DNA of 64,000 nucleotides from Bacteroidia bacterium (GCA_026391215.1 JAPLDX010000090.1:38599-102598), one strand, 5' to 3'; counted from the stretch's first letter, positions 1-64,000 are shown. The notes: generated by a model from the sequence alone, not told the origin. Numbers and translations: made by a program.

Positions 1-1432
1 TTAATCCTGATTCTTTTACTATCCTTTCCACAACATCTTCCCAGCCCAGAGTCATAAGATGTATTCCATTTACTCCTTTCTTCCCTTTGAGTGATTCTAT
101 GATTTCCAGCACTATCTGTATTCCTTCCTCTGCTGCTCCGTCTCCTGCCTTCTCCATACGCTTCAGAACATTCTCCGGTAAAAAGACTCCCGGAACTTTG
201 TCATGAAGGTATCTGGCCACATTATAACTTTTCAAAGGTGCGATGCCAACCAATATGAAGACCTTTTTAAGCACATCTCTTTTATCCAGCTCTTCCATCC
301 AATTGCTCAGCCTTGAAGGTTCAAAAATGATATTTGTCTGGAAGAACTGTGCGCCTGCATTGACTTTTTTATGATCTCTTATAGCTTGCAATTCAGGATC
401 GGATGCAAATGGCGATGTTGCTGCGCCAAGAAAATACATGGGAGGATATTTTATATTTCTTCCATCAAGATAAATACCTTCATCTCTCATTTTCCTCAGT
501 ATCCATAGCATCTGGACAGAATCTATATCAAGAAGATTCATCTCTGCAGTTGGTGCCGGGCCAACTTTCGGGCTGTCGCCTGTTACGCACAGAATATTTT
601 TCACTCCGAACTGGCTGGAACCTATTACTGTGGACTGAAGCCCTATGCGGGTGGTATCGCGGGCAGCTATTTGCAGTACAGGTTCAACATGCAGGTCATT
701 TGCCACCCTGCAGCATGCCAGGCTCGACATTTTAGGATTTGCTGAAGCAGCGTCAGTAAAATTAATAGCAGTTACATAAGGCCTTACAAGCTCAATATCC
801 CTGATAAGTTTTCCTGAAGCTGCACCCAGCGGAGGTATTACCTCCGTGGCAACTATAAATTCACCGTTCCTTAATTTTGTTTCCAGATTTGAAGCAGGTT
901 CCTGATAAGAGGCAGGATGAAAATCAGAATCCCCGGCCCACCATTCCGGCTGCCGGATAGTTTTGAAAACAGAATCCCAGGTCCTGTCGCTCTTTTCCTT
1001 GTCTCTTGATAAGTATCCACTCAGAAATGAAACAGTACCAACCTTTCTCACCTGGCGTATCACTTCTCCCCAGGTTTCAGTTCCGACCTTGTTATAGTCG
1101 AGAGGGGGTAATACCTCAAGAAGGGTTTCCTTGCGTCCTGTTTTCAGCGCTCTTTTATAAATGGCGTACCAGATGCAATCACGTGTCTCATCTACGTAAC
1201 ATTTTTTTTCAGGTGTTACTCCTCCGCAGGGTCCGTTTCTCAATCCTTTAGGACACTCCATCGGACAGATCATGGCTGTCTCCTGCAAGAGGCAATTTCC
1301 GCACATTCTGCAGCCAAAAACAGGTCCTTTGATAATTAGTTCTGTTTTGGCAAGGAGTCTTCGGCCGAATTTTTCCTTCTTAAAGGGATAAAAGGCAGGC
1401 TGCCATCTGCGGGAGGGTTTGATACCTGACAT
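1..1432 (-). CDS. Methylenetetrahydrofolate reductase with N-terminal MetV-like Cys-rich domain fused to MTHFR domain (partial, continues past left edge)
   Basis: Open minus-strand frame from ATG at 1432 to the window edge, missing from the ORF track because no stop lies in the window. Translation begins MSGIKPSRRWQPAFYPFKKEKFGRRLLAK and contains GCRMCGNCLLQETAMICPMECPKGLRNGPCGG (MetV/MTHFR_C-like), then MTHFR-like EFIVATEVIPPLGAASGKLIRDIELVRPYVTAINFTDAASANPKMSSLA and VTGDSPKVGPAPTAEMNLLDIDSVQML. Confidence 0.85.
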   Translation of the reverse strand, partial: MSGIKPSRRWQPAFYPFKKEKFGRRLLAKTELIIKGPVFGCRMCGNCLLQETAMICPMECPKGLRNGPCGGVTPEKKCYVDETRDCIWYAIYKRALKTGRKETLLEVLPPLDYNKVGTETWGEVIRQVRKVGTVSFLSGYLSRDKEKSDRTWDSVFKTIRQPEWWAGDSDFHPASYQEPASNLETKLRNGEFIVATEVIPPLGAASGKLIRDIELVRPYVTAINFTDAASANPKMSSLACCRVANDLHVEPVLQIAARDTTRIGLQSTVIGSSQFGVKNILCVTGDSPKVGPAPTAEMNLLDIDSVQMLWILRKMRDEGIYLDGRNIKYPPMYFLGAATSPFASDPELQAIRDHKKVNAGAQFFQTNIIFEPSRLSNWMEELDKRDVLKKVFILVGIAPLKSYNVARYLHDKVPGVFLPENVLKRMEKAGDGAAEEGIQIVLEIIESLKGKKGVNGIHLMTLGWEDVVERIVKESGL

Positions 1433-2271
1433 TATTGCCGGCTCTGGAAATATTCAACAAATCTTACTGCATAGTCATCCCTCCCAAGGACCAGGTCTGT
1501 AGCACGTACCATAGCAGTTATTTTTTCGGGATTGGCGATGGGACATGTCAGCCCGTTATAGATTGACAGAGCCATATATGATGCATTCAATGTCTCCCTG
1601 TCGGGTAATCCGAAAGAAATATTGCTGGCGCCCTGGGTAATATTATGGCCCAGCTTCTGATGCACAAGCCTCATTGTTTCCAGGGTTACCATGCAGGCTT
1701 TCTGATCAGCGCTTACTGCCATAGCCAGAGGGTCAATAATAACATCCTCTGCTTTAATCCCGGCTTTTATAGCTCGTTCAATTATTTTTTCCGCAACTGC
1801 TACTCTTTTTACCGGGTCATTCGTGATTCCTTCCTCGTCCATGCATAATCCTATAATTGCAGCACCATACTCCTTTGCTACCGGCAGAAGAGCTTTCATT
1901 GAAGCCTCTTCACCGTTTACTGAATTTATAAGACATTTGCCCTCTGCTGCTTTTAGAGCAGCCTCTATGGCTTTTGGATTCGGTGAATCCAGACACAGGG
2001 GAACTTCAAATTTATCCTGAAGCCTTTTTACGGTTTCCGCAAGCAGCTTCACATCATCCACACCGGGAAATCCGACATTCACATCAAGCACATCAGCACC
2101 TGCTTTAATCTGACATTCTGCAAGTTCGAGAACATATTCAAAATTTCCTTCCAGGAGGGTGGAAACCAGCTTTTTCCTCCTGGTTGGATTTATGGATTCA
2201 CCTATGATAATGACAGGGCCGCTGGTATCAATTATAACTTCCTTGTACCTCCCCTTAAGAATTGTTTTCAT
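1432..2271 (-). CDS. Methyltetrahydrofolate:corrinoid methyltransferase (pterin-binding, AcsE/MtgA-like)
   Basis: IIIGESINPTRRKK, ADVLDVNVGFPGVDD, LCLDSPNPKAIEAALKA, LINSVNGE, NITQGASNISFGLP: pterin-binding TIM-barrel motifs. Abuts the MetV-MetF gene and the corrinoid protein. Confidence 0.88.
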   Translation of the reverse strand: MKTILKGRYKEVIIDTSGPVIIIGESINPTRRKKLVSTLLEGNFEYVLELAECQIKAGADVLDVNVGFPGVDDVKLLAETVKRLQDKFEVPLCLDSPNPKAIEAALKAAEGKCLINSVNGEEASMKALLPVAKEYGAAIIGLCMDEEGITNDPVKRVAVAEKIIERAIKAGIKAEDVIIDPLAMAVSADQKACMVTLETMRLVHQKLGHNITQGASNISFGLPDRETLNASYMALSIYNGLTCPIANPEKITAMVRATDLVLGRDDYAVRFVEYFQSRQ

Positions 2272-2287
2272 TTCGCGTATTTTCCAG

Positions 2288-2956
2288 CTAAGATACTATT
2301 TGGTTCAAATAATTTACTGCTCCCTGCGGGTCGGGAGAATAATAATCTGCTCCTATTTTTTCACAATATTCCTTAGTGACAGGTGCACCACCAACGAGAA
2401 TTTTAATGCCGGATTTTTTTTCACGGATAGCCGTGACGGTTTTCTTCATGTTTTCCATGGTTGTGGTAAGCAAGGCTGAGAGACCTATTACTGCTCCGGG
2501 ATTTTCATCAATGGCTTTAATGAACTTATCTGTCCCTACATCCACTCCAAGGTCTATCACTTCCCATCCTCCTCCCTCGATCATCATAGCCACAAGGTTT
2601 TTACCTATATCGTGCAGGTCACCTGCTACGGTACCGATAATAAATTTCCCTTTCCTCTTGGCTTCTCCTGACTGGAAAAATGGTTTAAGATGTTTCATAG
2701 CGCTGCTCATAGATTTAGCTGCCATTAACATCTGGGGCACATAAATTTCCTTCCTGCTGAATTTGTCCCCGACAATTGCCATTGCAGGAATCAACGCCTT
2801 TTCAAGAATATCACCAGGCTTCATTCCATCGTCGATGGCCTTCCTTGTCAGTTCATCGGCTCCATCCTGGCCTTTCATATCTGGTGGATAAGGAGATGCT
2901 TTATCTATTTTACCAAATTCAACACAACTGGAAATCTTACTTAAAATATCATCCAT
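2288..2956 (-). CDS. Corrinoid (B12)-binding methyltransferase subunit (MtbC/MtaC-like)
   Basis: GTVAGDLHDIGKNLVAMMIEGGGWEVIDLGVDV (DxHxxG B12-binding motif) and GLSALLTTTMENMK, with N-terminal helical cap domain. Confidence 0.92.
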   Translation of the reverse strand: MDDILSKISSCVEFGKIDKASPYPPDMKGQDGADELTRKAIDDGMKPGDILEKALIPAMAIVGDKFSRKEIYVPQMLMAAKSMSSAMKHLKPFFQSGEAKRKGKFIIGTVAGDLHDIGKNLVAMMIEGGGWEVIDLGVDVGTDKFIKAIDENPGAVIGLSALLTTTMENMKKTVTAIREKKSGIKILVGGAPVTKEYCEKIGADYYSPDPQGAVNYLNQIVS

Positions 2957-3145
2957 AGATTATCTGTATTTGAAAAAGACAAAATTATGATAATAGATCA
3001 GTGTTTACTTTGATTCTGTATCAAATTTAGTAATTAATTTAATTTTGCAACCGATTGCAATTATTTTTTTAAGATTTTTATACTGTAAGTTGATTATCTT
3101 TATTACAATAGCATATATTTTACAAAAGGGTAAATTCTGTTATAT

Positions 3146-4669
3146 ATGAAATACTTTGTGATTTTGGCTTTAAGCTGTTTCTTCAGCCTTGCTTCCGCTC
3201 AGAACATGGATACAGGAATCTTTCAGAACAGTAAAGATATCGGGAATCCTAAGAATCCCGGTTCTGCACTCTATGATGCAGCAGACCAAACCTATACCCT
3301 GAAAGGTTCAGGCTATAACATATGGTTTGAGAGAGATGAATTCCACTTCCTCTATAATGAAATAAAAGGGGACTTTATCATGACTGCCAATTTTAAATTT
3401 ACAGGCGATGGCAGTAACCCACACAGAAAGACCGGATGGATGCTGCGTGCATCGACAAATGATGATTCGCCGCATATCTCGGCCGTCCTTCATGGTGACG
3501 GTCTGACAGTGATGCAATGGAGAGACTTCGCCGGAGCTCCAATGAAAGATCCCGAAGACGAGGTGTTTGCAAAAGGATCCGGCTATGAAATCATCCAGAT
3601 AGAACGTGCCGGCAAGATTATTTTCATGAGGGCAGCACACCAGGGAGAGCCACTTGAAACAATCGGATCATACGAAATGATGAACCTTCCTGATGAGATT
3701 ATAGCAGGACCTTTCATCTGCTCCCATGATTCTGATATTGTTGAAGAAGCAACTATATGGAACGTCCGCATTGATAAACCTGTCGGAGATAACCTTAATC
3801 CCGGCAGAGAAGGTTCTTCCGGATGTCGTCTTGAAACGATGGATGTCTTTGACGGCAAGAGAACTATTATATTTGAGAAGGCAGGCAGGTTTGAAGCTCC
3901 AAACTGGATGCCCGATGGCAAAAAGCTCCTTTTTAATATGGATGGACTGCTGTATAAAATACCGGTGACCGGAGGAGAAATTGAAAAGCTAAATACTGGT
4001 TTTGCCGACAGGAACAATAATGATCATGGCATTTCATTCAATGGTAAATTACTGGCTATCAGTCATCAGCGCGAAGGTTTGCCAGGAGGTGGCTCAACAG
4101 TTTATGTTCTTCCGCTTAAGGGAGGCACTCCCCGCATGGTAACTGAAAACACTCCCTCATACTGGCATGGATGGGCACCAAATAATAAAGAGGTGGTATA
4201 TGTTGCCCAGCGGAATGGTAAAAATATCTATAACATTTACAGGAATTCAATAAAGGGAGGCAAAGAGGTTGCTCTTACCGACATCGGGCCCGGTGAGCAT
4301 GTGGATGGATGTGAATATTCTCCTGACGGTAAATATATTTATTATAATGGCAGCCATACCGGGAACATGCAGATCTGGCGCATGAAACCTGACGGTACGG
4401 GCAGAGAACAGCTTACTTTCGATGAATATAGAAACTGGTTCCCCCATATTTCAACCGATGGCAAATGGATAGCTTTCATTTCATTCCCTCCTGATATAGA
4501 AAAAAACAGCCACCCTTCGTACAAACGGGTCATGCTCAGGCTGATGCCTGTGACAGGAGGTCAGCCAAAGGTTATTGCATATCTTTACGGCGGACAGGGA
4601 ACAATTAACGTTCCCTCCTGGTCCCCCGACAGCAGACATATTGCATTTGTCAGTAATTCAGGGAAATAG
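3146..4669 (+). CDS. Secreted TolB-like WD40/PD40 beta-propeller protein
   Basis: Signal peptide MKYFVILALSCFFSLASAQ; repeated PD40 motifs such as NWMPDGKKLLFN, EYSPDGKYIYYNGSHTGNMQIWRMKPDGTGREQLTF, SWSPDSRHIAFVS. Confidence 0.8.
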   Translation: MKYFVILALSCFFSLASAQNMDTGIFQNSKDIGNPKNPGSALYDAADQTYTLKGSGYNIWFERDEFHFLYNEIKGDFIMTANFKFTGDGSNPHRKTGWMLRASTNDDSPHISAVLHGDGLTVMQWRDFAGAPMKDPEDEVFAKGSGYEIIQIERAGKIIFMRAAHQGEPLETIGSYEMMNLPDEIIAGPFICSHDSDIVEEATIWNVRIDKPVGDNLNPGREGSSGCRLETMDVFDGKRTIIFEKAGRFEAPNWMPDGKKLLFNMDGLLYKIPVTGGEIEKLNTGFADRNNNDHGISFNGKLLAISHQREGLPGGGSTVYVLPLKGGTPRMVTENTPSYWHGWAPNNKEVVYVAQRNGKNIYNIYRNSIKGGKEVALTDIGPGEHVDGCEYSPDGKYIYYNGSHTGNMQIWRMKPDGTGREQLTFDEYRNWFPHISTDGKWIAFISFPPDIEKNSHPSYKRVMLRLMPVTGGQPKVIAYLYGGQGTINVPSWSPDSRHIAFVSNSGK

Positions 4670-4743
4670 ACAGCAGATAATCATATATTGAATAAAAACT
4701 TCGTGAATATAAAAAAAGAATTTACTTTGCTTCGGGTAAACTA

Positions 4744-5466
4744 TTGCTAATGATATTCTCAGGTCTCTATACAATTCTTACAGTACCCGTTTACGGAATA
4801 CTATATGTCTTTACTGCATTAGGGGTCCTTATGGCCATGTTTTTATCGATAATAAATGCCAAAAGACCGGTATTCTTCCTGTCACGGATATGGGCCAAAT
4901 CGGTATTTCTCCTTATGGGAAAATCCATACATGTCACCGGCAGGGAGAATATAAATAAAAAAGATAAATACATACTGATAGCAAATCATGCCAGCCTTTT
5001 TGATATAGTGGCAATTATGTCAGTTTACCCTGAGGTTTCATGGTTCGGACATGAACGTCTTTTAAAGGTACCGGTATTAAGCAGTTTCCTGAAAATGACA
5101 GATTATGTTCCATTCAGGGATCCAACGGTCACAAACACACGCCATATGCTTGAACAGCTGATGGATAGAGCAAACAACAGGTCGGTGGCTTTGTTCCCGG
5201 AAGGCACAAGAACTACAAGTGGCAAGATCAATCCATTTTTCAGAGGCTTTATTTACTTATTCCGGTCCAGGGAAATAGGCCTATTGCCTGTCACTCTAAA
5301 TGGTTTTTATGATTTCAAGCCAAAAACAAGGTTCTACATCAATTTCGGGAAAAGGCTTGAAGTGATAATCCATAAACCTATACCAAGGGAAGATCTTATA
5401 GATAAAGATGACAACGAGATAGTTGAAACAGTTAAAACTGTAATAGAATCAGCATATCATAAATGA
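4744..5466 (+). CDS. 1-acyl-sn-glycerol-3-phosphate acyltransferase (PlsC family)
   Basis: NHASLFDIVAIM (HX4D motif) and LFPEGTRTTSGKINPFFRGF. Confidence 0.9.
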   Translation: MLMIFSGLYTILTVPVYGILYVFTALGVLMAMFLSIINAKRPVFFLSRIWAKSVFLLMGKSIHVTGRENINKKDKYILIANHASLFDIVAIMSVYPEVSWFGHERLLKVPVLSSFLKMTDYVPFRDPTVTNTRHMLEQLMDRANNRSVALFPEGTRTTSGKINPFFRGFIYLFRSREIGLLPVTLNGFYDFKPKTRFYINFGKRLEVIIHKPIPREDLIDKDDNEIVETVKTVIESAYHK

Positions 5467-6413
5467 AAGAATCAAAACAAATGGCAGAAGAAAAAAAAGA
5501 AAAGTGGGTTTTTATAGTTAATCCGATAGCGGGAAATGGATTTGCTTTATCCTTCGTTCCTGTAATAGAGAAGAAGATAAAGGAATTTAATATTGACGCG
5601 GAAATCCTCATGACAGAAAGGCCGGGGCATGCTTCAGAGCTTTCAAAGAGTTCCGCAGAAAAAGGTGCCAGGTATATTATCGGGGTTGGCGGCGATGGAA
5701 CGATTAATGAAATCGCCAGGCCTCTTATAAATAATAAGGAAGTTATCGTCGGTATTGTTCCGGCCGGAACTGGCAATGATTATGGGCAGATACCCGGATT
5801 CCCAAACCGGTTCAATGATAATGACTGGGAGATATTTTTCAGGAAAAACATTATCTCCCAGGATGTGGGAATCGTAAATGGCACAATTTTTCTGAACGGA
5901 CTGGGAATTGGCTTTGATGCCGAAGTTGCAGCCCAGAACTATACCGAAGGAGGTAAAGTCAAAAAAGGAGGGGGTGATAAATACATCTGGCATATTGTGA
6001 AAACACTTCTGCTTTTCAGGGAAAAAAGGATGTTAGTCATAAGCAACGGGGAACGTCATGAAACCGAATGCTTTATGAATACAATTTCTATCGGAAGACG
6101 GTTTGCCGGCAGCTTTTTTTTAACCCCAAAAGCAATAGCCAATGATGGCTTGCTGGATGTCTGCTCAATTAAAAAATTAAATCTTTTTCACAGGTTCAGA
6201 CTATTGCTGATGGTCCCGAAGGGCAATCATATTACTGACAAAAGGGTTAATTATTTTCAAACTTCATCCATTGACCTTGAATTCCCCAAAGAGGTCCCAT
6301 ATCATGTTGATGGTGAAATGTATTATGCCAGAATATTCAAAATCAGGATTATCAAGGGAGGACTTAATATAATTTACAATCCTGACGGCAACCATTTCTT
6401 TAAAAGGACCTGA
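5463..6413 (+). CDS. Diacylglycerol/lipid kinase family protein (YegS/DagK-like)
   Basis: VNPIAGNG, GGDGTINEIARPL, GIVPAGTGNDYGQ; ATG overlaps the PlsC stop. Confidence 0.9.
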   Translation: MKESKQMAEEKKEKWVFIVNPIAGNGFALSFVPVIEKKIKEFNIDAEILMTERPGHASELSKSSAEKGARYIIGVGGDGTINEIARPLINNKEVIVGIVPAGTGNDYGQIPGFPNRFNDNDWEIFFRKNIISQDVGIVNGTIFLNGLGIGFDAEVAAQNYTEGGKVKKGGGDKYIWHIVKTLLLFREKRMLVISNGERHETECFMNTISIGRRFAGSFFLTPKAIANDGLLDVCSIKKLNLFHRFRLLLMVPKGNHITDKRVNYFQTSSIDLEFPKEVPYHVDGEMYYARIFKIRIIKGGLNIIYNPDGNHFFKRT

Positions 6414-6414
6414 T

Positions 6415-7071
6415 GTGAACAGCTATATTGCTTTCTTTGACATGGACCGGACCATAACAAAAGCGGTCAGCGGCAATGTGCTTGCATTGACTGCATACAG
6501 GAAAGGGCTGATGTCAAATTCTGACATGCTTTATGCTATATGGCTTCTGTTAGGTTATAAGTTATCCTTTAAGGATCCTCAAAAGATAATATATGAGATG
6601 GCTGGATGGGTTAAGGGCATTCCCGAAAAGACATTGAATGACCTTTCTGTTGAAATCACACATAAAACTCTCCTGCCTGCTGTATATCCTGATGCTATTT
6701 CCGAAATCAGAATGCACTCTGAAAATAAGGCAAGGACAGTAATCCTTTCATCCTCTCCTGCTCCTGTCTGCCGTGAAATGTCAAAAGCACTGGGCATTGA
6801 TGATTTCGTTTGTTCTGAACTTGAAGTAGCAGACGGTGTTCTTACGGGACGCTCCCTGAGACCTCTCTGTTTCGGCTCCGAAAAAGTCATCAGGATGAAA
6901 GAGTATTGTGAAATAAATAACACTGATCCCGGCAAGTGCTGGTACTATGGAGATTCAATAGCCGATTTCCCGGCTCTATCTGTAGTCGGCCATCCGGTTT
7001 GTGTCAATCCCGACAGGAAACTGCTTATAAAAGCCAGGGAGAACAGATGGAAAATATGTTACTGGGAGTAA
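6415..7071 (+). CDS. HAD-IB family phosphatase (phosphoserine phosphatase-like)
   Basis: GTG start; FFDMDRTIT (DxDxT), SSSPAPVCREMSKALGI, YGDSIADFPAL. Confidence 0.85.
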   Translation: MNSYIAFFDMDRTITKAVSGNVLALTAYRKGLMSNSDMLYAIWLLLGYKLSFKDPQKIIYEMAGWVKGIPEKTLNDLSVEITHKTLLPAVYPDAISEIRMHSENKARTVILSSSPAPVCREMSKALGIDDFVCSELEVADGVLTGRSLRPLCFGSEKVIRMKEYCEINNTDPGKCWYYGDSIADFPALSVVGHPVCVNPDRKLLIKARENRWKICYWE

Positions 7072-7079
7072 ATACCCCC

Positions 7080-7116
7080 GGTCACACTAAAGTGTGACCT
7101 GCCCCCTAAAGGGGGC
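7080..7116. terminator. Two consecutive hairpins after the lipid triad
   Basis: Perfect inverted repeat ggtcacact-aa-agtgtgacc (7080-7099), then gccccc-taaa-gggggc (7101-7116). Terminator-like but without a clear T-tract. Confidence 0.4.
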
Positions 7117-7180
7117 TTAATCTCTTGTATTACAGTGTATTAGATAATGGTTTATAGCCCCCCTGTAGGGGGGTCGGGTG

Positions 7181-7228
7181 GGTCGGGCTCAGGTGGGATT
7201 GGGGGGTCGGGCTCAGGTGGGATTGGGG
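7181..7228. repeat. G-rich direct tandem repeat, 24-bp unit x2
   Basis: ggtcgggctcaggtgggattgggg occurs twice in tandem (7181-7204, 7205-7228), preceded by the cccccctgtagggggg inverted repeat. Confidence 0.85.
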
Positions 7229-7294
7229 GTCAGACGAAATTGATTAATTTTGATAATTATACTGTTTGAAAAATCTATTTAAACCATATTACCT

Positions 7295-9406
7295 ATGAAA
7301 AAGTACTTTATTATTTTACCGGCGCTGATTATCCTTTGCGCATGCACTGGCGGCAACAAGGAAAAAATCACTTATCCTGTGACCCGGGCCGGCAACGTCG
7401 TTGATACCATTTTCGGAACTCCGGTTCCTGATCCGTACAGGTGGCTCGAGGATGACATTTCGGAAGAAACCGCTGCCTGGGTAAAGGAGCAGAACCTTGT
7501 CACTTTCGGCTATCTGGAAAAGATCCCTTACAGGGAACAGATCAAAGAACGCCTGACAAAGATGTATAACTATGAAAAATACGGTATTCCTCATAAGGAA
7601 GATGATTATACTTATTTTTCAAAAAATGACGGTCTTCAAAATCAGTATGTTATCTACCGGCAAAAAGAGGGAGCAGAACTTGAAGTTTTTCTCGATCCGA
7701 ATTCATTCTCTGCTGACGGTACGACATCCCTGGGTGAGATGGGTTTTTCAAAGGATGGAAGCCTCGTTGCCTGGTCAATTTCTGAAGGCGGATCAGACTG
7801 GCGCAAGATAATAGTGATGGATGCCCCTGCAAAAAAGATTATCGGGGATACACTAACCGATATCAAGTTCACCGGTATCTCCTGGCAGGGCAATGACGGA
7901 TTTTACTATTCCAGCTACGACAAGCCAAAAGGGAGTGAACTCTCGGCAATGACAGATCACCATAAGCTCTATTATCATAAGCTGGGAACAAAACAATCTG
8001 AAGACAAGGTAGTATTCGGAGCTGATAAAGTAAGAAGATATGTCGGAGGCTATGTTACTGAAGATGAAAGGTATCTTGTCGTTACTGCTTCTGTATCCAC
8101 AACAGGAAATGAATTGTATATAAAGGATCTGACAAAGAAAAACAGTGATTTTCAAACTGTTGTGGGCAATTTTGACAGCGACAGCTATATTATTGACAAC
8201 GACGGATCAAAACTCTACATAGCTACAAATCTGAATGCACCAAATGCAAAGATCATAACTGTGGATGCTGCAAAACCCGGTACTGAAAACTGGGTCGATT
8301 TCATTCCTGAAACAGAAAATGTGCTTAATCCATCGACCGGAGCCGGATTTTTCTTTGCCAGCTACCTTAAGGATGCCATTTCATATGTCAAACAATATGA
8401 TAAAGCTGGTCAGTTTGTCCGCGACATCACACTACCGGGACCAGGAAGTGCCGACGGATTCAATGCGAAAAAGGAAGATACTGAAATCTATTATTCATTT
8501 ACAAATTATACCATCCCTTCGACAATCTATAAAATGAATCCACTCAGCGGAGATGCCGGGATTTACAAAAAACCTTCAGTAGCATTCAATGGTGATGATT
8601 ATGAATCAATCCAGGTTTTTTATGAATCAAAAGACGGAACACGTATCCCTATGATAATCACCTTCAGAAAAAACACTCCGCTTAATGGAAAGAATCCTGC
8701 TATGCTATACGGTTACGGTGGATTTAATTCAAGCATGACACCAGGATTCAGCATTACCAATGCCTTATGGCTTGACATGGGAGGAATTTATGCAGTACCC
8801 AATATCAGGGGAGGTGGCGAATACGGTGAAAAATGGCATCTCGCAGGAACAAAAATGAATAAGCAGAATGTGTACGATGATTTTATAGCTGCTGCTGAAT
8901 ACCTTATTATTAATAAGTATACATCGCCTGATTTTCTGGTAGTAAGAGGCGGTTCAAACGGAGGACTGCTTGTTGGCGCAGTAATGACACAAAGACCTGA
9001 ACTTTTTAAAGTGGCTCTTCCGGCTGTCGGAGTTATGGACATGCTCAGGTATCATAAATTTACTGCCGGAGCAGGCTGGGCTTACGATTACGGAACTGCT
9101 GACGAAAGCCCTGAAATGTTTAACTATATCCTGAAATACTCTCCTGTTCAAAATGTCAGGGAGGGCACTGAATACCCTGCTACTCTTGTAACAACAGGCG
9201 ATCATGATGACAGAGTAGTACCGGCACATTCATTCAAGTTTGCAGCCCATCTGCAGGCAAAACAGGCTGGTTCCGCTCCCGTCCTGATCCGGATCGAAAC
9301 AAAAGCAGGACATAGTGCCGGCACCCCTGTAAGCAAAATCATTGAGCAGTATACCGATATCTACAGCTTCACACTCTGGAACATGGGGATAAAGGAGCTG
9401 AAATGA
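7295..9406 (+). CDS. Prolyl oligopeptidase (S9A family), lipoprotein-type signal
   Basis: YPVTRAGNVVDTIFGTPVPDPYRWLED N-terminus; GGSNGGLL nucleophile elbow; DDRVVPAHSFKFAA and KAGHSAG. Confidence 0.95.
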   Translation: MKKYFIILPALIILCACTGGNKEKITYPVTRAGNVVDTIFGTPVPDPYRWLEDDISEETAAWVKEQNLVTFGYLEKIPYREQIKERLTKMYNYEKYGIPHKEDDYTYFSKNDGLQNQYVIYRQKEGAELEVFLDPNSFSADGTTSLGEMGFSKDGSLVAWSISEGGSDWRKIIVMDAPAKKIIGDTLTDIKFTGISWQGNDGFYYSSYDKPKGSELSAMTDHHKLYYHKLGTKQSEDKVVFGADKVRRYVGGYVTEDERYLVVTASVSTTGNELYIKDLTKKNSDFQTVVGNFDSDSYIIDNDGSKLYIATNLNAPNAKIITVDAAKPGTENWVDFIPETENVLNPSTGAGFFFASYLKDAISYVKQYDKAGQFVRDITLPGPGSADGFNAKKEDTEIYYSFTNYTIPSTIYKMNPLSGDAGIYKKPSVAFNGDDYESIQVFYESKDGTRIPMIITFRKNTPLNGKNPAMLYGYGGFNSSMTPGFSITNALWLDMGGIYAVPNIRGGGEYGEKWHLAGTKMNKQNVYDDFIAAAEYLIINKYTSPDFLVVRGGSNGGLLVGAVMTQRPELFKVALPAVGVMDMLRYHKFTAGAGWAYDYGTADESPEMFNYILKYSPVQNVREGTEYPATLVTTGDHDDRVVPAHSFKFAAHLQAKQAGSAPVLIRIETKAGHSAGTPVSKIIEQYTDIYSFTLWNMGIKELK

Positions 9407-9416
9407 AACAACTATC

Positions 9417-10598
9417 ATGACAGATAAAATAATCCGAAGCGGGATTGCCGGTTCAGGTTATGCTGCAAGGTTTCATTATGATGCCCTGCAGCGGCTTTAT
9501 TCTGTTAAAGTAAAAATAACCGGTGCATACTCCCCTACTTCTCAAAGACTTAAGCTGTTCACTGAAGAACGCCACCTGAAAGCTTTCAGCAATCTTGAGT
9601 CTCTGATTGATGAATCAGATGTCATTCATGTCTGTACTCCCCCTTCAGCCCATGAACCGATAGTAATTGAAGCTCTTAAGCAAAATAAACATGTTATCGT
9701 TGAAAAGCCTTTGACCGGATATTTCGGGGATGATAGCGATAATTTTAATGGAGATACTTTCCCGCGTGAGAAGGGACTTGAACAGGCTCTGTCCAGTGTA
9801 AAAAGAATGATTGGTGCAGAAAAGAAGAGCCGCGGAAAGATCATGTATGCTGAGAACTGGATATATGCCCCGGCCGTAATAAAGGAAAGCGACATCCTGC
9901 GGAAGACAAAAGCCCAGATCCTGTGGATGCACGGTGAGGAATCTCATTCCGGCTCACATTCATTAAATTACGGACAATGGAAATTCTCAGGAGGAGGTTC
10001 AATGATCGGCAAGGGATGCCATCCCCTCACGGCAGCATTATATTTTAAACAGGTTGAAGGTAAGGCTCGTGATGGCAAGCCGGTAAGACCTGCAGCTGTA
10101 TCAGCCCGTACTCATGCTGTTACCCGTATGCCGGGATATATGGATGAAGGTCATCTCAGAACTACCTATAAAGATATTGAAGACTTTGCAGCCATTCATA
10201 TCATTTTTGAAGACGGCACATTTGCTGATATTTTTGCCAGCGAGCTGGTGCTTGGAGGAGTACATAACTGGATAGAGGTAAACACCAATAACCACAGGAC
10301 CATCTGCAATATAAGCCCTAACGATGCTATGCAGAGCTATACTCCCGATGAGAAGCATTTTAAAGACGTTTATACTGTTGAAAAGACAGAAACAAAACAG
10401 GGATGGTCGTCCGTCTCTCCTGATGAAAGCTGGTTTACGGGTTATCAGCACGAGATGGAGGCTTTTTACCGTTCTGCTGCTTTCGGTGAAGCAGTTGAAA
10501 GCAACAGCAGTTTAGCAGCTGATGCAATAGCAACTATTTATGCAGGTTACCTGTCGGCTGAAAGAAAAGGATCAGAGGTACCAGTTACACTACTTTAA
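9417..10598 (+). CDS. Gfo/Idh/MocA family oxidoreductase
   Basis: GIAGSGYAARFHYDAL, DVIHVCTPPSAHEPIVIEALKQNKHVIVEKPLTG. Confidence 0.9.
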   Translation: MTDKIIRSGIAGSGYAARFHYDALQRLYSVKVKITGAYSPTSQRLKLFTEERHLKAFSNLESLIDESDVIHVCTPPSAHEPIVIEALKQNKHVIVEKPLTGYFGDDSDNFNGDTFPREKGLEQALSSVKRMIGAEKKSRGKIMYAENWIYAPAVIKESDILRKTKAQILWMHGEESHSGSHSLNYGQWKFSGGGSMIGKGCHPLTAALYFKQVEGKARDGKPVRPAAVSARTHAVTRMPGYMDEGHLRTTYKDIEDFAAIHIIFEDGTFADIFASELVLGGVHNWIEVNTNNHRTICNISPNDAMQSYTPDEKHFKDVYTVEKTETKQGWSSVSPDESWFTGYQHEMEAFYRSAAFGEAVESNSSLAADAIATIYAGYLSAERKGSEVPVTLL

Positions 10599-13111
10599 TC
10601 TATAATAAAGTCTTTGACAGTAATCTCACCAAAGGTTACATCGAGGAAAGGCTTGCCATTTTTCATTCCGGCATTTCCAAAACCTGTGGCTGTTGAAATA
10701 AATGAAGTATAATCACCTGTTCCCGAATTTAAATACATTACCTGATCGACTGCATCGTACCTGATCCCTGAAAGAGCCTGGAGCATTGCATAGCTCGATA
10801 GCGCTCTTGCATACCAGTTACCGCATTCGTACTCATTGAAAGGATTCCGGATCCTTCCGTCATACCTGTCGCGGGCTATCCTTACTATTTCCAGTCCTTT
10901 TTCCGATTCGCCCATCATCATAAGATGAGAGGCTACCTGGTACTCAATACCTGTCCACACTTCATCACTGTAAACGAAGGGAAGTGACAACTTTCCTCCC
11001 TTTGGCCAACTGCAAAGCAACAGTCCTCCCTCATTCCCAAGTGCATATGAAGGGCGCTGAGGATTTGAATGATCTGAAAGATCCCTGCGTAAATTATATT
11101 TATATACTGATTTCAGGTGACTTGCCACTTTAAAGGAATCGACAACATCACTAAGGCCGCATACCTCCCCTATCCATGCACCCAGGATACCATCAGAAAG
11201 ACATCCTGTGCCATACTGATATTTTGGACCTTCCTTCTGAAGTAGTGCCCTGGCTTCTTCTGAATAATCCGACGACCATGATCCTTCAGAAGCTTTTACA
11301 GGATCCGGAGAACTTAGTCCCTCCCATTTTATCTTCTGTATGAAATATTCACCATCAAACAGTTCCGATTCTAACGTCTTCCTCCCTTTTGAATAAAGTA
11401 ATTCATATTTTGAAACATCAGCACCAAGGTATTTGCCCATTTCCGCTATAGCTTTCAGGGCTCCCAGGTAGAAGCTTGTACACATCCCATCCGGTCCCCA
11501 GAATTCTATGTCGTAAGTGTTATGGTGTGGTTCTTCCAGTGTTCCGGTAGAACGGGGATCCCATGTCTTAATGCAATAATCCATGCTTTCTACCACTTTT
11601 GGATACAGCTTTTTAAGCCATTCGGCATTGCCGCTGATATGCCAGTCGCGGTATACTTTCATGATCCCTCCCAGCTGACCATCTGATGCAGCATAAAAAG
11701 TAGTTGCGACAGGACGGATCGGCAAAGCTGATCTGAATGTCTGATGTCCTTCCATATCCTGGCTCGGGAGAAATTCCGTCTCACGCAGGGTTCTCTCAAG
11801 TGAAGGGAAAAGATGAGGGATTGCCTGGGCATAATTCCATACATGGGTGCAGGAGCCGGCACAACAGCCTGAATTATCACCGCATCCCTCCCAGTTCCAT
11901 AATTTTCCGTCACGCTGACGAAGAATCGTCGGTGATTTTAAAATTGTAAGGTTAGCAGCTACTGCTTCAATCACTTCAGGAGGATGGGTTGTATTGTAAA
12001 ATGCATTGCAGAACAATTCGGATTTCCCCAGAAGATCACTGTAATTTGTTTTCCAGTAATCTGCAACTTCATTTATCCCGGGAAATTTCGCTGAATACCA
12101 TGGTTTATAATAGGGATCCTTGCAGGTACAATCAGTGTCGGTGCACTCCTCATCATCGGGCTCCTTTGAATCCTGGCCGTACTTCATATTAGTGTTTGGT
12201 ACATACCAGGCCATCATGATCCTTATTACTTTTGACTCTCCCGGATTTAATGATAATGGCACATAAAGTGATGCACCCGGCGCATCATCCTCAACAGGCG
12301 ATGTGTTCCTGGTTTCTCCTCTCAGAATTGTATTCCACGTCATGGTCATCGGGTCCCACCATCCTCCCCTGAACCAGCAATGGTCCACAATAGCTTCAGG
12401 CTCTGTGGTATATATTGCAAAATCGCCCTGCTTCTCCGGATTTTCCTTGTTCCCCTCCTCAGACAGGATGAATCCTCCTGCAATGGGTTTTACTGAAGCT
12501 TTCCCGCCGGATTGGCTCATAAAATTTTTGGTATTGTAAGAAAATACACATTCCAGAACTGAACTGCCGGTGTTTTTAAATGAATATTCCAGTGCTCCCA
12601 CTGGCAAGCTTGAATTATCGGCATCAGTAGGAATAAAAGGGCTCCATCCTTTTATCTGGACATTGAGCGGAATATCATTGTCATTCAGCTCAATGCCGGC
12701 AAATGGGAATCTTGCATGGAATGTCGCATTTTTAAATCTTGGAAGTCCATAGGTTGCTCCTGCGGAACCGTTCCCCGAACCAGGTTGTCCAAAGCGCTTC
12801 CAGTCCGGGACCTGGCCTTCAAGGACTTTTGTACCGTTTTCAATTCCCTTGACCGAAATGGCTGCGAATATGCACGGCTCATTGAAAACCTCAGGCTTGT
12901 TTCTTACCGACATGTGAGAAATTGCACCGGTCCCTTCCAGACAAAACATTCCTGCTCCCAATCCTCCGATCGGGAAAGCTATCCTGTTGAGGTATTCTCC
13001 TGAATATGTTCCGTTATACTCATGTTTCGGATTATCGATTGTACCTTTTTTTTCAGCACAGGAGGTTAATAGCAATCCTCCGGATACTAATAGTACTAAG
13101 ATCTTATTCAT
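10595..13111 (-). CDS. GH116 family glycoside hydrolase (beta-glucosidase/glucosylceramidase-like), lipoprotein
   Basis: Signal with lipobox LLTSCAE; NRIAFPIGGLGAGMFCLEGTGAISHMSVRNKPE; HNTYDIEFWGPDGMCTSFYLGALKA and DEVWTGIEYQVASHLM, typical of GH116. Confidence 0.88.
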   Translation of the reverse strand: MNKILVLLVSGGLLLTSCAEKKGTIDNPKHEYNGTYSGEYLNRIAFPIGGLGAGMFCLEGTGAISHMSVRNKPEVFNEPCIFAAISVKGIENGTKVLEGQVPDWKRFGQPGSGNGSAGATYGLPRFKNATFHARFPFAGIELNDNDIPLNVQIKGWSPFIPTDADNSSLPVGALEYSFKNTGSSVLECVFSYNTKNFMSQSGGKASVKPIAGGFILSEEGNKENPEKQGDFAIYTTEPEAIVDHCWFRGGWWDPMTMTWNTILRGETRNTSPVEDDAPGASLYVPLSLNPGESKVIRIMMAWYVPNTNMKYGQDSKEPDDEECTDTDCTCKDPYYKPWYSAKFPGINEVADYWKTNYSDLLGKSELFCNAFYNTTHPPEVIEAVAANLTILKSPTILRQRDGKLWNWEGCGDNSGCCAGSCTHVWNYAQAIPHLFPSLERTLRETEFLPSQDMEGHQTFRSALPIRPVATTFYAASDGQLGGIMKVYRDWHISGNAEWLKKLYPKVVESMDYCIKTWDPRSTGTLEEPHHNTYDIEFWGPDGMCTSFYLGALKAIAEMGKYLGADVSKYELLYSKGRKTLESELFDGEYFIQKIKWEGLSSPDPVKASEGSWSSDYSEEARALLQKEGPKYQYGTGCLSDGILGAWIGEVCGLSDVVDSFKVASHLKSVYKYNLRRDLSDHSNPQRPSYALGNEGGLLLCSWPKGGKLSLPFVYSDEVWTGIEYQVASHLMMMGESEKGLEIVRIARDRYDGRIRNPFNEYECGNWYARALSSYAMLQALSGIRYDAVDQVMYLNSGTGDYTSFISTATGFGNAGMKNGKPFLDVTFGEITVKDFIID

Positions 13112-13131
13112 AAAAATATCATTAAATGGTA

Positions 13132-14028
13132 CTAGCTCTCCAATATTTTAACCAGTCTGTCACACAAGTCTTTAAGTCCCTCTGGAGTATCTCCTCCCGG
13201 CTGCTCAATTGTAGCCCATCCATTATACCCGATCCCGTCAAGGGCTTTCATGACTTTTGTCCAGTTCACATCACCTTCAGTCAATTTAACTTCAAAACCA
13301 GCAGATTTGCCCTGTTTGTCCGCAATCTTGCGACTATATTCCTTGATATGAACTTTGGCTATCCTTTTCTCCAGGATTTTGATCCACTGTTCTGGCCAAC
13401 CATAAGCAAGGATATTGCCACAGTCAAAATAAAAACCTACAAAAGGACTCCCGAACTGATCGACATAAGAAGCCGCTTCCATCGGACTTAGCAGGAAATT
13501 ATTCCAGACATTTTCCACTCCAATCTTTACATTGAGTTTTTCAGCAAGTGGTATAGCTTTCTTTAACTCATCTGACGATCTGTTCCAGCACTCATCATAG
13601 CTGACAGTGTCATTTACTCTTCCGGGTACAAGCAGAACCGTATCTGCTCCATAGACCTGTGAATCTTCAATTGCAACTTTCAGTGCCTCCACACCTTTTT
13701 CTCTCACTTGAGGATCCGGATCAGACAGAGGGAATTTCCAATGCATTTCGTCGCAAACACTGGGTATCGATAAACCTGTCGCATCACGCGCTTTAAGTAC
13801 TTCGTTCCTGTCAAGATGACTCATTACTTCAATCCCGTCGAAACCGGCGGCTTTTGCAGACTGGAATTTTTCATAAATGGTTTTGCCAACACCATTGCTC
13901 CCCCACATTATTCCTTTTTTTATACTTCTCACGGGAGGAAGAAGTTTTCCTGAGAGACCATGAAAAGGCGCAATTGAAAACGCTGCAGAAGCCATCATGG
14001 TTCCTTTTGTGAATTGCCTTCTATTCAT
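13132..14028 (-). CDS. Sugar phosphate isomerase/epimerase (AP endonuclease 2-like TIM barrel), secreted
   Basis: MNRRQFTKGTMMASAAFS Tat-like signal; KAAGFDGIEVM, IGVENVWNNFLLSP, VGFYFDCGN, IAKVHIKEY. Confidence 0.85.
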   Translation of the reverse strand: MNRRQFTKGTMMASAAFSIAPFHGLSGKLLPPVRSIKKGIMWGSNGVGKTIYEKFQSAKAAGFDGIEVMSHLDRNEVLKARDATGLSIPSVCDEMHWKFPLSDPDPQVREKGVEALKVAIEDSQVYGADTVLLVPGRVNDTVSYDECWNRSSDELKKAIPLAEKLNVKIGVENVWNNFLLSPMEAASYVDQFGSPFVGFYFDCGNILAYGWPEQWIKILEKRIAKVHIKEYSRKIADKQGKSAGFEVKLTEGDVNWTKVMKALDGIGYNGWATIEQPGGDTPEGLKDLCDRLVKILES

Positions 14029-14055
14029 AAATAACTTATTTTGAGCATTATAATG

Positions 14056-15411
14056 TTAAACATTTGATTCTGTCCCGATTATCGGAATCACCTCCGGAAT
14101 ACCAGGGACGGGGCCAAATGCATATGTTTTCGGACCGAGATACAGGTCTGAATTCATTACCTCCTCCCATGTCACGTCTTTTCCCGAATATGCTGACATA
14201 CGTCCCATAATTGTAATAAGGGAGGAGTTCACCTGAGCTTCAGCATCGTTAACTACGTTGCCCGTACGGATCCCTGTTATCAGATTAATATGTTCCTGAA
14301 CATAAGGATCAGTTACCTTCCAGGTTTCATCAGCCGATCCCTCTTCTGGTGTTGGATATTTCCATATCTCCTCTCCTTTCAGGTTATATAATATCCCCTT
14401 TGCGTCAGCAAATCCATTGGTGCCCACTATAAACTGTTTTGTAAGATTACTGCAGCCGGTGATCTGTCGTGCAGCACAATGGGTATGCATGCCGTTGTCA
14501 TAAATATATTCTATGCTGAAGAAGTCATACTGGTCACCAGTCACCCTTCTCTGGCGTCCGCCCCAGCCGATAGCCTTTACAGGGATCTTTCCAAGATACC
14601 AGTTCATCACATCAATTTCATGAATGAACTGCTCAACAATATGATCACCTGAAAGCCAGCAGAAATTCGCCCAGTTTCTGAGCATATACTCCATATCGGT
14701 CCATCCGGGTTTTCGTTTTATAACCCAGAGTGAACCGCCATTGCGGATAATATGAGCGCTGACGATATCCCCTATTTCACCGTTCATTACTCTCCTCTTT
14801 GTTTCCATGAAATCTTTCTGAACCCTCCTGATCGTTCCGCTGACCAGGCATAATCCCTTTTCCTTTGCTCTTTCAATGGAAACCATCACTGAACGAGCCC
14901 CTACAGGATCGACTGCACATGGTTTTTCAAGGAATATATGTTTGCCCGCTTCGACCGCTGCTGCAATATGGACAGGACGGAAATGAGGAGGTGTGCATAG
15001 AAGCACAACATCAACGCCTGAGTCAATTACTTTCTGATAGCTGTCAAATCCAGTGAAGCATTTTTCATCAGCTATTTCAATGTTCCTTTCCTTTTTAAGC
15101 TGCTCCCGGCATTGATCAAGTCTGTCCCTGAAAACATCTCCAAGGGCAGTTATCTGAAGGTTTGGACCTGCATCCACGAAGTTAACTGCAGCTCCCGTAC
15201 CTCTACCTCCACATCCTACGAGCCCCGCTTTAAGGACTGGTCCGTCTGGAGCCTGTGTCAGAAGAGCAGGAAGCTTTTCTTCCTCTTTCTTTGGTTCTGT
15301 TCCTTTGCATGAACTGATGATTCCCATTGAGCCTAATGCAGCCGCAGCCATAGTAGTGTTCGAGATAAATTTTCTGCGGCCGATTTTCTTGTGTGAAGTC
15401 TCTTTTTTCAT
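14056..15411 (-). CDS. Gfo/Idh/MocA family oxidoreductase with Tat signal
   Basis: Start re-assigned to Met at 15411 (MKKETSHKKIGRRKFISNTTMAAAALGSMGIISSCKG); the longer ORF start overlaps the upstream gene. LKAGLVGCGGRGTGAA, VVLLCTPPHFRPVHIAAAVEAGKHIFLEKPCAVD. Confidence 0.88.
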   Translation of the reverse strand: MKKETSHKKIGRRKFISNTTMAAAALGSMGIISSCKGTEPKKEEEKLPALLTQAPDGPVLKAGLVGCGGRGTGAAVNFVDAGPNLQITALGDVFRDRLDQCREQLKKERNIEIADEKCFTGFDSYQKVIDSGVDVVLLCTPPHFRPVHIAAAVEAGKHIFLEKPCAVDPVGARSVMVSIERAKEKGLCLVSGTIRRVQKDFMETKRRVMNGEIGDIVSAHIIRNGGSLWVIKRKPGWTDMEYMLRNWANFCWLSGDHIVEQFIHEIDVMNWYLGKIPVKAIGWGGRQRRVTGDQYDFFSIEYIYDNGMHTHCAARQITGCSNLTKQFIVGTNGFADAKGILYNLKGEEIWKYPTPEEGSADETWKVTDPYVQEHINLITGIRTGNVVNDAEAQVNSSLITIMGRMSAYSGKDVTWEEVMNSDLYLGPKTYAFGPVPGIPEVIPIIGTESNV

Positions 15412-15433
15412 AAAAGCTTTTTTAGCGTAATTA

Positions 15434-16651
15434 TTAATAAACTTCAAGTTCCCGCCATGAGGGCATAGCAGGATATTTAGCATGAGGTTCGGTCTGGTAC
15501 CAGTAGCACACCGATGCAATGTCAGATTTCTGTGCCAGGTATCTTCCTCCCTGACGCCATCCAAGGTCCTGAATGGTAATTTTCAGGTCTTTATCAAATC
15601 TGACAGGATCCATAATGTGCCAGCGGTACATTCCGAAGCGCTGCATCACGTTATAATGCCCGTCGCCCCTGATAACCTGGTGAAGACCTGTATAGGGAGT
15701 GCTGAACTCTGTATAATTGACTTCTTCGACACCTGCTGCATTTTTTAGTCTTGTGTCAAAATCATAGGAGCCGCAGAAATAATCTTCTGTGCCAGTGCCG
15801 CAAATTGTCGGGAATTTTGTATCGCCGTCCAAAAAGAATTTTATTTCTCCTTCACCCCACCAACCGTTGTTGTTCACCCCTAAAGCCAGATAGACACCTA
15901 CATACTGGCCTTTCCCCTTGATACCATCCGCGATAGTATAATCAGAGGTTGTATTTGGATTTGCCCTCCGGAACTGGGTATGGAAATATGCTGCGTCAGC
16001 CGGTACTTCAGTAAGTGTATAGTCTATCTGGTAGTAAAGGGTCATTCTGTCCTCATCTCCTGTATTTGTCATTGTAATTTTGCATTTCTTTCTGAACGGC
16101 ATTGCCCAGTAGCAGTTGAAAGCGCTTCCCGGATTGACACATATGGCCAGCGATGTAAGTGGAGCGTAACTTCCCCATCCCATTGCGAAAAAATCACCTA
16201 CAGGACATTCAACTGAAGGTTCAGTTTCTCCATCCCAATAGATGCGGAGTATGTTATAACGCCATTTGCCAGCAGGGGTCATCCAGATATGCTGGATCGC
16301 TCCCGGGCCCTCAATATCTGCAAGTGTAAATGTTTCTCCGGGCATTATCCTGACATACGGATTCACTTTCCAGCCCTGTCCGAGATCGCGGGCTGCATTG
16401 TATGCATTTGCCACATTGGGCTTATCCTTGTCGGCAACAGGATCAGCCATCCCTGCTTTGCCTTTCTCGCCGGTAAAGTTTTCAGGGCTTATGGACCGCG
16501 TTTTTGCATCGGATAACCTGTAGAGGTTACCCATGTTCATGTCGAGACCATTGAATTTGCTCTGCGCGAATGCAAATAATGGCAGAAAACAGAATACTGA
16601 AATAACTACAAGAAGCCTTTTCATATTATTAAGTTTAGATTTAGTAATCAT
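15434..16651 (-). CDS. DUF2961 (GH172-type) protein; Met at about 16624 (MKRLLVV) is the likelier start
   Basis: LYRLSDAKTRSISPENFTGEKGKAGMA, IEGPGAIQHIWMTPAGKWRYNILRIYWDGETEPSVECPVGDFFAMGWG, TICGTGTEDYFCGSYDF: characteristic DUF2961 motifs. Confidence 0.9.
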   Translation of the reverse strand: MITKSKLNNMKRLLVVISVFCFLPLFAFAQSKFNGLDMNMGNLYRLSDAKTRSISPENFTGEKGKAGMADPVADKDKPNVANAYNAARDLGQGWKVNPYVRIMPGETFTLADIEGPGAIQHIWMTPAGKWRYNILRIYWDGETEPSVECPVGDFFAMGWGSYAPLTSLAICVNPGSAFNCYWAMPFRKKCKITMTNTGDEDRMTLYYQIDYTLTEVPADAAYFHTQFRRANPNTTSDYTIADGIKGKGQYVGVYLALGVNNNGWWGEGEIKFFLDGDTKFPTICGTGTEDYFCGSYDFDTRLKNAAGVEEVNYTEFSTPYTGLHQVIRGDGHYNVMQRFGMYRWHIMDPVRFDKDLKITIQDLGWRQGGRYLAQKSDIASVCYWYQTEPHAKYPAMPSWRELEVY

Positions 16652-16708
16652 TACAATCTAAAATTAATAAATAGACAGGAATTGCAGGGTATATTTTGAA
16701 TGAATCTG

Positions 16709-16742
16709 AAAAAAAACAGGGGCGCTGTATGCAACGCCCCTG
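16709..16742 (-). terminator. Rho-independent terminator for the 16780-17250 gene
   Basis: Stem caggggcg/cgcccctg (16717-16724 / 16735-16742), A-tract at 16709-16716 (U-tract on minus strand). Confidence 0.75.
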
Positions 16743-16779
16743 CTTTGTGCTATTTGAAGTTATTATCCAAATTTGGTTA

Positions 16780-17250
16780 TTACCAGATATACCTTATTGA
16801 CAAAGCACCACCATCACCCCAGAAATGTGAATAGCCGATAAAATTGAATGCAGGCTTCCAGTCTAAGCTTATATTGATCGGGAGCTCCGTAAAATTGTAT
16901 TCCAGTCCGAGGATCCCGTCAACACCAACCACAGTATATCCTGTCCCTGCAGTACCCCAACTGGTATTATCACCATTATAAAAACCTACGTGTGCCCCTA
17001 TTCCATAATACCAGTTAAGCCTGTCAACATCGAAAGCGCGGTTATGTATTTCATATAATCCGGTTATTTCAAAACCGCTCCACCTGGTTGATCCTAAAAG
17101 TTCAACAGCAGTTTTGTCACCAAGAAAGTGCTTGAATGTAAGACCATTATACAAACCGCCTCTTAATCCGATACCATTTCTATAATCCTGAGCCCCGGCG
17201 ACAGCTGTAAACAATACAGCAATTGTAATTATAGCTAAAAACTTTTTCAT
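16780..17250 (-). CDS. Small secreted/outer-membrane beta-barrel-like protein
   Basis: Signal peptide MKKFLAIITIAVLFTAVAGAQ; amphipathic beta-strand pattern; aromatic C-terminus ALSIRYIW. Confidence 0.55.
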   Translation of the reverse strand: MKKFLAIITIAVLFTAVAGAQDYRNGIGLRGGLYNGLTFKHFLGDKTAVELLGSTRWSGFEITGLYEIHNRAFDVDRLNWYYGIGAHVGFYNGDNTSWGTAGTGYTVVGVDGILGLEYNFTELPINISLDWKPAFNFIGYSHFWGDGGALSIRYIW

Positions 17251-17393
17251 AGTAAATAATTATGATTAAGCCACAAAAATAACAAAATTTAAACAAACTA
17301 AATTTTTTAAAACCTAATGAGAGATTTTTTGATCTGCTTTGTTGGGATTGTATAATGATTTTTTTTGTAAATTACTGTTAGAAATATTACTGA

Positions 17394-17909
17394 TTGAAGA
17401 GACAATCTATAATTAAGAAAATCCCATTATTTCTGTCATTCCTGATATTCATGAATTATTCAGGCAATGCTCAATTCTCATTTAAATTGCAGACAGGGAT
17501 CAGCTATATCGAGCACTTTTCAACAGGAATAACTTTCAGCTTTTCAGAGAGACATAACTTATCGCTGCTGTACGGTTCAAATTTCTTTATTAAGCCCAGG
17601 GACTTTTCATGTCTCATGCTTCAGTACGATTTTCTGTTCAGTAAACTGGATTTTGCAGGAATAATCCCCGCAATCGGCATTAAGGGAGGATATTCAGTTT
17701 ATACCAATAGCTATTACAAGTGGAACCTGTCTTCTTTTGTACCATTCACCGGACTCAGGTATAAGGCTGGTAATAAATTAGAAATCGATCTGGATATTGG
17801 AACAGCAATATCCATTGAACATTCTGTAAAAAGGATTTCATACGGGGAAATAGGAATGTACAAAGAGTATCTGCCGGAGTTTAAACTAGGCTTAAAATAT
17901 AAACTTTGA
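17394..17909 (+). CDS. Putative outer-membrane beta-barrel protein (TTG start)
   Basis: Hydrophobic N-terminus, alternating strand pattern, ends FKLGLKYKL. Confidence 0.5.
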   Translation: MKRQSIIKKIPLFLSFLIFMNYSGNAQFSFKLQTGISYIEHFSTGITFSFSERHNLSLLYGSNFFIKPRDFSCLMLQYDFLFSKLDFAGIIPAIGIKGGYSVYTNSYYKWNLSSFVPFTGLRYKAGNKLEIDLDIGTAISIEHSVKRISYGEIGMYKEYLPEFKLGLKYKL

Positions 17910-17916
17910 AAATAAT

Positions 17917-18765
17917 TTGAAAAGGATCCTGATACTAATATTGATAATTGAGATTGTTGCTTCTTTATCGTGCGACAGGGTGGAATATTATCCTGATAAC
18001 CCGGTTGTTTTCGACAAAACCAATCTGTTAGCTCATAAAGGAGGCGGCGATTATGACGCAGGAAATACAATTGATGGCTGTATACTTGGATTTAATCTCT
18101 TCGACGGTATTGAATGCGATATTCAAACGAGCTCTGAGAACACATTATGGTTGAGCCATTCCCCGTATCTGCCATCATGCGGCTCTTTTGAAGAAGAATG
18201 TTTTGTCTTACTGGATGACCAGACGATAATTGAAATTGATTCATGCCTGGGAAGAGATATTAACTATACAAAGCTGGAGACAGTATTTCAGTATATGAGC
18301 AATAATTATCCCGGTAAATTTATTTCTCTTGACACTAAAGCCTGGACACCATGCGGGATATCAGGCATCAATCTGATAAGAACTATGAATTTGATCGGCC
18401 AGGCAATAATTGATCTGACTTTAAAATATCATCTCGAAAACCGGGTAATGGTTGAATCAGAAAACGGGGATTTTCTTTACTATATAAAAATGAATGCAGA
18501 TTATATTGATACATACCTTACCTCTTTCGGGGATTTTGAACTTGGTGTTTCAAGGGCATTGGATGCCGGGTTCTCCGGCATTTCCTTTGCCTACAGGGTA
18601 AAGGAAGAAATAACAAATGAACAAATAGAACTTATCCACCGGAAAGGTCTTAAAATACAGCTTTGGACTGTCAATGATTCTACTGATATTGAAGAGGCTA
18701 AAGCAATGAATCCCGATTATATCCAAACAGACAATCTGGATTACATAACTGGCAACAACCGCTGA
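17917..18765 (+). CDS. Glycerophosphodiester phosphodiesterase-like protein
   Basis: LLAHKGGGDYDAGNTIDGCILGFNLFDGIECDIQTSSENTLWLSHSPYLP and QLWTVNDSTDIEEAKAMNPDYIQTDNLDYI resemble GDPD; TTG start, lipoprotein-like LSCDR. Confidence 0.75.
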   Translation: MKRILILILIIEIVASLSCDRVEYYPDNPVVFDKTNLLAHKGGGDYDAGNTIDGCILGFNLFDGIECDIQTSSENTLWLSHSPYLPSCGSFEEECFVLLDDQTIIEIDSCLGRDINYTKLETVFQYMSNNYPGKFISLDTKAWTPCGISGINLIRTMNLIGQAIIDLTLKYHLENRVMVESENGDFLYYIKMNADYIDTYLTSFGDFELGVSRALDAGFSGISFAYRVKEEITNEQIELIHRKGLKIQLWTVNDSTDIEEAKAMNPDYIQTDNLDYITGNNR

Positions 18766-18772
18766 AAAGATC

Positions 18773-19363
18773 TTACACTGTTGCCAGAACTTCTTTTCCA
18801 AATGCCATACACTCAGGTCTTTTGAGGTTGTCATAGTCCTTCATCCCGGGGAATGACTGCATCTGTTTGCGGACATCCGGTTCCATCAGCCCGAATGTGA
18901 TCCTTCCCAGGAAAACCTTTGATAGCACATTGCTTACTCCACAGATCCTGGCCAGGTGATTTTCAATGAATGCTGCTGTCTGTTCCGGTCCGACTGGCTG
19001 CATCATATTGCCGCAGACAGCGAAATAGCCGCGGATTTTACTTTTAAGCATATCCTTGTTCTTCTCAAGATACTCATGCAGGAGCTGTGATGTTACCCCG
19101 GCCCGTATGGCTCCCCCTATCACAATATGTTCATATCCCGACAGATCGGGATTTTCCCGAACGTCGAATACATTAGCTATTCCATCCATCCCCTCGGAGA
19201 TCCAGAGAGCCGCATCACGTGTTGAACCGCACCATGTTGCATACAATACAGCCCACTTTTTATCAGAAGGCATGGGATAATATTCAAGCGGAAAAGCTTT
19301 TTTGGGAATCAAAAGTGCACTCATACCCAATAATCCTGTTTTGAAAAAGATTCTTTTATTCAT
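18773..19363 (-). CDS. Flavodoxin-domain protein (protoporphyrinogen oxidase HemG-like), secreted
   Basis: WAVLYATWCGSTRDAALWISEGM, YEHIVIGGAIRAGVTSQLLHEYLEKN; start assigned to MNKRIFFKTG. Confidence 0.75.
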   Translation of the reverse strand: MNKRIFFKTGLLGMSALLIPKKAFPLEYYPMPSDKKWAVLYATWCGSTRDAALWISEGMDGIANVFDVRENPDLSGYEHIVIGGAIRAGVTSQLLHEYLEKNKDMLKSKIRGYFAVCGNMMQPVGPEQTAAFIENHLARICGVSNVLSKVFLGRITFGLMEPDVRKQMQSFPGMKDYDNLKRPECMAFGKEVLATV

Positions 19364-19430
19364 TATAATAAAATAATGGTTTCTTATACAAATATAGCTA
19401 CAGGAATGCAGACGGCAAAAAGAATGTTTT

Positions 19431-20192
19431 TTACTGATTGTCAATCAATTTCCTTAGTTCGGATGTTGTTATTGTGACAATATTCTTTATGTCAGCTGCG
19501 CCAAGTTCCTGTTTATAATTGGAAATATACTCCATACCAGAAGAATCTATTTTGCCGTTTTGCAGATTGAGCTTCATGACCCTGAACGGATCAGAGCAGA
19601 AAAGAAATATTTCATTTTCATTTTCCCAGCTTATATATACCGGCGTTATTTCAACAGGATACCTTGTTATTGATGTTTTAATGGAATAATCTTCAACCGT
19701 CAATATTTTATTACTGCAGTAAGCTATCTGTGAGCCTGTTATCGCAAGTGTCGGGGAAGCCTCTTCATTTGAATACTTCAGAATTTTACCTGAATCAATA
19801 TTATACAGATATATTCCATTTATCGAATCAGGCAGATTAATATTCACTATGCCAATGGCAATATCAGAATTGTTCTTCTCAATACGTGTTTTGTACCTTA
19901 CAGGCCAGCCATACACATCTCCAAGTCTGGCTGCCAGGACAGTTTTTTTGTTGATACTGTCTGTCTTAAAAAGTCCAAAAATCTGCCTGATCTCCTTTGT
20001 CTGCCCTCCGTCAGGAAACCGGCTGATACCTTTTGGATTGCGATATTCTCTTACCTGAGCAAGGTAATAGCATGAAGAGCCAACCATTACTCCTCCGGAT
20101 GATTTCTCAAAAGAATAGATCAGTTCCATGTGATAACATGAACTTAGTATTAACATAGTTATTATTGCCAGAATGCTGATCTTGATATTCAT
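19431..20192 (-). CDS. Hypothetical lipoprotein
   Basis: Lipobox-like LILSSCYH; no family recognised. Confidence 0.55.
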   Translation of the reverse strand: MNIKISILAIITMLILSSCYHMELIYSFEKSSGGVMVGSSCYYLAQVREYRNPKGISRFPDGGQTKEIRQIFGLFKTDSINKKTVLAARLGDVYGWPVRYKTRIEKNNSDIAIGIVNINLPDSINGIYLYNIDSGKILKYSNEEASPTLAITGSQIAYCSNKILTVEDYSIKTSITRYPVEITPVYISWENENEIFLFCSDPFRVMKLNLQNGKIDSSGMEYISNYKQELGAADIKNIVTITTSELRKLIDNQ

Positions 20193-20278
20193 TTGCCAAC
20201 CACGTTTATCATCAGATTCTCCTTATTTTAACTGCTTAAATATAAATTTACTACATTGTTTTTAAATTTCTTTGTAAA

Positions 20279-21769
20279 TTGATGTCAGTTTCAAAAATTA
20301 AATATTTAATCAGGAGGCTAATCATGAAAAGAAATCTTTCCTTTTTTCTTTCACTATTACTTCTTTTAACAAGTTCGTGCAGTAATAAAGGCAAAATGAT
20401 CATAACAAGCGTGTATGAAGGGGATAATGGAAAAGCTGTTTATTTTGACACTGAGGAGAAGAAGGGAAATCTCTTCATTTCTGACAACCTGCATCTTTAT
20501 ACAATTCTTGACAAGACTGATGGTAATACATGGATAATTGTAGAACAGGCACCTGCAGTTGTTGGAGAAGGCCGTGTTGAAACAGAGCTTCAGCTTTGGA
20601 ATATTCCTGAATCAAGGCAAATTGATCCTCCTTATTCGCTCTATGGAAGCAGTTTTGAGAAGAAGGACGGTAAGGATTGCCTTGTAATTTCTACCGGAGA
20701 CGGCACAAAAGAGATTATAGTTTCGCTGGCTGATCTGCTTTCAGGAACTTTACCTGAAAAAGCGGAAAGTGCTGAAGCAGAACAGGAGATACAGGATGAA
20801 ACAGGCAAGGAATCAGGTACGGAAAGTACACCTGAAACAGGACTCCAGACTGTCGTTCTCCTGAAGCTTGGCACAAAGGAAAATGAGATTGGTCAGGGGA
20901 TGGTGGATAAACAGCTTGAAGGCGGAAGATTCATTTATGCTGTGCCTTCTTTCGCTGCCTTTGAAAACAGGCTTTATATTGTTGATGCCATTAATTTCAG
21001 AGTGCTCGTTTATGATTATTCCGGCAATTTTGTGAGAAAAATAAGCTATCCCGAAAAATCTGAAGACGGATCCGTGAATGTGGTAATGGATATTTGTGTT
21101 GATAAGGGAGTATTGTACCTCGCTGCAACCTATTCAAATTTAGTTTATGTAGTAGATTCTGAAACTGAGGATATAATTGAGATCATTACCGGATCCGATA
21201 CAGAAAAAGGGAAATTCAAATATCTGGATATTCTCGCACTTGATCATGAGAAAAACCTCTTAATATCTGATTATGAGTACAATATCCTTTATGTTTACAA
21301 AAGGGACGTGGATGGCATGCATCTTTTAAGAGGCTTTCCCTATACAGAGAAAGATCAGCTTGTATTTGATACTGAGGGAAAAAACTATTCAGCTGCATCA
21401 AACGGACAGGAAGTGACAGTATCTGATTCACAGGGAAATGTTGTCGGCAGTTTTATGTACAAATTTCCATCTGGTAATTCGCATATAATTGATATTGACG
21501 ACAATAATGTCATTTATATCCAGACTTTTGAATCCGAGTCACCTGGTGCCCAGGTAGATGAAGGTTCATACCTTAAAGTCATGCAACAGGATGGCACTAT
21601 TCTGAATGATTATCCCGTACCCGTGTGGCCGGGAGGACCAATGACAAAATATATTGTTGTGGATGAACAGGGAAATATTTTTGTTGCTGAATATGATTTT
21701 ACAGGATCAGCTGATACTGAATCACAGGATATTCCTCCAACAGGATTGTTGATCAGGAAAGCAGATTAA
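20279..21769 (+). CDS. Lipoprotein with NHL/beta-propeller-like repeats (likely start at MKRNLSFF, about 20324)
   Basis: LLTSSCSNKG lipobox; repeats such as LYIVDAINFRVLVYDYSGNFVRKI and NLLISDYEYNILYVYKRD. Confidence 0.65.
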   Translation: MMSVSKIKYLIRRLIMKRNLSFFLSLLLLLTSSCSNKGKMIITSVYEGDNGKAVYFDTEEKKGNLFISDNLHLYTILDKTDGNTWIIVEQAPAVVGEGRVETELQLWNIPESRQIDPPYSLYGSSFEKKDGKDCLVISTGDGTKEIIVSLADLLSGTLPEKAESAEAEQEIQDETGKESGTESTPETGLQTVVLLKLGTKENEIGQGMVDKQLEGGRFIYAVPSFAAFENRLYIVDAINFRVLVYDYSGNFVRKISYPEKSEDGSVNVVMDICVDKGVLYLAATYSNLVYVVDSETEDIIEIITGSDTEKGKFKYLDILALDHEKNLLISDYEYNILYVYKRDVDGMHLLRGFPYTEKDQLVFDTEGKNYSAASNGQEVTVSDSQGNVVGSFMYKFPSGNSHIIDIDDNNVIYIQTFESESPGAQVDEGSYLKVMQQDGTILNDYPVPVWPGGPMTKYIVVDEQGNIFVAEYDFTGSADTESQDIPPTGLLIRKAD

Positions 21770-21772
21770 GAA

Positions 21773-22438
21773 ATGAAAACAAAAGTACTCTCATTTCTTT
21801 ATTTCCTCACCGGGATCTTATTTATTGTACTGGAGGATCATTCTTCTTCCCTGACAGAGCATATCCTTAAAGCTCTCATCATACCATGGCTTATTATCAT
21901 ATTCATAATAAACCTCAAGCCATTTGCCAACTGTCTTAACATCCTCATGTTAGCCGGCCTTCTTTTTTCATGGGCCGGAGACATTATCCTGCAGTTTTCA
22001 TTTGTTCCGGGACTTCTCTGTTTCCTGATAGCGCATGTAATGTATCTTGTCGCTTTCTTCCTGACACCGGGCAAAAATGTGATATTCACAAGTCAGTTTT
22101 ATCTGCTGATTATCTTATTACTGTACGGTGCAGGACTGATATATTATTTATATGGCGATCTTGGAGATATGCGTCTGCCTGTTTTGATATATGCCATAGT
22201 GATCCTTACTATGCTTGCGGGGGCAATTAACAGGATGGAAAAAGTAAACAGGATCAGTTACTGGCTTGTCCTTACAGGAGCAATTTTATTTGTTCTCTCC
22301 GATTCAGCTATTGCTGTCCATAAGTTCAGCTGGGATTTCAATTATTCAGGTGTTGCGATAATGTCAACATATATTGCTGCACAATACCTGATTACAACAG
22401 GATTCATAAAACAATATTCCCTGAACACAAATTCCTGA
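21773..22438 (+). CDS. Lysoplasmalogenase-like (YhhN family) integral membrane protein
   Basis: Multi-TM protein; LFSWAGDIIL, LCFLIAHVMYLVAFF, LVLTGAILFVLSDSAIAVHKF resemble YhhN motifs. Confidence 0.8.
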   Translation: MKTKVLSFLYFLTGILFIVLEDHSSSLTEHILKALIIPWLIIIFIINLKPFANCLNILMLAGLLFSWAGDIILQFSFVPGLLCFLIAHVMYLVAFFLTPGKNVIFTSQFYLLIILLLYGAGLIYYLYGDLGDMRLPVLIYAIVILTMLAGAINRMEKVNRISYWLVLTGAILFVLSDSAIAVHKFSWDFNYSGVAIMSTYIAAQYLITTGFIKQYSLNTNS

Positions 22439-22494
22439 AAAAATTTAAAATATTTCCGCTACCATTTCGTCTATGGTGGTAAAGATCCTTTGAA

Positions 22495-23055
22495 ATGAGT
22501 CCAAAAGAATCGGAAAGAATAACAGCTGCCTATAAAGACGAACATAAGCGTTTGCTCGGCTATATCAGGAACCGGATTTCCGACAGGGTTCAGGCTGAGG
22601 ATATCCTGCAGGATGTCTTTTATCAGCTTACCGTAGGATTCAATGATATAAGGAGAATTGGAAATCTGACAGCCTGGCTCTATAAGGTCGCAGACAACCG
22701 TATTACTGATCAATACCGCAAGAGAAGGCCGGTGATACTCAATTTTAACGATAATATATCGGATGGAGAAGAAGGTCCGCTGACTCTCGAAGAAATTTTG
22801 CCGTCGATGGGAACAACGCCTGCCGACGAAGAGTTGAAGGAGATGATATGGGAAACCATTGAAGAGTCGCTGTCAAAATTACCTGAAGAGCAGAGAAGTG
22901 TGTTCATTGAAAATGAGTTTGAGGAAAAAAGCTTCCGGGAGATATCTGAAAGAACCGGCGTGGGAGTAAATACCCTCATCTCGCGTAAACGTTATGCGGT
23001 ACTTTCTCTCCGTGAGAATCTGGCAGAATTGTATAAACTATTAAAAAATAATTAG
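22495..23055 (+). CDS. ECF-type RNA polymerase sigma-70 factor
   Basis: QAEDILQDVFYQL (region 2), AWLYKVADNRITDQYRKRR, LPEEQRSVFIENEFEEKSFREISERTGVGVNTLISRKRYAVLSLR (region 4 HTH). Confidence 0.9.
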   Translation: MSPKESERITAAYKDEHKRLLGYIRNRISDRVQAEDILQDVFYQLTVGFNDIRRIGNLTAWLYKVADNRITDQYRKRRPVILNFNDNISDGEEGPLTLEEILPSMGTTPADEELKEMIWETIEESLSKLPEEQRSVFIENEFEEKSFREISERTGVGVNTLISRKRYAVLSLRENLAELYKLLKNN

Positions 23056-23056
23056 T

Positions 23057-23362
23057 ATGAAAAAAGTGTTAAATGTTTTGAAGTACATTGGTTTCGGTAT
23101 CCTCGGTATTGGTTTCATGATAGCTTTGACTTTCGGTATACAGGCTCTCTGGAACTGGCTGATACCTGCACTGTTCAATGGCCCTGAACTTACATTCTGG
23201 CAAACAGTCGGATTATTTATCCTGTCAAAGATCCTTCTCACTGGTGTTGCTCCCGGCGGATCAGATAAAAATGATAGTAAAAAGTGGAAGAAAAAGTACC
23301 AGGAGAAATGCAAACAGAAGGAAGCAGAAAGCCAAATCATTACAACTGCTGAACAGGTATAA
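23057..23362 (+). CDS. Small two-TM protein directly downstream of ECF sigma factor
   Basis: Starts 1 nt after sigma stop; two hydrophobic segments and a Lys-rich C-terminal tail KKWKKKYQEKCKQKEAE. Confidence 0.7.
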   Translation: MKKVLNVLKYIGFGILGIGFMIALTFGIQALWNWLIPALFNGPELTFWQTVGLFILSKILLTGVAPGGSDKNDSKKWKKKYQEKCKQKEAESQIITTAEQV

Positions 23363-23394
23363 ACTTATTAATTAAGAAACAGTAGTTTTCTTTT

Positions 23395-23433
23395 GTCCCG
23401 CAGATCATTGATCTTGCGGGACTTTGTTTTTTT
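23395..23433 (+). terminator. Rho-independent terminator
   Basis: gtcccgcagatca-ttgatcttgcgggac hairpin followed by tttgttttttt. Confidence 0.85.
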
Positions 23434-23481
23434 CCTTATCTTTAATGTACAAGTTCGATAAGGAAACACATAAATAAGAAA

Positions 23482-25839
23482 ATGAACAGGGCAACTATTT
23501 TATTATTGTTCATTTTAATTAATCATGTTATTTATTCTCAGGATCTGACTCAAAACATCAGAGGGAAAGTGGTTGATTCCCAAACCGAAGCTCCGCTGTT
23601 TGGCGCTGTATTAATAATCAGAAATTCAGATCCGGTACTGGGTACCAGGACTGATGTTGACGGGAATTTTGTGATTGAAAAAGTACCTGTCGGAAGACAG
23701 ACTGTTGAGGTGAGCCATATTGGCTATTTGTCATATGCCATGGAGAATATTTTTATCACCTCAAACAAGGAGACATACCTGAATTTAAAACTCGAAGAAT
23801 CAGTAACTTCATTGAGTGAGGTATTAATAACGAGTAAGCTGAAGAAGGATCAGCCGTTAAATCAGAATGCTGCAGTATCTGCCAGGACATTTTCAATAGA
23901 AGAAACCGAAAAGTATTCCGGAAGTATAGGCGATCCAGCAAGGATGGCTTCGAATTTCGCAGGAATAGCCACTATCTGCGACCAGCGAAATGATATTGTA
24001 ATTCGCGGAAATTCCCCTCTTGGAGTGTTGTGGCGGCTGGATGGAATTGATATACCAAATCCAAATCATTTTTCATCCTTTGGCGCAAGCGGAGGTCCGA
24101 TAAGTATTTTGAATAATAATCTTCTCACCAATTCCGATTTTTTCACGGGTGCTTTCCCGGCAGAATATGGGAATGCCCTTAGCGGGGTTTTCGATCTCAA
24201 AATGCGGTCAGCAAGCAACCTGAAATACGAATTTGTCACCCAGGTTGGAATGAATGGTTTTGAAATCGGTGCTGAAGGCCCTATAATAAATAACAAATCT
24301 TCCTTTCTGATAAATTACAGATACTCAACGCTTGCCATTGTTGATGCAATGGGCTTTAAGGTAGGAATAGATGCTATCCCTTACTATCAGGATGCTTCAT
24401 TTAAAATTACTTCAAATAATACAAAATTCGGGAAATTCTCACTTATAGGGATAGGCGGTTACAGCTATGACCATGAGTTTGACTCTAAGAAAGACACATC
24501 GCAGCTTAAAAACGGAAGCGGAGAAGATTTTACCTTCGGATCGGGAATGGGATCAGTCGGATTAATTCATAAGCTGCTGATTAATAACAGAATCAATATC
24601 GAAAACATAATCAGCCTTTCATATACAATAAGCCACATTTCTGAAGATAATTTTACCATCCAGGATCCGGTACCTGCAATATATTACCGTCAGAAATCGG
24701 ATGAGAAAGGCATTAATTTTTCAACAAATATCCGGTATAAGCCGGATCCAAGAAACGCATTCCAGGCTGGCATTAGTTTTCAGATGCTCAAATTTCAATT
24801 CGCCGATAGCGTAAAATCCGGAAATGATTTTATAGTAAACCTCGACCAGAAAGGAACTTATGATCTTTTGAAATCTTTTGTTCAATGGCAGCATAAATTC
24901 TCTGATAATTTACTCGTTTACAGCGGATTCAATTTTATGCTTTTTACGTTTAACAACAAATCTTCTGCTGAGCCGAGGCTTGGGCTGAAGTGGAGTTTTA
25001 ATCCAAGACATTCTGTAAATATAGGATTCGGATTACACAGCCAGCTTATTCCCCGGATGTTTTATGTAGTTGAAAGTGAAATAAATCCTGGCGAATATGA
25101 TCCGATGAATCAGAAACTTGGCTTCTCGAAAAGCCTGCATTCAGTTATTGGCTACAACTTTCTGATATCAGAGAATCTGCGATTGAAATTTGAAACATAT
25201 TTTCAGCATTTGTATGAAATCCCCGTAAAGAAAGGGAATCCAGTTTATTCAATCATAAACTTTGGCGATAGTTATTTTGACCAGCTCCCGATCATTGATA
25301 GTCTCGTAAATAAAGGGACAGGTAAAAATTACGGAATAGAATTAACCCTGGAAAAATTCCTCGATAAAGGTTATTATGCTCTTTTTACAGGGTCCCTGTT
25401 CGAATCAAAATATAAAGGCTATGATGGTATTGAAAGAAATAGTGCCTTCAACGGAAATTTCATACTTAATACCCTTGCCGGGAAGGAATTTAAAATTGGG
25501 AAATACAATTATCTCAGCCTGAATTTTAAAGTAACCTATGCAGGGAGCCTGAGATATGTGCCATATGATATTGAACAAATCGCGACAGACTATTATGTGA
25601 GGCATTTTGACTGGAGCAGGGCTTATCAGGACCGCAGAAAGGACTATTTCAGGCTTAATGGACGTTTTGGATATAAGCTTATCAAAGAGAAATTCAGTGC
25701 CGAACTTGCTATTGATTTTATGAATATGACAAATCACAAGGATATCTTTACAGAATATTTTAATTCAAAAACCGGAGAAATGGAATACTCTTATCAGTTT
25801 CCTTTCCTGCCAATCGGATTTCTAAGGTTTCAGTTTTAA
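23482..25839 (+). CDS. TonB-dependent receptor with N-terminal carboxypeptidase-regulatory-like domain
   Basis: IRGKVVDSQTEAPLFGAVLIIRN...GTRTDVDGNFVIEKVPVGRQTVEVSHIGY; plug region NDIVIRGNSPLGVLWRLDGIDIPNPNHF; C-terminal aromatic FLRFQF. Confidence 0.9.
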   Translation: MNRATILLLFILINHVIYSQDLTQNIRGKVVDSQTEAPLFGAVLIIRNSDPVLGTRTDVDGNFVIEKVPVGRQTVEVSHIGYLSYAMENIFITSNKETYLNLKLEESVTSLSEVLITSKLKKDQPLNQNAAVSARTFSIEETEKYSGSIGDPARMASNFAGIATICDQRNDIVIRGNSPLGVLWRLDGIDIPNPNHFSSFGASGGPISILNNNLLTNSDFFTGAFPAEYGNALSGVFDLKMRSASNLKYEFVTQVGMNGFEIGAEGPIINNKSSFLINYRYSTLAIVDAMGFKVGIDAIPYYQDASFKITSNNTKFGKFSLIGIGGYSYDHEFDSKKDTSQLKNGSGEDFTFGSGMGSVGLIHKLLINNRINIENIISLSYTISHISEDNFTIQDPVPAIYYRQKSDEKGINFSTNIRYKPDPRNAFQAGISFQMLKFQFADSVKSGNDFIVNLDQKGTYDLLKSFVQWQHKFSDNLLVYSGFNFMLFTFNNKSSAEPRLGLKWSFNPRHSVNIGFGLHSQLIPRMFYVVESEINPGEYDPMNQKLGFSKSLHSVIGYNFLISENLRLKFETYFQHLYEIPVKKGNPVYSIINFGDSYFDQLPIIDSLVNKGTGKNYGIELTLEKFLDKGYYALFTGSLFESKYKGYDGIERNSAFNGNFILNTLAGKEFKIGKYNYLSLNFKVTYAGSLRYVPYDIEQIATDYYVRHFDWSRAYQDRRKDYFRLNGRFGYKLIKEKFSAELAIDFMNMTNHKDIFTEYFNSKTGEMEYSYQFPFLPIGFLRFQF

Positions 25840-25941
25840 GCTTGTGAAATGACAATCTTTTGACAAAAACTAATAGTTTTTGACGAATGGCTGTTTATTT
25901 TTCAAAAAATATCTCACTTTTGCATAATATTTCTTCCCGTT

Positions 25942-26400
25942 ATGGCAGAAACGAAGAATTTACTGGTAGAAGGAACCTCAAAGACCCCACAGATTGATCT
26001 TAATCAATATACCGGAGAACTGATATTATCCGGCAGGTCAATTCCCGAGAATGTGGCCAAAATCTATGACCCTGTCCTGGCCTGGATCGGAGAATATATA
26101 AAATCCCCGCACAAGACTACTAATCTTCGTCTTAATCTCGAATATTTCAATACTGCATCATCAATATGGATTGCCAAGATAATAAAGATTCTAAGTACCA
26201 TAGATAAGCCGGATTATGTCTTTTTCATCCACCTGTACATTGATATTGAAGATACGGACACCCTGGACCAGGATGATATAAAAGGCATTATGGGTTCCCT
26301 GATAGATAATATCAGCGAACCGTTACTGAGTGTAGGTATCAGGATCTATGGCCTTGATGAGAATGGCAAGATCGTCAAGGAATCACAGATATTTATCTGA
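25942..26400 (+). CDS. SiaC-family (DUF1987) regulatory phosphoprotein-like
   Basis: KTPQIDLNQYTGELILSGRSIPENVAKIYDPVLAWIGEYI, LRLNLEYFNTASSIWIAKIIKIL. Confidence 0.85.
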   Translation: MAETKNLLVEGTSKTPQIDLNQYTGELILSGRSIPENVAKIYDPVLAWIGEYIKSPHKTTNLRLNLEYFNTASSIWIAKIIKILSTIDKPDYVFFIHLYIDIEDTDTLDQDDIKGIMGSLIDNISEPLLSVGIRIYGLDENGKIVKESQIFI

Positions 26401-26491
26401 TCAATTCCCTTTCAGAAATACCTTCATACTTTTTTTCTTACAGGTTTTAAAGTACCTTTATTAGCCCGTTACTATAAACAGGGTTTTCAAA

Positions 26492-27925
26492 ATGGAAAGT
26501 GGCTATAAAGGCTTTAAAGGAACATATTTTTACATCGCTGTTGCAGGGATCTTCCTGATAATCATTAGCCCTTCATTGCTTTCTGAGGGTATGTTTATGG
26601 ATGGCATGATGTACGCTACAATGTCGAAGAATCTGGCAAACGGACTGGGGACTTTCTGGCAATCACATTTTTCGGAAATAATATTCCCTTCATTTATTAA
26701 CCATCCGCCCCTGGCAATAGGACTGGAAAGCACTTTTTTCAGAATTTTTGGCGACAGCAGGTTTGTTGAGCGGTTTTATTCTCTTTTTGCAATACTGCTG
26801 ACAGGTTTAATAATAGTAAAAATCTGGAAATCGCTGGGCAGGAAATCATCTACAGGCTGGCTGCCCCTGCTTTTCTGGATCGCAATGCCTTCAGTCACGT
26901 GGGCTTCCGTAAATAATATGCTGGAAAATACAATGGGGATATTTATATGTCTTTCAGTCTTATTTTTCATTAAAAGCCAGAAAAACAACAGGATACTTTT
27001 TCTCTTCCTGAGTGGATTCATGCTGTCTTTTGGTTTTCTGACAAAGGGTTTTGTTACATTTTTTCCTCTTTCTTTCCCATTCTTCTATTGGTTGTTTACA
27101 AGGAAATGCACATTCTGGTCTGTAGTAAGCGATACACTATTAATTCTGTTTTCATCAGCACTCCCGTTGGTCCTGTTGTTTTTATTTATCCCGGGATACA
27201 GAGAAACCCTGCCTGACTATCTTACTGTAACATTTGGACTTATTGCTAATGAAGCAACAAAAGCCTCACGGTTTTATATTGTCTTCAGGCTTTTAATGGA
27301 ATTGCTGCCTCTTTTGGGGATGATCATGATATTCCTACTCTATTGCCGGAAAAAGAAACTTCCTTTAAACCAGTTAAGTAGTAACCTTCATCTTGCCTCT
27401 TCGTTTCTTTGTCTGGGATTATCCGGTGTTCTTCCAATAATGATAACCAGGGTTCAAAGCGGGTACTACCTGCTGACAAGTTTGCCTTTCTTTGCTATTT
27501 CGCTGAGCCTGATGATCATACCACATGTTGAAACATTGATGGAAAGGATAAATTCTAATCCATTTTACTATAAGCTTTTAACAATCTCAGGAATAACTTT
27601 GCTCTCAACAGGAATAATCCTGTCTGTCTGTTTTTCGGGACATATAAACAGGAATAAGGATATGATTAAAGATATGAGAGTTATTACAGCTGAGCTGCCA
27701 GAAGGCATCACTGTAAATATTTTGCCCGACATGTGGACCGATTGGAATCTTCATACTTGCTATGCCAGGTATAAGAACATAAGTCTTGACCCTGATTTGA
27801 ATAACAAGCACGGATATCTGCTCATAAGGAATTCATTAAATTCCGACACTCTTAATAATGGATTTGAGAAAATTGAACTTAAAACAACAGAATTTGAATT
27901 ATTCAGAAGAAAGATGCCTGAATAG
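26492..27925 (+). CDS. Integral-membrane glycosyltransferase, GT39/ArnT-like
   Basis: N-terminal FMDGMMYATMSKNLANGLGTFW, HPPLAIGLESTFFRIFGDSRFVERF, multiple TM helices. Confidence 0.8.
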   Translation: MESGYKGFKGTYFYIAVAGIFLIIISPSLLSEGMFMDGMMYATMSKNLANGLGTFWQSHFSEIIFPSFINHPPLAIGLESTFFRIFGDSRFVERFYSLFAILLTGLIIVKIWKSLGRKSSTGWLPLLFWIAMPSVTWASVNNMLENTMGIFICLSVLFFIKSQKNNRILFLFLSGFMLSFGFLTKGFVTFFPLSFPFFYWLFTRKCTFWSVVSDTLLILFSSALPLVLLFLFIPGYRETLPDYLTVTFGLIANEATKASRFYIVFRLLMELLPLLGMIMIFLLYCRKKKLPLNQLSSNLHLASSFLCLGLSGVLPIMITRVQSGYYLLTSLPFFAISLSLMIIPHVETLMERINSNPFYYKLLTISGITLLSTGIILSVCFSGHINRNKDMIKDMRVITAELPEGITVNILPDMWTDWNLHTCYARYKNISLDPDLNNKHGYLLIRNSLNSDTLNNGFEKIELKTTEFELFRRKMPE

Positions 27926-27948
27926 CAAAATAAACTAATCATATTGAT

Positions 27949-28914
27949 ATGAGGATACTTATAACAGGAGTTGCTGGGTTCATAGGATCTAATCTTGCCG
28001 GTAAATTGCTTGAGGCAGGATATGAAGTGATTGGCGTTGATAATTTCAGCTTTGGATTTGAGAGGAATATCAGCAGATTCAGGAAATTAAATAAGTTTAC
28101 TTTTATTGAAGGGGATATCAGGGATTCGAACTGTCTTAAAAATCATAAATCAGATGTGATTGTACATCTTGCTTCCCAGAAGATCCCGCGATATACAAAC
28201 GCATTCCGGACATTGGATGATAATAATAATACCCTTCAGAAAATTGTTCAAAAATGTATCTCTGATAAATCCAGGATAATCTATGCATCCACTTCCGATG
28301 TGTATGGCAAGAATACGAAACTTCCATTTTCTGAAACTTCGGACCTTGTTCTCGGACCTACAACAATAAAGAGGTGGGCATATGCAATATCGAAAATCTA
28401 TGGAGAACAGTATATTATTGCGAGCCATGAGGAATTTGGATTGGATTATACAATTGGGAGATTTTTCGGAGCCTACGGTCCAAACCAGAATCCAACATGG
28501 TGGGGTGGTCCTCAGTCTGTTTTCATAAACAAAGCCCTTCAGAAAGAAGAGATGGAAATTCATGGCGACGGCAGTCAGACCAGGACATTCACATATGTTG
28601 AAGATACTGTTAACGCTGTCACCCGATTTATTTCTGATCCAAAATCTGATAACCAGATCTTTAATGTCGGGGCCACTCAAGAATGTGAGATTTCGATCAT
28701 CGATCTGGCCAGACTTATATGGAAGCAAATAAATGGAGATAAATTAAATCCCCGGTTAAAGTTTATTCCCTATTCTGATTTTGGCAAATATGAAGATGTA
28801 ATGGCAAGGATCCCTGATATAAGCAAATTAAAGGAGTTTTTTAATTTTGAGCCTGCCTGGTCACTGGAAGAAGGCTTAAAGAAAACAATCGCCTGGCAGC
28901 GTGAAATAAAATGA
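27949..28914 (+). CDS. NAD-dependent epimerase/dehydratase (extended SDR)
   Basis: ITGVAGFIGSNLAGKLLEAGYEVIGVDNFSFG, STSDVYGKN, YAISKIYGEQ. Confidence 0.92.
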   Translation: MRILITGVAGFIGSNLAGKLLEAGYEVIGVDNFSFGFERNISRFRKLNKFTFIEGDIRDSNCLKNHKSDVIVHLASQKIPRYTNAFRTLDDNNNTLQKIVQKCISDKSRIIYASTSDVYGKNTKLPFSETSDLVLGPTTIKRWAYAISKIYGEQYIIASHEEFGLDYTIGRFFGAYGPNQNPTWWGGPQSVFINKALQKEEMEIHGDGSQTRTFTYVEDTVNAVTRFISDPKSDNQIFNVGATQECEISIIDLARLIWKQINGDKLNPRLKFIPYSDFGKYEDVMARIPDISKLKEFFNFEPAWSLEEGLKKTIAWQREIK

Positions 28915-29645
28915 ATCTGTATTTCCTTATACCGGTATTCAACGAATCTGTTAATCTGGATTTATTATCAGAAAGCCTTCAAAAGGTGCTTCCGGAGAAA
29001 AAAAAATTCTACCTCTTTGTTGATGATAAATCCACAGATGACACCATCAGGAAAATTCACGCCTTATTTCAATCAAAACCTTATCATATTATTGAAAAAG
29101 AAAAAAACCAGGGGCCGGGTGATTCTTTTAATCTTGGATTTGAATGGATACTGGAACATTCTGAGGATGACAGGGATCTGATTATAACTCTTGAAGCGGA
29201 CAATACTTCCGATATTGATCTTTTACCAACTATGATTAGTATTTCAGGATTAAACTACAGTCTGGTTCTTGCATCTGTCTATGTACAGGGCGGTGGATTT
29301 GAAAAGTCTTCGTTTTTAAGGAAGCTCATATCCTTTTTTGCCAATATTTTTCTACGTCTTATCTTTAATATCAAAGTTCAGACTTTAAGCTCTTTTTACA
29401 GGGTATATCAGATAAGCTTAATTAAAAGGATCAGGCAAAATTACACTTCAATAATTTCAGAAAAAGGATTTGTCTGCATGTTTGAGATACTATTAAAAGC
29501 AATCCGGTCAGATGCAAGTATTATCGAAGTACCCATGATACTTAAATCTCAGAAACGAAAGGATAAATCCAAAATGAGGATCCTTAAGACTATGGGTCAG
29601 TATATCGGATATGTATTTAAGCTGGGATTCAAAGGTATCAGTTAG
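28911..29645 (+). CDS. GT2 glycosyltransferase (dolichol-phosphate mannosyltransferase-like)
   Basis: LIPVFNESVNLDLL, FVDDKSTDDTIRKI, NQGPGDSFNLGFEWIL. Confidence 0.85.
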   Translation: MNLYFLIPVFNESVNLDLLSESLQKVLPEKKKFYLFVDDKSTDDTIRKIHALFQSKPYHIIEKEKNQGPGDSFNLGFEWILEHSEDDRDLIITLEADNTSDIDLLPTMISISGLNYSLVLASVYVQGGGFEKSSFLRKLISFFANIFLRLIFNIKVQTLSSFYRVYQISLIKRIRQNYTSIISEKGFVCMFEILLKAIRSDASIIEVPMILKSQKRKDKSKMRILKTMGQYIGYVFKLGFKGIS

Positions 29646-29780
29646 AATTATACCAGTAGAGCTTCTTATATAGGAATTCATTGACAATTTTCTTACAATT
29701 TGTAATCAAATCCCGCAGATTATTAATCTTTAAGGATTGGATAACTTATTTATTTCACTTGAATGTGCAGCTGATTAATG

Positions 29781-29808
29781 TTGAATTAATTATAATCACC
29801 TAATTTTG
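29781..29808 (+). promoter_or_regulatory. Putative Bacteroidota-type promoter upstream of the 29856 cassette
   Basis: taattttg (29801-29808) fits TAnnTTTG, with ttg at 29781-29783 upstream as a possible -33 element. Confidence 0.45.
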
Positions 29809-29855
29809 AATAATAAAACAGGATTATATTTCACAGATTTTAATATATCCATTTT

Positions 29856-30230
29856 ATGTTGAAAGATAATTTAAGTATTTATATTATCTCAGAAGATCTT
29901 GTATTTATCAGGTTAATCGAACTATTATTCAATAATAAATTACCTGAACCTCAAATTGAAAGAATATCCTCATTTATTGAGCTGAAAAAAAAGCAGTTCA
30001 ATCGACCTCCAGATATAATTATACTGGATGATTTTATAATCGGAGCAGCCAGCGTTGAAGTAATAACATTCTTAAGGTTTAATAGAAGACTGGAATGTCC
30101 AGTTTATTTTTTCTGTGAAAGTGTTTCGGATCTTGTAATTAAAGCAATAGAGAGAGGAGCTAATCATTACTATACAAAACCATTTAAGCCCCTGTCAGTT
30201 GTTGATGAAATTGTCGACAACCTGAAATAA
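29856..30230 (+). CDS. Stand-alone response-regulator receiver-like protein
   Basis: YIISEDLVFIRLIELLF (acidic pocket), PDIIILDDFI (phospho-acceptor Asp), YYTKPFKPLSVVDEI (conserved Lys-Pro). Confidence 0.75.
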   Translation: MLKDNLSIYIISEDLVFIRLIELLFNNKLPEPQIERISSFIELKKKQFNRPPDIIILDDFIIGAASVEVITFLRFNRRLECPVYFFCESVSDLVIKAIERGANHYYTKPFKPLSVVDEIVDNLK

Positions 30231-30233
30231 TAA

Positions 30234-31496
30234 ATGAAAAAACTATCGCCCTTGAAACAAAAATTTTACATAATTACCACCGTTCAGCTTTTATTGACAC
30301 TTAATCTTTTTTCGCAGGTTAATGCGGATTCTTTATTCAGGATCGCTATTGAGCAATCCCGAAAAAATGATTATGAAGGCGCGCTTCTGAATGCAAAACG
30401 AGTATTAGGTATCAATCCTTCAAGGTGTGATGTTTATGTTTTTATTGCCAATGTTTTTGCATGGCAAAAGAATAGCGACTCGTCAAAACACTACATAAAT
30501 AAAGCCTATAATTTAAATCCTCGCAGTTCTGAATTATATGATGCCTGGCTAAATGTATTATTATGGAACGGAGAATATGATGAACTTCTGATAACGACAG
30601 ATATTGCAGTTAGCAATGGCTATAATAATGATTACAATATCCTGATCAAGAGACTGATTGCTTATAAATACCTTGGAGAATACTCAAAAGCTTCAGAGCT
30701 GTTCGCGGACAGTGAAAATAAGATTTTACTGGAGTTAGTCCAGATTAAGAATCTGTATCGCGAAATACTATTACAACAAAAACAGAACATTCTGACAGCC
30801 TATTATTCTCTTGATTATCTTCCTGAGAATAATCCTGCGGCGCAGCACATGGCCTTTATTGATTATGCATTTAAGATAAAACAAAACAGCCTGCTTCTAA
30901 GATTGAATTATGCCAACAGATTTACCAAAAATGACCTGCAGGTGGAATCAGATTATTATCATATGTTAAAAAACAGCAGGTATTTCTATTTAAACTATGG
31001 TTATTCACTATATTATGATCTATTCCCAAAACACAGAGCAGGGCTGGAATACTATTCCTCGCTGAAGAAAGGTTTTGAGGCTTCGCTTGGAGGCAGATAT
31101 TTGTATTTTCCTGATTCTCATATAGGTATAATAACCGGTTCTGTAGCAAAGTACATAAATTCAATCTGGATCTCCCTAAGACCTTATTACGCTTTTGCTA
31201 AACCGGGAAATTCTGTCGCACTGATAGCTGATGTCCGCATATACGGGAAGCTTCCCCTCTCCTATTGGAACCTGGAACTGGGTTATGGTAATTCTCCGGA
31301 TGAAAGATTCATACTAAATCAGACGGATAATTATTTCCAGCTGGACTCTTACCGTTTCAAGCTGGGCAAAAACCTGTTGATAGGAAAGGCCGACGAATTA
31401 AAGATATCAGCAGGTTATGCATATGAGGAATTTGTAACTGATGATTACATTAACCGGTATATCATGCAAATAATTTACAGACACAGGATAAAATGA
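30234..31496 (+). CDS. TPR protein with C-terminal YaiO-type outer-membrane beta-barrel
   Basis: Signal peptide; TPR-like N-terminus (DYEGALLNAKRVLGINPSRCDVYVFIANVFAWQ); YaiO-like FYLNYGYSLYYDLFPKHRAGLEYYSSLKKGFEASLGGRYLYFPDSHIGIITGSVAKYINSIWISLRPYYAF. Confidence 0.85.
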   Translation: MKKLSPLKQKFYIITTVQLLLTLNLFSQVNADSLFRIAIEQSRKNDYEGALLNAKRVLGINPSRCDVYVFIANVFAWQKNSDSSKHYINKAYNLNPRSSELYDAWLNVLLWNGEYDELLITTDIAVSNGYNNDYNILIKRLIAYKYLGEYSKASELFADSENKILLELVQIKNLYREILLQQKQNILTAYYSLDYLPENNPAAQHMAFIDYAFKIKQNSLLLRLNYANRFTKNDLQVESDYYHMLKNSRYFYLNYGYSLYYDLFPKHRAGLEYYSSLKKGFEASLGGRYLYFPDSHIGIITGSVAKYINSIWISLRPYYAFAKPGNSVALIADVRIYGKLPLSYWNLELGYGNSPDERFILNQTDNYFQLDSYRFKLGKNLLIGKADELKISAGYAYEEFVTDDYINRYIMQIIYRHRIK

Positions 31497-32722
31497 AATA
31501 TGTGATTATAAATAATCTGCGTTATTACCTTCCCAGAATAATTATTCTTCTCATCTGTTTATTCTTGTTTTATTTTGTCTATCATCTTTCCTTTTATCAT
31601 ATACACATAGGGGGAAACAATATCTATAATCATTTATACCCTTTCGAAAGTAAGACAGAATGGTGGTTTTACGTTCTTGTGTATATTATTATCATTTCAG
31701 TCTTAAGTGTATTTGTGCTGCTTTTATTGAGTTTCTATTTCGATTATAAAGGCAGCAGGTCTGGGGCGATAAACAGAAAGTATGAATTGATATTTTCTGA
31801 AAAAATTATCGGGTACATATATTCTGACCGTTTAAAAGAATCCGGCTTGACAAAGGAACCTGGCAGTTTCTTAAAGAAGAAATTAAGGAACAAACTGGTG
31901 ATTGTGTCTTTTTTCTCCGTAATTATCAGGATCCAGGAGATTATTGATGAAGACCTGAGCGATAAATTCAAATTACTATTCGGGCAACTTGGGCTTGAAA
32001 AGAAAATCAAATGGTTCCTTCAATCCAGAAAAATGAGCGAAAAGATCATTGCACTTCAGATAATTTCCTGTCTGAAAATAAAGGGATACAGGAAGATAAT
32101 CGTAGAATACGCAGGAAGTAGAAATTATGTATTACGTACAGTTGCCATGTCAACGCTCATAAGGCTGTCAAAGACGGATCATCTTAATGTAATGTTGGAG
32201 CATGAGCATTATATTTCAAAGATGGATATCAATGTAATCATTAATGAAGTTGAAAAGAATAGGAAAGCCGATATTGAATACCTAAGTCTGATTAGATCCA
32301 AATCCCCTCGTATTATTGCTATCGGGCTACTGCTGATTCAGGTCAGGAATAAAGCCGAATACAAGGAAATGATCAGGCCACTGCTTGAAATCAATGATGC
32401 ATTCCTTCATGAGGTAGCATGGGAAGCTTTCGCCTTCTTTGCAGGAACGGACGAGGATTTAAAATTTATGATTGAAAGATTCGATAGCGAGACTTTCAAT
32501 TATAAGAAACTGATATTAAAGTCTTTAACCTCTTTTAAACAAAATACAGAAATATCTGATTTTGTAGACAGGGTAATAAAAAATGAGAGCATTCTATTAA
32601 AGATTGAAGCACTCACGATCCTTTTTGCAAACAATGTGGAGCGTTTCCTTTCTTATAAAGGATCCGACGACAGGAATATTGCTGCTGCATATAATGAACT
32701 GGTTGATTTGAACTTAGGCTAA
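31493..32722 (+). CDS. Membrane-anchored HEAT-repeat protein
   Basis: Two N-terminal TM segments; repeated helical pairs such as EKIIALQIISCLKIKGYRKIIVEYAGSRNYVLRTVAMSTLIRLS. Confidence 0.7.
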   Translation: MKYVIINNLRYYLPRIIILLICLFLFYFVYHLSFYHIHIGGNNIYNHLYPFESKTEWWFYVLVYIIIISVLSVFVLLLLSFYFDYKGSRSGAINRKYELIFSEKIIGYIYSDRLKESGLTKEPGSFLKKKLRNKLVIVSFFSVIIRIQEIIDEDLSDKFKLLFGQLGLEKKIKWFLQSRKMSEKIIALQIISCLKIKGYRKIIVEYAGSRNYVLRTVAMSTLIRLSKTDHLNVMLEHEHYISKMDINVIINEVEKNRKADIEYLSLIRSKSPRIIAIGLLLIQVRNKAEYKEMIRPLLEINDAFLHEVAWEAFAFFAGTDEDLKFMIERFDSETFNYKKLILKSLTSFKQNTEISDFVDRVIKNESILLKIEALTILFANNVERFLSYKGSDDRNIAAAYNELVDLNLG

Positions 32723-32727
32723 ATGAT

Positions 32728-34170
32728 ATGAATATGTCGGATATCGTCAATTATGTTTTTAATTTTTTCTTCCTGGTTTATGCCCTGGCACTGTATTTTT
32801 CATATATTTTTATCGGCATTTTGTCGGCATTTGAACTAAGATTCTACGAAAATAAAAACAGATATTTTAATTATAAGTCTATACTTGGTTATAAGAAACT
32901 CCCAACCATCTCAATTATCGCCCCTGCATATAATGAGGAAAAAACTATAGTTCAAAATATCCGCAGCCTGCTTTCACTTTATTACCCGGAGGTGGAAGTG
33001 ATCATTGTAAACGATGGCAGTAAAGACAATACTCTGCAGACAATTATTGAGCATTATGAACTGAATAAGGTTGAAATGGCTGTTGAGAATAAAGTCAAAT
33101 CAGCCCGGATTCGAGGCATCTATAAATCATTTAACAGCGCATATTCTAATCTTATTGTTCTTGATAAGGAGAATGGAGGAAAGGCTGACGCTCTGAATGC
33201 AGGCATTAATGTGTCGAGGAGCGATCTGTTCCTTACAATTGATGTTGATTGTATTATTGAACAGGATGCCATTTTACGGATGGTAAAACCCTTTCTGGAA
33301 GAAGAAGGTGGAAGAAAAGTAATTGCATCGGGAGGAGTAGTGCGCATTGCCAACTCCTGTGAAATAAAGGATGGTATAATTCTAAAAGTCAACTACCCTA
33401 AAAATATTTGGGCTAAGTTCCAGGTTCTGGAATACTTCAGGGCATTTACCCTGGGAAGAATGGCATGGAGCAAAGCAAACGGATTACTGATCATATCGGG
33501 AGCTTTTGGCCTATTTGACAGGGATATTGTCGTTTCCGCCGGAGGTTATGATGCCAGTAGTGTGGGCGAAGATCTGGAACTGGTGGTACGCATGCGCAGA
33601 TACATGCATGAAAATAAAATAAACAAATATAAAGTAGCCTTTATTCCTGATCCCTTATGCTGGACTGAAGTACCATCGACTTTTAAAATACTTTTCAGAC
33701 AGCGCAACAGGTGGACAAGAGGGGCAATAGATACTATCAGAAAACACAGGAAGATGTTCTTAAATCCAAAATATGGCCGGATCGGAATGATAAGTTTTCC
33801 TTACTGGGTCTTGTTTGAATGGCTGGCTCCGATACTGGAATTTATAGGATTTATTTATTTCATAATAATGGTCGTTTTGGGAAGAATTGATGTAGAAGTT
33901 TTCTTAATAGTAATTTTATTCGTTTTTTCTTTCTCACTGGCATTCTCTACATTTGCATTATTCTATGAATCATATATTTTCAAAAAATACAAAGGATATA
34001 AATTTATTTTTCAGGCTATCTTTGTCGCAATGGCAGAAATGATTTTTTATCACCCGCTGAATGTTCTCTTTTCCCTTTCCGGAAATTATGATTTCTTTAT
34101 TAAAAAAAATACAAAGGGATGGGGTGTTATGACCCGCACCGCTTTTGACAGTAAATCCAAAAAGCCGTGA
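32728..34170 (+). CDS. Processive GT2 glycosyltransferase (PgaC/IcaA/cellulose-synthase-like)
   Basis: APAYNEEKTIVQNIRSLL, VNDGSKDNT, LTIDVDCIIEQDA, GEDLELVVRMRR, RQRNRWTRG (QxxRW) plus C-terminal TM helices. Confidence 0.9.
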   Translation: MNMSDIVNYVFNFFFLVYALALYFSYIFIGILSAFELRFYENKNRYFNYKSILGYKKLPTISIIAPAYNEEKTIVQNIRSLLSLYYPEVEVIIVNDGSKDNTLQTIIEHYELNKVEMAVENKVKSARIRGIYKSFNSAYSNLIVLDKENGGKADALNAGINVSRSDLFLTIDVDCIIEQDAILRMVKPFLEEEGGRKVIASGGVVRIANSCEIKDGIILKVNYPKNIWAKFQVLEYFRAFTLGRMAWSKANGLLIISGAFGLFDRDIVVSAGGYDASSVGEDLELVVRMRRYMHENKINKYKVAFIPDPLCWTEVPSTFKILFRQRNRWTRGAIDTIRKHRKMFLNPKYGRIGMISFPYWVLFEWLAPILEFIGFIYFIIMVVLGRIDVEVFLIVILFVFSFSLAFSTFALFYESYIFKKYKGYKFIFQAIFVAMAEMIFYHPLNVLFSLSGNYDFFIKKNTKGWGVMTRTAFDSKSKKP

Positions 34171-34607
34171 AAAAAGATCCCAATCTGAAAATAAGTGCTG
34201 AAGATTATTTATTTAACATCATGATTGTTGATGAACAACATCAACGATTCATCGGAATCTATAATAATATCATAAAATTATCAGAAGATAAACCGAACGT
34301 TACTAATGATAAAATATGTCGGGTCCTTAATGAATTGTCAGAGTACCTGAAATATCATTTCAAGACCGAAGAGCGACTTATGATGCTGGCAGATTACCCG
34401 GATATTGATAAGCATATAAAAGAGCATATTTTTTTTATAAACAAAATAGATGAGTTCATTTTAGCCAATAAATATAAGAACCCTGTTCTGCTGGATAATA
34501 TGCTTGCTTTCTCCAGAAAGTGGTTCTTATCTCACATAATGCAGACCGACGCAAAATACATAGATATTTTAAAGGCTTATATCGACCATCATCCTGATAC
34601 AAAATAG
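34167..34607 (+). CDS. Bacteriohemerythrin-like protein
   Basis: VDEQHQRFIGIYNNI, YHFKTEERLM, HIKEHIFFINKI, WFLSHIMQTDAKY: hemerythrin metal-ligand spacing; GTG start overlapping the GT2 stop. Confidence 0.88.
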   Translation: MKKDPNLKISAEDYLFNIMIVDEQHQRFIGIYNNIIKLSEDKPNVTNDKICRVLNELSEYLKYHFKTEERLMMLADYPDIDKHIKEHIFFINKIDEFILANKYKNPVLLDNMLAFSRKWFLSHIMQTDAKYIDILKAYIDHHPDTK

Positions 34608-34820
34608 CTGAATAAAGAATAATTGATTGTGAAAGTAAGTGCGAATCTCACCATGCACCCTTTGGGTATTATATGCAAGCGAGGCCTTGAGAGGTAAATA
34701 CCACAGCAATAATTTATGACTGAATTTTATTTATATTTGAGTTAAGGTAGGATATCTGAAGAAATCAGGCTTTTTACAAAAATTCAATTCTCATTTCAGC
34801 AACCATTAAAACCGAAAAAT

Positions 34821-36428
34821 GTGGAAAAACTAGTCTTAAAAGAAAAAATCGGGTATGCACTTGGAGACGGTGCAGCAAATATCGCCTGGCGCGGTGTGGC
34901 TACTTTCTTATTTATATTTTATACCGACGTTTTTGGAATAAATCCTGCCGCCGTGGGAGTACTCATGTTAATTGCCCGATTCGGCGATGGGATTGTCGAC
35001 ATTATAATGGGTATTATCTGTGACAGGACAAATTCTAAATATGGCAAATTCCGTCCATGGATATTATGGACAGCCGTTCCTTTGGGAATAACATTATCGC
35101 TGCTATTTACATCTCCTAACCTGGGTCCGACAGGGAAAATAGTTTATGCCTATGCTACCTATCTGACATTTTTCATTATGTACACCGCGAATAATATACC
35201 ATATGGCGCATTGATGGCTGTTATGACCGGCGACGATAAAGAACGCACAAGCCTGGGATCATATCGTATGGTTGGCGCATTTACAGGAGGCATGGTGGTT
35301 CAGGGGGCCTTGCTGTTTTTAGTCGTGCATTTTGGCAATATCAATCCAACTATTGATCTGCAAAAACTTGATGCACAAAAATATGAAGTAACAGTATCGA
35401 CCAACAAGGATGTCAAAAATGTAAATATCAAAACCAAAGATGGAATAGCGATGTTTACCTGGGCTGATCCAGGGATGGCCGACAGTATAAATGTCCCCAC
35501 TCAAGGTAAAAGCTTTTCGATGGAAGCGCAAAAAGAATACTCTTTCATCGTTTCCGGTGAAAAAAACCTCGAGACCAAAAACATAACCATAATTGACCAG
35601 AAGAAAGGCTATAGTAATTCCATTTATCTTTTATCAATATTTCTGTCTCTGTTCCTGATAGTGACTTTCGCTACGACAAAGGAACGAGTGCAACCTCCCA
35701 AAGAACAAAAAACAAATTTGGGTAAGGACCTGAAAGATCTGATCAAAAACAAGCCCTGGATCATTCTCCTTATCATCGGATTGCTGTTCAATGTCTACAA
35801 TTCGATCAAACAAGGCATTGTGGTAATCTATTTCACCCATTACCTGCACAACCAGTTATTGGCTGCATCTTATATGGTTGGATTAATGCTGGCTTCAATT
35901 GCAGGCGCCATGATAACATCTCCCCTGGGCAAACGCCTGGGCAAACGGAATCTGTTCATTTATGCTCTTATCTTTTCCGGTATTGTAAATGCACTGCTTG
36001 CTTTCTGCAATGCGAATAATATAACAGGAATCTTCATAATCGGTATAATTTCGGAGTTTGGAGCTGCAATATTCCCGACTCTCTTCTTTGCAATGCTTGG
36101 TGATGCTGCCGATTACTCGGAATTCAAGAATGGACGAAGAGCTACAGGACTTGTTTATTCCGCCGGCTCTTTTGCAACCAAATTCGGAGGAGGCATAGCC
36201 GGTGCAATTATTGGATTTGTGCTTGCAGCATTTAATTACAATGGGCAGGATACTATTTCTATACAAGGCGCAGTTCCGGGCATAATAATGCTCATGAGTT
36301 GGATACCGACAATTATTGCATTGATCGCAGCCGGTGTGATGACACTCTATCCATTGAACCAAAAGAGAATGGATGAAATTACAATTGAACTTAACAATAG
36401 AAGAGCCAAAGCTCAACTAAGTCAGTAA
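34821..36428 (+). CDS. GPH-family (MFS-type) sugar:cation symporter with a soluble insertion
   Basis: GTG start; KEKIGYALGDGAANIAWRGVATFLFIFYTDVFGI, MGIICDRTNSKYGKFRPWILW, YGALMAVMTGDDKERTSLGSYR. About 95 aa polar segment between predicted TM5 and TM6. Confidence 0.9.
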   Translation: MEKLVLKEKIGYALGDGAANIAWRGVATFLFIFYTDVFGINPAAVGVLMLIARFGDGIVDIIMGIICDRTNSKYGKFRPWILWTAVPLGITLSLLFTSPNLGPTGKIVYAYATYLTFFIMYTANNIPYGALMAVMTGDDKERTSLGSYRMVGAFTGGMVVQGALLFLVVHFGNINPTIDLQKLDAQKYEVTVSTNKDVKNVNIKTKDGIAMFTWADPGMADSINVPTQGKSFSMEAQKEYSFIVSGEKNLETKNITIIDQKKGYSNSIYLLSIFLSLFLIVTFATTKERVQPPKEQKTNLGKDLKDLIKNKPWIILLIIGLLFNVYNSIKQGIVVIYFTHYLHNQLLAASYMVGLMLASIAGAMITSPLGKRLGKRNLFIYALIFSGIVNALLAFCNANNITGIFIIGIISEFGAAIFPTLFFAMLGDAADYSEFKNGRRATGLVYSAGSFATKFGGGIAGAIIGFVLAAFNYNGQDTISIQGAVPGIIMLMSWIPTIIALIAAGVMTLYPLNQKRMDEITIELNNRRAKAQLSQ

Positions 36429-36457
36429 TAATCAGGACAAAATAAAAAATTAAAAAA

Positions 36458-38895
36458 ATGAAATACGGTTACTTTGATGATAAAAAAAGGGAATATGTAA
36501 TTACTAATCCGCGTACTCCATGGCCCTGGATCAATTACCTGGGAACTGAAGACTTTTTCTCTCTCATATCAAACTCCGCCGGCGGTTATTCTTTTTGTAA
36601 GGATGCCAAATTCCGCCGGATCACACGCTACAGGTACAATAATGTCCCGATGGACAGCGGAGGAAAATACTTCTATTTAAAGGATGGCGACACTATCTGG
36701 TCACCAGGATGGAAACCCTGCAAGACCGGGCTCGACAGTTATGAATGCCGCCATGGGATGAACTATACAGTTATAAAAGGTGAAAAAAACGAGGTTTCAG
36801 CAAGCGTTCTGTATTTTGTACCCCTGAAAACCTGGGCTGAGGTGCAGAAACTCACACTTACAAATAATTCAAAAACAACCAAAAAGCTTAAGGTTTTTTC
36901 GTTTGTCGAATGGTGCCTGTGGAACGCTGCCAGCGATATGGAAAACTTCCAGAGAAATTTTTCTACAGGGGAAGTGGAAATCCAGGGTTCAGTCATCTAT
37001 CATAAGACCGAATATAAAGAAAGGCGCAATCATTATGCCTTCTACTCTGTAAATGTGCCTGTTCAGGGATTTGATACTGACCGTGAGTCTTTCTTTGGCT
37101 TATATAATGGTTTTGATGAACCTCAGGTTGTCTCTGAAGGCAAACCTCATAACTCAGAAGCCCACGGCTGGTCTCCGATTGCTTCACACTATATTGAAGT
37201 GGAACTTAAGCCCGGAGAATCAAAAGATTTTATATTCGTATTAGGTTATGTTGAAAATAAAGAGGATGAGAAATGGGAATCCAAAAATATAATCAACAAG
37301 AAGAAGGCAAAAGATACAATAGCAAAGTTTGATACTGCCGCTAAAGTTGATGCTGCGCTGGCCGATCTGCGAAAATACTGGGATAATCTGCTGAGCATTT
37401 ACACAGTTAAATCAGGTGACGACAAACTTGATCGCATGGTAAACATCTGGAATCAGTACCAGTGCATGATTACTTTCTGCTTCTCCCGTTCGACTTCATT
37501 CTTTGAATCAGGAATAGGCCGCGGCATAGGCTTCCGTGACTCCAATCAGGATCTTATAGGTTTTGTTCATCAGATTCCTGAAAGAGCAAGGGAGAGGATC
37601 ATTGACATAGCTTCAACCCAGTTCCCTGATGGCGGATGTTACCATCAGTACCAGCCACTTACAAAAAGAGGAAATAATGACATTGGCGGAGGTTTTAATG
37701 ATGATCCTTTGTGGCTCATCCTTGGAACTATAAGTTATATAAAGGAAACCGGTGATTTTGGCATCCTTGATGAAATGGTTCCTTTTGACAATGATGCATC
37801 AGTTGCCCGTACATTGTTTGATCATTTGACTGTTTCATTCGATCATGTTGTAAATAATCTTGGGCCGCATGGACTTCCTCTTTCCGGACGTGCCGACTGG
37901 AACGACTGCCTGAATCTGAATTGCTTCTCAAATGATCCGGATGAATCATTCCAGACCACTGAGAATAAAACAGAAGGATCTAAAGCTGAATCTGTTATGA
38001 TAGCAGGTTTGTTTGTAGTTTATGGCCGCGATTATGTTGATCTCTGCAAAAAGCTGGGAAAGAATGATGAGGCTTTGCGTGGTCAGAACAATGTGGATGC
38101 TATGGTCAGAACAATTAAGGAAAGTGGCTGGGACGGGGAATGGTTTATCCGTGCTTATGATTTTTTCGGTCATAAAGTCGGTAGCAATGAAAATCAGGAA
38201 GGCAAGATCTTTATTGAATCTCAGGGAATGTGTACCATGGCAGGGATTGGAAAGGAAGAAGGTCTTTGCACAAAAGCGCTGAATGCAGTAAAAGAACGTC
38301 TTGATTGTCAGCATGGCATCGTATTGAATAACCCTGCATTCACCAGGTATTATATTGAATACGGCGAAATATCATCATATCCTGCAGGCTACAAAGAAAA
38401 TGAAGTGTTTTCTGCCACAATAATCCCTGGATCATGATTGGCGAAACTGTTGTTGGCAATGGTGATCGTGCATGGGAGTATTACAGGAAGATATGTCCTT
38501 CGTACCTTGAAGAAATAAGCGATCTGCATAAGACCGAACCTTATGTATATGCTCAGATGATTGCAGGGAAAGATGCTTTCAAGCCCGGTGAAGCTAAGAA
38601 TTCCTGGCTGACAGGTACCGCCTCGTGGAATTTCTATGCTATCACGCAGTATATATTAGGTATTCGCCCTGATTTCGATGGACTTTTAATTGATCCGTGC
38701 ATTCCTTCCTCGTGGAAAGGATTTGAGGCAACCCGGAAATTCAGAGGTGCCACTTATCTCATTGAAGTCGTAAATCCTGATGGCAAATCCAAGGGAGTAC
38801 AGAAAGTAACAGTTGATGGCAAACTGCATAAATCAAATCTGATACCTGTTTTTGGAGATGGTAAAGAACATAAAGTGAATATTATCCTTGGATAG
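36458..38895 (+). pseudogene. GH94 family phosphorylase (cellobiose/chitobiose phosphorylase-like) split into two ORFs by a frameshift near 38401
   Basis: ORF 36458-38437 carries GH94 motifs ([59 protein letters not shown]); ORF 38434-38895 continues with the GH94 C-terminus ([29 protein letters not shown] in its frame). Confidence 0.85.
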
Positions 38896-38914
38896 ATGAT
38901 CATTTAGTAAAAAG

Positions 38915-38950
38915 AAGGGCATCTCAGTTACACCGGGATGCCCTTTTAAT
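38915..38950. terminator. Terminator between convergent genes
   Basis: aagggcat ... ggatgccctt stem (38915-38922 / 38936-38945), preceded by A-rich and followed by T-rich sequence. Confidence 0.75.
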
Positions 38951-38969
38951 TAATTAAGATTATAAAAGT

Positions 38970-40607
38970 TTATGCAGGCATATCAGGTAATTTGAAACCG
39001 TTCAGGTATTCATGCTTTACCATTGATGCTACAAATTCCTTTACATTCTTGGAACTCGGATCTTCCCTTGGTCCAAAACCACCAGGACCGGCGGCAGGCG
39101 CCTGACCACGGCCCGAAGCTGCACCGCCTGCAGTTTTTGCAGCAGCGCTTGCAGCAGCCATCATTTTACCTATATCAAACATCTCCGACCAGGTAGATAC
39201 TTTCTCTGTATCTGATATATTTGTAAACTGCATATTTTCACCGTCCCAATCCAATATCCTGTTGAGTTTTTGCAACCGTACGCCCAGGACACCCATCAAT
39301 ACCATTTCGTTGAAAGGACCTGCTTCACCGAAGTGGGATGCTGTCTTATCGCGAAGTTCAGGGTCTTTACATGCGTTAACCCAATCCATATAATGGTTAT
39401 TATCAGGAATTACCCTTAAAACCTCGGGTGATTTCGGGGTCCTTCCCGAAAGAAGGTATGCATCTGAACCATGGCTTCCTAAAATTAGTGTATCTTTTGT
39501 ACCATAAAGAGCGCAGCCTTCGCCCTGCCATGTTTTTCCTTCAGGAAGCACTCCCGGGATCATTGGGCGGAATCCGCCATCGTACCAGGTTACTTCAACT
39601 TCAGGAAGTGCCATGTATGGAAGGTTCGGACGTGCAGGGAACGTCATTTTTACTATCTGGGCATGAGGACATGCGTCTTTCTTAAGTGTTGTCGACTGAC
39701 CCTCAACTTTGACAGGATATCCCAGCTTCAGTACTTTAAATACCGGGTGCATATTGTGGCAAGCCATGTCACCGAAAGCGCCAGTTCCGAAGTCCCACCA
39801 TCCGCGGAAATTCCAGGGAGTATAGGCATTATTGTAGGGGCGGAAAGGCATGTGGGCTATCCAAAGGTTCCAATCCATAGTCTTAGGTACTTTCTGGACA
39901 TCGGTAGGAGTATCCAGACCCTGAGGCCAGATAGGACGACTTGACCATACAGCTACCTTACGTACCTCCCCTATTTCACCTGCCCATGCCCAAGCACATG
40001 CCTGGCGGACACCCGGACCGGAAGAACCCTGGTTGCCCATCTGAGTGGCTACACCCGATTTTTTAGCCAGCCTGGTCAGGAGGCGCGATTCGTAAATTGA
40101 ATGAGTTAGTGGTTTTTCAACATACACGTGCTTGCCAAGAGTCATGGCAGTTGCTGCAGGATTGGCATGACTGTGGTCAGCAGTTGCAACAACCATAGCG
40201 TCAATTGATTTTGACATTTCATCATACATAACCCTCCAGTCTTTATACCGTTTGGCACTGGGATATTTTTCAAAAGTGCCAAGTACAGGACCGTAGCCCC
40301 AGTCAACGTCACAGACAGCTACCAGCTTTTCAGTACCTGGTTTGGCAGCCATGCCAAACATGCCCGGGGATGCTGCTGCAACTTCCGGTTTGCAAATACT
40401 GCCGATATCACCGGAACCCTGGCTGCCGGCACCAACCAGTGCGACATTAAGAGTATCGCTTGGAGCCTGATATCCAAGTTTTTTGCCCATGGCAACACCC
40501 GGGATAATAGTAAATACAGCAGACGCTGCAGTTGTGGTTCTCAGAAAGCTCCTCCGGGTGAAGGTCTTGCCTCCTGTACCTTTTTTGTTAACATTTTCCT
40601 TGTCCAT
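38970..40607 (-). CDS. Gfo/Idh/MocA family oxidoreductase with Tat signal
   Basis: RRSFLRTTTAASAVFTIIPGVAMG; NVALVGAGSQGSGDIG; DAMVVATADHSHANPAATAMTLGKHVYVEKPLTHSIYE. Confidence 0.92.
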   Translation of the reverse strand: MDKENVNKKGTGGKTFTRRSFLRTTTAASAVFTIIPGVAMGKKLGYQAPSDTLNVALVGAGSQGSGDIGSICKPEVAAASPGMFGMAAKPGTEKLVAVCDVDWGYGPVLGTFEKYPSAKRYKDWRVMYDEMSKSIDAMVVATADHSHANPAATAMTLGKHVYVEKPLTHSIYESRLLTRLAKKSGVATQMGNQGSSGPGVRQACAWAWAGEIGEVRKVAVWSSRPIWPQGLDTPTDVQKVPKTMDWNLWIAHMPFRPYNNAYTPWNFRGWWDFGTGAFGDMACHNMHPVFKVLKLGYPVKVEGQSTTLKKDACPHAQIVKMTFPARPNLPYMALPEVEVTWYDGGFRPMIPGVLPEGKTWQGEGCALYGTKDTLILGSHGSDAYLLSGRTPKSPEVLRVIPDNNHYMDWVNACKDPELRDKTASHFGEAGPFNEMVLMGVLGVRLQKLNRILDWDGENMQFTNISDTEKVSTWSEMFDIGKMMAAASAAAKTAGGAASGRGQAPAAGPGGFGPREDPSSKNVKEFVASMVKHEYLNGFKLPDMPA

Positions 40608-40848
40608 GCTGATTAAATTAAAGATTTGATTATCCTGAATTGTGCAATTTATTTCCTGATAAATTACTTCTAAAAGTAATTACAAAAAGGAACATTTGTA
40701 CTAATATGAAAAAGAAAATATTTCGATTGTTTAAGAAATTAAGTTATCAGATACCTCTTCTGTTCACAAGGACTTATTTCAGCAGAATTTCTATTGCAGA
40801 TCCATAATTTAGCTCTAACTTAACCTCACTTTCATAAAAAATTGTACT

Positions 40849-41331
40849 ATGAAACGGATACTTACAATCTTAATCTTCCTTCTTGTCGGTGCAACATCTT
40901 TTGCCCAGAAAGATAAAAACACAGACAAGGAGAAAACGCAGGATAACAAGATCACTCCAGGTGCTTCTGGAGTTAAAAGAAGCATTGGATACAAGTTTAG
41001 CTCAATATCTGAGGACAAGGATCCGGGTGATGGAATATTCAGGTATAACAACGTGAATGTAACTTCTGTGTCCTGGATCTATATTGATAAAAATGACATA
41101 AAAGGAGAGGATCAGACCAACTGGTACAAGACCTGGAATGAAACTACGGGAGCCACTGGCAGAGGGCAGCTGGTTCTTGTGGCATTAAGGGGAGATAATG
41201 TAAACGTTTTCAATATAACTGATGTTTTCATAGATGGCAACGGGTACTGGAAGTTCCCGGTGAAGTATGTGTCAGGCAAATTGCCTGTAAATGATTCAGT
41301 ATATTTCAGTCACTGCGGTTCCGGCTGCTGA
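40849..41331 (+). CDS. Secreted domain, likely N-terminal part of the downstream repeat/barrel protein (frameshifted)
   Basis: Signal peptide MKRILTILIFLLVGATSFAQ; the frame terminates just inside the repeat region (HCGSGC*), while the next frame continues as SVTAVPAAEVVTEVA. Confidence 0.65.
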   Translation: MKRILTILIFLLVGATSFAQKDKNTDKEKTQDNKITPGASGVKRSIGYKFSSISEDKDPGDGIFRYNNVNVTSVSWIYIDKNDIKGEDQTNWYKTWNETTGATGRGQLVLVALRGDNVNVFNITDVFIDGNGYWKFPVKYVSGKLPVNDSVYFSHCGSGC

Positions 41332-43072
41332 AGTAGTTACAGAAGTTGCTGTTGTTGCAGAGGCTCCGATAGTTGAGGTAGTTACAGAACCTCCTGTAGT
41401 TGAGGTAGTCACTGCGGTTCCGGCTGCTGAAGTAGTTACAGAAGTTGCAGTAGTCACAGAGGCTCCGGTAGTTGAAGTGGTCACTGAGGTTCCTGCTGCT
41501 GAAGTAGTTGCAGAAGTTGCAGTAGTCACAGAGGCTCCGGTAGTTGAAGTGGTCACTGAGGTTCCGGCTGCTGAAGTAGTTGCAGAAGTTGCAGTAGTCA
41601 CAGAGGCTCCGGTAGTTGAAGTGGTCACTGAAGTTCCGGCTGCGGAAGAAGTTGTTGTAATTGCGGAAGCGCCTGTTGTCGAAGCGGCTCCTGCTGTTCC
41701 TGCAACGGAAGAAGTTGTAGTAATTGCGGAAGCGCCTGTTGTCGAAGCGGCTCCTGCTGTTCCTGCAGCGGAAGAAGTTGTAGTAGCTGCAGAAGTCCTT
41801 GTTGTCGAAGCGGCTCCTGCTGTTCCTGCAACGGAAGAAGTTGTTGTAATTGCGGAAGCGCCTGTTGTTGAAGCGGCTCCTGCTGTTCCTGCAGCGGAAG
41901 AAGTTGTAGTAGCTGCGGAAGCCCCGGTTGTTGAGGCGGCTCCTGCTGTTCCTGCAGCAGAAGAAGTTGTAGTAGCTGCAGAAGCCCCTGTTGTTGAAGC
42001 AGCTCCTGCTGTTCCTGCAGCGGAAGAAGTTGTTGTAATTGAGGAAGCGCCTGTTGTTGAAGCGGCTCCTGCTGTTCCTGCAACGGAAGAAGTTGTTGTA
42101 ATTGCGGAAGCGCCTGTTGTCGAAGCGGCTCCTGCTGTTCCTGCAGCAGAAGAAATTGTGGTAATTGCGGAAGCCCCAGTTGTTGAGGCGGCTCCTGCTG
42201 TTCCTGCCGCAGAAGAAGTTGTAGTAGCAGAAGCTCCTGTTGTTGAAGCAGTTCCTGAGGTTCCTGCAATTGAAAAGGTTGAAGAAGTTGCAGTAGTAAC
42301 GGAAGCTCCTGTCACAAAACCTGCTCCTGACACTAAAGAGACAACAGTAGCCCCTGGTCCGCCAAGAATTACAGAAACAAAACCTGCACAGGAAACAAAA
42401 GAAACGACAGTGGCTCAGGGTCCTCCGAGAGTTACTGAGACTAAACCTGTCCAGGGAACTCAAGGGACTACAGTCTCCCAGGGTACTCAGAGAGCTCCTG
42501 TGACTCAACCTGCCCGGGAGACAAGGGTAAATGAAGCTCCTGTAACCCAGAATTACTATGGATCGACGAGTGTCAGCCGCAGAAAATGTTATCGCGGTAT
42601 AATTGAGATGGGTTATGCTTTGCGTGTCAGTGAATACGGAATGAACAACTTCAGGTTTAACTTCATTAATGGTTTTAATATAGGTCATACCTCAATAGGA
42701 CTTGGAATTGGTGTCCGAAAATATTATGACAAACCAGCAAATCATCCGGACTGGCATCTTGTCTCAAGCGATGTCCAGATACCGGTTTTCCTTGATATAA
42801 GAACGACATTTTCATCAAAGAAGGTCACACCATACTTAGGAATTGGAATTGGTAATTCAACAGGCTTTGATACTGATACTGTGAAAAACAATCCTGAAGG
42901 GTTATACTTTCATGCTACAGGCGGGATCTGGTTTAATATCTCCGACAGATTTGCAGTGTTTGGTGGCTTTGCATATGAATTGCAAAGACTGGAATATGCC
43001 AAATTTTCTGATGAGATCCCTTATAAGAAATTTACCAACTCAATAAGTCTCAATATCGGCATTGCATTTTAG
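41291..43072 (+). CDS. V/P/A/E tandem-repeat protein with C-terminal outer-membrane beta-barrel-like domain
   Basis: Repeats VPAAEVVTEVAVVTEAPVVEVVTE and VPAAEEVVVIAEAPVVEAAPA, Thr/Pro linker, then CYRGIIEMGYALRVSEYGMNNFRFNFINGFNIGHTSIGLGIGVRKYY ... SISLNIGIAF. Confidence 0.8.
   Translation: MIQYISVTAVPAAEVVTEVAVVAEAPIVEVVTEPPVVEVVTAVPAAEVVTEVAVVTEAPVVEVVTEVPAAEVVAEVAVVTEAPVVEVVTEVPAAEVVAEVAVVTEAPVVEVVTEVPAAEEVVVIAEAPVVEAAPAVPATEEVVVIAEAPVVEAAPAVPAAEEVVVAAEVLVVEAAPAVPATEEVVVIAEAPVVEAAPAVPAAEEVVVAAEAPVVEAAPAVPAAEEVVVAAEAPVVEAAPAVPAAEEVVVIEEAPVVEAAPAVPATEEVVVIAEAPVVEAAPAVPAAEEIVVIAEAPVVEAAPAVPAAEEVVVAEAPVVEAVPEVPAIEKVEEVAVVTEAPVTKPAPDTKETTVAPGPPRITETKPAQETKETTVAQGPPRVTETKPVQGTQGTTVSQGTQRAPVTQPARETRVNEAPVTQNYYGSTSVSRRKCYRGIIEMGYALRVSEYGMNNFRFNFINGFNIGHTSIGLGIGVRKYYDKPANHPDWHLVSSDVQIPVFLDIRTTFSSKKVTPYLGIGIGNSTGFDTDTVKNNPEGLYFHATGGIWFNISDRFAVFGGFAYELQRLEYAKFSDEIPYKKFTNSISLNIGIAF
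41318..42290 (+). repeat. Coding tandem-repeat array: 72-nt units then 63-nt units
   Basis: About 24-aa units at the 5' end and about 21-aa units (VPA[AT]EEVVVIAEAPVVEAAPA) afterwards; many near-identical at DNA level. Confidence 0.9.
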
Positions 43073-43105
43073 AATAATATTAACCAATAAAATCAGGAAA
43101 ATAGC

Positions 43106-44143
43106 TTAATGTTCATGCCGATGATGCAGATCAGGATAATGTTTATGGATATGTTCAATTTCTTTATGCTCATGCAGATGTGAATGTTTCAGAGTTTTAT
43201 CTTCATCCCCCTCATGAATATGGTCATGATGGTCATCATCGTGACTATGCAGATGTATATGAACCATGCCCTTATGGTAATGCGTATGCCCATGTGAGGC
43301 TATATTAGTAAATACTATCCCTAGTACCAGGATTGAAAAGGAAATCATAACTATCAGAGTTAAAGGCTCTCCAAGGAATATCCAGGCTGCAAATATCCCC
43401 CAGAACGGAGCTGTACTAAATAGTATCTGACCTCTTGTTGCTCCTAAATTTTGTGCTGAAGTAACATAGAGAACTATACTGATACCGTATGAAAAGACAC
43501 CAATTAAAAGAGCTGCAGGAATATAGTTTAACTGAATTTGCCAGTTACTTAAAAACATGCCTATCGTTAAATTTGTAATACCTCCGAAAACACCTTTTAC
43601 AAACGTTATTGTCTGGGGTGAAACTCCATCTATTATTGCAGAAAAATGATTATCAAATCCCCAGGAAATGCATGCTAATAATATGAAGATTGCAGAAATA
43701 ATACCACTTGATGTTTCCTGAGAGGAAATAATAACTCCCGCACACAGAGTTAACAATATTCCAACTATTGCATAACGATCCAAATGATCTTTAAATAACA
43801 AAACTCCAAAGATTGCAGTAGCTACAAGTTCCATATTCAGCCATATGGATACAGACATGGCATTAGCGGTTTTTAAACCAATCATTAAAAACAGAGGACC
43901 CAGTATTCCACCAAAGAGGATAACTCCGCCTAAATACCTCTTCTTACTTGTTTGCCTTAATGCTTTAATCTCAGCTTTTCTGTTTTTTATTATATAGGGA
44001 AGAAATGCTAATGCCGCACCCAGATATAACAATCCCGCCAAATGGAAACTATTGAGCTGAGATAATATGATTTTACTCAATGGAGTTGCCACACCAAAAA
44101 GTAAGCCTGCAAATAATCCAATTAAGATCGATCTTATTTTCAT
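43106..44143 (-). CDS. EamA/DMT-family transporter with His-rich C-terminal tail
   Basis: MKIRSILIGLFAGLLFGVATPLSKIILSQLNSFHLAGLLYLGAALAFLP; 10-TM EamA pattern; tail HGHTHYHKGMVHIHLHSHDDDHHDHIHEGD...HHRHEH. Start re-assigned downstream of ORF-track Met. Confidence 0.88.
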   Translation of the reverse strand: MKIRSILIGLFAGLLFGVATPLSKIILSQLNSFHLAGLLYLGAALAFLPYIIKNRKAEIKALRQTSKKRYLGGVILFGGILGPLFLMIGLKTANAMSVSIWLNMELVATAIFGVLLFKDHLDRYAIVGILLTLCAGVIISSQETSSGIISAIFILLACISWGFDNHFSAIIDGVSPQTITFVKGVFGGITNLTIGMFLSNWQIQLNYIPAALLIGVFSYGISIVLYVTSAQNLGATRGQILFSTAPFWGIFAAWIFLGEPLTLIVMISFSILVLGIVFTNIASHGHTHYHKGMVHIHLHSHDDDHHDHIHEGDEDKTLKHSHLHEHKEIEHIHKHYPDLHHRHEH

Positions 44144-44144
44144 A

Positions 44145-44819
44145 CTATTTGATTCCGCGCACAAAAGAGAGCACCGGAAGCCCCAGAACACGGAACTTTG
44201 CCTGAGAAATCTCTATTTGAGAAAAACCCGATGATTCCATTATAGGTTGTAATTCTTTTAAATCATGTTTTAACATAAATCCTAAAAATAACTTTAAGAT
44301 CCTCCTTGACATAGGACGTTGCGGTAAAGCTAGATCAAGCACCAAAAATCTTCCCTGGGGTTTGAGAACACGATAAATTTCTTCAATTCCCTTATTTCTT
44401 ACCTTTTCAGACATATGGAAAATCATGAAACTGCACATTACAACATCAAAATTCTCATTCGGAAAGGGAATATCTTCAATGTTCCCTAGTTGAAATGTGA
44501 TATCCAATTTGGCCTGTGCGGCCTTTTTCTGGCTGGCTTCAATCATTACGGGGATGATATCAATCCCGAAAACACTGCCAGTCGGACCTGCCTGTCGTTT
44601 TGCTGCAAGAGTTAATGTACCGGTAGCACATCCAACTTCAAGGACACAATCTCCCGGTTTTACCAGTGCCAGGTTTATAGTCATTCTTCGCAGAGCATCT
44701 TCCCGGCCTAAGGTTATTCTTTTCATGTATTTGTCATAAGAATTCACCATTTGTTCCATTTGATTTTTAATGGTGATGTCTTCATCAGTGCTGTTTTGAT
44801 TTGATCTGTTCTCAGTCAT
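44145..44819 (-). CDS. Class I SAM-dependent methyltransferase (UbiE-like)
   Basis: GDCVLEVGCATGTLTLAAKRQAGPTGSVFGIDIIPVMIE, FDVVMCSFMIFHM, IEEIYRVLKPQGRFLVLDLALP. Confidence 0.92.
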   Translation of the reverse strand: MTENRSNQNSTDEDITIKNQMEQMVNSYDKYMKRITLGREDALRRMTINLALVKPGDCVLEVGCATGTLTLAAKRQAGPTGSVFGIDIIPVMIEASQKKAAQAKLDITFQLGNIEDIPFPNENFDVVMCSFMIFHMSEKVRNKGIEEIYRVLKPQGRFLVLDLALPQRPMSRRILKLFLGFMLKHDLKELQPIMESSGFSQIEISQAKFRVLGLPVLSFVRGIK

Positions 44820-45027
44820 TGCGTACTCCTTTCCTGATTTTTTTACACTCCAAATTTTTGCTGGTGTTTGTAATGCCTTGTTGCGTTTTTCAAAATCTAT
44901 TTATAAATGTATTATATATTTTTGCTCTCTCACATACCCTTTTAGTAATTATCGTCCTGGGGCAGAATGATCGTGAAACATGGCAACCGTCGGAATTAAT
45001 ATAGAAAGAGCTCACTTTCCTGCCTTC

Positions 45028-45138
45028 ATGACTGGAAAACAAATATTAGATACAATCGAAAAAACTGATTATAAGCTGGAACGAATTGAAACTTTATTAC
45101 CAGGAGATGATATTTACATCTATAAAGTTAAGGATTAG
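45028..45138 (+). pseudogene. Short ORF, possible methyltransferase C-terminal fragment
   Basis: ATG...TAG, MTGKQILDTIEKTDYKLERIETLLPGDDIYIYKVKD; looks like a protein C-terminus, no domain remains. Confidence 0.3.
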
Positions 45139-45193
45139 TAAAGTTATTAAAAAAAAGCTTCCAGAAGTAGTATTCCTCTTATAATGAGATCAA

Positions 45194-45489
45194 TTATTGT
45201 TTGGTGCCTTCATATTCAACATAGATATATCCGGAATATTTTGAATCGGCAATTATCTTCATCATTTTGACGTAATCAACTCTTGTCTCGTTTCCGTCTG
45301 TGTCAAAATTAACAGTCTTAGTAATTCCGGGGAAGTCGAGATTGGTAGTTTTCCCCTTTGACAATGAGAAGTGTAACGACCATTCAGCAAGAGAAATATT
45401 AAATCTCCGTTCCTGACCGGATAAATTAATACTGACAAGCTCTGCGAACAGGATTGTGATTATAAGGTGAATATTTGGAATTTTTTCAT
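45194..45489 (-). pseudogene. Internally deleted and frameshifted sugar phosphate isomerase/epimerase remnant
   Basis: Minus strand reads MKKFQIFTL / IITILFAELVSINLSGQERRFNISLAEWSLHFSLSKGKTTNLDFPGITKTVNFDTDGNETRVDYVKMMKIIADSKYSGYIYVEYEGTKQ*: N-terminal and C-terminal motifs of a TIM-barrel isomerase with the middle missing and a frameshift in the signal peptide. Confidence 0.75.
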
Positions 45490-45601
45490 TAAATTGCCTA
45501 AACCCAACTTCTATGAAAACAGTTACAATAGGTATATTTTGCTATTTATTATCAAGTAGTTTTATCTATTCTCAGGGAAAGTTAGAAGCAGATTTAATGG
45601 C

Positions 45602-46345
45602 ATGATATTTAGAAAATTACAATCCGGAACAGTCAATTTATATGTGATTATCCTTCTCATGATTTTAGGATTCTCATCCCTGCCAAGTGTTTCACAGAGT
45701 CATAAAACCATAGACCTCGAAGAAATACCTCAGAAGAAAATCCGCAAATACCTGGTATCGAGATCATTTGATCAGATGAATGACTTTTCTTCCATTCATG
45801 CCAGTTGGAAAAAGGACATCGATGCATCAGATTATAATGTCATTGAAAAAACATTTTATCTGAAAAATAAACTTTCGAATGTCTGGGATTTCTACAGGCA
45901 TATTAATCCCGTTAAAATGTGCAACGGTCGATCTATCCAGTTTGGATTACTGATATCAAAGCCTACAAACTCTGTTATATACACGAATAATCCCTATTTA
46001 CCTGAAATTGATACTGGTCAGGTTTATTTTCTCAACATAAGACTGATGAAAGGACTATTCAATATTCCAGTCGCATTTGAGATTATCAATATTGACCAGA
46101 AACAACAAATAGTAGAGTTTAGTTATATCGATAATAATAAATCGCTGGGGAAACAGACCATACAGTTTTTTGATAATGGAGAGGGTCGCACAAAAATTGT
46201 CCATCGGAGTTATTTTAAAAGCGAATCTTCGCTTCGTGACAATTTACTTTACCCCCATTTTCATAAAAAATTCATTAAGGATTTCCATAGAAATATAAAG
46301 CAACTTATTAAAAGTAATAAGCTTACTTTCCCCATTTTAAATTAA
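45602..46345 (+). CDS. Hypothetical secreted protein
   Basis: N-terminal hydrophobic segment, 247 aa; no family recognised. Confidence 0.5.
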   Translation: MIFRKLQSGTVNLYVIILLMILGFSSLPSVSQSHKTIDLEEIPQKKIRKYLVSRSFDQMNDFSSIHASWKKDIDASDYNVIEKTFYLKNKLSNVWDFYRHINPVKMCNGRSIQFGLLISKPTNSVIYTNNPYLPEIDTGQVYFLNIRLMKGLFNIPVAFEIINIDQKQQIVEFSYIDNNKSLGKQTIQFFDNGEGRTKIVHRSYFKSESSLRDNLLYPHFHKKFIKDFHRNIKQLIKSNKLTFPILN

Positions 46346-46372
46346 TGTGAATAAAAAGGTATAGTCATGCAA

Positions 46373-46533
46373 ATGGGAAAGTTAAATAAGAAAAATACAA
46401 TTTTAAAAAAGTAACTATTGTTATTTTCAGTCTGCTCTTCTTACTGACTGGAGAAGGTCTTTCAATGACTACACAACAGGATATCAAAGGCGCTAAGGAT
46501 CATCCTGGCAGATCCAGCCGATGTATTAAGCTT
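46373..46533 (+). pseudogene. Truncated remnant of a secreted OmpA/DUF4892-like protein
   Basis: MGKLNKKNTILKK then one-base frame change to VTIVIFSLLFLLTGEGLSMTTQQDIKGAKDHP, resembling the start of mature DUF4892/OmpA proteins (DIxGSKDHP), then unrelated sequence. Confidence 0.45.
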
Positions 46534-48978
46534 TCAAAAGCCGGAAAGAAAAACTTTCAGGGAAACAATTCCTGAATTCAACCACGGGGCCGAAAAGGTA
46601 ATACTGACTTCGCCCTCCTCTCCTGTCGTTTGCAGATATGCTAGCATTCTTCCGTTATAAACCCGATGTAAATTATCACGATAGCTGGTCATATCGGTGT
46701 TGTTTGCACTTTCCAGCCCTAAGAGCCGGGCAGGCCCTGAAATTGTACAGGTAACCATATCATCTGCCAGCAAAACAGGAACTCCGTCCTGATCGACTAT
46801 CTGAATGGTAATCTGAACTAAATCCTTGTCCCCCGATAATACGGTTTTATCAGGTGTGGCAATAATTGTATTTGGCCGGCCGGATGTCTGAACCGAGTAC
46901 CGTGCAATTTCCTTCCCTTCCTTCAACCCGGTCACTTCTAATTTACCGGGCTTGTAGGGTATATCCCAGTAAATAATTCCAACATTATCATCATGATTTT
47001 TTGGTTGTCCCACAGGCATGCCGTTAAGGATCAGCTGAGATTGCGGGCAATTTGTATAACAAACCACACGAATGGTATCTCCGTCGGAATAATTCCAGAT
47101 GGGAAGAGCTGAATCTGACAATATAGGACGGCTTCTTTTGGTCAGCAGGTAGGTACCAATATAAGTCATTGGGCTTTCCAGCCACATCGACATCCGGTAA
47201 TACCCTCTCGGTTTAATGAATCCTGCAAGATCTATCATACCAGAATTAAATCCACGTGAAGGCCATGCCAGGGCTTCTCCAAGATAATCAAATCCGGTCC
47301 AGATGAATTGACCAAAAATATAATCATTATCACGGACAGCCTTCCACATAGAATAACCATGACCATTTTCACTTCCATATAATATTCTGTCCGGAAATTT
47401 TTTATGATCGATTGCATAACGGTTTTCAGTGTAGTTGTATCCTACCACATCAAGGTACTTTGGATAATCAGTTTCATTGGTCATAATAACACCTGCAAGA
47501 GCACCTGTGACAGGACGCGAAGTATCAATAGCGCGTACAACCTCCGAAAGCCTTTTCCCTATAGGTCCAAGACGTTCAGCGCTCGGCTTTTTCGGATCAT
47601 AGCCTCCATAGACCGGCTGATTGAATTCGCTTCCATTTAATATCGGATGCGAATAGGGATCGTTTGGATAATCGACTTCATTTCCCAGGCTCCACATCAC
47701 TACTGCCGGATGATTCCTGTCGCGAAGGACCATCGATGCAAGGTCCCTGTCGCTCCATTCCTCAAAAAAATCAAATGTGCCCTGGAAGCCGGGGTCTCCC
47801 ACATTCCATCCCGAAAGCCATTTATTCTTGGGAAATTCAAATTCATCGAACGCCTCGTCTATGACCAGGAATCCGAATTCATCACACAGATCATATAAAT
47901 CGGGTGCCTGTAAATTGTGACTCATACGGATGGCGTTACAGCCCAGAGATTTCAATGTTCTTAAACGGCGTTCCCAAACCTGACGCGGAACTGCCGAACC
48001 AAGCACTCCTGCATCATGATGAATACAAACTCCCTTCATCTTCATCCATTTTCCGTTCAGGGCAAATCCTTTATCGGGATCGAACTGCAGCGTACGGATC
48101 CCGGTTTTACAAACTGATTCATCAACTATTTTTCCATTGACTGACAAAACTGTTTTCAGCTGGTACAGATATGGATCCTCCACATTCCATAAGTGCGGAT
48201 TCTTTATGGTCAGATCGGAAGTAAACTTAACTATGGAGGCAGCCGGTAATTTCTTTTTTTGAGATTTCTGAGCTACTATTTTCCCTGACAGATCTATCCA
48301 TTGCATTACTACTTGAGTTTCAGCTTCAGCTCCTGTTTCATTTTTTACATCAGCATCTACCTGAATCACTGCTGACTTATCAGTTAACTGCCGGGTCTTA
48401 TAGGTTACACCCCACATGTCAAAGTGCAGCGGACTGGATGTTACCAGCCAGACATTTCTGTAAATGCCGGAACCAGTATACCATCGTGAATCGGCGGATT
48501 GACTGTGATCCACACGGACAGCAAGAATATTTGTGCCTCTGTATTTCAGATAGGGTGTCAGGTCATACGAAAATGAAACATAACCGTTAGGCCGGTATCC
48601 CAGCAATTGTCCGTTTATGTATACAGAACTGCGGTTATATACGCCCTCAAAATATACAAATACTTTCCTGCCATTATAGTCGGCAGGTATTTTCAGCTCT
48701 GTACGGTACCAGGCTATACCACCGGGTAAATATCCTGTACAGCTGGCCAGGGAAGGACTTAACCATCCTTCTATGCTCCAGTCATGGGGTAAATCCAGTC
48801 TCCTCCAGGACTTATCGTCAAACTCAGATTTAAAGGCATCTGCTTCATCTTTCAACTGAAACATCCAGCCGTCATTTATCAGTTCAGCTTTCCCAAAAGA
48901 AATCTGAGCATTTAAGGAAAGCGATACGAAGAGCAGTAGGCTTGAGAAAAACAATAACAGGCAGTGATTAAATTTCAT
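46534..48978 (-). CDS. Glycoside hydrolase family 2 (beta-galactosidase-like)
   Basis: WRRLDLPHDWSIEGW, GIAWYRTELKIP, GCNAIRMSHNLQAPDLYDLCDEFGFLVIDEAFDEF, HPAVVMWSLGNEVDYP, GQFIWTGFDYLGEA. Confidence 0.95.
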   Translation of the reverse strand: MKFNHCLLLFFSSLLLFVSLSLNAQISFGKAELINDGWMFQLKDEADAFKSEFDDKSWRRLDLPHDWSIEGWLSPSLASCTGYLPGGIAWYRTELKIPADYNGRKVFVYFEGVYNRSSVYINGQLLGYRPNGYVSFSYDLTPYLKYRGTNILAVRVDHSQSADSRWYTGSGIYRNVWLVTSSPLHFDMWGVTYKTRQLTDKSAVIQVDADVKNETGAEAETQVVMQWIDLSGKIVAQKSQKKKLPAASIVKFTSDLTIKNPHLWNVEDPYLYQLKTVLSVNGKIVDESVCKTGIRTLQFDPDKGFALNGKWMKMKGVCIHHDAGVLGSAVPRQVWERRLRTLKSLGCNAIRMSHNLQAPDLYDLCDEFGFLVIDEAFDEFEFPKNKWLSGWNVGDPGFQGTFDFFEEWSDRDLASMVLRDRNHPAVVMWSLGNEVDYPNDPYSHPILNGSEFNQPVYGGYDPKKPSAERLGPIGKRLSEVVRAIDTSRPVTGALAGVIMTNETDYPKYLDVVGYNYTENRYAIDHKKFPDRILYGSENGHGYSMWKAVRDNDYIFGQFIWTGFDYLGEALAWPSRGFNSGMIDLAGFIKPRGYYRMSMWLESPMTYIGTYLLTKRSRPILSDSALPIWNYSDGDTIRVVCYTNCPQSQLILNGMPVGQPKNHDDNVGIIYWDIPYKPGKLEVTGLKEGKEIARYSVQTSGRPNTIIATPDKTVLSGDKDLVQITIQIVDQDGVPVLLADDMVTCTISGPARLLGLESANNTDMTSYRDNLHRVYNGRMLAYLQTTGEEGEVSITFSAPWLNSGIVSLKVFLSGF

Positions 48979-49175
48979 ATAAATGGATCATTTATGTTTT
49001 AATAAAACTACAGGATACAAAATTATGCAAGAGAAATGAAAATAGTTATTTTATTTTAATTATCAGGTAGCTAAAGTTGTGTGAACTAAAAAAACTTCAT
49101 TCTTTATTAAAACAAGTTCAGACCTGATTTTTACTGTTTCACTTATTTTCTCCAACCTGTCACTTTGCTTTAAGT

Positions 49176-49183
49176 ATATTTGT
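49176..49183 (+). promoter_or_regulatory. Possible -7 element upstream of the LytS-like kinase
   Basis: tatatttg matches TAnnTTTG, 73 bp upstream of ATG 49256; no convincing -33 element. Confidence 0.35.
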
Positions 49184-49255
49184 AACAAAATTAATATTAC
49201 TGGTAAAAATGCAAGTTGGTATGATATTGGATTAGTACAGTTGACCTTGATTTAA

Positions 49256-50308
49256 ATGCAGACAAATCTAAAGAAACAATATTTTTATATAGTCCTGTTA
49301 TTAGCACTGGCAATTGCTATTACAATCAATTTCCCAATGGTTATGAATTACCTTTTTGGAGAAGAAGGTGGTCGTATTGATACTAGATTCATGCCAAGTT
49401 TTACTCATCTTGGAGCGGAGCTTCTGATAACCTATATTGTAGCTCTTCTGATGTTTACATTAAATTTTTTCATTTTAAATCCTGCTGAAAGACACGGACG
49501 ATTAAAAATATTGAATATTATTCTGGCGATTGTTCTGACCGTGATTTCCGTATTTATTCTAAATGAGCTGTTATATTCAGTTAAAAATATGATAGATACA
49601 GGACCTAGGCCAAGAGGTCACAGGGACGAATTTGATTATACTAACTTTTATGTTTCTGGCCTCGTTGTTGGTTGTGTCCTGATAATCCGACTGATCTTTC
49701 AGAAACAGACCATTATACTGGAGAATGAAGCTTTAAAACGGGAGGCACTTCAAAGTCAGTTTGAATCACTTAAGAATCAATTAAGCCCGCATTTTCTATT
49801 CAATTCCCTTACTGCTCTCAAAATTTTAATCAACGAAGCTCCTGATACTGCTCAGAATTATATTAACAGCCTTTCTAAAGCGCTTCGATATACTTTGCAG
49901 AGCAATGAAAAACAGCTTGTTACCCTTAAAGAGGAGATGGATTTTATGGAATCTTATCTTTTCCTGATAAGGATGAGGTTTGATTCCAACCTTTCGGTAA
50001 ACACAAGTATTGATGAGAACTATCTTTCACACAGATTGCCTCCTCTTACAATCCAGACCCTGGTGGAGAATGCCATCAAACATAATGAGATCAGTAAACT
50101 TAGACCTCTCAGAATCGATATTTCGACCACTGAAAATGAAGGCCTTTTTGTAATAAATAATATCCAGAAGAAACTCTCTGAGGAGGAGGGTACCGGAATA
50201 GGTCTGACAAACCTGTCAAAACAGTATCAATTACTTTTTGGGAAAGATATCACTATCAGCATTGAAAATAATCAATTCAAAGTGGAAATACCTTTAATTA
50301 AGCAGTGA
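49256..50308 (+). CDS. LytS/YehU-type sensor histidine kinase
   Basis: LKNQLSPHFLFNSLTALKILINEAPDTAQNYINSLSKALRYTLQ, LPPLTIQTLVENAIKHN, GTGIGLTNLSKQYQLLFG. Confidence 0.93.
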   Translation: MQTNLKKQYFYIVLLLALAIAITINFPMVMNYLFGEEGGRIDTRFMPSFTHLGAELLITYIVALLMFTLNFFILNPAERHGRLKILNIILAIVLTVISVFILNELLYSVKNMIDTGPRPRGHRDEFDYTNFYVSGLVVGCVLIIRLIFQKQTIILENEALKREALQSQFESLKNQLSPHFLFNSLTALKILINEAPDTAQNYINSLSKALRYTLQSNEKQLVTLKEEMDFMESYLFLIRMRFDSNLSVNTSIDENYLSHRLPPLTIQTLVENAIKHNEISKLRPLRIDISTTENEGLFVINNIQKKLSEEEGTGIGLTNLSKQYQLLFGKDITISIENNQFKVEIPLIKQ

Positions 50309-50311
50309 GGG

Positions 50312-51109
50312 ATGAAGGCACTAATTATTGAAGATGAAATTCTTGCTTCAAAACATTTACTGAATATTCTGCAAGAAATCGAAGATATTTCAGTAATCAC
50401 TGTTATTGAATCAATTGCTCAAACAATTGATTGGTTTGCAAAAAATATGCAGCCGGATATCGTTTTCATGGATATTCATCTGTCTGATGGTTCGGCATTT
50501 GAAATTTTCAAACATATAAATATCACTTGCCCGATTATTTTTACCACTGCTTATGATGAATATGCTTTGAAAGCTTTCAAAGTGAACAGCATTGATTATC
50601 TACTGAAGCCAATAGAAGTACCGGATGTACAGGCAGCATTGAAAAAACTGAAAGGACTTTCAAATACAGAAACTATGCAGTCTGCCATTAATAGCCTGAT
50701 TTCATCCTTCAGAAAGGCATCAAAATATAAAACACATTTTCTGATTCCTTCAAAAGGAGACAAATTAATACCTGTTCAGACAAGTGACCTGGCTTGTTTT
50801 TATATTGATGCCGGCATTGTTAAGGCTTTTACATTTGAAGACAGGACTTTCCGGTTTGACTATACACTTGATGAACTTGAAGATTTATTGAATCCTGAAG
50901 ATTTTTTTCGTGCCAACCGTCAGTATATCATTTCAAGAAAAGCAATAAAGGATATAGATATCTGGTTTACAAACCGTTTATCAGTGAATCTGAAAATAAC
51001 TGTTCCTGAAAGAATACTGATCAGTAAAGCCAGAATCTCAGAATTTAAGATATGGCACGGGGGTCAAACAGGTTTTTCTGTCAAATTCTATAACAATTTT
51101 ATACAATGA
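50312..51109 (+). CDS. LytTR-family response regulator
   Basis: IIEDEILASKHLLNIL, IVFMDIHLSDGSAFEIF, TTAYDEYALKAFKVNSIDYLLKPIE; LytTR region FFRANRQYIISRKAI. Confidence 0.95.
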   Translation: MKALIIEDEILASKHLLNILQEIEDISVITVIESIAQTIDWFAKNMQPDIVFMDIHLSDGSAFEIFKHINITCPIIFTTAYDEYALKAFKVNSIDYLLKPIEVPDVQAALKKLKGLSNTETMQSAINSLISSFRKASKYKTHFLIPSKGDKLIPVQTSDLACFYIDAGIVKAFTFEDRTFRFDYTLDELEDLLNPEDFFRANRQYIISRKAIKDIDIWFTNRLSVNLKITVPERILISKARISEFKIWHGGQTGFSVKFYNNFIQ

Positions 51110-52428
51110 AAAAGAACATTCTTACAACACTATCATGCCTTTTTCTGATAGCATCTATTTCACAGACTGTAATTGCACAGGAAAAGGTACCAACATCCGA
51201 TACATTAAGAAAAGGAGCAGTCAAAATATTTCTTGATTGTCAAAGCTGTGATATGAATTATATACGGCAGCAGATCACATTTGTAAACTTTGTCAGAGAT
51301 GTAAAAGAAGCTCAGGTTTTTATCCTCATAACACAACAGAATGCCGGTAGCGGAGGATCGCAATATACTTTTACCTTCCAGGGGCTGGATACATTTAAAG
51401 GTATGAATGATACACTGGTTTACACCAGCAGTCCTGACGAGACAAGTACAATCGTTAGAGAGAAGGTAACAAATATGCTGAAAATGGGATTAATGAAATA
51501 TGTAGCCAGGACACCGGTTTTCAGCGAGATTGAAATCAGACACAATTCGGAAATGGAACAGGAACAAGTCGTTGACAAATGGAATAACTGGGTGTTTACA
51601 CTTTCAACAGAACCCCAATTCCAGTCAGAAGAATCAAATAAACAACTTAATTTAATGAATGGAATAAATATCACAAAAGTCACGCCGGATATAAAACTTG
51701 AAATTGAACTTGATCAGTTCTATAACCAAAGGAGGGTCATTGAGGACGAAGTATTTGATACCACCTATAAAACGAATGAATTTCGAGGTGATAACCTGTT
51801 TGTTAAGAGCCTTGGTGATCATTGGTCAGCCGGTGCTAAATGGAATATCATATCTTCGACAAGAGAAAATTATGATTTCAGGACTGACTTTCTTCCATCA
51901 ATTGAATACGATCTTTTCCCATATTCTGAGGCAACCCACAGGCAATTAAGATTTTTATATAGCGTTGGACTACAGTACAATAACTATATAGATTCCACTA
52001 TTTATAATCAGGTTAAGGAAACTCTTTTCAAACAGGAACTTAATATTGCTTTCCAGATACAGGAAAAGTGGGGTTCTGTAAATCTGGCTTTATTGGGTTC
52101 AGCCTATTTTAATGATTTATCAAAAAATCGTCTTGAATTAATTAGTTCTCTTAATCTTAGGATCTTCAAAGGCTTAACATTACAGATTAACGGAAGCGTA
52201 GCTTATCTTAATGACCAGATAAATCTGAAAAAGGGTGGAATATCTGATGCCGACAGATTATTGCAGCTCAGGGAACTTTCAACGCAGTACAGAATTCAGG
52301 GAGGGATAGGGTTAACCTACACATTTGGTTCAATTTACAATAATGTTGTTAATCCAAGATTTGGATTCGGAGGTGGAGGCGGAGGCGGAGGTGAAAGTGA
52401 TGAATATAACAACCAGAACTACGATTAA
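51106..52428 (+). CDS. Uncharacterised secreted, probable outer-membrane protein linked to LytS/LytTR pair
   Basis: Signal peptide; VKIFLDCQSCDMNYIRQQITFVNFVRDVKEAQVFILITQQNAGSGGSQYTFTFQGL; strand-rich C-terminal half and Gly-rich tail. Confidence 0.7.
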   Translation: MKKNILTTLSCLFLIASISQTVIAQEKVPTSDTLRKGAVKIFLDCQSCDMNYIRQQITFVNFVRDVKEAQVFILITQQNAGSGGSQYTFTFQGLDTFKGMNDTLVYTSSPDETSTIVREKVTNMLKMGLMKYVARTPVFSEIEIRHNSEMEQEQVVDKWNNWVFTLSTEPQFQSEESNKQLNLMNGINITKVTPDIKLEIELDQFYNQRRVIEDEVFDTTYKTNEFRGDNLFVKSLGDHWSAGAKWNIISSTRENYDFRTDFLPSIEYDLFPYSEATHRQLRFLYSVGLQYNNYIDSTIYNQVKETLFKQELNIAFQIQEKWGSVNLALLGSAYFNDLSKNRLELISSLNLRIFKGLTLQINGSVAYLNDQINLKKGGISDADRLLQLRELSTQYRIQGGIGLTYTFGSIYNNVVNPRFGFGGGGGGGGESDEYNNQNYD

Positions 52429-52610
52429 AAATGCACGATCCCATTAAATGGGAATGATTTCTGCCTGGTTTTCAACGATTACAGGGGCTATCTAACGGAT
52501 TAATATTTTGTAAATCACGTTAATGTTCGGTTAATGCCTGCAATAAGCGGAATAATATTTATGTGCATGAGGTCTATTTGATAAGTATATTATTCTTGTA
52601 ATTATTTAAA

Positions 52611-53066
52611 ATGAACGTTTACAAATTTTTTCTCAGCCTTTCTCTCACAATTGTTATGCTTTTGTTGATGGATCCAAGATCATTTTACGGCCTCTCATTT
52701 CATGAATGGGCAGGATTGATAATAGGACTCTTCTTTATCCTGCACAAAATTCTGAACTGGGGCTGGATAAAGAAAGTCACAATGAGTTTTTTCAGGAAAT
52801 GCTCCGGGAAAGCCAGGTTAAATTATGTTCTGGATGTTTTGTTGTTGGCAGGTATCACCCTTATGATACTGAGCGGAATATCAATTTCCAGGACTATTGA
52901 TTTTTCATGGCTCAATCTGGGCGGATCACCGATGTTCTGGAGAGTTATGCACACCAGTTCTTCCTATATAACACTTGCATTATTCGGCATCCATCTGGGA
53001 TTACACTGGAACTGGATATTACAGAGGTTACATATTAAAAAGGTAAAAAATGGTAAAGAAAATTAG
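52611..53066 (+). CDS. DUF4405-like multi-TM protein with conserved His
   Basis: FHEWAGLIIGLFFILHKILNWGWIKK, MHTSSSYITLALFGIHLGLHWNWI: paired membrane His motifs as in b-type-cytochrome-like proteins. Confidence 0.7.
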   Translation: MNVYKFFLSLSLTIVMLLLMDPRSFYGLSFHEWAGLIIGLFFILHKILNWGWIKKVTMSFFRKCSGKARLNYVLDVLLLAGITLMILSGISISRTIDFSWLNLGGSPMFWRVMHTSSSYITLALFGIHLGLHWNWILQRLHIKKVKNGKEN

Positions 53067-53475
53067 CTTCTTGATATTTTCAGTTGCAATCCTGGTCATC
53101 GGCGTAATATCATTCAATAAACTAAGCTACGGGGATAGAAGCACCAGAATATTCAGCTTCAGCTCAGATGCCCCTTTCGAGGGAAGAATGGGCAGAGGTC
53201 CGGAAGGCAGGGAAGAGTTTGTCCGGCCAGAAATGCGTGAACTCCCTGACAGCTTAAGGCAGCAGTTTGGACCACAGGATGGGGAGAGGATGGGAAGAGG
53301 CCATGATGAAGGAGGATTGAGAAATGTTGAAGACCGGGGAAGAGCGGAATTCCCGGGAGGCAAAAAAATAAATATCCGGAATGTGAAATGGTTTCTTGCT
53401 GTATTTGCATTATTTACTGTGCTGGCAATATATATTGATAAAGCATATTGTTTGATCCGGAAACGAAAACTATAA
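53050..53475 (+). CDS. Bitopic membrane protein with long G/R/E-rich extracytoplasmic linker
   Basis: N- and C-terminal TM segments flanking FEGRMGRGPEGREEFVRPEMRELPDSLRQQFGPQDGERMGRGHDEGG; overlaps preceding gene. Confidence 0.6.
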   Translation: MVKKISFLIFSVAILVIGVISFNKLSYGDRSTRIFSFSSDAPFEGRMGRGPEGREEFVRPEMRELPDSLRQQFGPQDGERMGRGHDEGGLRNVEDRGRAEFPGGKKINIRNVKWFLAVFALFTVLAIYIDKAYCLIRKRKL

Positions 53476-53478
53476 TCA

Positions 53479-54936
53479 ATGTTTAAAGAAATAATGATTT
53501 CATTGGCGCTTACAGCTGTGTTTTTCCTTGCATGGGAGACCGCAGGAGGCCAGACCAAAGATCCTTTGCTGTTCCCCAGGGATAACTTTACAGTGGAAAC
53601 CAAAACAGTGAAGACCTCTGCGGGTGAAAAGAAAGTCACCTACCGCTCATATATGCACATTCCGTATGTTGCGAATCCCGTTGACAAAGATTTTGAGAGC
53701 ATGAATGTCAGCGTTCCTTTTGAGGTAGATGGTGTAGTCATCGATGCCATAAACGCTCCTATTCTCTTTGTTATTGGCGTTGGAGGATATATGTCGGTGA
53801 ACAATATGCGCGGCGGTTTTGGTGGCCCCCCTGCCAGTGGTAACAGAGTAAGCAGCAACACGGATCTGGCCCTGGCAGCCGGATATGTTGTAGTGTCACC
53901 TGGATGCCGCGGACGAGACAACAAAGCAACTGACGGAACATATTATGGTAAGGCACCTGCCGCCATTGTTGACCTGAAGGCAGCTGTCCGCTACATACGA
54001 CACAACAAGGGTGTTATCCCCGGCAATGTCAATTGGATCTTCTCGACGGGTGTCAGCGCTGGAGGAGCGTTGTCCGCACTTCTTGGTTCTTCAGGCAACA
54101 GCCAGTTATATGACTCATATCTTAAGGAGATTGGTGCTGCCGATGCTAAAGACAACATCTTTGGCAGTGCATGCTTCTGTCCGATCACCGATCTGGAGCA
54201 CGCCGATGGGGCTTATGAGTGGATGTACGGTACCATTCCTGGGAGATCCGGACTGGTGGATCAGGAGCTTTCAAAACAACTGAAAGCCTTTTATGCTGAG
54301 TATCAGGCTTCTCTGAACCTTCAGGGGAAAAATAACTTCGGAACCATCACAGCTGATAATTACGATAAGTACCTCCTGCAGTATTACCTGATCCCATCAG
54401 CAAATAAATACTTGAGAGGTTTGTCAGATGAAAAGCGCAACGAATACCTGGTAAATAACAAATGGATCACATGGACTGCTGTCGGTGCTGCGTTTACCTT
54501 TGCAGATTATGTTGCACATGTCGGCAGAATGAAAAATCTTCCGGCTTTTGACGATTTTGACATGAGGCAACCAGAGCCAATTTTGTTTGGCAACAAGACT
54601 ACAAATGCCAGCCATTTTACAAACTTTAGCCTGCAGCAAAGCACTGGTGATAAGAATGCAGAAATTGACAACGACCTGAAAACGGCGGTGAACATGATGA
54701 ATGCAATGTACTTTATAGGTCAGAACATCAGCGACTGTGTCCAATACTGGTGGCTACGGCAGGGCACTTCTGATAACCACACATCACAAACAGTAATTGC
54801 CAACCTGGCGACAAGCCTGGAGAACAGGAACAAGGTTGTGAATACGTTTCTGTACTGGGATGCAGGGCATGGTGCAGATGAGGATGCGGAAGATTTCATC
54901 ACCTGGATCGGCAATGTCACCGGTTTCTTTAAATAA
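53479..54936 (+). CDS. Tannase/esterase-like alpha/beta hydrolase
   Basis: AAGYVVVSPGCRGRDN, PAAIVDLKAAVRYIRHN, IFSTGVSAGGALSALLGSSG (GxSxGG). Confidence 0.75.
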   Translation: MFKEIMISLALTAVFFLAWETAGGQTKDPLLFPRDNFTVETKTVKTSAGEKKVTYRSYMHIPYVANPVDKDFESMNVSVPFEVDGVVIDAINAPILFVIGVGGYMSVNNMRGGFGGPPASGNRVSSNTDLALAAGYVVVSPGCRGRDNKATDGTYYGKAPAAIVDLKAAVRYIRHNKGVIPGNVNWIFSTGVSAGGALSALLGSSGNSQLYDSYLKEIGAADAKDNIFGSACFCPITDLEHADGAYEWMYGTIPGRSGLVDQELSKQLKAFYAEYQASLNLQGKNNFGTITADNYDKYLLQYYLIPSANKYLRGLSDEKRNEYLVNNKWITWTAVGAAFTFADYVAHVGRMKNLPAFDDFDMRQPEPILFGNKTTNASHFTNFSLQQSTGDKNAEIDNDLKTAVNMMNAMYFIGQNISDCVQYWWLRQGTSDNHTSQTVIANLATSLENRNKVVNTFLYWDAGHGADEDAEDFITWIGNVTGFFK

Positions 54937-54964
54937 TTGCCTTTTTCATCAATTTATTATGGAA

Positions 54965-56266
54965 TCACTGAGCAACTTTGACACACATTAACCGGCTTTG
55001 ATCCCGGATCAGGAGCTTGCCATTGGAAAGTGCCAAAGGAGCCCAGTTTTGAGCTGCGAATCTTTGGTCTGCCATTGTCTCTGCCTTAAGAATGTCAGCT
55101 GCAGCGACTGGTTTAAAGGCTGCAGGATCAGGTTCGATGAGATATAATTTTGTCATACCGTCAGTTGCTAGCAATAATCCATTCGAGATAATCATGCCTC
55201 CTTTGTCAAATCCTGGAGCCCTCATGGTCTTCCATTTTACCTGGCCGTCAATGCTCATACAGACAAGTCCGTCTTTTCTTTCGTTGGTTGAATACTGAGC
55301 ATAAAAATGGCCATTGTAGAGAACAGGAGGTTGTGTATGAGCTCCAAAGTCAGCATTCTTATAAAGTTCTGCAACATTATAGGTTCCGTCAGCCTTCTTA
55401 GTAATTTTTATCATAGCTGCGCCGGCCTCATAACCACCGGTGATAAGTGCCCTGCCGTCGCCGGCATCAACTGCAGACGGAACCGGGATTCCGCATTGCC
55501 AGTTTGTATATTCCCAGAGGATCTTCCCCGTAAGCGGATCTAATCCAACCACTTTACCTCCGCTGGCGCTTGATCCCCAGCCTGCTGAAGCAGTTATCAT
55601 TACAACGTGGCTCTCGGTTCCTGCTTTTACGATTGAAGGGCTGACATAACCGACAGGACCGAGTGAAGGAGTTTTCCATTTAACATTACCATTTAGCTTA
55701 TCATAAGCAACAACACCTGCCTCAGGTGTCTGTGAAGCCACTATTACCAGATCGCCGTAAACCAGGGGACACTGAGTGATTGCCCATCGTGGAATTCGGT
55801 CTCCTCCGAAATCCTTCCAGATGTTCTTGTTCCATAGAGGCTTGTGTGTATTAATATCAATGCAGTAAAAGTCTCCGTAAGGTCCGCATGAGTAAATCCG
55901 GTTGCCATCAACAGCTGGGACACTTCGCGAGCCGGGGAACTGAACGGCCCCAGGAGCATTATAGCTGAAACTCCAGAGCTCTTTTCCGGTCGAAAGATCA
56001 ATACAAAGCATCATGTCGCCGACCTCGTCATTCCTGTCAAGAATATAGACCTTACCATCAATGACTACAGGACCGCCAAAGCCTATGCCCAGATCAGCTG
56101 ACCATAAAACCTCCGGCCCATTTTTCGGCCAGGTTCGTAAAAGATCTTTCTGGTCCGAAATACTGTTCCTGTTGGGTCCGAGATACTGAGGCCAGTTCTG
56201 GGCACAGACATTCGTCAGGCTGACTAATGAGACAACCGCTGTAACAAACATTTTACTTTGTTTCAT
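54965..56266 (-). CDS. PQQ-like beta-propeller repeat protein, secreted
   Basis: Start assigned to MKQSKMFVTAVVSLVSLTNVCAQ; NWPQYLGPNRNSISDQ, repeats GKVYILDRN...LCIDLSTGKELWSFSY and VVGLDPLTGKILWEYTNW. Confidence 0.88.
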   Translation of the reverse strand: MKQSKMFVTAVVSLVSLTNVCAQNWPQYLGPNRNSISDQKDLLRTWPKNGPEVLWSADLGIGFGGPVVIDGKVYILDRNDEVGDMMLCIDLSTGKELWSFSYNAPGAVQFPGSRSVPAVDGNRIYSCGPYGDFYCIDINTHKPLWNKNIWKDFGGDRIPRWAITQCPLVYGDLVIVASQTPEAGVVAYDKLNGNVKWKTPSLGPVGYVSPSIVKAGTESHVVMITASAGWGSSASGGKVVGLDPLTGKILWEYTNWQCGIPVPSAVDAGDGRALITGGYEAGAAMIKITKKADGTYNVAELYKNADFGAHTQPPVLYNGHFYAQYSTNERKDGLVCMSIDGQVKWKTMRAPGFDKGGMIISNGLLLATDGMTKLYLIEPDPAAFKPVAAADILKAETMADQRFAAQNWAPLALSNGKLLIRDQSRLMCVKVAQ

Positions 56267-56397
56267 TTTTATTACTCTTTTCTTTTTATCTAGTAAGATA
56301 TTATTCAATTGACAACTAAAACATTGATCATATTCCAAGTTTGCGTTTAATCATATCTGCGAATTTTAAATATTTCTGAATTTAAATCTCAAAATGA

Positions 56398-57174
56398 CTA
56401 TTTTTCAAGATATTCTTTATTGAAAGAATATGTCAGACTAACATTCCAGAGAAACTCATTACCGGCAGCGATGTTTGTCTTAATTGGCTGGTTAATCATT
56501 GCAGAAACTGAAACCGGGAAATTCCTTCTGGCAAAAGTCAGTGTCGAGTTGATATAAGATCCATCAATGTTATCCATATTCAGATAATAGACCTGGGCAT
56601 TGAACCTCATGTAAAGCTGATCTGAAATCCTTATATTTGAGAAGCTTCCTCTTACAGAAATCATCGTATTATTTTTGGTCAGCTCCTTTTCTATGCCATA
56701 AGAGTAAAGCAAATATGTGCCAATACTTATATCTTTATTCAGGAAATAACTGGGAGCCAGCTCCCCGGCAAGGTAGCGGCGCACCACCATATGTTCTTCT
56801 GTAACTCCGTCAATCAGAAATGAATAGGTTTTAAATGAAAGCGCCGGATGTGCACCAAGGTTAATGCGAAACTTGTCGGTTTGCAGCAGTTTATACCTCC
56901 ACCAGAAAAGGAAAGACCAGGGTTTTCCTTCAAGAGCAAATCTTAATGACGGCTCAAAACTGAGCTTTCTTTTTCCCATTGACAGGTCAAAAATAGCTGC
57001 AGGCTTGCCCAGTGATAAGTTAGGTACCATGGAAATCCCTTTATTGGTAATTGTGACAGCTCCTCCAAAATAACCTGGAACCTTTGTACTATCTGCCGTT
57101 TGCGAAAATACCAAATGAGAAAGACTGATAATGATAAGAAGCAGTAATGATTTTTTGATAAAGTTTTTTAACAT
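56398..57174 (-). CDS. Putative outer-membrane protein
   Basis: Signal peptide ...LSHLVFSQ; alternating beta-strand pattern, C-terminal NVSLTYSFNKEYLEK. Confidence 0.5.
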   Translation of the reverse strand: MLKNFIKKSLLLLIIISLSHLVFSQTADSTKVPGYFGGAVTITNKGISMVPNLSLGKPAAIFDLSMGKRKLSFEPSLRFALEGKPWSFLFWWRYKLLQTDKFRINLGAHPALSFKTYSFLIDGVTEEHMVVRRYLAGELAPSYFLNKDISIGTYLLYSYGIEKELTKNNTMISVRGSFSNIRISDQLYMRFNAQVYYLNMDNIDGSYINSTLTFARRNFPVSVSAMINQPIKTNIAAGNEFLWNVSLTYSFNKEYLEK

Positions 57175-57345
57175 CAGCTTGCAGATTAAATGTTTTCAAT
57201 CTGCAAAATAAATTGAATTACTAATTTCTTTGTAACAAATTTCAATTAAATCATCCGAACATTTCCAGCATATTCTTTAACTTTAAAAGATATTATGAAA
57301 AATATCTGCGGAAAACAGTTATGACATTTTCAAAAATTTAAAAAT

Positions 57346-59862
57346 ATGAAGAAGCTGACATTATTTGGAATTATTCTGGCACTCTGCCTGGTATTAACCG
57401 AAAACTCAGGATGTAAAAAGTCTGACGCAAAGGAATTGTCAGGAACAATATCTTTTGACCAGGGATGGCGATTTCTGAAAGATAATCCATCGGATGCCGA
57501 GAATCCTGCTTTCGATGATACGAACTGGAGAATCATTGATTTGCCACACGACTGGAGTATAGAAGACCTGCCGGGACAAGGCAGTGATAGTGTCATAGGT
57601 CCCTTCACAAAATCTGCCATCCATAAAATGTCTACCGGATATGCCATCGGAGGCACTGCGTGGTACAGGAAGAGCTTCACCATAAACAAGAAGGATCAGG
57701 ATAAGATTGCCTGCCTGCAGTTCGATGGTGTTTATATGAATTCTGATGTGTGGGTAAATGGAAAACATGTTGGCAATCATCCATACGGCTATACTTCCTT
57801 TTATTACGATATTACAGGATATCTGAATCCGGCAGGAGAGACCAATACCGTAGCCGTGCAGGTTAAAAATGAAGGCAGGAATACACGCTGGTATTCAGGT
57901 TCGGGCATATACAGGCATACCTGGCTTACTCTGGCGAATCCTGTCCATATCGGTATCTGGGGAGTTTATGTCACAACGCCTGAGGTTTCAGAGAAAAATG
58001 CAAAAGTTGAAATTATAACAAATGTTACAAATTCAAAAAACGAGGATTCTCCGGTTACGCTTATGATTAAGTTAATTGATCCTTCAGGTCTGACAGTCGG
58101 AACCGCAACCATGGAGTCATTGATACCTGCAGGAAAATCTACTGAAATAAAACAGAGTATCCCAATAGAGAATCCTGCACTCTGGTCAGTTGAGAATCCA
58201 AATCTTTATCAGGCTCAGGTAGATGTATTTGTAAATAGTAAAAAAACAGATAATCTTAAAACTACTTTTGGGGTCCGCAGCATTCACTTTGATGCCCAAA
58301 CTGGATTTACCCTGAATGGAAAGAGCGTTGAGTTAAAAGGAGGATGTTTTCATCATGACAATGGTCCGTTAGGTTCTGCAGCCATTGACCGGGCTGAGGA
58401 ACGGAAGATAGAATTGCTGAAAAAAGCCGGATTCAATGCCATCAGGTGCAGTCATAATCCGCCCTCACCTTATCTTCTCGACGTATGTGACCGGCTGGGA
58501 ATGCTGGTGATAGATGAGTTTGTAGATATGTGGGAAAGGCCAAAGGTATCTCCTGAAGATTATTCGAAATACATCAAGGCTCACTGGAAAGATGATCTGG
58601 CTTCCATCCTGCTTCGTGACCGCAATCATCCTTCGGTGATCATGTGGAGCATAGGGAATGAAATTATGGAAGCACCTGATACTTCCGGGCTGAGAATAGC
58701 TGGTCAGCTTGCTGCTGAAGTGCGCAGGCTCGATCCTACACGGGCGGTCACTGAAGCCATGGTCGATTTTGGATCTTTTGCAGGTGATAATACTGGATGG
58801 GATAAACAGACACCACACATGAACCTGCTGGATGTTATCGGATACAACTATGGTTTCAACAAATATCAGGAAGATCATAAAAAATATCCCGAAAGGATCA
58901 TATATGCTTCCGAATCCATGCCCCCGCTTTCTTTGGAAAACTGGCAAGCCAATGAAGAGCTGCCCTATGTGTTCGGCAACTTCACCTGGACAGCCATGGA
59001 TTACCTGGGAGAAGCCGGAGTAGGATTGCCACGACTGATTGATATCCCAACCGGAAAGCCCGGCACAGGTTCAAATCCCATGGCTTTCATAGGACAGTTC
59101 TTCAGTCCCGATTCATGGCCGATATTCAATAATTTCCAGGGAGACCTTGACCTTATTGGTAACCCTAAAACGCCATATTATTACCAGCATGTGGTTTGGA
59201 GAGATAGTAAAATTGAAATTCTTGTACACCGGCCCATTCCTGAGGGCAAGACAGAGATCGTCAGTCTGTGGGGATTCCCCGATGAGCTGAAAAGCTGGAA
59301 CTGGGAAGGCCATGAAGGGAAAAAGATGCAGGTTCATGTATATACCAGAAGTCAGCTTGTAAAGCTTGAATTAAATGGTAAGGTAATTGGTGAACAGAGC
59401 GTTGATGAAACCAAATCCATTACAGCCACATTTGAGGTTCCTTTTGAAGCAGGGACACTTACAGCCCGTTGTTTTGACAATGGAGTGGAAACAGCATCGC
59501 AGACAATAAAAACCGTTGGTAAACCGGCGGCCATCAAGGTAACCGCCGATCGATCCACTATCAAAACTAGCCGGAATGACCTGTCCTATGTGATGGTGGA
59601 AATACTTGATGCTGAAGGCAATGTAGTTCCCAATGCCGATGATATATTGGTGAACTTTGAAATAAGCGGCAACGGTGAAATTGCCGGTGTAGGCAGTGGC
59701 AGTCCAACAGATATGTCGAGTTTTCAGCAACCCCGCAAAAAAACCTGGCAGGGAAGATGCCTGGTCATCGTACGGCCAAAAGGAGAAGCAGGTAAGATTT
59801 TACTTACAGCAAGAGCAGAAGGATTAAAAGATGCCGTCGCCGAGATTGTTACCCAGAACTAA
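57346..59862 (+). CDS. Glycoside hydrolase family 2 (beta-galactosidase-like) lipoprotein
   Basis: WRIIDLPHDWSIEDLPG, GFNAIRCSHNPPSPYLLDVCDRLGMLVIDEFVDMW, HPSVIMWSIGNEIMEAP, TWTAMDYLGEAGVG. Confidence 0.95.
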   Translation: MKKLTLFGIILALCLVLTENSGCKKSDAKELSGTISFDQGWRFLKDNPSDAENPAFDDTNWRIIDLPHDWSIEDLPGQGSDSVIGPFTKSAIHKMSTGYAIGGTAWYRKSFTINKKDQDKIACLQFDGVYMNSDVWVNGKHVGNHPYGYTSFYYDITGYLNPAGETNTVAVQVKNEGRNTRWYSGSGIYRHTWLTLANPVHIGIWGVYVTTPEVSEKNAKVEIITNVTNSKNEDSPVTLMIKLIDPSGLTVGTATMESLIPAGKSTEIKQSIPIENPALWSVENPNLYQAQVDVFVNSKKTDNLKTTFGVRSIHFDAQTGFTLNGKSVELKGGCFHHDNGPLGSAAIDRAEERKIELLKKAGFNAIRCSHNPPSPYLLDVCDRLGMLVIDEFVDMWERPKVSPEDYSKYIKAHWKDDLASILLRDRNHPSVIMWSIGNEIMEAPDTSGLRIAGQLAAEVRRLDPTRAVTEAMVDFGSFAGDNTGWDKQTPHMNLLDVIGYNYGFNKYQEDHKKYPERIIYASESMPPLSLENWQANEELPYVFGNFTWTAMDYLGEAGVGLPRLIDIPTGKPGTGSNPMAFIGQFFSPDSWPIFNNFQGDLDLIGNPKTPYYYQHVVWRDSKIEILVHRPIPEGKTEIVSLWGFPDELKSWNWEGHEGKKMQVHVYTRSQLVKLELNGKVIGEQSVDETKSITATFEVPFEAGTLTARCFDNGVETASQTIKTVGKPAAIKVTADRSTIKTSRNDLSYVMVEILDAEGNVVPNADDILVNFEISGNGEIAGVGSGSPTDMSSFQQPRKKTWQGRCLVIVRPKGEAGKILLTARAEGLKDAVAEIVTQN

Positions 59863-59913
59863 TTTTCTTTCAATTATTTACGTATTTTCGGATTTGATAC
59901 CTGAATAAAGACC

Positions 59914-61431
59914 ATGATCAATTTCAAGATTGATTTTATTCATCCTCTCAAGACCTGCTGGAACAAGATATCACAGAAAGGACTGAAGGATGAAATGGCT
60001 ATCAGCGAACAAAAGAAATTAGTACTTACTAATCAGGTAAGTATCCTGATGTTCCTGTTTATTTTTATCTACATAACAATTTTAACAATTTTTAATTTAG
60101 TTAAATCTCAGTTTAGCTTCCTGATATACCCCTTGTCTTTTTCTATCCTGCTGATTCCGTATATGAACAGCAAGGGATTTTTCCGTTTAACATCTTTCAT
60201 GATTTCCGTAAGTATTCCGGTTGCCGTCCTGATCTTTTCATCACTCACCAAGAAGAGTTTTCACGACAGTATTGACATTATTTACTTTTTTATACCAAGA
60301 TTGCTTCTTCTGGGGGCACTTGTAATACCATTGATACTTATAGATATAAGTCACAAGGCAAACTTGATTTTAGCTGTCCTTATAAACCTGGCAGCGCTTA
60401 TATTTTATGATTTTGTGATGGGTCTTTTCGGAGTTGGTTTTGGCAGCCTGCCTGTCACAGTCGGGAAATATCATTTTATTAATATTTTTATTTTCCTGCC
60501 ATATTTTCTGATTTTATTTGGAATTGCCTTTTTATTAAACATTAATATTAAGTATGAAAAGCGTGTGCAGGAGCTTATGGAAGATCTTAAGGAAAAGAAT
60601 TCTGAGCTTGAAGGGCAAAAGAACTATATTGAAAAGATACATCTTGAAATCACGGACAGTATTAATTATGCAAACCGGATACAGAATGCCGTCCTGCCTG
60701 ATCACTCACTCCTGAGCCAGTATTTCAGGGATTATTTTATCCTGTTCAAACCCCGGAATGTTGTAAGCGGAGATTTTTACTGGTTCTCAGGAGTTGGCAA
60801 CAAAATTATATTTTGTGTTGCAGACTGTACAGGCCATGGTGTTCCGGGAGCATTTATGAGCATGCTGGGAATTTCTTTCCTTCGTGAAATAATTACTAAG
60901 GAGCATTTGAATGAACCTTCAGAAATCCTCAATAAACTCAGGGATGAAATTATTATCGCACTTAATCAAAAGGGATTGCAGAGTGATCAGAAAGATGGGA
61001 TGGATATCTCATTATTTTCTTTGGATATTCTACCACAAAAAAATGATTCAGGTGAGTTTTACGAATTTCTATGGGCAGGAGCCAATAATCCGTGCTGGAT
61101 CGTAAAAAAAAGCAATTTAGAAGAACTCCTACCTGACAAAATGCCTGTTGGCATACATGACCACATGGACAGGTTTAAGACTATTAAAGTCCAGCTTAAA
61201 AAAGGTGATAAGATATATATGTTCACTGACGGATACAGGGACCAGTTTGGTGGCCCTTCCTCAAAAAAGTTCATGTCAAAACATCTTAAGGAATTGATCA
61301 ATGAAAACTCTTCTAAATGTATGGTGAATCAAAAAGAGATTCTTGAACAAAAAATTGAGGAGTGGAGACTTGGATTCGGGATAAAACATGAACAAACTGA
61401 TGATATAACGATAGCGGGGCTGGAGATTTAG
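59914..61431 (+). CDS. Membrane-bound SpoIIE/PP2C-type serine phosphatase
   Basis: About six N-terminal TM segments, coiled-coil, then LFKPRNVVSGDFYWFSGVGNKIIFCVADCTGHGVPGAFMSMLGISFLREI and GDKIYMFTDGYRDQFGG. Confidence 0.92.
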   Translation: MINFKIDFIHPLKTCWNKISQKGLKDEMAISEQKKLVLTNQVSILMFLFIFIYITILTIFNLVKSQFSFLIYPLSFSILLIPYMNSKGFFRLTSFMISVSIPVAVLIFSSLTKKSFHDSIDIIYFFIPRLLLLGALVIPLILIDISHKANLILAVLINLAALIFYDFVMGLFGVGFGSLPVTVGKYHFINIFIFLPYFLILFGIAFLLNINIKYEKRVQELMEDLKEKNSELEGQKNYIEKIHLEITDSINYANRIQNAVLPDHSLLSQYFRDYFILFKPRNVVSGDFYWFSGVGNKIIFCVADCTGHGVPGAFMSMLGISFLREIITKEHLNEPSEILNKLRDEIIIALNQKGLQSDQKDGMDISLFSLDILPQKNDSGEFYEFLWAGANNPCWIVKKSNLEELLPDKMPVGIHDHMDRFKTIKVQLKKGDKIYMFTDGYRDQFGGPSSKKFMSKHLKELINENSSKCMVNQKEILEQKIEEWRLGFGIKHEQTDDITIAGLEI

Positions 61432-61462
61432 TATTTTTGTAATATAATATATCAAAATTTAA

Positions 61463-62098
61463 GTGAAGATAAAATCTCTTTCCATACCTTATTTTTTTGT
61501 TGATTCCTTGCCCAATATCTTAAATACTGATTGCAGGGAACTGCTTCGGTGTTGTGAAATCAGTGCAAATGCATCAGACATTTTCGTATGGTTAAAACAG
61601 CTGCGGATTGCACCTTACAGTTATGATTTTATTGACAACAGATGCAGAAAATCACCTGATTATATAATTGAAAACCAGCCACCCCTAAAAGTCAACACAC
61701 ACTACCTGTTATCGTTTCATATATTCGAATTCTTGGAAAATTCTTTTATAGCATGTCGTATCTGTGAACCCATTAATCAACCGCTTAACTTTTATATGAA
61801 GGATCTGTATATTGAATACAGGATTGAAGAACAAGGAACTAAGGCTAAATTATGGTGTAAGATAAAAGGTTATTATAATAGCGATTTATCTTCAAAAGGA
61901 TTCTATTTTATTTTTTCTATTCTTAATAAAATAATGATGACAAGGCAGCTAAAGAACATTAAAAAGTTATCTGAGCTATTAAATGCCAGAAAAGTTGTGA
62001 CAAGAATCCATGATTTAAAAAGTTACCATCCTGAATCAGGAATATACTGGTGGTTCTTTTGCCGTCATCATAATTGCAAAGGATTAATAAATAATTAA
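61463..62098 (+). CDS. Hypothetical protein, possible SRPBCC/START-like fold (GTG start)
   Basis: LKVNTHYLLSFHIFEFLENSFIACRICEPINQPLNFYMKDLYIEYRIEEQGTKAKLWCKIKGYY; possible promoter tatttttg at 61432-61439. Confidence 0.5.
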   Translation: MKIKSLSIPYFFVDSLPNILNTDCRELLRCCEISANASDIFVWLKQLRIAPYSYDFIDNRCRKSPDYIIENQPPLKVNTHYLLSFHIFEFLENSFIACRICEPINQPLNFYMKDLYIEYRIEEQGTKAKLWCKIKGYYNSDLSSKGFYFIFSILNKIMMTRQLKNIKKLSELLNARKVVTRIHDLKSYHPESGIYWWFFCRHHNCKGLINN

Positions 62099-62116
62099 AA
62101 CACAAATAAACTTTGA

Positions 62117-63232
62117 CTATTGATTTTGCATGTCGCGATAAGCAGCTTCCATAAGCAGGAAAAAAGCCTGTCCTTCTGTCGCTGTTCCGGACTTATTAAA
62201 GTCTGGTGCTCCGCATACACCCTGTACAAGACCAAACGAATCAACTTTACTGTATGCTGCTTTGCGCATTTTCAAACCATATTTTAAATATGAGTTGTCA
62301 AGCCAGCCGCCTTTCACTCCACGGAAAATAGTATATGCAAGCATCTGTGCAGTATTTGTCTCGACAAAAGTTGAAGGATCATCCAGAATGTCATGGAAGA
62401 GGCCGTCTTCTCTCTGGTATTTCAGGCAACCATCAAGGACTTCCTTAATATAACCTGCAATAATTTTTTTTTCATCTGTCATTGAATCGGGAAGTGATCT
62501 TATTACTCTTGTCATTCCAGCTGCAGCCCATCCGTTTCCAACACCCCAGAAAAGCTTCCTTTCATATTTCTGACGATCCTGATCCCAGATATGATAATAA
62601 AGTTTCTTTCCCGGATCAAGCAGTATCTTTCTGTAACCTTCAATCTGCTTTACTGCCTCCTGTGGATGTCCGGATATTGAAAGGAATGGAGGAAGCATAT
62701 AAAATGCATCAACCCATATCATGTTTTCGATATAATTATGATATATTATACCATCTGTTGTTCTTGGGGCCTTGTAAAGAAGAAATTCAAGCATCCTGTC
62801 AGCAGCAAGCTTCAAAGAACTATCACCGGTAAATTTTGCTGCCTGAAGAACAGGTTCTCCGTTTGATGCAGGATCTGCTACAGGACGGTCTCCTTCATTC
62901 AAACCCAGCCTTCCGTCTTTCTTCTGGTTGACAACAGCATCTTTTGCAAGGAGGATGACAAGCTCTTTTTCTCCCAGCTCCAGAAGAGCCTGTGATGCGA
63001 CACCCTGTTCCCAGGCCCTTCTTTGCATGGAGAGCATGGCATATATAACCTTCTGGACTGTATCATTCTTTTCTGCCCTTGTTTCTGAAATCTCATGAGC
63101 TTTAATATTTCCCCCTTTTAAAGGAGCGGAAGCAAATAATATTAAGTTCAGGAAGGCAGTGCAAAACAGAATGCTCTGGAAATGTTTTTTGTGGATCATA
63201 TTATCAATTGAGGTTATTAATAGAATAAGCAA
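62117..63232 (-). CDS. GH105/GH88-type unsaturated glucuronyl/rhamnogalacturonyl hydrolase
   Basis: MQRRAWEQGVASQALLELGE, MIWVDAFYMLPPFLSISG, FWGVGNGWAAAGMTRVIRSLP. Confidence 0.85.
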   Translation of the reverse strand: MLILLITSIDNMIHKKHFQSILFCTAFLNLILFASAPLKGGNIKAHEISETRAEKNDTVQKVIYAMLSMQRRAWEQGVASQALLELGEKELVILLAKDAVVNQKKDGRLGLNEGDRPVADPASNGEPVLQAAKFTGDSSLKLAADRMLEFLLYKAPRTTDGIIYHNYIENMIWVDAFYMLPPFLSISGHPQEAVKQIEGYRKILLDPGKKLYYHIWDQDRQKYERKLFWGVGNGWAAAGMTRVIRSLPDSMTDEKKIIAGYIKEVLDGCLKYQREDGLFHDILDDPSTFVETNTAQMLAYTIFRGVKGGWLDNSYLKYGLKMRKAAYSKVDSFGLVQGVCGAPDFNKSGTATEGQAFFLLMEAAYRDMQNQ

Positions 63233-63369
63233 AACAATATAAAAATAGTAAAAAATATTGATGAAGATTATGAAGACAAATAGAGTAGTATCTTTAAACT
63301 GGAAACCGCTGGAAATTATTATTAAAAGGATTTCATAAGAGAGATCATTGTTAACCTAAAAGGGGATTT

Positions 63370-64000
63370 ATGAGATGGGTTGAAAGTATTGTACCACGCA
63401 TTATTCCCGGAACTATTCTGGTAGTTGTTTTGAGTGGGTGCGCGGTTGAAAAGACGCCCTACTTTAAAACCAGCTACTATCGAAGTTCCATTTCGCATTT
63501 AGATAGCTTGAAACCGGAAATATCTTACTCAGGAGATTCAATATATGCAGGATTTTCAAGGGTAAGTATCACTCCTGATCTTTATGGTACTCATAATAAA
63601 CCAGACAAGGGTCGTCTGAATAAGGTTCCAATAGCAGGGTTTGGACAAAGAAAAACAAAATACGCAACAGGTATTCACGACAGCGTTTTTGTTAAAGCGG
63701 TTGCTCTAAGAGTTGGTCAACAAACCGTTTTCATCATAGGGGCCGATTTACTTATTATGCCTTCGAACATAATCGACTCGGTCACTTCCGCTCTGTCAAA
63801 AGTGGGGATTCAGCGTAACTGTCTGTTTTTTTCAGCAACACACACCCATTCAAGCATTGGAGGCTGGGGGTATGGTTTACTTGCAAAAGTAATTGCGGGT
63901 AAAGAGAACACAGATATTGAAAAATGTCTCACTAAGCAAATAGTTAAGTCGGTACTCGATGCAATCGCCGATTTACACCTGGCAAAGCTGGGATTGGGCA
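63370..64000 (+). CDS. Neutral/alkaline non-lysosomal ceramidase-like protein (partial, runs off right edge)
   Basis: Open frame from ATG 63370: lipoprotein signal ILVVVLSGCAVEK; YAGFSRVSITPDLYGT, IHDSVFVKAVALRVGQQTVFIIGADLL, LFFSATHTHSSIGGWGYG (ceramidase N-terminal motifs). Confidence 0.75.
   Translation, partial: MRWVESIVPRIIPGTILVVVLSGCAVEKTPYFKTSYYRSSISHLDSLKPEISYSGDSIYAGFSRVSITPDLYGTHNKPDKGRLNKVPIAGFGQRKTKYATGIHDSVFVKAVALRVGQQTVFIIGADLLIMPSNIIDSVTSALSKVGIQRNCLFFSATHTHSSIGGWGYGLLAKVIAGKENTDIEKCLTKQIVKSVLDAIADLHLAKLGLG

Follow-up and report, generated by a model that had tools for sequence, protein, structure and literature searches.

The cassette described here lies on the plus strand of a 64,000-nt window (the whole stretch of DNA that was analysed), where an ORF check confirmed five co-directional ORFs at 29856–34607. 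In gene order, they encode a single-domain receiver (RR; 29856–30230, 124 aa), a predicted TPR-YaiO outer-membrane exporter (30234–31496, 420 aa), a membrane-anchored HEAT-repeat solenoid protein (31493–32722, 409 aa), a family 2 glycosyltransferase that is a processive synthase by its motifs (GT2; 32728–34170, 480 aa), and a single-domain bacteriohemerythrin (HHE) with a GTG start (34167–34607, 146 aa). The five genes named in the initial annotation were all found in place. Its description of 3-bp gaps and 4-bp overlaps also holds for all junctions but one: a 3-bp gap, a 4-bp overlap, a gap of 5 bp instead of 3 between the HEAT and GT2 genes, and a 4-bp overlap. The exporter, the GT2 and the hemerythrin passed the Pfam cut-offs for YaiO (1.9e-46), Glyco_tranf_2_3 (1.7e-24) and Hemerythrin (1.8e-14), respectively.

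A TAnnTTTG-like promoter had been proposed ahead of the cassette. The site in question, TAATTTTG at 29801–29808, has no matching TTTG upstream, and with 54 TAnnTTTG matches versus 62 expected the motif is no more frequent than by chance; we rejected it as a promoter. Further upstream, at 27949–29645, lies a cluster of the lipid-sugar type, with an epimerase and a DPM-like GT2. The genes just downstream of the cassette, a GPH/MFS symporter and a GH94 gene, are 87–91% identical in same-genus genomes. There, no cassette genes were found beside this pair and the homology starts only after the cassette (34719–34809), so the pair was not counted as part of it. Because the same-genus genomes keep the downstream pair without an adjoining cassette, this comparison indicates that the cassette was probably acquired horizontally in this lineage. 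The GT2 loci of same-genus genomes fall into a clade distant from that of the window in the GT2 tree.

The receiver lacks an output domain and scored below the Pfam threshold (6.6e-5; 23.5 bits, cut-off 30.2 bits). It had been called phosphorylatable, in favor of which D58 is invariant across 15 relatives and K108 mostly retained in the alignment, but a check of the CheY-like residues found the usual Thr/Ser replaced and the acidic pair to be S-E. Because the receiver is degenerate in this way, it may bind unphosphorylated. In 14 of the 19 nearest relatives, a receiver occupies the same slot within the full five-gene order. No kinase, Hpt or phosphotransferase gene is linked to the cassette in the window.

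The second protein consists of N-terminal TPRs (about residues 31–120) and a C-terminal YaiO β-barrel (about residues 185–420). It belongs to the YaiO family according to both PF19413 (158.6 bits, cut-off 23.9) and TIGR04390 (8.1e-39; 133.9 bits, cut-off 32), and the PF19413 and TPR matches together predict an outer-membrane β-barrel with periplasmic TPRs. The host genome contains only one YaiO gene and only one GT2 of the cassette's family.

In the GT2, we located DVD at residues 172–174, VGED at 279–282 and QRNRW at 325–329, flanked by membrane helices at both termini. The DVD and QxxRW motifs of the initial annotation are hence present, and D96, D172, D174, E281, D282, Q325, R328 and W329 are invariant among 37 relatives. 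With the motifs D, DxD, ED and QxxRW and its membrane helices, the protein has the general features of a synthase-dependent system. The top fold matches of its structural model are hyaluronan synthases, followed by chitin synthase and BcsA, at TM scores of 0.5–0.65; complexes of BcsA with a pEtN-transferase are also among them. From motifs and fold match, we infer that the GT2 polymerises processively.

The window HEAT protein has no significant Pfam match. Its AlphaFold model (pLDDT 86) displays two N-terminal hydrophobic helices (about residues 8–37 and 55–86), consistent with hydropathy, followed by an α-solenoid that matched alphaRep, armadillo and PP2A-A folds in a fold search, and proteins in the same slot at other loci score with PF13646 (HEAT_2); model, fold search and homologs together identify it as a HEAT-repeat protein. 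Its sequence evolves fast, with 12–34% identity to relatives. The suggestion that this protein replaces a co-polymerase is not supported by these results. Hyaluronan synthases are not known to need a co-polymerase. Because the GT2 resembles these enzymes and the HEAT repeats, following two membrane helices, are probably cytosolic, the better reading appears to be that the HEAT protein serves as a scaffold or adaptor for the receiver.

The gene-neighborhood check proposed in the initial annotation found the five-gene order conserved: receiver, TPR/YaiO, HEAT, GT2 and hemerythrin follow each other in 15 of the 20 loci of one GT2 clade, two of the exceptions being contig ends, and the refutation foreseen there, a lack of conservation, thus fails. 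A HEAT-based search of 98 relatives led to 19 loci, all with the order YaiO-HEAT-GT2 and mostly with a receiver directly upstream; no hemerythrin was detected in these 19. We then used a GT2 profile to scan GTDB genomes, which yielded at least 594 pattern matches and at least 585 relatives. Among the best 80 of these relatives plus the window locus, the gene immediately before GT2 encodes HEAT in 80 of 81 loci, a receiver lies within six genes in 74 and YaiO in 69, and Hpt-domain or hybrid-kinase genes are found near 30. To offset the bias of best-scoring loci, a second sample of 40 loci, 39 of them scorable, was taken from an evenly drawn set of the phylum, the Bacteroidota, in which 95 of 396 genomes possess the GT2 family. 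Here, HEAT lies directly upstream in 35 of 39 loci, and a receiver is present in 27 and YaiO in 23. In two of the four exceptions for HEAT (L161 and L167), a membrane-anchored repeat protein below the profile threshold was recognized by eye beside GT2. Because YaiO is absent nearby in the remaining 16 of 39 evenly drawn loci, another exporter may serve some of them.

Beyond the phylum, annotated plasmids carry related arrangements. In Mesorhizobium ciceri, the order is histidine kinase-RR-RR-YaiO-HEAT-GT2-Hpt, and in Erythrobacter aureus RR-TPR-HEAT-GT2. The archaeon Haloarcula halophila has RR-HEAT-GT2 and Paenibacillus cellulosilyticus HEAT-GT2; neither has an outer membrane and both loci are without YaiO, as would be predicted from a role in outer-membrane export. 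The GT2s of these four organisms scored 438–502 bits with the family profile, versus 37 for E. coli YaiP. By gene content, the core conserved across bacteria and archaea is receiver-HEAT-GT2, a wider unit than the five-gene cassette.

Around this core, further genes recur. In the same set of 81 loci (the best 80 of at least 585 relatives plus the window), 38 contain a gene for a membrane protein of LTA-synthase/sulfatase fold, 33 one for an anchored protein of ~400 amino acids without Pfam match (in the following called X400), and 13 one for a secreted protein of ~850 amino acids with a T9SS tail. In five loci (L103, L115, L128, L133 and L139), the C-terminus of GT2 is fused with the LTA-synthase/sulfatase-fold protein, which recalls the BcsA-pEtN-transferase complexes among the fold matches. 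X400 and the ~850-aa protein are fused into a single Paenibacillus protein adjoining HEAT-GT2. One locus (L053) has a polysaccharide deacetylase gene. In the host genome, an X400 homolog is located on a different contig, and no homolog of the main domain of the ~850-aa protein was found.

The hemerythrin scored 87.7 bits with NF033749 (cut-off 84) and possesses all seven di-iron ligands (H25, H64, E68, H83, H87, H123 and D128; five His, one Glu, one Asp). The bacteriohemerythrin of the initial annotation is therefore real, but its weight there was too high: on the GT2 tree, the loci with hemerythrin group into a single supported set (19 of 20 rows), with one gain and one loss. This clade, which includes the window locus, spans the families Marinifilaceae, Prolixibacteraceae, Salinivirgaceae, Marinilabiliaceae and Paludibacteraceae. 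Since it is confined to one clade, we regard hemerythrin as an accessory and rejected it as a core component. Its part within this clade allows two readings. By analogy, it probably supplies an O2/redox (or NO) input: bacterial hemerythrin domains are often redox sensors, biofilm control included, and Bhr-DGC of V. cholerae is a precedent for coupling hemerythrin to biofilm (PMC9388753). It is quite possible, on the other hand, that the protein is merely co-transcribed and stores or scavenges O2, NO or iron, protecting the synthase or an anaerobic host, for it consists of one domain with no output module, and most members have lost or lack it. Besides the frequency of sensory hemerythrin domains, its retention tightly adjoining GT2 throughout a clade of several families speaks against this.

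Taken together, the invariant GT2 motifs, the TPR-YaiO barrel and the conserved order support the candidate processive synthase/exporter cassette proposed from the window alone. We consider it rather likely that these genes encode a synthase-dependent system for a surface polysaccharide, gated by the receiver via the HEAT scaffold. In such a system, the GT2 would draw on an activated sugar donor in the cytosol for polymerisation, and the chain would pass through the enzyme's own transmembrane channel, the route by which hyaluronan and cellulose synthases extrude theirs. In the periplasm, the chain would be taken over by the TPRs of the YaiO protein and then exported through its barrel. Anchored by its N-terminal helices, the HEAT protein would sit beside the synthase with a cytosolic solenoid and act as an adaptor. 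A phosphorelay would load the lone receiver, which would bind the HEAT protein and thereby switch the synthase. This phosphorelay would be encoded elsewhere in the host genome, while many relatives have Hpt and hybrid-kinase genes beside the receiver. The receiver would hence fill the role that c-di-GMP and PilZ, or PgaD, have in Bcs and Pga systems, and in the clade of the window hemerythrin may add the O2/redox (or NO) input.

Receivers can also act in localisation, and the receiver and HEAT protein might set where the synthase is located, at a pole or septum as for holdfasts, and not its activity. We consider this unlikely. HEAT proteins of the same genus have a weak SPOR-like, that is, peptidoglycan-binding, N-terminal domain (18.7 bits, cut-off 21), which would suit such a role, but the domain is absent from the window HEAT protein, and the linkage to kinase and Hpt genes fits a control of activity at least equally well. 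Still less probable is a non-processive or lipid-linked GT2 that makes a polyprenyl-linked or glycolipid sugar, with YaiO unrelated and the receiver and HEAT protein regulating surface glycosylation. GT2 is a broad fold, and the lipid-sugar-type cluster with its own DPM-like GT2 lies just upstream. However, the QxxRW motif and the C-terminal set of membrane helices are invariant in the cassette GT2, hyaluronan synthases are its top fold matches, and YaiO is linked to it in diderms and missing from the Haloarcula and Paenibacillus loci.

Returning to the receiver-gated synthase, a broader proposal is more tentative: RR-HEAT-GT2 could be an ancient, unnamed polysaccharide-synthase module that bacteria and archaea share. 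Its synthase would be controlled post-translationally and without c-di-GMP, by direct action of a phosphorelay via a single-domain receiver bound to a HEAT adaptor, and YaiO exporters, phospho-decorating enzymes and hemerythrin as a gas sensor would have been added by lineage. The best-known bacterial control of biofilm-matrix polysaccharide synthases is c-di-GMP. The initial annotation noted neither PilZ nor a diguanylate cyclase in the cassette, and this extends to the entire host genome, in which, at 99% completeness, GGDEF and PilZ domains gave no match each. Control by c-di-GMP is therefore unlikely here. If the proposal is true, it would identify a widespread matrix polymer and its direct switch in a host genome without detectable GGDEF and PilZ; roughly a quarter of the sampled genomes of the phylum contain this module, which also occurs in other phyla and in archaea. 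Two questions would become testable: which cargo the YaiO barrel carries, and how matrix synthesis is controlled in bacteria without c-di-GMP.

Searching the open-access literature, we found no named or described system that matches the cassette, which may be described elsewhere; it apparently represents a widely conserved, undescribed variant of synthase-dependent polysaccharide secretion. Using curated cut-offs and profile scores, we rejected the GT2 as a member of the Pga, Bcs, NodC or YaiP families. That the locus is an ordinary one for PNAG (Pga/Ica) or cellulose (Bcs), only divergent in sequence, is very improbable: PgaC_IcaA (TIGR03937) is the best NCBIfam match of the GT2, but its 150 bits are far under the cut-off of 422, CelA reaches 42 of 699 bits, neither a PgaB/IcaB deacetylase nor a PgaD/IcaD subunit was found among the five cassette genes and the two flanking genes scanned, BcsB, PilZ and GGDEF are missing from the cassette, and the HEAT protein and receiver have no counterpart in these systems. 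At the level of sequence, membership in Pga or Bcs is refuted, in agreement with the initial view that this is not a standard locus of either type.

Among the systems compared, the E. coli yaiP-yaiX-yaiO-yaiS locus, of putative function, also has YaiO beside a GT2, together with a deacetylase of its own. It differs in lacking HEAT and receiver genes, and YaiP, at 26% identity, scores the above-mentioned 37 bits, compared to 438–826 for the cassette-family members compared. Alongside pga, Xanthomonas has another biofilm operon with a GT2 gene, xagABCD, which is similar by description and on which the elevated biofilm of an rpfG mutant depends (PMC3609779); the published description gives no evidence of a HEAT protein or receiver in it. 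Class I hyaluronan synthases (Chlorella virus HAS, Xenopus HAS1) are alike in their processive GT2 fold, with membrane helices at each terminus, and in the predicted exit of the polymer through the GT2 itself. Their identity is about 14–18%, and they work without HEAT, receiver or outer-membrane partner. The PNAG systems PgaABCD/IcaADBC resemble the cassette in combining a GT2 synthase with a TPR-barrel outer-membrane exporter, PgaA, whereas the cassette has a YaiO barrel in place of the PgaA barrel and no PgaB, PgaD or c-di-GMP. Cellulose BcsABCG has the same synthase-dependent logic and a TPR-barrel exporter, and BcsG is comparable to the predicted membrane phospho-transferase of alkaline phosphatase fold that adjoins or is fused to GT2 in relatives. 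Instead of BcsB, PilZ and GGDEF, the cassette contains the receiver and the HEAT protein.

Directly downstream of the cassette lies a pair of genes for a GPH symporter and a GH94 enzyme (window 34719–38900), which shares 82–85% DNA identity across the genus. Homology between the window and the same-genus genomes begins immediately 3′ of the cassette, and the pair marks the downstream boundary of the cassette's probable insertion. The coding sequence of the cellobiose-phosphorylase-like GH94 itself falls into two ORFs, one of 659 and one of 153 amino acids, that overlap (window 36458–38437 and 38434–38895). Because the same-genus relatives keep a single open frame of about 814–821 amino acids, the window's copy is frameshifted or misassembled. 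Farther downstream, an ORF of 593 amino acids (window 41291–43072) is built from numerous Ala/Val/Glu-rich repeats that hardly differ from one another (APVVEAAPAVPAAEEVVV...); its C-terminus, beyond the repeats, is membrane-barrel-like.

Immediately 5′ of the cassette, a multi-TM gene (GT39-like, by eye), an NAD-dependent epimerase gene and a DPM-like GT2 gene stand in a row (window 26492–29645). These genes possibly constitute a distinct polyprenyl-sugar pathway, and they may also belong to the acquired stretch.

The HEAT protein of the window lacks the periplasmic SPOR-like domain of the genus-type HEAT proteins, found at L028 (4551–6188) and likewise at other same-genus loci, where this domain scores 18.7 bits, under the cut-off of 21. 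Within the hemerythrin clade of the GT2 tree, L055 is the sole member that has lost the hemerythrin; there, CotH kinase and VTC-domain genes (10717–12807) follow 3′ of the cassette.

The accessory family of ~400 amino acids had no Pfam or NCBIfam match. A homologue is encoded in the host's own genome, away from the cassette (L170, contig C85, 7279–8433). At the Paenibacillus locus L126, this family and the ~850-amino-acid secreted family are joined in one chain (1695–4796), which adjoins HEAT-GT2. The GT2 is naturally fused, in relatives L103, L115, L128, L133 and L139, to an LTA-synthase/sulfatase-fold domain, and these natural fusions suggest that the polymer is phospho-decorated.
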